Source: a virus. From it: DNA of 26,889 nucleotides. Made by a program: the position numbers and the translations under genes. Below, piece by piece: positions 1-26,889 of the stretch. The stretch's first letter is position 1, and each line of letters begins with the position of its first letter. Where the stretch lies: positions 1 to 26,889 of IMG/VR virus record IMGVR_UViG_3300035701_000234; one strand, 5' to 3'. The notes beneath the pieces are model-generated. The model was not told the origin of the DNA, made no database searches, and worked only from the letters and a program-made list of their open reading frames with translations.

Positions 1-47
1 TCATTAAAGGCGCAGAAAAAAAATTGCCCCAAAAAAAATTTTAGCTC

Positions 48-77
48 TTGACACTAAGGTCATATTAGGCCTACATT
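48..77 (+). promoter_or_regulatory. Sigma70-like promoter upstream of the terminase module
   Basis: A perfect -35 box TTGACA (48-53) is followed by an 18-nt spacer and a weaker -10 box TACATT (72-77, 4 of 6 consensus bases). The DNA just upstream is A/T-tract rich (32-42), like an UP element. CTCTTG (45-50) is repeated in inverted orientation as CAAGAG (85-90), and CCTAC (70-74) as GTAGG (91-95), so the start region may fold or bind a regulator. It would transcribe the 260-aa gene, TerS, the methylase and TerL. The -10 is imperfect, so this is a moderate call. Confidence 0.5.
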
Positions 78-133
78 CTCATCTCAAGAGGTAGGTTGTT
101 GCCTTCCGTAAACAAAATAGGAGAAAAAAGATT

Positions 134-916
134 ATGGCCAAGCAGCTAAAAGAAACTATCAAGACAGTCGATGCGGGCGTTCCGGACCCCATGTTCCCCC
201 AAGTAAACTCCCAGAACGAATGCTCCCCGATGTCTCAGGTATTAACCGAAGATGAAATTAATCCCCCTCTGGGCGCAGGTTGCCCCCCGGCCCCCCTGCT
301 GGTGGGGTCCTCTTCTTTGCCAAGTCTCGACCCGGATATTTCTGAAGTTATTGGAATTGGCAGGCAGGAGTCAGTTGGGGGCTCTCCCTTAAATCTCTCA
401 TATTCCCCTCAGCGTGATGGCGGCTTTGTTGCTACGGTTGAAGGAGAATATCTGGCTCATCCAGTTGCGGGTATGATCAAAATTGTGAAAAAGTTCAAAA
501 AGATGAAGGCTATTGTCCTGGACAAAAGGAGCGCTTTAAAGGAATTGAAAAGAATGGTTCTTCCAGCGATGCTTAAAAACAATCCTGATTATCCGGATTT
601 TATCCGGGTGCGCCAGGTGTTTGTCTTGGATATAACCCCGATCCCTGGGACTCCTGACGTGGCTCTTGGGAAGAAGATGTCTGACATCCCTCTCATGTCC
701 TTCAGCCAGCTTGTTAAATTAATTGGTGAGCATAAGTTGAATATCGACCCGGTGCTTTACGGAGACGATCTCCTGGCTCTTCGGGCTTCGATAATGGATA
801 CCCTGAATTCAAACCCCAGGATGCAGGCGAAGAGAAGCGTCAGAGAAGAATCCATGATCTATCAGAGAAGGCTCAGGGAAGCCCAACTCAGGCACGCAAA
901 TCTGCTGAAGTTTTAA
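134..916 (+). CDS. Hypothetical phage protein upstream of terminase (260 aa)
   Basis: I do not recognise the family. The start is set by AGGAGA (119-124) nine bases before the ATG. The first ~95 residues are rich in Pro, Ser and Gly and probably disordered. A strongly basic stretch follows (about 112-142, many Lys), then a mixed alpha/beta region (about 150-225). The protein ends in an Arg-rich helix (about 228-260). It is the first gene of the late transcript and lies 18 bases before the TerS-like gene. The position and basic character would fit a DNA-packaging accessory or DNA-binding protein, but that is inference from context only. Confidence 0.75.
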   Translation: MAKQLKETIKTVDAGVPDPMFPQVNSQNECSPMSQVLTEDEINPPLGAGCPPAPLLVGSSSLPSLDPDISEVIGIGRQESVGGSPLNLSYSPQRDGGFVATVEGEYLAHPVAGMIKIVKKFKKMKAIVLDKRSALKELKRMVLPAMLKNNPDYPDFIRVRQVFVLDITPIPGTPDVALGKKMSDIPLMSFSQLVKLIGEHKLNIDPVLYGDDLLALRASIMDTLNSNPRMQAKRSVREESMIYQRRLREAQLRHANLLKF

Positions 917-934
917 AAAGATCTGAGGCCCTTT

Positions 935-1441
935 GTGGATTTAAACTTAAGGCCCCCGGTTGCGCCGTCTCTTTTCCCCGTCCCGCTCAAGCGAGATATT
1001 GAGTGGGTCGATGACGGCGCAGGGGGTCTTATGCCGAGGCCCGTTAACGTTCCGTTGATTGATTCCAAGTCCGCCAACCAGTTGGTTTCGGTGGCAATGT
1101 CCCTCCCCTATAAGGGAAAATACGTTACCAAAAAAATTGTAGAAAAAAATGAGAGTGGGTCTGAAACTTACGACGTAGAAGAATTTCAGCCGGTTGAGCA
1201 GCACGAGCCAGAATTGGCGGGCATGAGCCAGATTGAGGTGGCGATGATACGCCTGGCCCGGTTGGCTTCCGGGGGCAACCCTGCGGCCCTGGAACAGATT
1301 CTTGACCGCATTCTTGGTAAGCCCATTACAAAGGGGATGAGCATGTCTACGGACCTTCCTTATGAGAAATACCTGGAGATGGTTGCAAACCAGGTTCTAA
1401 CTGCTTATGAAAATCCAACAAAATCAAAAGAAATTAGTTAA
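935..1441 (+). CDS. Terminase small subunit-like protein (168 aa)
   Basis: The likely role is recognition of phage DNA for packaging, in partnership with TerL. The start is GTG, with a GAGG segment (924-927) upstream. The C-terminal part (residues about 97-130) carries a helical segment and then GGNPAALEQILDRILGKP (113-130). This resembles the conserved end of many phage small terminases, where a helix leads into an 'E-R-x-x-G-K-P' type turn. The N-terminal half has no clear helix-turn-helix that I can identify. In most phages TerS directly precedes TerL; here a methyltransferase gene is inserted 11 bases downstream, between the two. The family call rests on one motif plus position, so an unrelated packaging accessory is possible. 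Confidence 0.55.
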   Translation: MDLNLRPPVAPSLFPVPLKRDIEWVDDGAGGLMPRPVNVPLIDSKSANQLVSVAMSLPYKGKYVTKKIVEKNESGSETYDVEEFQPVEQHEPELAGMSQIEVAMIRLARLASGGNPAALEQILDRILGKPITKGMSMSTDLPYEKYLEMVANQVLTAYENPTKSKEIS

Positions 1442-1452
1442 GGAGTTGAAAG

Positions 1453-2181
1453 ATGCCAAAAATTGACCTAATACAAGGAGATTGCTTGGAGAAGATGAAA
1501 GATATTCCCGATGGGAGTATTGATATGATTCTTTGTGATTTGCCTTATGGAACTACTCAATGTAAATGGGATACAGTCATTCCGTTTGAGCCACTTTGGT
1601 TGCAATACAAAAGGGTTTGCAAAGGGGCGATTGTTCTAACTGGCAGTGAGCCGTTTTCAAGTTTATTGCGAGTATCTAATTTAGATATGTTCAAATATGA
1701 TTGGATATGGGAAAAATCAAAGGCAACTGGACATCTTGACGCTAATCGGCGTCCATTAAAAAAACATGAAATTATTTCTGTGTTTGGAACCTTAGACACC
1801 TATAATCCGCAGGGCTTGGTCACTAAAGATAAGCCTACTATAAGCAAGGGTAATAGAGGCAAGAAAGGAGAAGGTAGTAGCGGAGAGTGTTACGGCTTGG
1901 CGAATAAAGATGTTATTGTTACACAATACAACTACCCCAAATCAATTATATCATTTAATGTGGATATGAAAGCTGAGTTTCACCCCACTCAAAAACCCGT
2001 TGCTCTATTTGAATACCTAATAAAAACCTATACCAATGAAGGCGAAACTGTTCTTGATAGTTGCATGGGTTCAGGAACATCTGGCGTTGCTTGTAAGAAC
2101 CTCAACCGCAACTTTATCGGAATAGAGAAAGACCCTGAGTATTTCAAAATTGCAGAGAGGCGAATAAATGAAAATATATAA
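1453..2181 (+). CDS. Beta-class N4/N6 DNA methyltransferase (orphan)
   Basis: It transfers a methyl group from S-adenosylmethionine to the exocyclic amino group of adenine or cytosine in DNA. The catalytic motif IV appears as DLPYG (residues 29-33; a variant of D/N-P-P-Y). HPTQKP lies near 177-182, and the AdoMet-binding motif I DSCMGSGTSG lies near the C-terminus (about 203-212), followed by the acidic FIGIEKD. Motif IV before motif I with the target-recognition region between them is the beta arrangement (N6_N4_Mtase family). Length is normal at 242 aa. AAGGAG lies just upstream of the ATG. There is no restriction enzyme beside it, so self-protection of phage DNA is the likely role. The gene is clearly AT-richer than its neighbours and separates TerS from TerL, suggesting later acquisition. 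Confidence 0.9.
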   Translation: MPKIDLIQGDCLEKMKDIPDGSIDMILCDLPYGTTQCKWDTVIPFEPLWLQYKRVCKGAIVLTGSEPFSSLLRVSNLDMFKYDWIWEKSKATGHLDANRRPLKKHEIISVFGTLDTYNPQGLVTKDKPTISKGNRGKKGEGSSGECYGLANKDVIVTQYNYPKSIISFNVDMKAEFHPTQKPVALFEYLIKTYTNEGETVLDSCMGSGTSGVACKNLNRNFIGIEKDPEYFKIAERRINENI

Positions 2182-2241
2182 AATCAGGCTGAAAATACGC
2201 CTGTCGAATCTAATGGAATTTGAAAAGGAGGAGAATAATCT

Positions 2242-3861
2242 ATGACAAGTACTTCTGCAAATCCAGCGGTACTTCAAGTGCACAAGCGATTGCAGACGGA
2301 GTTTCCTTTCTTCGCCAAGTATGCTCCGTTGAAGATTATTGATAAAGCGGGCCGGTCCATCTTCTTCGTTCAGAATTTTGCCCAGCAATATATCCACCGG
2401 ATATGCGAGGCCCAGAGAAAATCTTTAGGCATGGTGAGAGCATTGCTTGTGAAGCCAAGGCAGATCGGATCTTCGACGGATAGGGTTTTGTATAATACCT
2501 GGAAGGTAACACGCAGCCCCGGGCGCAAAGCCGTTACAATGGCTCATCTGGCGTCGACTACGACTTCCCTTCAGGATAAAGTAAAATACGCGATTGATAA
2601 TGCCAACCCGGCGGCAGTGCCGAAAATGGAGATCTCCAACCAGAGAAGAATGGTATTCGAAGGGATCGGCTCCGAGATTACTTTTGGAACGGCGAAGTCT
2701 GAAGAGTTTGGCCGGGGGATCACGCCCCATGATTTCCATGGTTCTGAGGTAGCCTTTTGGGCGGTTCCCGCGAGTTTGATTGCCGGGGTTATCAACGGGG
2801 TCCCCATGGGAAATGATACTTCTGTTTTTATGGAGAGCACAACGAATGGCGTTGGTGACTGGTTTCATACGGCGGTCCAGAATTCCCTCCAAAGAAAATC
2901 CCCATACGTAACTCTGTTTGTCCCCTGGTTCTGGCAAGTCGAATATCAAATGGCCCTTGAGGCGAATGAAGATTGGGAACTCGATAAAGACGAAGAGAAA
3001 TTGATTCAGGTATTTAAACTTTCGCAGGCGCAGTTGAAATGGCGACGGTTTAAGATTGCAGAATTGGCTTCCCAAAAATTATTCAAACAAGAGTACCCGG
3101 CAACCCTGCAGGAGGCATTCCAGTTTGGTGGGGTGCCCCTGCTTGATGGCGACGCGGTTTTAATGGCGAGGAAATGTCAGGTTGAGGTCCAGGAATACGA
3201 GCCCCTGATCTTCGGGGGTGACTTTGGTGGCAGGACTGAAGGGGAGAAGGAGAAGAAGCCGGACCGGTCAACTCTGGTGCGGAGGCGGGGGAGAACTATT
3301 TTTCAGAACTATGAGTGCTGGGTGAATCTGGGCCCGGTGGATCTGGCGAATCATTATGCGAGGCTCATCCATACGGAGAAGCCCCAGAAAGTTTTTCTTG
3401 ATTATGGCTATGGTTTTGCAGTGGCAGACATTCTTTACAACCTCTCAAGTGAGTTCAGACAGATAGTCACCCTGGTTCAATTTGGGGGTGCCCCGAGAGA
3501 TAATGTGAAGTATGCAAACAAACGGGTTGAGATGGCTTTCGATTTTAAAGAGTGGCTGGATGATGGCCCAGTGTCTATTCCGGATACGGATGAGTTTTGC
3601 ACGGATATTATGTCGGTGCCGGATGCAACCTGGACGGCTGGGCAGAAGAGGAGAAAGCTCCCGGCGAAAGATGAGATCCGAAGTAAGACCGGCTTTTCCC
3701 CGGATTTTTTTGATGCGGCTTGTTTGACTTTTGCATACCCCGTAAAAAAGACTAGACTTATCGTGGGGACTTGGGGTATACTGAACGGCGTAACAGCCCA
3801 GAGTCTTGTTAAGTCTGGACGAAGAGGCTTATCAAGTCGGGTGTATAAACGTAAAATGTGA
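2242..3861 (+). CDS. Terminase large subunit (TerL)
   Basis: This is the packaging motor ATPase and headful nuclease that docks on the portal. The 539-aa length is typical. The ATPase segment has a Walker A-like loop KPRQIGSST (71-79) without the usual Lys after Gly. The Walker B-like segment is FHGSEVAFW (165-173), with Ser-Glu in place of Asp-Glu. A coupling motif FMESTTNG follows (196-203), then the family-typical FKQEYPATLQEAFQ (281-294). The RNase H-like nuclease half shows acidic residues in FGGDFGG (D327), FLDYGYG (D387) and SPDFFDAACLT (near 490). A strong AAGGAGGAG site precedes the ATG. The last ~100 bases also contain a candidate promoter for the downstream genes. The atypical Walker residues are probably a family trait, not decay. 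Confidence 0.92.
   Translation: MTSTSANPAVLQVHKRLQTEFPFFAKYAPLKIIDKAGRSIFFVQNFAQQYIHRICEAQRKSLGMVRALLVKPRQIGSSTDRVLYNTWKVTRSPGRKAVTMAHLASTTTSLQDKVKYAIDNANPAAVPKMEISNQRRMVFEGIGSEITFGTAKSEEFGRGITPHDFHGSEVAFWAVPASLIAGVINGVPMGNDTSVFMESTTNGVGDWFHTAVQNSLQRKSPYVTLFVPWFWQVEYQMALEANEDWELDKDEEKLIQVFKLSQAQLKWRRFKIAELASQKLFKQEYPATLQEAFQFGGVPLLDGDAVLMARKCQVEVQEYEPLIFGGDFGGRTEGEKEKKPDRSTLVRRRGRTIFQNYECWVNLGPVDLANHYARLIHTEKPQKVFLDYGYGFAVADILYNLSSEFRQIVTLVQFGGAPRDNVKYANKRVEMAFDFKEWLDDGPVSIPDTDEFCTDIMSVPDATWTAGQKRRKLPAKDEIRSKTGFSPDFFDAACLTFAYPVKKTRLIVGTWGILNGVTAQSLVKSGRRGLSSRVYKRKM
3753..3782 (+). promoter_or_regulatory. Candidate late promoter inside the 3' end of TerL
   Basis: TAGACT (3753-3758), an 18-nt spacer and TATACT (3777-3782). 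Across 31 bases (3752-3782) this matches the promoter before the capsid gene (10509-10539) at 22 positions. The matches include GACTTA, a central GGGG, CT, and GGTATACT at identical spacing. Shared bases in the spacer go beyond a generic sigma70 site and suggest one activator or sigma factor uses both. It would serve the small virion-type gene and the signal-peptide cassette downstream. Confidence 0.5.
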
Positions 3862-3904
3862 GGGGATCCCATGTGTTGCGGTATCTACTAGTAGGAGAAA
3901 CTTT

Positions 3905-4291
3905 ATGAGCGGAACGATAGCAGGTTCGCATGGTTTGTACGCTGCAAGGCAAGCTCAGGCGCGTCGAAGGGCAAATGCCAGTGCCACAGGAGACAACTGG
4001 TCTGACAATTATGGCGAGGGCGACCAGGGTCCTTCTTTGATGGGAAAGTTTCTTGAGAATATGCAGGGGACCTTTGAGGCTCTTGCTAATGCTCAATCTC
4101 AACTTGCGAAAGCTCAGGCGGACGCAAAGAAGGCCCAGGCAGATCAAGTCAAAAAAGAAAAGCAGGCCCAGAAAGATGCTGAGGCTGCACTTAAGTCCCG
4201 GGGCAAAAGGCTACGGGCAAGTATTTTCACAAGTGAGGAAGGTGTCCTTGGGCCCCCCACCGCGGCCAGAAGTAAAGTTTTTGCAACGTAA
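3905..4291 (+). CDS. Small conserved virion-type protein (128 aa)
   Basis: The ATG at 3905 is chosen over upstream starts because AGGAG (3893-3897) sits seven bases before it and the upstream extension lies in the TerL tail. The middle (about residues 45-100) is an Ala/Lys/Gln-rich helix, likely coiled coil. The C-terminus (about 100-128) has Gly-Lys-Arg-Leu-Arg-Ala-Ser-Ile-Phe-Thr-Ser, then Gly-Val-Leu-Gly-Pro-Pro and a basic tail. This resembles the 'GRASTILTS..GL.G..P..RKTLLG' ending of small proteins found among structural genes of many podoviruses. In those phages it lies near portal or tail genes, so it is probably a minor virion or assembly protein. Its exact role is unknown to me. Confidence 0.8.
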   Translation: MSGTIAGSHGLYAARQAQARRRANASATGDNWSDNYGEGDQGPSLMGKFLENMQGTFEALANAQSQLAKAQADAKKAQADQVKKEKQAQKDAEAALKSRGKRLRASIFTSEEGVLGPPTAARSKVFAT

Positions 4292-4316
4292 ATAAAAAAT
4301 AAAAGGAGAAGTGAGC

Positions 4317-4922
4317 ATGAAGAAGTTTCTGTCGTTTTTGGTTCTTGGGATTTTTGTGGGTGTTGGGTTCTACGCTTTTGCGACCCCTGTCACCGCGTCG
4401 ATCACGGGCGCCCGGGCTGCGTATATTGCCAGCGTGTATGGCCAGGTGAACGCTGCGATCTCTGGTTACAAGTCCTCGTTCAACATACCTAATCACAAAA
4501 ATATCAGGCGTGTTGGCGTGAAAAATCGTACTTCTTCAACCACGGTCTTGTATGTCTCATTTAATAGGGCAAGTATTTACGGAGCTCACGCAAACGAAGT
4601 TGCCACGACTGCAGCCTCGGCGACAGCAACTTTGGATGCTGCGATTACTGACCTGAGAGTTGGGGATATTCTCCAATTTACAGAAGCGGGTGCGGACTAC
4701 GGTCCCCATATGATTACCGCTATGTCAACCGACGGGTTGACTGTAACTCTGAATCCTGCTCCTACTTTAACGACTGCGAACATGGATTTTAGTCTGTCTG
4801 AGGTTGTGGTTCCTGCCGCAACGGAAACTCCGATTTGGTTTGAAATAAACCCTGAGTCCATTGGTGTTGGGGCAAACGACGACGACTGTGCTTATCAGTT
4901 GATCTTGGAGTATGTTGATTAA
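4317..4922 (+). CDS. Exported hypothetical protein, paralogue 1 (signal peptide)
   Basis: The ATG at 4317 is preferred over GTG 4311 because AGGAG (4304-4308) is then eight bases away rather than two. The N-terminus MKKFLSFLVLGIFVGVGFYA plus FATPVTAS is a classic Sec signal peptide, with basic residues, a hydrophobic core and Ala-x-Ala sites near residue 22-26. The mature ~175-aa part looks beta-rich. Its C-terminal half has LRVGDILQFT, then APTLTTA, then a 'VVVPAATETP' strand. The same order recurs in the next gene (4947-5576), so the two are tandem paralogues. I do not recognise the family. It opens a run of six signal-peptide ORFs between virion genes; a surface-exposed or periplasmic role during infection is inference. 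Confidence 0.8.
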   Translation: MKKFLSFLVLGIFVGVGFYAFATPVTASITGARAAYIASVYGQVNAAISGYKSSFNIPNHKNIRRVGVKNRTSSTTVLYVSFNRASIYGAHANEVATTAASATATLDAAITDLRVGDILQFTEAGADYGPHMITAMSTDGLTVTLNPAPTLTTANMDFSLSEVVVPAATETPIWFEINPESIGVGANDDDCAYQLILEYVD

Positions 4923-4931
4923 TCAAACACA

Positions 4932-5002
4932 ATAAGGAGCACGATCATGCGTTACTATTTTTCTAAATTGGATATTCTAATGGTTGTGATCGTGCTCCTT
5001 AT
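4932..5002 (+). promoter_or_regulatory. 16-bp perfect inverted repeat sequestering a ribosome binding site
   Basis: ATAAGGAGCACGATCA (4932-4947) is exactly complementary to TGATCGTGCTCCTTAT (4987-5002). Two further G-U pairs extend it inward, leaving a 35-nt loop (4950-4984). The 5' arm contains the whole Shine-Dalgarno AAGGAG (4934-4939) and the A of the start codon. The 3' arm lies inside the signal-peptide core codons. In mRNA this should fold into a very stable hairpin that hides the start. Ribosomes ending the upstream gene at 4922 reach only the base of the 5' arm, so control by coupling, by RNA processing or by a binding factor is possible. Confidence 0.85.
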
Positions 5003-5576
5003 GATTTTTGTTGGGCCGATCAAGGCGGCGAATGATTCTGGGACGAATTATGTCTCCCAGGGTTTCAGCAAGGCCCGGTCAGTGATAGCAGAGCAGACGG
5101 CATGCCTGTATACTATTCAGGCGGCAAATACGGTTTATAAGTTCTCGCTCCCAAGTAGTAAGATCCCCATTTCCCTTTCTGTAAGAAACACTCATGCGAC
5201 GGCCCAGGTGTATGTGGATGCTACTCGAACAACTTGTTATAATAAAACAGGGACCGGGGCCTCTACAGCAGCGGATGCGACATTTAATCTGGGTGAAGCG
5301 GTTGCAGGTCTTCGTGCGGGGGATATTATTGTTTTCACAACGACTAACGCAGATCAGAAGCCGTATACACTAGCCTCAGTAACAAGTACCTCGATTGTTG
5401 AATTAGCAGAGGCTCCGACTCTCACAACGGCTTCCCAAGCGTGGAGTATCACGAGTGCGAGAGTGAGCCCAGGTGAAACCAGATCGTTTGACGTGGCCGC
5501 AGGGCCAATCGCTTTGCAGGCGAATACTGCATCTACGGGGGTAGAGTTGACCCTTGGCTATCAACGAGAGGACTAA
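4947..5576 (+). CDS. Exported hypothetical protein, paralogue 2 (signal peptide)
   Basis: AAGGAG (4934-4939) with seven-base spacing supports this ATG. The N-terminus is a longer signal sequence: ten polar residues, then the core LMVVIVLLMIFVG and a likely cleavage after Lys-Ala-Ala (near residue 30). The mature part contains GLRAGDIIVFT, then ADQKPY, then APTLTTA, then VSPGETRSFDV, in the same order as the upstream gene, indicating tandem duplication and divergence. Two Cys (CLYT, TTCY) lie early in the mature part and could form a disulfide, consistent with export. The start is buried in a 16-bp hairpin (4932-5002). Family and function are unknown; a beta-sandwich, fibre-like or decoration-like protein is the most I would suggest. 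Confidence 0.8.
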   Translation: MRYYFSKLDILMVVIVLLMIFVGPIKAANDSGTNYVSQGFSKARSVIAEQTACLYTIQAANTVYKFSLPSSKIPISLSVRNTHATAQVYVDATRTTCYNKTGTGASTAADATFNLGEAVAGLRAGDIIVFTTTNADQKPYTLASVTSTSIVELAEAPTLTTASQAWSITSARVSPGETRSFDVAAGPIALQANTASTGVELTLGYQRED

Positions 5577-5577
5577 T

Positions 5578-6468
5578 ATGCGATCCATTTTAGGGTTTTT
5601 GGCTCTGATGGGGTTGTGCTTTTTTGTGTCTCCTACGAGTGATACCCTGGTTATGCCGGGGAAAGTGTTGGCAGATACAAGTCCGCAGCTTGGCGGAGAC
5701 CTTTCTCTGAACGGGAAGAATCTTGACTTCCCGACGACTGCCAATATCTCAGACTGCCTCGATGAAGACAACATGGCTTCGGGCTCTGCGACCAAGCTGG
5801 CGACACAACAAAGTATTAAGGCGTATGCTGACACGAAACAGGCTGCAATGGGTGCTGACGATAACTACGTCACGGACGCAGAGAAAATCATCATCGGGAA
5901 CACGAGCGGAACGAACACAGGGAACAACGCGACCAACTCACAATACAGCGGGCTGGTGTCCAATGCCACGCACACGGGGGATGTGACAGGGTCTGTAGCT
6001 TTAGTCATCGCAGCTCAAAGAGTCTATGCATCCATGTTTGCCAGTACGAACGCGGCAGTGGATCTTTACACTCCGGTGTATGACTCTTCAACCGGGAAAT
6101 GCACATGGACGGCCCCAGTGACTAAACACATTCGGTGCGCGATCGTTGACCCAAATACGGCAGTCACTAAAACGGCAACGATCTGTTTAATTCCAACGAC
6201 AGCCTCAGCGATCACAATCACCAGACTTGATGTTTCAACAAGCTCTGCTTCATACGAGGTCGCAGGGGATTTGAAATGGGCTGATGCGTTTATCGGTTTG
6301 GCAAACGCAGCAGTCATCGAGACTTTCGACACAACCAGCGGAGTTAGGAGTGATTCTTCCATTGCTTCCGGGGCGGTGGCTTCTGGGAAATGCGTTTATC
6401 TGTCTTTCGACTCGGCCCCTAATGCCCTGATGGTGAGCGTAACAATCGATATCTGGTACACAAGTTAA
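5578..6468 (+). CDS. Tail-fibre-like protein with N-terminal signal peptide (296 aa)
   Basis: The start is ATG 5578 with GAGAGGA (5566-5572) before it, two bases after the previous stop. Residues 1-32 form a signal peptide (hydrophobic LGFLALMGLCFFV, predicted cut after Val-Leu-Ala). The mature part begins with DTSPQLGGDLSLNGKNLDFP, a hallmark of phage tail-fibre and receptor-binding proteins. NATHTGDVTGS follows (about residues 137-147), another fibre motif. The C-terminal ~150 residues have the strand pattern ITRLDVSTS, GDLKWADAFIGLANAAVI and GKCVYLSFDSAPNA, which I associate with beta-domains of environmental phage fibre proteins. A cleavable export signal on a fibre-like protein is unusual, since virion fibres are assembled in the cytoplasm. 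It may act outside the cytoplasm, for example by masking receptors; that is inference. Confidence 0.8.
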   Translation: MRSILGFLALMGLCFFVSPTSDTLVMPGKVLADTSPQLGGDLSLNGKNLDFPTTANISDCLDEDNMASGSATKLATQQSIKAYADTKQAAMGADDNYVTDAEKIIIGNTSGTNTGNNATNSQYSGLVSNATHTGDVTGSVALVIAAQRVYASMFASTNAAVDLYTPVYDSSTGKCTWTAPVTKHIRCAIVDPNTAVTKTATICLIPTTASAITITRLDVSTSSASYEVAGDLKWADAFIGLANAAVIETFDTTSGVRSDSSIASGAVASGKCVYLSFDSAPNALMVSVTIDIWYTS

Positions 6469-6477
6469 AGGAGCGAA

Positions 6478-6909
6478 ATGAAAAAGTTTTTTGCGATTTT
6501 TATTTTTATTACTTCCTTTTGTTTTGCAGACGTGACCGCAACGATAACAGGCGTCCGGCTTGGAGATCAGCACTATGTTTGGATTGATATACAATACAAC
6601 ATCGATGGGCGCGTCATTCTAAACGCTTATCCATTCGATATGAAAAATTATGCCGGGAAAACAAACGCAGAATTTTTCCAATGGATAAAGACAAATGTCG
6701 AATATCAATGTGACCGCTACATCGAAGCGGAATTCCGAAAAAAGAAAAATCAATCAGAGATCATTACCAAGTTAAACACGCTTCTGCTTAATAAATCGAT
6801 GACGAAACAGAATGCGGAACTGACTTTCGATAAAAATAACGACGGCATAGATGACTTGAAATGGACAATCAAAACGGATGGGACATACGTTGAAACAGCT
6901 GTTTCTTAA
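6478..6909 (+). CDS. Exported small protein with calcium-loop-like motif (143 aa)
   Basis: AAAGGAG directly upstream supports the ATG. MKKFFAIFIFITSFCFA is a clean signal peptide with cleavage likely after Cys-Phe-Ala (residue 17); the Cys is not in a proper lipobox. DKNNDGIDDLKW (118-129) has the D-x-N-x-D-G-x-x-D spacing of EF-hand, dockerin or thrombospondin-3 type calcium loops, which normally work outside the cytoplasm. The middle (about 84-110) is a Lys-rich helix. The gene is AT-richer than the flanking structural genes. I do not recognise the family. Its 3' end overlaps the next gene by 32 bases. Confidence 0.75.
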   Translation: MKKFFAIFIFITSFCFADVTATITGVRLGDQHYVWIDIQYNIDGRVILNAYPFDMKNYAGKTNAEFFQWIKTNVEYQCDRYIEAEFRKKKNQSEIITKLNTLLLNKSMTKQNAELTFDKNNDGIDDLKWTIKTDGTYVETAVS

Positions 6910-7492
6910 TTTAATAATTTTAATTTTTCTCTCTCCCCTCGTGCATGGGGCCGTTGTCGTTGGCACGAATTGCGGTTTTGTTTCATCTGTTCCGACCGCT
7001 GATCCAGACACGAGTTTGGTATATGGGGTTGATGATTATTCATGGGCGAGTAAATTCACATCTCCGGCAACGGCGGCTTTAGTCTCTGGCATGGGATGGT
7101 GGTGTGATGCGGCTTCGGATGCCGCTAATTTTGAGGTTGGGATTTATTCGCATGATGCAGGGAACAACAAACCCAATCTGAGATTATTTGTCAGTGATAC
7201 GAATGCGAAAGGGATTGATGCTGGCTGGAAAAACGTTTCCAGCCTTTCCTGGTCAATATCAGCCAGTACCGTTTACTGGATCGCTTTCCAGTGTGATAAC
7301 ACAGGCACCCCGACCTATACAAATCGCAAAGATGATGCCTCGTACAAGATGGATTACAAGCAGCCAAATGAAACGACCTTAAGTGATCCTTGGGGAACTT
7401 CAAAGGGTACGCTCGGGGTGAATATAACAGTTTATGCTTTATGGGCAGCGGCTTCTGGTTATGGGAACGTTTTAATTTCAGAGGACTGTTAA
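6878..7492 (+). CDS. Exported beta-sandwich-like protein (signal peptide)
   Basis: The ATG at 6878 lies inside the end of the previous gene. A TTG at 6890 (giving Met-Lys-Gln-Leu-Phe) would shorten the overlap to 20 bases and is a real alternative. The hydrophobic core LFLNLIILIFLSPLV ends with a cleavage site around His-Gly-Ala. The mature part has SGMGWWCD, FEVGIYSHDAG, DAGWKNVSSLSW and STVYWIAFQCDN. This is the strand pattern of beta-sandwich modules with a 'VGIY...GW..V....ISA.TVYWIAF' layout that occur in phage fibres and other surface proteins. It is the fifth signal-peptide gene in a row. Function is unknown; a surface-binding role is inferred from fold-like features only. Confidence 0.75.
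   Translation: MGHTLKQLFLNLIILIFLSPLVHGAVVVGTNCGFVSSVPTADPDTSLVYGVDDYSWASKFTSPATAALVSGMGWWCDAASDAANFEVGIYSHDAGNNKPNLRLFVSDTNAKGIDAGWKNVSSLSWSISASTVYWIAFQCDNTGTPTYTNRKDDASYKMDYKQPNETTLSDPWGTSKGTLGVNITVYALWAAASGYGNVLISEDC
7223..7244 (+). repeat. Perfect 9-bp inverted repeat within a coding region
   Basis: GGCTGGAAA (7223-7231) and TTTCCAGCC (7236-7244) are exact reverse complements around a four-base AACG loop, a compact RNA hairpin inside the 6878-7492 gene. It encodes ordinary residues (Gly-Trp-Lys-Asn-Val-Ser-Ser) and has no U-tract after it, so it is not a canonical terminator. It could pause ribosomes or guide mRNA processing, or be coincidence. Confidence 0.6.
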
Positions 7493-7588
7493 ATGAAAAT
7501 TAAAACATTCATCATTCTTTTTCTCAGCTTTCTATTTTCATTTTTAGTTTCGGCATCCCCATTGATGGTGTCGAACGAAGCCAGATGA
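7493..7588 (+). CDS. Short signal-peptide ORF (31 aa), possibly a broken gene
   Basis: The ATG begins immediately after the stop of the preceding gene (TAA then ATG). The product MKIKTFIILFLSFLFSFLV plus SASPLMVSNEAR is a textbook signal peptide with a Val-Ser-Ala cleavage site, leaving only about ten mature residues. The -1 frame is open across the same stretch and continues to a TGA at about 7630, encoding a basic tail (Gly-Ile-Pro-Ile-Asp-Gly, then Lys-Lys-Lys). A frameshifted or truncated sixth member of the exported cassette is therefore as likely as a true small membrane peptide. From its end to the portal start (7589-7678) I see only the portal ribosome site. Confidence 0.45.
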   Translation: MKIKTFIILFLSFLFSFLVSASPLMVSNEAR

Positions 7589-7678
7589 AGCGGCTATTCT
7601 TGAAAAAAAAAGAAAACAGAATTGACCAATGAGTATAACAGTCTGCCAATAACGGCAGCGATAAAATAGGAGATATTA

Positions 7679-9433
7679 TTGAAAACATTGGCTCAAATTC
7701 GTTCCCGGCACAAGTATCTCGTTTCCCAGAAGGCTCCATGGATCCCGCTCTACAATGCCGTAGCAAAGTATCTCCAGATGAGAAAAGACTTTTATGGGTT
7801 GTCAGAGCAGTCCCCGGGCAGTTTTGTTCCCGCAGATATTTATGATACGACCGCAGTAAAAAATAAGCAGCTTGCTGCATCTGCCCTCGTCGGTTGCCTT
7901 TGGCCTGATGGCCCAAGGTCTTTTGAGATTGTGCCCGCTGAAGATTTTGACGAGAAGGACAACCAGGAGGTCATCGACTATCTTTCTAAAGTGACTGATA
8001 GGATGAGGTATTATATGGCTCACGCAAAGTCCGGGTTCGCGGTCGCCCACGGGGAATTCGCTGAAGATCAGTTTTCTTTTGGCACAACGGGTTTTGCTGT
8101 CATGGGTAATAGCGAAAATTGGCCGGTTGTTTATCGCTGCTGGGACGTGAAAGAAATGGTTATTGATGAAAATGCAGAGGGCGCGGTGGACACGATATAC
8201 CGGACCCGGAATATGACTATACGACGGGCGATGGAGGAATATGGAGCTGAGAATTTCAGCGCTACTGTTCAAGGGAGAATAGCAGGCGGGGCCCTGGATG
8301 ATAATATCTGCATTGTTCACTGTATCTGCCCTCGCTATGGCAAAGGGGAGCGGATCCCCGAGGGCAAAGAAGGCGTTCTCTTTATGCCCTTTGCGTCCAT
8401 TCACTATGAAGAGTCAACGGGAAAGATCATTGAGGAAGGGGGCTTTGAAGAGTTTCCAGTTCCCGTGTGCCGGTTAATAAAGCTCGCCGGATGGACCTAC
8501 GGCTGGTCCTCTGCGTTGGCCGCGCTTCCGGATATTATTGAGCTCAATGCGTTTTGGGAAGCGATGTCTGAGGCTGCTGAGAAAGGTGTGCGGCCACCGA
8601 TGGGTGTTTATAATGACTCTGTAGTTAATGGAACGCTGAATACGGGATCTGATGAGGTCACCGTTTTTCAGGTTGATGGGCGCCAAGGAAACCAGTTACC
8701 CGTCTTCCCCATTCAGTCAGTCGGGGATTTTCGGGGCCTGCGGGAAGTAATTGAAGCAAAGACAGAGGCGGTGAAAACGAACTTCTTCGTTGACCGGCTT
8801 ATGGATTTTAATAATGAGGCCCGGATGACCGCGGCTGAAGTGGCGGCTCGGGGTGACTTGAGATACAAGTCTCTTGGTGCAATCTTTGGCAGGCAGGAAA
8901 GTGAAATGCTGGTTCCGGTTATTGAGCGCACTCATAATATTCTTTTTACAAAGGGCCTCCTTGGTATCGGGGTTGATACCCAAGAGGCTTTGGAAAAAGA
9001 GTCAATGAGCTTAAAATATTGGAGGATCCCCCAGGTTATTGTTGAGGCCATTCTAAATGGGCAGTCTTATTTCCAGATTGTATTTCGGAATTCAGTTACC
9101 GCTATGAAGAATTCAGAAGAGGTAGGAGGGATTATTACTCTTGCCCAGACAACGGGGTCCCTTGCCCAAATAGATCCCCAGGTTCTCGATAAGCTGCATG
9201 TGGATAACATGGTAGGTAGACTTCGAAAACTTCTTGGGACACACCCGTCACTTGAAAGGGCCCAGAAGGAAGTCGAGGCTATCCGGGCGAATAGGCAACA
9301 AGTTCAGGCACAAATGGCCCAGACGGAACAGCGGGAGAAGGGGGCAAAGGCTGAACAGTCTCTTGCGCAGGCAAGAGCCATGGACGCGAAGAGTGGGCCA
9401 GTGGTTTCCGGGTTCCCGATAGGTGGTATGTGA
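7679..9433 (+). CDS. Portal (head-to-tail connector) protein
   Basis: It forms the dodecameric ring at the capsid vertex through which DNA is packaged and ejected. The start is TTG at 7679, set by AGGAGA (7668-7673) five bases upstream; no ATG fits. At 584 aa it has the size of podovirus connectors. Early residues include the helical SRHKYLVSQKAPWIPLYNAV and ASALVGCLWPDGPRSFEI. Around 380-425 lies EARMTAAEVAARGDLRYKSL, then GAIFGRQESEMLVPVIERT, the signature of the T7 gp8-type Head-tail_con family. The C-terminal ~60 residues are Gln/Ala-rich and helical. The stop overlaps the GTG of the next gene, so the two are translationally coupled. Confidence 0.93.
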   Translation: MKTLAQIRSRHKYLVSQKAPWIPLYNAVAKYLQMRKDFYGLSEQSPGSFVPADIYDTTAVKNKQLAASALVGCLWPDGPRSFEIVPAEDFDEKDNQEVIDYLSKVTDRMRYYMAHAKSGFAVAHGEFAEDQFSFGTTGFAVMGNSENWPVVYRCWDVKEMVIDENAEGAVDTIYRTRNMTIRRAMEEYGAENFSATVQGRIAGGALDDNICIVHCICPRYGKGERIPEGKEGVLFMPFASIHYEESTGKIIEEGGFEEFPVPVCRLIKLAGWTYGWSSALAALPDIIELNAFWEAMSEAAEKGVRPPMGVYNDSVVNGTLNTGSDEVTVFQVDGRQGNQLPVFPIQSVGDFRGLREVIEAKTEAVKTNFFVDRLMDFNNEARMTAAEVAARGDLRYKSLGAIFGRQESEMLVPVIERTHNILFTKGLLGIGVDTQEALEKESMSLKYWRIPQVIVEAILNGQSYFQIVFRNSVTAMKNSEEVGGIITLAQTTGSLAQIDPQVLDKLHVDNMVGRLRKLLGTHPSLERAQKEVEAIRANRQQVQAQMAQTEQREKGAKAEQSLAQARAMDAKSGPVVSGFPIGGM

Positions 9434-9732
9434 AGCCTGCTGCAAAGATAATCGCCGACGGGAATCAGGTGCAATATGAAAACTTTGCCCAGGTTTGCAG
9501 GACACGTCGGGGTATTGAGGCCCTCAATTTTATTTTCAAACAATGTAGATATGCGGGGTCTATGACAAATGTGGACCCGGCTTCGGGAGAGATTAACACA
9601 AATGCGGTTATTCATAATACGGCCCAGAGGGCAATATGGATGAGTATTCGTCAGTATATACCTGTTGAGGTATTGGCAGAAATTGAAATAACAAGAACGA
9701 TGAAACCCAAACCGGAGGCCCCTCATGCCTGA
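9430..9732 (+). CDS. Bbp19-like small phage protein (100 aa)
   Basis: The GTG at 9430 overlaps the portal stop (GTGA). The layout is helix, 'F..V..TRRGIEALNFIFKQC', a linker, then 'TNAVIHNTAQRAIWMSIRQYI'. This resembles the ~100-aa Bbp19 family (named from Bordetella phage BPP-1), where a 'F.T..GR.VL..L...C' segment precedes an 'N...EG.R.VGLWI' helix. In such phages it sits directly after the portal and before the scaffold, exactly as here. The molecular role is not established as far as I know. The next gene begins eight bases before its stop. Confidence 0.75.
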   Translation: MKPAAKIIADGNQVQYENFAQVCRTRRGIEALNFIFKQCRYAGSMTNVDPASGEINTNAVIHNTAQRAIWMSIRQYIPVEVLAEIEITRTMKPKPEAPHA

Positions 9733-10513
9733 TCCAGTTGCAATCACGTCGGAAACCCCAATTATCGCGGAGATCATTCCAGAGGAATTCAGAAGCGCTG
9801 AGTTTTTCAAGCCGATCAAAACAGTTGGCGATCTGGTAAAATCTTACGCCAATGTTCAGCCGCTCATTGGGAAGAAAGAACTTGCCCCACCAAAAGATGA
9901 TGCCCCACCTGAACAGTGGGACACCTACTATGAAAAACTTGGGAGGCCAAAAGCCCCTGGTGATTATGGTTTGGCGCTTGATGAAAAAGCCCCGGAACAT
10001 GATAAAAAAATGTTGTCGGGGATGACGCAGGCTTTTCACAAAGCGGGGCTTACTACAAAGCAGGCAAAGGCGATTGTTGATAATTATGTCCCGATGATAA
10101 AGTCCCTTAAGGACGAGATGGATACCGCAAATCAAGCGGATTTTGACAAGCGAATATCCACGGTTTTTGGTGTGGAAAAAGATGCTCAGCTTGCGAACGC
10201 AAAGAAATTGCTTCAGGCATTCACTCCTGAGTCTATCAGGGGGGATGTGGAGGCCCTGGACAATAAGAGTCTTTCTGTTTTGGCGGCTGTTGTTAATTCA
10301 ATGGCAAAAAAGTACATGAAAGAATCTGACTTGGGATCAGGTGGTAGCGGGGCGGGGTCGGCGGATACGAAAGAATCTCTTGACAAAGAATACCGGGACC
10401 TGGCCAAGGCGCCGGGGTTTGAAGATTTTACGCATCCGGATCACAAGATGTTGATGAGTAAGCGCGACGCGCTCCGGGAACGTACAAAGAAGGTCCTGGA
10501 GAAAAACTCTTGA
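9725..10513 (+). CDS. Capsid scaffolding protein
   Basis: The internal scaffold directs capsid assembly and leaves before or during packaging. GGAGG lies just upstream of the ATG, which overlaps the end of the Bbp19-like gene. The protein is acidic and highly charged. An N-terminal EEFRSAEFFKPIKTVGDLVKSYAN segment (about 20-45) and 'LGRPKAPGDYGLAL' (about 73-87) match the usual podovirus scaffold layout of 'lp..lr.....fk.i.tv.dlaksY...q..iG....P' then 'lG.P..p..Y.l'. A long helical middle and a charged Lys/Glu-rich C-terminus follow. Position directly before the major capsid gene supports the call. Its last codons overlap the -35 box of the capsid promoter. Confidence 0.88.
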   Translation: MPDPVAITSETPIIAEIIPEEFRSAEFFKPIKTVGDLVKSYANVQPLIGKKELAPPKDDAPPEQWDTYYEKLGRPKAPGDYGLALDEKAPEHDKKMLSGMTQAFHKAGLTTKQAKAIVDNYVPMIKSLKDEMDTANQADFDKRISTVFGVEKDAQLANAKKLLQAFTPESIRGDVEALDNKSLSVLAAVVNSMAKKYMKESDLGSGGSGAGSADTKESLDKEYRDLAKAPGFEDFTHPDHKMLMSKRDALRERTKKVLEKNS

Positions 10514-10539
10514 CTTAGGCAGGGGCCTAAAGGTATACT
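10510..10539 (+). promoter_or_regulatory. Promoter for the major capsid gene
   Basis: TTGACT (10510-10515), an 18-nt spacer and TATACT (10534-10539) make a strong sigma70-type site that begins inside the scaffold stop region. The spacer holds a perfect 6-bp inverted repeat TTAGGC (10515-10520) / GCCTAA (10525-10530). That could be an operator or simply help bend the DNA. It shares 22 of 31 bases with the site at 3752-3782. Transcripts would begin about 160 nt before the capsid start and consist of a structured leader. Confidence 0.7.
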
Positions 10540-10705
10540 AGGCACGAAGGGCAATCTGCTAAAAATAGATCCTTCTGAAGTGGGGAAAATCTCCCACCGG
10601 CATGACTGGCCGAAAGAAACTGGTTAGCGAGTATCCGCGAGTGCGGGGAGTATTCGTGAAAAACTTATTTTTAAGTAACCAACTTTTTCAGAAGGAGATA
10701 CTACG
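10540..10705 (+). promoter_or_regulatory. Structured 5' leader RNA of the capsid gene with anti-Shine-Dalgarno
   Basis: This stretch has no ORF and folds extensively. Segment 10570-10579 (TCCTTCTGAA) is perfectly complementary over 10 bp to 10687-10696 (TTCAGAAGGA), which includes most of the Shine-Dalgarno AAGGAG (10692-10697). The same segment can instead close an upstream hairpin: GAAGG 10546-10550 with CCTTC 10571-10575, plus ATCTG/TAGAT inside. The two folds exclude each other. Between them lie hairpins 10580-10584/10593-10597, 10598-10601/10609-10612, 10628-10638/10643-10656 and 10663-10667/10672-10676. The last two are enclosed by TGGTTA/TAACCA (10621-10626/10676-10681). I do not recognise a known riboswitch. 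A translational switch or autoregulatory site is the best reading. Confidence 0.6.
10681..10700 (+). promoter_or_regulatory. Capsid-gene ribosome binding region resembling T7 gene 10
   Basis: AACTTTTTCAGAAGGAGATA precedes the capsid ATG by five bases; AAGGAG is at 10692-10697. It is repeated with one change before the decoration-like gene (11609-11628). It closely resembles the T7 gene 10 leader, in which AACTTTAAGAAGGAGATATA precedes the capsid start. The U-rich tract is a plausible translation enhancer. Confidence 0.75.
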
Positions 10706-11590
10706 ATGACGAATGCCTTAGATCCAGTCCTGGTAAATGAGTTCGCGAACAGAACTCTTCTCAAGACCGAGCAACTTATTTCGAAACTGCGGCCCTTTGC
10801 TATGCCTGTGGAGGTCAAAGGGGAAAATTGGTTCACCAATGACGTTGGTGGGGTTGAGTTCCAGGCTGTCAATGGCCTCTATCAGCCGGTTCAATTCTCC
10901 CAACTCGCCTGGGGCCGGAGAGCCATGATCCACCAGAGGATCTATGCTGCCATCCCGATTGACGCTGCTAACGAGCGCCAGATCCTTGAAGACCTGAACG
11001 GAGTCTATTCCGCTCGCCTAGCCGCCGGGTTCAACCGGTATATTGACCGTCTGTTTGTGACGGCTCTTCTTGCCACAGTTCTCACCGGCAAGGCAGGGAC
11101 AAATTCAACCACGTTCTCCTCTGACGGTGGGTTCACGGTGGACGCTACCGCCGGGTTGACTTACGAGAAACTTCTTGAGATCATCCAGAACTGGATCGAT
11201 GCCGACTATGATGTGGCCGGCGAAAACAAGATGCTGACCGTAACTGGCGATGAGCACACGGAATTAATGGGTGAGCTCGAATTGGTGTCCGGGGACTTCA
11301 CCAATAGACCCAAGCCCTCTGATTCCGGCATGATCGAGAGAGCCGCTGGACTTGAATTGATTAAGTTCGGTGGGGCTGTCCAGAATCCGATCCTCCCAGT
11401 GGCCAGCGGGGTGAGAAGCCTTGTGGCGACCCTTGGCAAGCCATTGATCTTCGGGATTTCGAAAAACCTGTCTATTACGAAACAGGAAAGAAATGACCTG
11501 ATTGAAACCAGTCAGATCCTTGCAGTGGCCGATATTGGCGCGGTTCGGGTCGAGGGTGGCCGGGTCCAGAAGGTTGATGTAACCGAATAA
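10706..11590 (+). CDS. Major capsid protein
   Basis: It forms the icosahedral shell around the DNA. The ATG follows a very strong AAGGAG site. The 294-aa length suits HK97-fold capsids of short-tailed phages without a maturation domain. The N-terminus (LVNEFANRTLLKTEQLISKL) is helical. Then come 'VKGENWFTNDVGG', 'QRIYAAIPIDAANERQILEDL', the helix NRYIDRLFVTALLATV, the 'LLEIIQNWIDADYDV' helix and a C-terminal 'QILAVADIGAVRVEGGRVQKV' strand. This pattern resembles the Phage_capsid_2 group, though no search was run. Gene position after scaffold, its own promoter and the T7-gene-10-like ribosome site all support the call. Confidence 0.9.
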   Translation: MTNALDPVLVNEFANRTLLKTEQLISKLRPFAMPVEVKGENWFTNDVGGVEFQAVNGLYQPVQFSQLAWGRRAMIHQRIYAAIPIDAANERQILEDLNGVYSARLAAGFNRYIDRLFVTALLATVLTGKAGTNSTTFSSDGGFTVDATAGLTYEKLLEIIQNWIDADYDVAGENKMLTVTGDEHTELMGELELVSGDFTNRPKPSDSGMIERAAGLELIKFGGAVQNPILPVASGVRSLVATLGKPLIFGISKNLSITKQERNDLIETSQILAVADIGAVRVEGGRVQKVDVTE

Positions 11591-11608
11591 TAAACGGGTT
11601 GAATTCAA

Positions 11609-11628
11609 AACTTTTTCATAAGGAGATA
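11609..11628 (+). promoter_or_regulatory. Duplicated strong ribosome binding region
   Basis: AACTTTTTCATAAGGAGATA differs at one of 20 positions from the capsid site (10681-10700) and lies five bases before the ATG at 11634. The changed base breaks one pair of the capsid-leader anti-Shine-Dalgarno duplex, so this copy should be less repressible by it. Confidence 0.75.
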
Positions 11629-11633
11629 AGAAT

Positions 11634-12122
11634 ATGGCTGTCGTAGACCTGAAAGTGAATAGTGAAGCCGAGGCGGGGCGCAATGATGTTGTGTCCGGAA
11701 AAGAGATTGTTGTCCCATTTTTCCACACCACCGGTGTTGCGGATAGTATCGGCAGCGTGGTTCGGTTGGCTTGCGGTATTCCTGCGGACGCTATTGTCAC
11801 AGAAATATCCATCTGGTCCGATGGGGTGACTTCCCTGAATGATGTGGACGTTGGAGTCTACAAGAATGAGTCCCTTGGTGGCGGTGTTATCGACGCGGAC
11901 TGTTTTGGGGATGCTCTTGACCTTTCGGGCAGTGTTGCCAAAACCGTAATCAATGGGGGTCTTGTCACCCTGGCCAATGGTGACTACGGAAAAACCATTT
12001 TCAATCAGGTAGGCACAACCCTGATGCCCGTGAGAGTCCCAGTGGATATTTGCCTGACTTTCAAGGTGGCAACATCTGAAGCGGATCAGATTGCCGGAAG
12101 GGTTAAGTTTATCGCTCCGTAA
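11634..12122 (+). CDS. Probable capsid decoration/head protein (162 aa)
   Basis: It directly follows the capsid gene and shares its unusual initiation sequence, implying similarly high expression, as expected for a capsid-binding protein made in many copies. The sequence looks mostly beta: 'PFFHTTGVADSIGSVVRLACGIP', 'VTEISIWSDGVTSLNDVDVGVY' and 'VDICLTFKVATSEADQIAGRVKFI'. The 'DVDVGVYK' strand and 'GRVKFIAP' end are common in small virion proteins encoded next to capsid genes. There is no signal peptide. The family is not firmly recognised; head fibre, cement protein or minor capsid protein are all possible. A terminator follows 21 bases after the stop. Confidence 0.7.
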   Translation: MAVVDLKVNSEAEAGRNDVVSGKEIVVPFFHTTGVADSIGSVVRLACGIPADAIVTEISIWSDGVTSLNDVDVGVYKNESLGGGVIDADCFGDALDLSGSVAKTVINGGLVTLANGDYGKTIFNQVGTTLMPVRVPVDICLTFKVATSEADQIAGRVKFIAP

Positions 12123-12142
12123 GTTTCTGTAAACCTTTACTT

Positions 12143-12180
12143 AAAAGCCCACGGTCCAGCAATGGGCTGTGGGCTTTTTT
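12143..12180 (+). terminator. Rho-independent terminator after the capsid/decoration genes
   Basis: AAAAGCCCAC (12143-12152) pairs exactly with GTGGGCTTTT (12169-12178), and the T-run continues to 12180. The 16-nt loop may pair further (AGC/GCT). It closes the high-expression capsid unit and would lower transcription of the adaptor and tail genes. Confidence 0.9.
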
Positions 12181-12192
12181 ATAGGGAGGCGT

Positions 12193-12834
12193 ATGCCATC
12201 ACCCACTACAGTGAGCCAGATATGCCGGTTGGCTGCGTCTTTGTTTGGGGAGCCGATTTCCAATATTGAGACACCGGTATCCGACGCGGAGCGGCTTTGT
12301 TCTTATTGGTACGACCTTTCCCGGCAAGCGTGCCTTCGCCTGGGCGTCTGGAATTTTGCAAACCGGAGAGTAGTCTGCCATAGGGATTCAGAAGACCCAA
12401 CCCTGGGGTATCCGGACGCCTACAATCTTCCGAATAATTTTATCCGTTTGCGGTTTATCGGGGATGACTACGAGAATACTATGCGAAGGGACTACGAATT
12501 GGAGAGTGGCCAGATCCTTATCGACAATGGCGGAGAGGGGTCTATCGAAATCGGCTATGTCGCGGATGAGACAAATGTCGCCAAGTTTGATCCATTGTTC
12601 AAACACTTTTTGGTGTTGACATTAGCCCTTAATATCTCGGGCGGGTTAAAGAAACAGGTTAATTCAAATACTTATAAAATTCTGACCGACTGGAAGGGTA
12701 CTATGGAGTCAGTCGCCAAAAGTGTAGACGGCCAGGAAAGGCCCCCGGTGAAACGAGACACGAGCAAATTTCGCACCCGCAGAATGGGAGCCAGCGATAT
12801 TTCACAGGATAACAGATATGTGAGCATTTCTTAA
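12193..12834 (+). CDS. Head-to-tail adaptor (T7 gp11-like tubular protein A)
   Basis: The ring protein between portal and tail nozzle. The ATG at 12193 follows GGGAGG (12184-12189). A longer GTG-started frame (12169) begins inside the terminator hairpin and is unlikely. Motifs fit the adaptor family. First comes 'ICRLAASLFGEPISNIETPVSDAERLCSYWYDLSRQACLRLGVWNFANRRV', here read as a helical 'LG..pI.s.......A..c...Y...r...L....WnFA' pattern. Then 'GYPDAYNLPNNFIRLRFI', a typical 'Y.LP.d.lRv' strand. The length of 213 aa is normal. Its stop is followed after one base by the nozzle ATG, as in T7-like genomes where gp11 and gp12 are adjacent. Confidence 0.88.
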   Translation: MPSPTTVSQICRLAASLFGEPISNIETPVSDAERLCSYWYDLSRQACLRLGVWNFANRRVVCHRDSEDPTLGYPDAYNLPNNFIRLRFIGDDYENTMRRDYELESGQILIDNGGEGSIEIGYVADETNVAKFDPLFKHFLVLTLALNISGGLKKQVNSNTYKILTDWKGTMESVAKSVDGQERPPVKRDTSKFRTRRMGASDISQDNRYVSIS

Positions 12835-12835
12835 C

Positions 12836-15463
12836 ATGCCTCTTATAACAGACACTCTTTCAAATTTTGCTTCTGGGGAAATCTCCCCGAAGGTCTGGGG
12901 CCGATATGAGTTGCCCCTGTATCGGTCTGCGCTTGAGCGATCTGAAAATTTTATTCCCGAGCAACAAGGCTCTTTACGGTTCAGGAATGGGAGTATTCAT
13001 ATCCGGCACACGAGGAGAAATCTAAGGGCTTTTTTTATTCCCTTTCAGTTTAGTGATTCCCAGTCGTATTTACTCGAATTCACGAATTACAAGTTCCGGA
13101 TATGGAAAGACCAGGCGCTTATCGTGAACACAGCAAAAAATATTACCGGGGCTACTCAGGCGGATCCTTGCGTCATAACGAGCGCAAGCCACGGGTTTGT
13201 TGAGGGTGATGAGGTTTATATTGATTCAGTAGTGGGCATGACTGAGTTGAATGGAAAATTTTATGTCGTTACTAATCCGGCGGCCAATACTTTTGAATTG
13301 CATGATTCTAACGGGACAGCTTTAGGGGAGAATATTGATAGCTCGGGATTCGCAGCCTATACTTCAGGCGGAACTGCTGCTAAGGTTGCTGAAGTAAGAA
13401 CGCCCTATTCGGTGATCAAGGGGATAATTGATACTCCACCCGAAATAAAATATTCGCAGAACGCCGATGTGATGTACCTGGTTCATCGAAATTATCTTCC
13501 CTTAAAGCTCACGAGGACGAGCCATACAGCATGGACGCTGAAAACTTTTGTCAGAACGGAGGATCCGTTTTTATCTCTTGCGGCAACCAAGGCTATCAGC
13601 GCAATTACGAAGGCAGCTCCGGGTGTCCTGACGACAAGTTCAGCACACGGATATACAACTGGGGACCTTATTCAAATCCAAGCCATTGTAGGGATGACTC
13701 AATTAAATAATCAGCAATTTTATATTGATGTTGTTGATGCCACAAGGTTTTCTCTCCGGTATGTTGATGGAACCCCTTTGGATACCACAGCGCTTACAAC
13801 CTATGTTTCCGGGGGAACTGCGGCAAAGGCTACTGTTCTCGGGTGCCCCCAGGCAGTCGCTTTTAATGAGGGGCGGGTCTGCTATGGTGGGACCTCGGAA
13901 AACCCGGAAACCTTTTACATGAGCAGGACGCCATCCACTACAACAGGGGCCCCCCGATATGATGATTTTACAACGGGGGCGGACGCAGACCATGCCCTTG
14001 TTTTTACCCAGGCGCCCTCTTCATCGGGAAAGGTTGACTCTATTCAATGGTTTTTTTCAAATTTAAAATTCCTCGTGGCGGGGAATTTCGGGGGGTGCAA
14101 TCGGATTGATGGGGGGAGCGATACCGATATAATTAAGCCAACGGCTATTCGAGTCAAGCCCCTGGATACCCTTGGTGTAAAGAATATGATGCCTATTGGG
14201 GCAGGCAACGGAAACCTGGTATATATTCAGCGGGGCGGAAAATTGCTCCGTTCTCTTGAATTTGATTATAATATTGATCAGTACGTGTCTGTTGATCGGA
14301 GTCTCGTGGCGGATCATCTGACGAATGCCGGGATAAAGCAGCTTGCGTATCAGCGGGGGACCTCTGATGTTCTGTGGTGTGTATTGGATGACGGAACACT
14401 AAACGGAATGATTTTTAAAGACAAGTCTGACGTAAGCGGGTGGTTTCGGGTTACACTTGGGGGGACCGGTGTTTCTGTTTTAAGCATAGGAATCTATCCA
14501 AGGTCGGATGATTTCGACCAGGTTTGGCTTATAGTTGAGCGTACTATTGATGGGGTAACACGTAGATATGTTGAGTATTTCGATGATCCCATTTCTTTCC
14601 CTGTCCTGGAAGATTTTTTTACGCTTCCGGAAAATGCTACTGAGGACACGCAGCACTATCAAAACAGGATGTTTGAGCTCCAGAAATTGTCAAAGCATGT
14701 GGATGCTTCTGTCACGGTTGACGGATCGGCCAGGGGTGATGCCGTCGGGGCTACTCTTACTCCGGGGGCGGTGACCGGCCTGGGTGTTACATTTACAGCT
14801 TCGGCCTCCGTGTTTGTCGCCGCGGATGTGGGTAATGAACTGTGGATAAGATATATGGATGGTAGTGAATCAGGCCGGGCTAAAATTGTGAGTTATGTAA
14901 ATGCAGGTGAGGTCACCTGTGATATTACGCAAGATTTTAATTCGACGGATGCGGTTCCCCGGGGTGAGTGGTTCATAACTTTCAGATCTATTTCTGGTCT
15001 GGATCATCTCGAAGGGGAAGATGCTCAGCCAGTTTGCGACGGGAAGGCTCATCCTGTTTTGACAGTTACCGATGGGGCAATTACATTGGACTATGAAACC
15101 TCCTATGCTCATATTGGTCTAGCTTACAAGGGGGTGGCCAAGACTCTGGATATCATTCCTGCAATATCGGGGGGATTGATAAGCGGGAAAATAAAAGTGC
15201 TTCAAGGGGTCCGCTTGGGTCTTACGAATTCAGTTGGTCTTTATGTGGGTAATACAGTTCATAGCGTTCGGCAGCTTATTTTCCAGAGTACTTCGGATAT
15301 TGTTGGAAGGCCGCCCCCTCTGTTCACTGGGGACAAAGAGATTACAGCACCAGGCGGATGGGGCCGACGGGCTCAATTAGTCTTTTTGCAGCTTAAGCCA
15401 TATCCTTGTACGATCAATCAGCTTAGTGTAGATCCTTTAATAGAGGAGCCGATCGGTGAGTGA
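12836..15463 (+). CDS. Tail nozzle (T7 gp12-like tubular protein B) with two FCCH-like inserts
   Basis: This forms the tapering end of the short tail and the DNA exit channel. The N-terminus is diagnostic: NFASGEISPKVWGRYELPLY (10-29), then SALERSENFIPEQQGSLRFRNG. This is the 'F..GElSP.l.gR.Dl..Y..g...l.Nf.p...G.l..R.G' layout of podovirus nozzle proteins. Two internal repeats (about 103-185 and 253-333) each show 'V.T...HG...GD...I..V.GMT.LN...F.V..........L....G......Y.SGGTA', as in FCCH-type domains of similar tail proteins. The length (875 aa) is close to T7 gp12. The stop lies inside the start region of the next gene. Confidence 0.92.
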   Translation: MPLITDTLSNFASGEISPKVWGRYELPLYRSALERSENFIPEQQGSLRFRNGSIHIRHTRRNLRAFFIPFQFSDSQSYLLEFTNYKFRIWKDQALIVNTAKNITGATQADPCVITSASHGFVEGDEVYIDSVVGMTELNGKFYVVTNPAANTFELHDSNGTALGENIDSSGFAAYTSGGTAAKVAEVRTPYSVIKGIIDTPPEIKYSQNADVMYLVHRNYLPLKLTRTSHTAWTLKTFVRTEDPFLSLAATKAISAITKAAPGVLTTSSAHGYTTGDLIQIQAIVGMTQLNNQQFYIDVVDATRFSLRYVDGTPLDTTALTTYVSGGTAAKATVLGCPQAVAFNEGRVCYGGTSENPETFYMSRTPSTTTGAPRYDDFTTGADADHALVFTQAPSSSGKVDSIQWFFSNLKFLVAGNFGGCNRIDGGSDTDIIKPTAIRVKPLDTLGVKNMMPIGAGNGNLVYIQRGGKLLRSLEFDYNIDQYVSVDRSLVADHLTNAGIKQLAYQRGTSDVLWCVLDDGTLNGMIFKDKSDVSGWFRVTLGGTGVSVLSIGIYPRSDDFDQVWLIVERTIDGVTRRYVEYFDDPISFPVLEDFFTLPENATEDTQHYQNRMFELQKLSKHVDASVTVDGSARGDAVGATLTPGAVTGLGVTFTASASVFVAADVGNELWIRYMDGSESGRAKIVSYVNAGEVTCDITQDFNSTDAVPRGEWFITFRSISGLDHLEGEDAQPVCDGKAHPVLTVTDGAITLDYETSYAHIGLAYKGVAKTLDIIPAISGGLISGKIKVLQGVRLGLTNSVGLYVGNTVHSVRQLIFQSTSDIVGRPPPLFTGDKEITAPGGWGRRAQLVFLQLKPYPCTINQLSVDPLIEEPIGE

Positions 15464-15917
15464 GATGATCAAAGTTATTAGATTTTCTTTGGCTGATCTT
15501 GAATGGCTGCAGCCACGAGAGGAAGAGGCGGCCCTTTTAAAAATGCCGGGCTTTCGGGATCACTTGGAAGTCGTGGTCAGAACAGGTGGGGCTTTTACTG
15601 CTTGGCTTGACGGGGATGTCTTTGCTATTTATCTTCATGTTATTTTGTGGCCCGGGTGCGCAGAGGTTGGGCTTCTTGCTTCCAAATTGGCTACAAAAAA
15701 GAAGAAGCTCTTTGTAAAAACTACTCGGATTTTCTTAGAGACTTTTGAGAAAAGTTTTAAAGGATTGCAAAGAATTCAAGCGACCGGAGTAATAGACGCG
15801 GCGCATGACAGATTATTTAAAGCCTGTGGTTTTACAATGGAATGCGAGAGAATGCAGAAGTATCTCCCAAACGGGGCCGACGCAAGACTGTGGGCCCGGA
15901 TTAAGGAGGTTGCGTAA
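15456..15917 (+). CDS. T7 gp13-like / GNAT-fold internal virion assembly protein (153 aa)
   Basis: GAGGAG (15443-15448) supports the GTG at 15456, which overlaps the nozzle stop by eight bases. The sequence resembles the DUF2833/GNAT-like proteins that follow the nozzle gene in T7-like phages. It has 'GGAFTAWLDGDVFAIYLHVILWPGCAEVGLLAS' strands, then a Lys-rich helix 'TRIFLETFEKSFKGLQRIQATGVID', then 'AHDRLFKACGFTMECERMQKYLPNG', the last being the typical C-terminal GNAT 'a..fy...GF......m..Y..ng' end. Whether it has acetyltransferase activity is unknown; in T7 gp13 helps internal-core assembly. The TAA stop overlaps the next ATG (TAATG). Confidence 0.75.
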   Translation: MSEMIKVIRFSLADLEWLQPREEEAALLKMPGFRDHLEVVVRTGGAFTAWLDGDVFAIYLHVILWPGCAEVGLLASKLATKKKKLFVKTTRIFLETFEKSFKGLQRIQATGVIDAAHDRLFKACGFTMECERMQKYLPNGADARLWARIKEVA

Positions 15918-16591
15918 TGGCTGCGGCACTTCCAGTATTAGCGGTAGCTAGCGGGGCGTTCTCCATATTCTCCGGGGTTAATCAAATAAGGGCTTCCAAT
16001 AGTTCTGCAAAGCTCACTCAATATGGAATTGATGTCCAGCAGCAATTTAATGAGAGAGCTTATAAAGCTGACGTACAAGCGGCTGAGGCCGCCGGGCTTA
16101 TGGGGGTAATGGAGGCCACGATGACAAAGCTGCAAGTCGCCGGGCAAATGAGGGACGCTGCCTATGCGGTGCAAGATATTCTGGATCAGGCGACTTTTGC
16201 AAAAATTGACAATCGAAAGTTTTTAGCGGACCAGGGAACTGATTTCATAAAGGCTGGGGTAGACTTGGCGGGGTCACCTTTAATGGTTCTTACTGAAACA
16301 AAATTAAATGGGGTTAAGGACGTTAAATCTCTGACAGCCCGGGCGGTGGCCATAGCGGAGAAAGGCCAGATTGAGGGGTCTGTCGGGCTTGCTTCAGCGG
16401 ATGCCCGAAGAATTTCAGCAGGGCTGGACAGAACAAATTTATTAATCGCTGCCGGGCTCCGAAGGGATCAGGGTAATTTTAACGCCGTGTATAGTGCGGC
16501 AAGTAACCGGCTAAATCAGAGTTCCGGAACAATGGCGGGTCTCACAACGATGCTACAGGGGTTTACCTCTATAGCAAGTTTGGGGAAATAA
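15917..16591 (+). CDS. Internal virion protein (T7 gp14-like)
   Basis: The ATG overlaps the preceding stop. At 224 aa it matches the size of T7 gp14, which inserts in the outer membrane at infection. The N-terminus LPVLAVASGAFSIFSGVNQI is amphipathic to hydrophobic, and 'A.....Q.......AY.ADV.AAEA' is the helical Ala-rich pattern seen in this class. 'AAGLRRDQGNFNAVYSAASN' and a hydrophobic C-terminal 'GTMAGLTTMLQGFTSIASLGK' resemble the usual end. It sits between the gp13-like and gp15-like genes, as in T7. The call rests on order, size and composition more than on a sharp motif. Confidence 0.72.
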   Translation: MAAALPVLAVASGAFSIFSGVNQIRASNSSAKLTQYGIDVQQQFNERAYKADVQAAEAAGLMGVMEATMTKLQVAGQMRDAAYAVQDILDQATFAKIDNRKFLADQGTDFIKAGVDLAGSPLMVLTETKLNGVKDVKSLTARAVAIAEKGQIEGSVGLASADARRISAGLDRTNLLIAAGLRRDQGNFNAVYSAASNRLNQSSGTMAGLTTMLQGFTSIASLGK

Positions 16592-16592
16592 T

Positions 16593-18419
16593 ATGGCTAT
16601 ATCAGAATATAGAAGAAGGATTTTTGCATCGAGGGCAGTAGGCGCCCCCAGTATTAATGTTGGGGCTTTTTCCTCCGTTGCCGAGGCCCAGGTTCGGGGG
16701 GCAACGAATATTGGGAATGTCCTACGCCAATCCGGTGACGAGGTCCGGCGGGATACCGCTAATCTGGCAAATGCGAAACTTCAGAATGCCGATGCTCTGG
16801 CAAATCTGGCCCTCAACGCAACCCGTTTGGCTGTCACTCTGGCAGATAGAAAGACAAAGGTTCTGGCAAACAACGCCAGGACTGAAAGGCAGCATACTGA
16901 ATTTGAGATCGGGCTTCAGCAGTTACAGAGCCAGGTTGAGACTAAAATGGGGACAACGGATCCGGATTCCATGTCCAGGGTGTTTTTGGATCAGGGTGAG
17001 GCAATGAGACAAAAGGCTCTCGAAGGCCAGACTACTGAAGAGAAAAGCATTAATAGTACCCGGTTTGAATCAACCCTTGGTGAATATGCAAAGAAGATTC
17101 AAGGGTCTGTAGATGGCTATCGGATTGCGAACGTAAAGGCGGATGCTGAAATGACGCAGTCTCTTTTAGTAAAGCAGGCAGCGTCCCAAGTAGATCTTAA
17201 TGGGCTGCTAAAAAGCATGGGGGATGCGGGTGCAAGGATTGACGGGCAGAATTTCAGGGCTGCCCTGGGGCCGGATAAAACTGTCATGGCTGCTTTGAAT
17301 ACGAAGAGGAACCAGGTAAAAGCCTATTTTGACGCGAACATGGCAACCGGCGATAAGAATCAAACTTTTGCAGATTTTCAGTATCTCAAGCCGGAACTTG
17401 AGAAAGCGAGTGTTTTTGGAAGGGACGAGCTTGCGAAAATGGAAACGGATTTAGTTGACCAATTTAAGACCAGGCAAAGCCGGGAAGATATACTATTTCT
17501 TTATAAGAATCACGAGCTCGCATCTAAGTCTATGATTGAATTGGAAAACGGGCAGCTTTCTGCATTAACAGCCCAGGGTTACGTAGACGCTATTGACCAA
17601 AAAATTGAGCAGACAAAACTGGATGAGAAAATTGACGAGGGGAAAAAGCCTCTATTAATTAAGACCCTGGAGAATGACAGGGAGACTTATCAAAACTTTG
17701 TCCGGATTGCAGTGGACCGGGGCGGAGATATAACAAAAGTAGAGCAGGAGGAGGCCCTTCTTGCTGCAACGGACGCAGTCACTGATCTTTTTGGGAAGTT
17801 CAATACCAGAACCAAGAAGTTTGAGAAGAAAGATATACTTGGAAAAAATAATTTGGAGTCATTGGCCCAGGCAAGCGAGACCCGAAAAATTATATCTGGA
17901 GCTGTTGCCATTGGTGCCATAACCAGAAACAAAGCGATTGTTTATTTTAGTGCTATCGACCGGGCCCTTGGGGTCCTTGGCCAGAAAATAAAGCCGGAGA
18001 CCCAATTTACTGGTGGGATTGAAACGCAAGAGCACCCATGGCTTCGGAATTATTCTACCACGTTTGATTATGGATTAAAATCTGTTATGGATGAGGTCAA
18101 TCAAAGGCCAGCTAAAGAAAGAAAACAGATGAAGGCCACCGTGGTACCGGAATTTTTCAGACTATACGACATCGTCAGGAAACAACGAGAGGAAACAGGT
18201 CAGCAAATGGATGTGGGAACTGCTCAAAAATTGGTTCAGGCAGCCCTCCAGCCCCATTACCAAAGAGAAAATCCGGCTTCAGTGATGGGTGAAGTGGGGC
18301 AAATGGGAATGACCCCCGTCGGGCTTAGAAAAATAGCGGGTATCAATCCAGTAACAGGAAAGCGGGCTTTTGATTTTTCAGATGAAGATGTACGAGTTTT
18401 AAGCGCAAGGAGCCAATAA
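16593..18419 (+). CDS. Internal virion protein (T7 gp15-like)
   Basis: The 608-aa protein starts one base after the previous stop and is followed after one base by the next start, so this is a tightly packed unit. The N-terminal ~100 residues include 'RRDTANLANAKLQNADALANLALNATRLAVTL', a long helix. The body (about 100-480) is predominantly helical with many Lys/Glu/Gln, consistent with the tubular core proteins ejected into the periplasm. The C-terminus 'GLRKIAGINPVTGKRAFDFSDEDVRVL' is compact. T7 gp15 (747 aa) occupies the same slot. There is no enzymatic motif. Identification is by position, size and composition. Confidence 0.7.
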   Translation: MAISEYRRRIFASRAVGAPSINVGAFSSVAEAQVRGATNIGNVLRQSGDEVRRDTANLANAKLQNADALANLALNATRLAVTLADRKTKVLANNARTERQHTEFEIGLQQLQSQVETKMGTTDPDSMSRVFLDQGEAMRQKALEGQTTEEKSINSTRFESTLGEYAKKIQGSVDGYRIANVKADAEMTQSLLVKQAASQVDLNGLLKSMGDAGARIDGQNFRAALGPDKTVMAALNTKRNQVKAYFDANMATGDKNQTFADFQYLKPELEKASVFGRDELAKMETDLVDQFKTRQSREDILFLYKNHELASKSMIELENGQLSALTAQGYVDAIDQKIEQTKLDEKIDEGKKPLLIKTLENDRETYQNFVRIAVDRGGDITKVEQEEALLAATDAVTDLFGKFNTRTKKFEKKDILGKNNLESLAQASETRKIISGAVAIGAITRNKAIVYFSAIDRALGVLGQKIKPETQFTGGIETQEHPWLRNYSTTFDYGLKSVMDEVNQRPAKERKQMKATVVPEFFRLYDIVRKQREETGQQMDVGTAQKLVQAALQPHYQRENPASVMGEVGQMGMTPVGLRKIAGINPVTGKRAFDFSDEDVRVLSARSQ

Positions 18420-18420
18420 G

Positions 18421-21400
18421 ATGCCTACGCTGACACTTGATGACATCGATGCCCTTGGCGGAAATTCTGAGGCTCCCATCGTTCTTGATGAGGTGGTTGT
18501 TGGGGAGAATGGGTCTCAGCAACCTGGGCCTCAGCCAGTGCAAGACGAGCCCCTGGGCCTCCATTCAACAGTCGATATTCCAAAAGGCTTTGATGACCTT
18601 ACAATCGACGTGCCCGTCGAGCTTCGTAAGAAATGGGAAGGGCAGGGGGCGATTGGCGCCTGGGAACTCTGGTCCCGGAAGTCTCCCGCAGAACTTCTTG
18701 GAGTGCTTCCTTTTGCCGGAACGGTATCGGAAGCCGTTGGACAAAAAAATATTGGTGATGCGATGAGCCGCTTAGTTGGCGGGGACTACGTGGATCCTGC
18801 GGTAAAAGTGGCAGATAAAGAAGCTGTTAAAAAATTCTTCTATTCCCTGGAAGAAAAAAGGGTCAGGGGCATATCTACAGGCGGGCTCATTACTGACCAG
18901 GCTCTTTCCATGCCAGCCTATGCTCTTGAAATATTTTCGTCTCTTGGTGTTGGAGGGCTTGCAAAGCTCTCTGCGGAGATCGGTTTCAAGGCTGCAATGG
19001 GCAAGGGGATGGTAGAAGCTATCAAGATATATGAAGGCCGGGGGATGAAGGCGCGTCTGGCTACCGCGGCATTGGGGGCGCCCTTGGGCGCGGGTGCCCA
19101 TATACCAGAACAATTTTTTGCCAGGCAGAATATGACCAGGCTGACCCCGACCGCAAAGGGGGCAAAGATACTGGAGCAGAATCCCGAGGCTCCGTATACC
19201 GCTTTGATGAAGGCATCGGCCTCAGCGCTGACAGACTACTTCTCGGAGTTCTCTGGTGAAGGAATAGCAAGGGGCCTTAAATTCGTTGGGAAGCCTGTTG
19301 AGATGGCCGTGTCAAAGATATTTCCGGCCCGGTTGGCAAATATCACGGCCCAGGTTTACGCAAAAATCCAATCAACTAGGCTCGGTCGGATTGTGACATC
19401 GAGTGAGATCACCCAATTTCTAAGAACCCAGGCGGGCTATGACGGTATGATTTCTGAAATGGGAGAAGAGGGTCTGGCTGCCTTAATGAAGGCCGCAGGG
19501 AACTATGAGGATCTTCCCGGGCCCGGTATGCCTTCGGAGACTCCGCTGGTTGACAGAATTATGAATACAAAACCGGAGATTCGGGATCTTGCCATTATGG
19601 GGGGATCCTTTATTCTTGGTGGTGGCATAATGCGAGCCGGGGTTTCCAGGCTTTCACAGAACAAGGAGACCCGGATAGTAGCACCGGAGGAGCTTACCCT
19701 TTCAGAAGAGGAGCTCAATGCGTTGGCTGCGAAGATTACGGCCCCCGTTTTCGGGCAGAAGGGGCCATCTGGGTCTACCGCTGCGGCTGGTGCAAAGGCG
19801 ACAGCAGAACTTAATGAGGCTCCGGCGTCAAGTTTACCAGACTTGGCCGCGAAATTAACGCAGAAGGCTGAAAGTAATTTGGCTAACCCGGCAAGGATAG
19901 CCCATAACAAAGAACAGATGAGGGTTCTTGATCAGATGCAAAAAACGCTTCGGGCGAAGCTCCAATCAGAATTGGCGCCTGAGGTACAAATCACAAAAAA
20001 CAAGGAGGCACTCGATGAAATTCAGGGAACAAGGGAAAAACTACAAGAAGAAATGGAAAGCGCTAAAGAGTCTCTCAAAAATGCCCGGAGCAAAGGCTTC
20101 TCTGAAGAGGCCGTTTTATATCAGGAAAGCAGAATAGCCACCCTTCAAAAAAAGATTCGGGCAGCCAATCAGAAAATGGCAATCCATCAGGCGGCGATTA
20201 AAGCCGCGAGTTCTGGCGGGTTGACTGCCCGGGCTACCCAGACCCAAGCAAGCATTGCCGAAGTGGAAAGACAGAGGCAGGCCGTTGAAGAAGAAACGAT
20301 GCAGCTTCTTATGCATCCGGAAATGGACTCGGTTGCCATCGGAGCCCGGAACATAGACACCGCTGCTGTTAATGAATTGCAGACTGTCCAGGCGCAGATT
20401 ACCGAGGTTGAGGCGGCGGTGCAGGCTGGCGATGGCAAACAGACGCTGAGGCTCCAGGAGCTTTTAAATAAAGAAGCTGAACTTCAAAAGAAAATTGAGG
20501 CGTCTGTTTCGACCGGCAAAGTCAAAGTTCAGATGACTGGCAAAGAGATCCAGAAACTTGAGAAAGACATGCTGTCTAATGTTCTACATGCGGTTGCCCA
20601 GGGTTTTAAACTGGGGACGAAGGAATCCCTTGCCGAAGCCAAGAGGCTTCAGGGGATAATGATTAGGGCGATTGAGGAATCTGGCTTGGACCAGGCAACA
20701 AAAGGCCGGTACGCACGTAGAATTGCGGCTATTCAAACACCAGTACAAGCAGAAAAATTCCTCCCCAATTTACTTGGAGATCTGGACCGCATTATCGCTG
20801 CCAGGGATTTAACCCGGGCACGAAACGAATTCTGGCGGGTAAGATCGAAGGCCCTTAAACTTTCACAAGACAAAAGAAGCACGATTGGCGGGAAAGAAAA
20901 GGCTGCAATAAAAGAATTTCTCGGGAAGTTTGCTGACTATGCCCCTTTTGATGAAAGTCTTCAGCAAATGGAGGCGAATAAAAAGGCAGCAATCGAAAAA
21001 GGACAAGCCGATTTGGCAGCCGTTCTCGCCGGGAGGGTTGAAAAATACAAGGAACTCGAAATAGAGGGGGCCTTTGGGCCCGGAATGCAGAATATCCGGG
21101 ATATGGATGCAAGTGATATTCAGAGAGTGACTGATGAGTTAAGCTATTTATTGGCCACAGGAAGGACTCGGCAGCAGGACAAGAAAGCAGAGCAGCACGA
21201 ATTTTTTACTCTTACCAGAGACACGCTTGCAGCCAAGATAAAAGATGTTTTTAAAAATCCGTTTACACCCGAGGAGCAAAAGGCTTTCTCAAAACTTTGG
21301 GCCTCTATTAAATCCATAGATTCTTCTGTCTTATCCACGGCGACCTTCTGCAAATTACTTGATCGGGTTGGGAAAGTAGGCCCATGGATGAAACTCATGG

Positions 21401-22560
21401 GGCTTCGGATTGAAAATTCCATTACCGTCTGGCAGGAGCTTGATAGAAAAATACAAAAGAAGGTCAACAATATTGTCCAAAAGCATTATGAAAAACTCCA
21501 CGCCGTTTTTTACAATAGCAAGTTCACCTTCAAAAACGGGGTTACCGGGGCGATCCACAAATTGACTGGCATGAATATGGTTGCCATCTATGCAAACTCA
21601 AAGCACAAAGACAATTATTCCGCTCTCGTAGGGGGAGAGGGGATGGGCTACTCAGACAGTGAGATCCTTGAGATCATTTCCTCTATTCCCGAAACTGTAC
21701 GAAAGACCGTCGATGAGATCCAATTAGATGTCCTCGCTCCCCTCGGCCTCGATGTTCAGAAGATCACAGAAGTGATGTCAAACATCTGGCTTAAATTGGC
21801 AGAGCCAGGAACCTATTGGCCAAAGACCAGGGACAATGACATAAGTCCGCTGGAGGCATCGACTGATGTAAAAAATCTTTATGCCCCTCAGCGTGACGTG
21901 CTCGATATGCGGCCCGGGGCAACTTATAGAAGGTCCCAGGCAGCATACTCTTTGGATCTGGATGACCCATTCAAAGTTTTAAGCAGGCATATTTCTGAAA
22001 TGACCCACTATATTGCGACGGCTGAGGTTATCCAAGACTCAATGCAGCTTGTTGAAGACCCTGAATTAAGAGCAGAAATTATCCGGGCGATCGGAAAAGA
22101 GAATTACGCCCAGTTCAGAAGCACGATTGCGACCATAGCCACTGGCCCCCAAAAATCAAAAACGGGTCTGGAAAGGGGCTTTAGAAAAAGCATTTCTCAC
22201 ATGAGTAAGCAGGTTATTGGTGCAGTCGGCATTAACCTGACGGCCATCGGAAATCTAGCCAGCTACGCGGATGCAGTAAAGGCCCTCGGCATGAGGGGGA
22301 AACTTGGCAGCGATACAAAAGCTGGGGTCAAGTTTCTCCGCCGGGGTATCCTTGGAATGCTTCATGTTAATAAGGGGGATTATTTCCCCATCCTCTCAAT
22401 GATTAAGGAGATAAACAGGCTCATGCCCGGGATGTCCCACAGGTATGATACTTTCAAGGGCACCATTGCCGGGATCCTTGACGGGGAGAGCGTTGACTAT
22501 CTTCGCAGATACGCAGGCAGGGAAGGGATCCCCGCTCAGGCAATGGACTTGATTGTATGA
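18421..22560 (+). CDS. Large internal virion protein (T7 gp16-like), 5' part, ending at an in-frame TGA
   Basis: The last and largest ejected core protein in T7-like order. This ORF gives 1379 aa. The N-terminal ~130 residues are acidic and then mixed, with no visible lysozyme or transglycosylase motif such as T7 gp16 carries. A Gly-rich hydrophobic stretch (IMGGSFILGGGIMRAGVSRL, about 391-410) could insert in membrane. Long coiled-coil helices occupy about 495-720. The end (from about 1255) 'SHMSKQVIGAVGINLTAIGNLASYADAVKAL' looks like the start of a large conserved C-terminal domain. The frame stops at TGA 22558-22560 but the same frame continues open for 267 more codons, so this is probably the first part of one ~1647-residue protein. 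Confidence 0.8.
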   Translation: MPTLTLDDIDALGGNSEAPIVLDEVVVGENGSQQPGPQPVQDEPLGLHSTVDIPKGFDDLTIDVPVELRKKWEGQGAIGAWELWSRKSPAELLGVLPFAGTVSEAVGQKNIGDAMSRLVGGDYVDPAVKVADKEAVKKFFYSLEEKRVRGISTGGLITDQALSMPAYALEIFSSLGVGGLAKLSAEIGFKAAMGKGMVEAIKIYEGRGMKARLATAALGAPLGAGAHIPEQFFARQNMTRLTPTAKGAKILEQNPEAPYTALMKASASALTDYFSEFSGEGIARGLKFVGKPVEMAVSKIFPARLANITAQVYAKIQSTRLGRIVTSSEITQFLRTQAGYDGMISEMGEEGLAALMKAAGNYEDLPGPGMPSETPLVDRIMNTKPEIRDLAIMGGSFILGGGIMRAGVSRLSQNKETRIVAPEELTLSEEELNALAAKITAPVFGQKGPSGSTAAAGAKATAELNEAPASSLPDLAAKLTQKAESNLANPARIAHNKEQMRVLDQMQKTLRAKLQSELAPEVQITKNKEALDEIQGTREKLQEEMESAKESLKNARSKGFSEEAVLYQESRIATLQKKIRAANQKMAIHQAAIKAASSGGLTARATQTQASIAEVERQRQAVEEETMQLLMHPEMDSVAIGARNIDTAAVNELQTVQAQITEVEAAVQAGDGKQTLRLQELLNKEAELQKKIEASVSTGKVKVQMTGKEIQKLEKDMLSNVLHAVAQGFKLGTKESLAEAKRLQGIMIRAIEESGLDQATKGRYARRIAAIQTPVQAEKFLPNLLGDLDRIIAARDLTRARNEFWRVRSKALKLSQDKRSTIGGKEKAAIKEFLGKFADYAPFDESLQQMEANKKAAIEKGQADLAAVLAGRVEKYKELEIEGAFGPGMQNIRDMDASDIQRVTDELSYLLATGRTRQQDKKAEQHEFFTLTRDTLAAKIKDVFKNPFTPEEQKAFSKLWASIKSIDSSVLSTATFCKLLDRVGKVGPWMKLMGLRIENSITVWQELDRKIQKKVNNIVQKHYEKLHAVFYNSKFTFKNGVTGAIHKLTGMNMVAIYANSKHKDNYSALVGGEGMGYSDSEILEIISSIPETVRKTVDEIQLDVLAPLGLDVQKITEVMSNIWLKLAEPGTYWPKTRDNDISPLEASTDVKNLYAPQRDVLDMRPGATYRRSQAAYSLDLDDPFKVLSRHISEMTHYIATAEVIQDSMQLVEDPELRAEIIRAIGKENYAQFRSTIATIATGPQKSKTGLERGFRKSISHMSKQVIGAVGINLTAIGNLASYADAVKALGMRGKLGSDTKAGVKFLRRGILGMLHVNKGDYFPILSMIKEINRLMPGMSHRYDTFKGTIAGILDGESVDYLRRYAGREGIPAQAMDLIV

Positions 22561-22572
22561 GGGACTTTCAAA

Positions 22573-23364
22573 TTGGCGGATGCCATGGTTTCCTACCCGC
22601 TGGCCCTGGCCGCCTACCACCAGGCAAAAACAGAACTTGATCTACCTATAGACCAAGCGGTTGCTTACGCCCAGGACCTTGTCGAATCCAGCCAGGGGTC
22701 CTATCGGTTGAATCACATGGGGACCGCTTTTACAAAGGGGCCCTTGGGGAAAGCGATCGTGCAGCTTTTTAATTATTCGGGTAGCCAATATCAGCTTAAT
22801 AAAATAATAATGAACGACGCGCAAGCCAGGACAGAACTCGAGGGCTGGTTTTCCATCAAAGGCGGGGTGACTGCGGCCTCCTCAATGGTCTCCCTCTTTG
22901 CCCTGGGTGTTCTGATCCCAGCTATTTATAACATGCTATTGAGGGTACCCGAGGAAGAATGGAGCGAAGAGCGTTTATTGGAAGAGTTACTCAAACAACT
23001 TATGTCTCACATACCATACGGCCGGGGCCTTACAGATGCCGGGCTTGCCTTGGCACAGGGAAAAAAGACGCGGGAATTATTCGGCGCCCTCGGTCCATTT
23101 AAATTATATGGCGAAAATGGGGCAAAACTGATAAATAGCATCACAGATTTTGTAAAGTCGGAAGGGGAAGACAGCGGGAAGTTGTGGGAAACGATGGTAG
23201 CTGCTTTAAACATTGCAGCCGTGTCATCTCGCCGGTTGAGTGCGGTGCCCATGCCTGCATTAGAAAGGTTTATGGAAGCCTCTTATGATTTAAACCAGGG
23301 AGAGACAGAAGACTGGCGTCAATTATTTTTCCCAAAACATACGCTTTCAAAAGAGGAGGAGTAG
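22573..23364 (+). CDS. C-terminal part of the large internal virion protein (LPD38-like), separated by TGA
   Basis: It is in the same frame as the preceding ORF and the intervening four codons are open. The sequence 'LADAMVSYPLALAAYHQAK', 'PIDQAVAYAQDLVESSQGSY' and 'LGKAIVQLFNYSGSQYQLNKI' matches the end of large phage polyvalent-type proteins (LPD38-like: 'D......W..aY..A', 's..eAv.yAd.lv..sqgs', 'k.f..F.sY.s..yN'). That domain normally runs continuously from the upstream part. A TTG start at 22573 with GAGGGA (22559-22564) could allow re-initiation on the stop. Membrane-like helices occur near 97-123 (TAASSMVSLFALGVLIPAIY). The alternatives are nonsense mutation, programmed readthrough or a genuine two-polypeptide arrangement. 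Confidence 0.7.
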   Translation: MADAMVSYPLALAAYHQAKTELDLPIDQAVAYAQDLVESSQGSYRLNHMGTAFTKGPLGKAIVQLFNYSGSQYQLNKIIMNDAQARTELEGWFSIKGGVTAASSMVSLFALGVLIPAIYNMLLRVPEEEWSEERLLEELLKQLMSHIPYGRGLTDAGLALAQGKKTRELFGALGPFKLYGENGAKLINSITDFVKSEGEDSGKLWETMVAALNIAAVSSRRLSAVPMPALERFMEASYDLNQGETEDWRQLFFPKHTLSKEEE

Positions 23365-23367
23365 AAC

Positions 23368-24381
23368 ATGGCTATCGAGAATACTACCAATAAAATCAGG
23401 GAAGAGGGGGGCAGATCCCCAGGCGCATTTGATTTTGACTTTCGCATTTTTGCCGCGGCTGATCTTGTCGTTTACAAACTGGACAGATCTGATGACTCAG
23501 GCTCCGCTTTGACATTAGACACGGACTACACGGTTGAATTCACTGAAGGTGAAGAGGGCGGAACGGTTACCTACACGGTCCCCCCAACAGCAGATGAAGA
23601 TTCTTTGATTGTTCGGGTTGTTTCGATTACGCAGCCGGCATCCATCCCAGAGGAAGAGGGATTTAACCAAGAGACTCTGGAGAATGCCCTGGACAGAATC
23701 ACCATGATTGCACAGCAACTTGATGAGGCTATCGAGAGGGTGCCCTCCATCCCCATCACAGACAGTAGTGGGGACCCTACTGAGGCTCTAACGAATTCAG
23801 TAAATGCGGCTGCGGCTTCTGCGGTTGCCGCTGATGCCTCCGCTGATGCCGCTGATGCCGCTGATGCCTCCGCTGATGCCTCCGCTGGGGACGCTGCTGC
23901 GAGTGCGGCTGCAGCTCTCGCATCTGAGGAAGCGGCTGCGCTCTCGGCGGCTGCGGCCCTTGCAAGCGCAACGCCTCATTCATGTCTGGTTACGCTTTCA
24001 GGAAACCAATCGATTGCCACGGGAACATACACGAAAATCACTCTGGACACGGAGGTTTTTGATGTGGGGTCCAAGTTTGCGAGCAACAAGTTTACTGCAA
24101 CGGGAACGGAAAAAGTAGAAGTCAAAGCGTTCGCCTCAGTCAATGACCTGAAAGACGGTGGGATGTTCTATACTTGTATTTACAAAAATGGGGTGATCTT
24201 TTCAAATTTCTGTAATCACACAGGATCCGCCAATCAAATAACTGCTGGTGGTTCTATTGAGATGTCCCTGGTGGCTACAGATTATATTGAACTCTATGTT
24301 CGCCACGATCACGGAAGCAATAGAGAGGTTCTTGGGGCTTCATCCTTTGTAACATTTCTCAGCGTCAGAAAGGTAGGGTAA
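23368..24381 (+). CDS. Tail fibre protein with T7 gp17-type N-terminus and C1q-like tip
   Basis: It attaches to the tail and binds the host receptor. AAAGAGGAGGAG lies before the ATG. Residues 1-130 match the T7 tail-fibre N-terminal domain: 'FDFDFRIFAAADLVVYKLD', 'LDTDYTVEFTEGEEGGTVTYT', 'LIVRVVSITQPASIPEEEGFNQETLENALDRITMIAQQLDEA'. An Ala-rich shaft (about 145-205) contains near-perfect repeats of Ala-Asp-Ala. The last ~130 residues ('SIATGTYTKITLDTEVFDVGSKF', 'FYTCIYKNGVIFS', 'DYIELYVRHD', 'SFVTFLSVRKVG') form a C1q/TNF-like jelly-roll, a common receptor-binding tip. At 337 aa it is short compared with T7 gp17 (553 aa). Confidence 0.9.
   Translation: MAIENTTNKIREEGGRSPGAFDFDFRIFAAADLVVYKLDRSDDSGSALTLDTDYTVEFTEGEEGGTVTYTVPPTADEDSLIVRVVSITQPASIPEEEGFNQETLENALDRITMIAQQLDEAIERVPSIPITDSSGDPTEALTNSVNAAAASAVAADASADAADAADASADASAGDAAASAAAALASEEAAALSAAAALASATPHSCLVTLSGNQSIATGTYTKITLDTEVFDVGSKFASNKFTATGTEKVEVKAFASVNDLKDGGMFYTCIYKNGVIFSNFCNHTGSANQITAGGSIEMSLVATDYIELYVRHDHGSNREVLGASSFVTFLSVRKVG
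23830..23886 (+). repeat. Short tandem repeats in the tail-fibre shaft
   Basis: Five copies of GCTGATGCC (23830, 23842, 23851, 23860, 23872), interspersed with TCC, encode Ala-Asp-Ala/Ser units. Near-identical DNA units indicate slippage or unequal recombination changing shaft length; antisense frames here appear open only because of the repeat. Confidence 0.9.
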
Positions 24382-24385
24382 TAGC

Positions 24386-24694
24386 ATGAAGGTTGTTAAA
24401 CAGATTTCGACAGGCAAACTGGTCCACGGAGAATCCCCTGATTTTCTGCCAGGAAACGGAATTAAGAATGCAGTTTTTTTCTCAAAGCTGGACCCCCGGG
24501 ACCTAGAGGAAATTGAGGTAAGCCCAACAGAGTGGGCCAGTGCGAATAAGAAACCCGCCATTGCCTCCAATACACAGCTTCTTGAGAAGATCCTGGAGAT
24601 CGCTCAGGAAGGTAAGTCTGGGAAAAAGAAGACCCTGGAAGACTTAAAAGTCGAAATTGTAGGGGCGGTTGAACCCGTCAAAATCGGAGACTAA
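24386..24694 (+). CDS. Hypothetical protein (102 aa)
   Basis: AGGTAGGG (24371-24378) with seven-base spacing supports the ATG, four bases after the fibre stop. The protein begins 'MKVVKQISTGKLVHGESPDFL' with an early beta-like segment. Later comes 'SKLDPRDLEEIEVSPTEWASAN' and a Lys-rich helical C-terminal part. No signal peptide, membrane segment or motif is visible and I do not recognise the family. The 'STGKLVHGESPDF' opening and its place after the fibre might fit a minor tail or fibre-associated protein, without real support. Confidence 0.7.
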   Translation: MKVVKQISTGKLVHGESPDFLPGNGIKNAVFFSKLDPRDLEEIEVSPTEWASANKKPAIASNTQLLEKILEIAQEGKSGKKKTLEDLKVEIVGAVEPVKIGD

Positions 24695-24695
24695 C

Positions 24696-24917
24696 ATGGA
24701 ACGCCGTAAAGATCACTTTCTGGGGGTGCCGATTACTCTATGGATAACGATACTTGGTGGAATTGTAAGCCTCGTTGCAACGTTCACGACTTTGAAGGCC
24801 GATGTCAAGTATGAGAAAGAGTCTCGTCTCCAGGGGCAGGAGACACTTAAAGATGACTGCAAACGGATTGAGCGGAAGATTGATCGGATCACGGATATTC
24901 TAATGAAGTTAAAGTAA
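24696..24917 (+). CDS. Holin-like single-membrane-segment protein (73 aa)
   Basis: GGAGA just before the ATG (24696) makes this a better start than the in-frame one at 24669 inside the upstream gene. One membrane segment (about residues 10-31, PITLWITILGGIVSLVATFTT) is followed by a charged helix 'KDDCKRIERKIDRITDILMKLK'. A small protein with one membrane helix plus a coiled-coil tail, placed after the tail fibre, fits a holin or a membrane-bound lysis accessory. XhlA-like proteins have the reverse order, so homology is not claimed. No endolysin is visible nearby. Its TAA overlaps the next ATG. Confidence 0.6.
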   Translation: MERRKDHFLGVPITLWITILGGIVSLVATFTTLKADVKYEKESRLQGQETLKDDCKRIERKIDRITDILMKLK

Positions 24918-25096
24918 TGGCTTCCCAACGCTGCCAGTTTTGCGAAGACTCGATGAAGATCCTTGACGAGATAGCCAATGAGCTTGAAGATCACGTTAAG
25001 AAGTGGCGTGCCTGCCCGAACTACTGGATTGAGATGGAGCGGATAATTCAGCAATTACAGCACAGGGTTAATTCCATCAGGCGTGAAAGAAAATGA
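24917..25096 (+). CDS. Small protein with CxxC motif (59 aa)
   Basis: The ATG shares a base with the previous stop (TAATG) and the ORF ends in ATGA shared with the next gene, so it is coupled on both sides and very likely translated. The N-terminus MASQRCQFCED has Cys-x-x-Cys, and a third Cys (RACPNYW) lies mid-protein. The rest is helical and amphipathic ('MKILDEIANELEDHVKKW', 'IEMERIIQQLQHRVNSIRRERK'). A small zinc-binding or redox motif is possible but one CxxC pair alone is insufficient. Function is unknown. Confidence 0.65.
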   Translation: MASQRCQFCEDSMKILDEIANELEDHVKKWRACPNYWIEMERIIQQLQHRVNSIRRERK

Positions 25097-25548
25097 GCCT
25101 CCTATTCCACGGTAATAGTTCTCCAGACTGGCCGTATATATCAGAGTATTTAAAACGCCACGGAGTAGATAAAGATATTTATGATCTCTGTTTCTTCGCT
25201 TATGATAGGGGCTGGGACGCCGAGAGTAATGGGGCCTCGGTCCCCTGGCGCAATACCTGGATTGAATTTTTTTTGCCCTCTGAACTTGACCTTGAAGGCG
25301 ACGTGTCGTGCTATCTCAAAAACAAAGATGGGTCACTTGCCAAACTCGCTCATCCAATCTTCGTGGTTCACGATGGCCTATGGAAAAATCACGGTTTGTT
25401 TTGGAGAGGCCACAGGCTTGAATGCTGGACCCGTTGGGAAGTGGACCAGTTTCTCTATCGTGGCATGAAGCAATGTCACTTCCCTGTTAAGGCTGTTATC
25501 CGTTGGCTGGGTGTCAGCCTTGCCCGGCTGTGGCTACCCTGGGATTAA
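25093..25548 (+). CDS. DUF1353-like phage protein (151 aa)
   Basis: The ATG overlaps the previous stop (ATGA); the ribosome site is weak, consistent with coupling. The conserved order 'NGASVP' (about 46-51), 'HPIFVVHDGLW' (about 87-97) and 'CWTRWEVDQFLYRGMKQCHFP', then a C-terminal hydrophobic 'VIRWLGVSLARLWLPW', resembles DUF1353. In that family 'DGASIPR', 'HDWLY' and 'AD..F...L' recur in small tail- or lysis-region phage proteins. The function of that family is unknown to me. The gene ends 35 bases inside the convergent resolvase gene. Confidence 0.65.
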   Translation: MSLLFHGNSSPDWPYISEYLKRHGVDKDIYDLCFFAYDRGWDAESNGASVPWRNTWIEFFLPSELDLEGDVSCYLKNKDGSLAKLAHPIFVVHDGLWKNHGLFWRGHRLECWTRWEVDQFLYRGMKQCHFPVKAVIRWLGVSLARLWLPWD

Positions 25549-26017
25549 ATTCTATATTCAGGCATCTTCTTCGTCGGGCGTCTTCTGCAATCAGTAGGGC
25601 ATCCGCAACATAATGAGTAATCTTTGCATCCTGAAAAAGAAGGGAAGCCTTGTCCCAAGTGATCCTTTTATTCCCACCGGTCTGGCATCTCATTCGATGC
25701 TGCCATTTCTGGGGTGATACCATTTCAACCGGCCAGAAGTTCAGGCTTTTAAGAAGCCCTATAGTCTCCCCGGTATTACTTCCAAAAGACCGGATGCTCC
25801 GTTTGGAGTCATGGGCGTGGGCATGATTATCTTCAAAGGTCCCGAAGACTGGTATTCCCTGGCGTCTTGCAGAATCAAGGATTATGCTTATTGACGCGTG
25901 GGCAATCTCAAATGGAAAGAGACACCCACAACCCAGCACCTTGGCCTCCGGAGACAAGGCGGCCCATCCGCCTTTCGCCCCAGGGTCAAAGCCAAACTGA
26001 ATGAAACTACTTTCCAT
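25514..26017 (-). CDS. RuvC-like Holliday junction resolvase
   Basis: A metal-dependent nuclease that would resolve branched DNA before or during packaging. The RNase H-fold acidic residues are visible: GFDPGAKGGWAAL (D11), FEDNHAH (E/D near 62-63) and THYVADALLIAEDARRR (D near 138). 'PVEMVSPQKWQHRM' and 'KRITWDKASLLF' match the usual 'V.P..WK' and 'K..A' segments of RuvC-type phage resolvases. The length of 167 aa is normal. It is the last gene of the - strand operon; its ATG overlaps the end of the upstream 64-aa gene by 11 bases. Its 3' end overlaps the + strand gene by 35 bases. Confidence 0.85.
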   Translation of the reverse strand: MESSFIQFGFDPGAKGGWAALSPEAKVLGCGCLFPFEIAHASISIILDSARRQGIPVFGTFEDNHAHAHDSKRSIRSFGSNTGETIGLLKSLNFWPVEMVSPQKWQHRMRCQTGGNKRITWDKASLLFQDAKITHYVADALLIAEDARRRRCLNIEFNPRVATAGQG

Positions 26018-26201
26018 CTGAGGTTTCTTCTTTCTGGCTTATCATCTGAAGTGACCACATGGCACTCTCTTGCAATTTCATAATGATGAGGGTTTTTACT
26101 CTCTCGTCACACAAGGGGCTGTTAAAATCATACAGGTCCTTGATTACTTTGTTGATTGCTCTTGTTGTATCATTGATTGTAAATTTAATTTCCTCTCCCA
26201 C
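26007..26201 (-). CDS. Acb2/Tad1-hairpin-like protein (64 aa), possible anti-CBASS
   Basis: The start is GTG at 26201, preceded on this strand by GAGG about six bases away. The sequence is helical. The C-terminal helix 'CDERVKTLIIMKLQESAMWSLQMISQKEE' (about 31-59) resembles the 'S.E..LA.TKLEEA.MWAN.AIAR' helix of small phage proteins with the Acb2/Tad1 hairpin domain. Acb2 binds cyclic nucleotide signals of CBASS and related defences. The match of the 'KL(E/Q)E.xMW' core is good, but the protein is shorter than characterised Acb2 (about 90 aa). The assignment is from pattern memory; an unrelated hairpin protein is possible. Confidence 0.5.
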   Translation of the reverse strand: MGEEIKFTINDTTRAINKVIKDLYDFNSPLCDERVKTLIIMKLQESAMWSLQMISQKEETSDGK

Positions 26202-26319
26202 TGTCTACCTCACTTTCTTTAATTTGTCTGAGAAGTTCTTCCACCTTGCTCTTATTAACATGAGGTTTTCTGGGGTCCAGAAGCTCCTCAAGTTTTATGA
26301 TAATCTCTGCCAATGTCAT
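26185..26319 (-). CDS. Small hypothetical protein (44 aa)
   Basis: A short ORF on the - strand with ATG 26319-26317 and TAA 26187-26185. Its ATG overlaps the stop of the upstream gene (ATGA) and its end overlaps the GTG of the downstream gene by 17 bases, so it fills the operon gap exactly. AAGGA precedes the start. The product MTLAEIIIKLEELLDPRKPH, then 'VNKSKVEELLRQIKESEVDSGRGN', is highly charged and likely two short helices. No family is recognised. Coupled overlaps on both sides are the main evidence that it is real. Confidence 0.65.
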   Translation of the reverse strand: MTLAEIIIKLEELLDPRKPHVNKSKVEELLRQIKESEVDSGRGN

Positions 26320-26690
26320 AGCAATTTCCTTTTCTTAAAATTTTCCTCCGGCCCCGCTTTTTCTCTAATCATAAGATCAAGCCTTGCCAGAGCGTTCCAG
26401 GCTGCGTGTGCTGCATGAGTCAGGCCAGAGCCAGGATCTAGTAGTTCCCCTTCCCCCTGCGCGAGTATGTGCCTTAGCATCGCATCAGTGTATCTGCTAA
26501 CCCCATCCGGGACAGAGACCCATCCGCTGTCAGTATATTTGTTGGCTCCGTATGTGCCGACCTCGCCGACCGCCTGCAATGCCCGGGCAAAACCAAGCAT
26601 CACAAGCCCAAGTCGGTTCTTCCCCGCATCTAATTTTGCCCCTACGTCGCTTGGCTTCTTACCAAGTGGATCCGTTTCCGTCTCAGTCAT
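26316..26690 (-). CDS. dATP/dGTP diphosphohydrolase N-terminal-domain-like protein (124 aa)
   Basis: The start at 26690 is set by a strong GAGGAGG eight bases upstream; a longer GTG form would begin at 26726. Motifs 'GAKLDAGKNRLGLVML', 'VGTYGANKYTDSGWVSV' and 'YTDAMLRHILAQGEGELLDPGSGLTHAAHAAWNALARLDLM' match the phage domain described as dATP/dGTP diphosphohydrolase N-terminal (DUF5664). That domain has 'K.DaGK.rl.Lv', 'fGa.KY....W', 'AalRHl......GE..DpeSGl.HlaHAawNalaLl'. It is a stand-alone version of about 120 aa. A role in nucleotide-pool control is likely, the substrate uncertain. It is the first clear gene of the - strand operon. Confidence 0.8.
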   Translation of the reverse strand: MTETETDPLGKKPSDVGAKLDAGKNRLGLVMLGFARALQAVGEVGTYGANKYTDSGWVSVPDGVSRYTDAMLRHILAQGEGELLDPGSGLTHAAHAAWNALARLDLMIREKAGPEENFKKRKLL

Positions 26691-26803
26691 GTTCTGCCCC
26701 TCCTCTTTAAAACTCCCCACCCGCACACACTGGTTTAAATGGTTCTTGGTTATTTACTCCAGTTAATCAGTTTTCGATTTTACGGGCGGGGGAATGTTGT
26801 TAT

Positions 26804-26889
26804 CTACCACTCCACCCAGACGACGTTTGTACGCTCGCTCACGTTACGCTGAGGCCCCCTGATCAACCCACTCACGAGGAAGCCCACTC
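26804..26889 (-). CDS. 3' end of a - strand gene running off the window
   Basis: On the - strand one frame is open from the window edge to TAG at 26806-26804, giving 27 residues that end RGPQRNVSERTNVVWVEW; the other two - strand frames are stopped. It could be the C-terminus of the gene preceding the - strand operon. No family can be named from this fragment. The 113 bases between it and the next start (26691-26803) hold that gene's ribosome site and no promoter I would defend. Confidence 0.4.
   Translation of the reverse strand, partial: VGFLVSGLIRGPQRNVSERTNVVWVEW

Follow-up and report, generated by a model that had tools for sequence, protein, structure and literature searches.

Assembly of tailed phages is taken to be wholly cytoplasmic, with the tail nozzle normally closing the packaged head, and the phage proteins known to be exported include signal-peptide endolysins, spanins, the T4 antiholin RI and superinfection-exclusion lipoproteins such as T5 Llp. 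Known phage fibre, tailspike and cement proteins, among them the trimeric cement protein of Helicobacter phage KHP40 and the tail fibre of Agrobacterium phage 7-7-1, have no signal peptide, and both their synthesis and their assembly are cytoplasmic. A Sec endolysin has been reported (PMC8951688), and the cellular lipoproteins and surface adhesins that are DGR targets have been described as binding proteins that are exported and that bear a signal peptide or TM segment at the N-terminus (PMC8144416).

The locus analysed here would share the use of host Sec with the exported phage proteins. While those are lysis or exclusion factors, mostly encoded by single genes, here runs of two to six genes join predicted signal peptides to virion-type domains. 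The DGR targets with such N-termini in PMC8144416 are cellular, whereas this cassette belongs to a phage. In the shaft module and tip of its third gene, the cassette resembles phage fibre, tailspike and cement proteins, but its ORFs begin with predicted signal peptides (hereafter, are tagged). In the full-text literature covered, which includes few subscription papers and no preprints, we found no account of a virion fibre or nozzle gene bearing a signal peptide; to our knowledge, the recurrent, putatively exported fibre/tail cassette is new, Sec-exported lysis and exclusion proteins being already known.

The stretch analysed, which we call the window, spans all 26,889 bases of the IMG/VR virus record IMGVR_UViG_3300035701_000234, a linear metagenome fragment. 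Outside the cassette, PHROG matches and gene order reveal a T7-like podovirus structural module that shares order and families with the known one: portal, scaffold, major capsid protein (MCP), tail tubes, ejection proteins and a gp17-type fibre (Table 1). No integrase was noted among the window genes. The right end, 25600-26889, has no clear plus-strand gene, and the minus-strand ORFs 25514-26017 and 26316-26726 may belong to a transcription unit that runs the other way and is truncated where the contig stops; GC skew also turns here.

Table 1. Features of the window and, in the last five rows, small genes in other contigs (contig:coordinates). The arrow (↓) marks the predicted cleavage point.
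Feature	Coordinates	Strand	Description
DNA methyltransferase	1453-2181		phrog_67, E 1e-72; directly upstream of TerL
Large terminase (TerL)	2242-3861	+	phrog_2, E 7e-16; left border of the slot
Small Ala/Lys/Gln-rich gene	3908-4291	+	ORF reading and synteny; start codon position uncertain
ORF1	4317-4922	+	predicted signal peptide MKKFLSFLVLGIFVGVGFYAFA↓TP, then a beta-rich domain of ~180 aa
ORF2	4947-5576	+	predicted signal peptide MRYYFSKLDILMVVIVLLMIFVGPIKA↓AN; paralogue of ORF1
ORF3	5578-6468	+	predicted signal peptide (..MPGKVLA↓DTSPQLGG), phage fibre module, C-terminal jelly-roll tip
ORF4	6478-6909	+	predicted signal peptide MKKFFAIFIFITSFCFA↓DV (or ADVTA↓T), then ~125 aa
ORF5	6878-7492	+	predicted signal peptide MGHTLKQLFLNLIILIFLSPLVHG↓AVVVGTNCGFV, then a beta-sandwich
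ORF6	7493-7588	+	31-aa mini-ORF, predicted signal peptide MKIKTFIILFLSFLFSFLVSA↓SPLMVSNEAR
Portal (T7-type head-tail connector)	7679-9433	+	phrog_332, E 5e-89; TTG start; right border of the slot
Scaffold-position gene	start 9725		
MCP	start 10706		phrog_3437
Tail tube	start 12169		phrog_394
T7-type tail nozzle (tail tubular protein B)	12836-15463	+	phrog_376, E 2e-128; without signal peptide
Long genes in the ejection-protein position	15917-23364		
Tail fibre, T7 gp17-like N-terminal domain	23368-24381	+	phrog_1640, E 1.1e-23; without signal peptide
Holin-like gene	24705-24917		
Small gene between fibre and 231-aa gene	L040:10348-10617		
Small gene between fibre and 231-aa gene	L089:4994-5290		
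Small gene between fibre and 231-aa gene	L090:9699-9992		
Small gene between fibre and 231-aa gene	L094:9708-9989		
Small gene between fibre and 231-aa gene	L098:9456-9743		

Among collinear genomes, the closest is MW202485 (Manatee Spring), whose TerL shows 34% and whose portal 31% identity. In it, as in Vibrio phage 1.182.O, a single small gene separates TerL from the portal, so that, relative to these two, the cassette is an insertion between the TerL-side genes and the portal, as an earlier note on this DNA had claimed from the letters alone; tagged genes in this slot are absent from the collinear relatives examined. No close relatives of the window were found in IMG/VR by TerL or ORF2. 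The same note had placed the cassette under a late promoter, a suggestion that finds no footing, given that promoter-like sites in the window are not commoner than in shuffles.

All six cassette ORFs are genuine ATG ORFs, tightly packed on the same strand, with clear Shine-Dalgarno-like sequences at five of the six starts and a weaker one at 6878. Their N-termini were assessed with a rule-based Sec test that looks for a basic n-region, an uncharged hydrophobic 10-mer and small residues at -3/-1; on a control set of 83 E. coli K-12 genes, the rule recovered nine of the ten taken as exported, and pdeC was its single false positive when multi-TM proteins were left out. ORF1, ORF2, ORF4, ORF5 and ORF6 pass it. 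ORF3 has the n- and h-regions and a site, VLA↓DTSPQ, at residue 32, and scores low because its c-region is atypically long. Signal-peptide-like starts are thus found in 6/6 cassette ORFs against 1/21 of the other window genes (Fisher p=2e-5), or in 5/6 against 1/21 if ORF3 is not counted (p=4e-4), the lone outsider being the holin-like gene; among spurious ORFs of the window, 4/245 pass. The run of six consecutive signal-peptide ORFs that the earlier note had seen is therefore borne out, although "five proteins and a mini-ORF" describes it more exactly, since ORF6 is just 31 aa long. The N-termini, together with cleavage points that coincide with domain starts, lead us to infer Sec export and cleavage of products whose signal peptides are themselves predicted.

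Several other accounts of these N-termini were considered. No SPII call, with the lipobox cysteine at +1 expected of Llp-type superinfection-exclusion lipoproteins, was obtained among ORF1-6, and neither Pfam nor PHROG showed in ORF1-5 a lysozyme, amidase or spanin domain of the kind that marks lysis proteins such as SAR endolysins and spanins; no gp17-type virion anchor is present in the cassette, that domain sitting on the untagged fibre gene. Dual starts yielding an untagged form were rejected, ORF1 and ORF2 having no in-frame start near the cleavage site and the remaining cassette ORFs none with a convincing Shine-Dalgarno sequence. Oxidative folding as a reason for export is not favoured by cysteine content (0.95 vs 0.79 per 100 residues, with parity about random).

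What follows the signal peptide is clearest in ORF3 and ORF5, one of which, ORF3, gave the better of the two structure models made (ORF3 tip and ORF5). Residues 33-90 of ORF3 are 60-85% identical to tail-fibre modules of many, largely marine, phages in which these modules have no signal peptide. Its tip (residues ~181-295) is modelled as a jelly roll (pLDDT 93, pTM 0.85) whose closest fold match is a trimeric phage cement protein (E 6e-5); it also resembles a phage tail fibre (TM 0.61, E 3e-3) and matches many predicted phage fibre proteins. Judged by sequence and predicted fold, ORF3 is thus clearly built of virion outer-surface modules, a fibre shaft and a jelly-roll tip, which agrees with the beta-rich fibre or surface modules proposed earlier. 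Kinship of the tip with the window's post-MCP protein (11634-12122) was examined, and the comparison gave no support.

In ORF5, the relatives locate the junction. One is tagged (L055, 36% identity) and adjoins that phage's tip gene, while four are untagged and begin MA(V/L)VVGTN(C/S)GFV, which is the predicted mature end of ORF5 (SPLVHG↓AVVVGTNCGFV). Because the untagged relatives begin at the cleavage site, the ORF5 signal peptide looks grafted before a stand-alone phage domain, one that occurs elsewhere as an untagged gene of its own after MCP-side genes. By its sequence, ORF5 is clearly a virion outer-surface module, a beta-sandwich decoration domain. Its structure model has a pLDDT of 62, a low confidence, and the fold matches are weak.

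We take ORF1, ORF2 and ORF4, for which no relatives were found outside the window, to be of the same virion outer-surface kind. ORF1 and ORF2 are 34% identical (E 4e-17), and ORF1 weakly matches phrog_584 (tail; E 0.016). Two inserted repeats of the window's nozzle gene (..SHGFVEGDEVYIDSVVGMTELNGKFY.. and ..AHGYTTGDLIQIQAIVGMTQLNNQQFY..) match this same family. The calcium-loop-like motif mentioned in the earlier note corresponds to the ORF4 loop DKNNDGIDD, which fits such a loop as judged by eye only. ORF6, a signal peptide plus 10 residues, is possibly a remnant.

The idea that this set and its slot are peculiar to one phage gains no support: at least a dozen others carry related tagged cassettes, in the usual fibre or decoration slots. 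A scan of IMG/VR with the ORF3 tip as query showed that this tip ends signal-peptide-bearing proteins of fibre or tailspike type in 12 further phages (L037, L040, L041, L042, L044, L046, L048, L054, L055, L056, L057 and L062); tip proteins of three others (L043, L060 and L061) have no signal peptide, and that of L049 is cut by the contig end. With gene starts in these contigs taken from a simple caller, and counting the genes up to three places away from the fibre gene, 30/68 carry a tag in the tagged loci against 0/73 in those with an untagged fibre (p=4e-12, an optimistic value because the loci, some of which share the 231-aa and LamG families, are related by descent and not independent). 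The place of the cassette is not fixed: it can follow the nozzle or MCP, precede TerL or, as in the window, lie between TerL and portal. Two families recur beside it, one of 231-aa proteins whose tagged N-terminus is conserved and one of LamG lectins. Relatives of the tip and 231-aa families, sought as a guide to hosts, were not found among GTDB representative genomes.

The 231-aa family (L040:10635-11330, with homologues in L037, L044 and L089-L091) has an unusually conserved n-region, MNRRFVGKIMxWxLxSL-like, and some members start in a twin-arginine-like manner; ORF1 and ORF2 were considered as its kin and set aside (hhalign probability 1.7%). In several cassettes, the tagged fibre is separated from the tagged 231-aa gene by a small untagged gene, often of ~95 aa and starting MAL(T/V/A), which differs in L040 from the small genes found in that place elsewhere; it is possibly a chaperone or partner. 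In a further phage, reached via the ORF3 shaft module, four more signal-peptide ORFs are clustered (L035:7987-10732), away from an untagged fibre gene.

In other phages, predicted signal peptides also stand on core virion genes. The gene directly after MCP is tagged in four genomes (G001, G003, G009 and G010), and a phrog_3287 virion protein is tagged in G003 and G011, in each as the sole copy, and untagged in four others with a readable start. A T7-type nozzle (phrog_376, E 9e-198 and 1e-179) is likewise tagged and present as the sole copy in G013 and G017; the records of tagged phages being linear fragments, "sole copy" holds within the record. The extra N-termini of these two nozzles, VAKRAWLILFLCSAVWG↓QGVRQHIPAFNAGEVSP and MAGIKRVICFLLAWLFAGSTWG↓ATSVLVNSFSGGEISP, stop in the alignment at the point from which untagged nozzles, such as MASKVIKNSFNAGELSP, set out. 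In G013 the start is preceded by a strong Shine-Dalgarno sequence, and the signal peptide barely reaches the threshold score. No tag was present on TerL, portal, MCP or scaffold wherever these were seen in tagged loci.

Because the tagged set consists of outer parts of the virion, some of them essential, we favour export of these proteins, which would then encounter the particles beyond the cytoplasm, lysis being the simplest occasion. At the level of sequence, signal-peptide-like N-termini, the virion-type ORF3 and ORF5, linked all-or-none tagged sets and the tagged nozzles support this reading, in which Sec-exported outer-surface fibre or coat proteins join virions, or act beside them, outside the cytoplasm, and to which we assign a probability of roughly 0.4. 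Late in infection, the cassette proteins would cross the inner membrane and lose their signal peptides, while heads, portals and DNA packaging would remain cytoplasmic; when lysis opens the inner membrane, the outer parts, by then folded, would come upon the particles and attach to them as additional fibres or coat proteins, having perhaps covered host surface receptors on the way. That virions are joined outside the cytoplasm, and to some benefit, we infer. Against this, normal assembly takes place on the side of the membrane that Sec export would make the proteins leave, tailspikes or lectins could work unattached once exported, and the window's own cassette need not be virion-borne, since the phage has an untagged fibre and nozzle.

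The main rival, topologically the simplest account and a serious if doubtful one, is that fibre genes were recruited by adding a signal peptide and that the exported proteins stay outside the virion, free or bound to the host envelope, where they would mask receptors, exclude superinfecting phages, bind or degrade polysaccharides, or serve in adhesion. The window phage keeps its untagged T7-type fibre, the cassette is dispensable in the collinear relatives, and tagged proteins elsewhere with pectate-lyase, CBM or LamG lectin domains or a tailspike-like region can act alone; receptor masking or superinfection exclusion by the window phage is possible. Such an account leaves unexplained why a tag should stand on the sole nozzle of G013 and G017, on phrog_3287 proteins and on post-MCP genes, and in some tagged phages the regions examined show no evident fibre gene without a tag. 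A view of the products as most simply non-virion envelope effectors, in line with the roles listed in the earlier note, has lost ground, with the tagged sole nozzles of two phages and the ORF5 kin that start at its mature end both telling against it.

The tagged nozzles could be accommodated without post-lysis assembly if the hydrophobic N-termini were uncleaved membrane anchors or virion-docking arms, holding the proteins at the inner membrane or the particle with no periplasmic release. This is unlikely: a basic n-region and small -3/-1 residues are present consistently, the predicted cleavage points equal the starts of untagged homologues (ORF5, the nozzles and the ORF3 module), and the segments vary between neighbouring genes as signal peptides do, unlike a shared docking arm. 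Far less probable still is that chance, a gene-calling artefact or a contig chimera, through coincidental start choice or foreign DNA, produced the pattern; the predictor is indeed rule-based only and the contig a linear metagenome fragment, but the background rate among spurious ORFs is far below the five or six of six in the cassette, no break in base composition occurs across 4000-7700, and the association recurs in at least a dozen independent contigs.

Extending the favoured reading, export and completion of virions outside the cytoplasm, beyond the window, we tentatively propose that widespread uncultured tailed phages may make outer virion parts (fibres, post-capsid decoration proteins and sometimes the nozzle) as Sec-exported precursors, apart from cytoplasmic heads, so that infectious particles would be completed only at lysis. 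That such phages are uncultured, and that export is seldom annotated for their fibres, could explain why the pattern has escaped notice. It raises the question of how export-marked tail parts reach a particle built inside the cell, and the occurrence of tagged tail and fibre genes in unrelated phages, beside untagged homologues starting at the cleavage site, makes an alternative assembly route directly testable. Tagged genes also name phage-made proteins that probably occur outside infected cells, with possible effects there on receptors, superinfection and polysaccharides, and if the cassette proteins were proved to be in particles, this would be a new kind of virion assembly.
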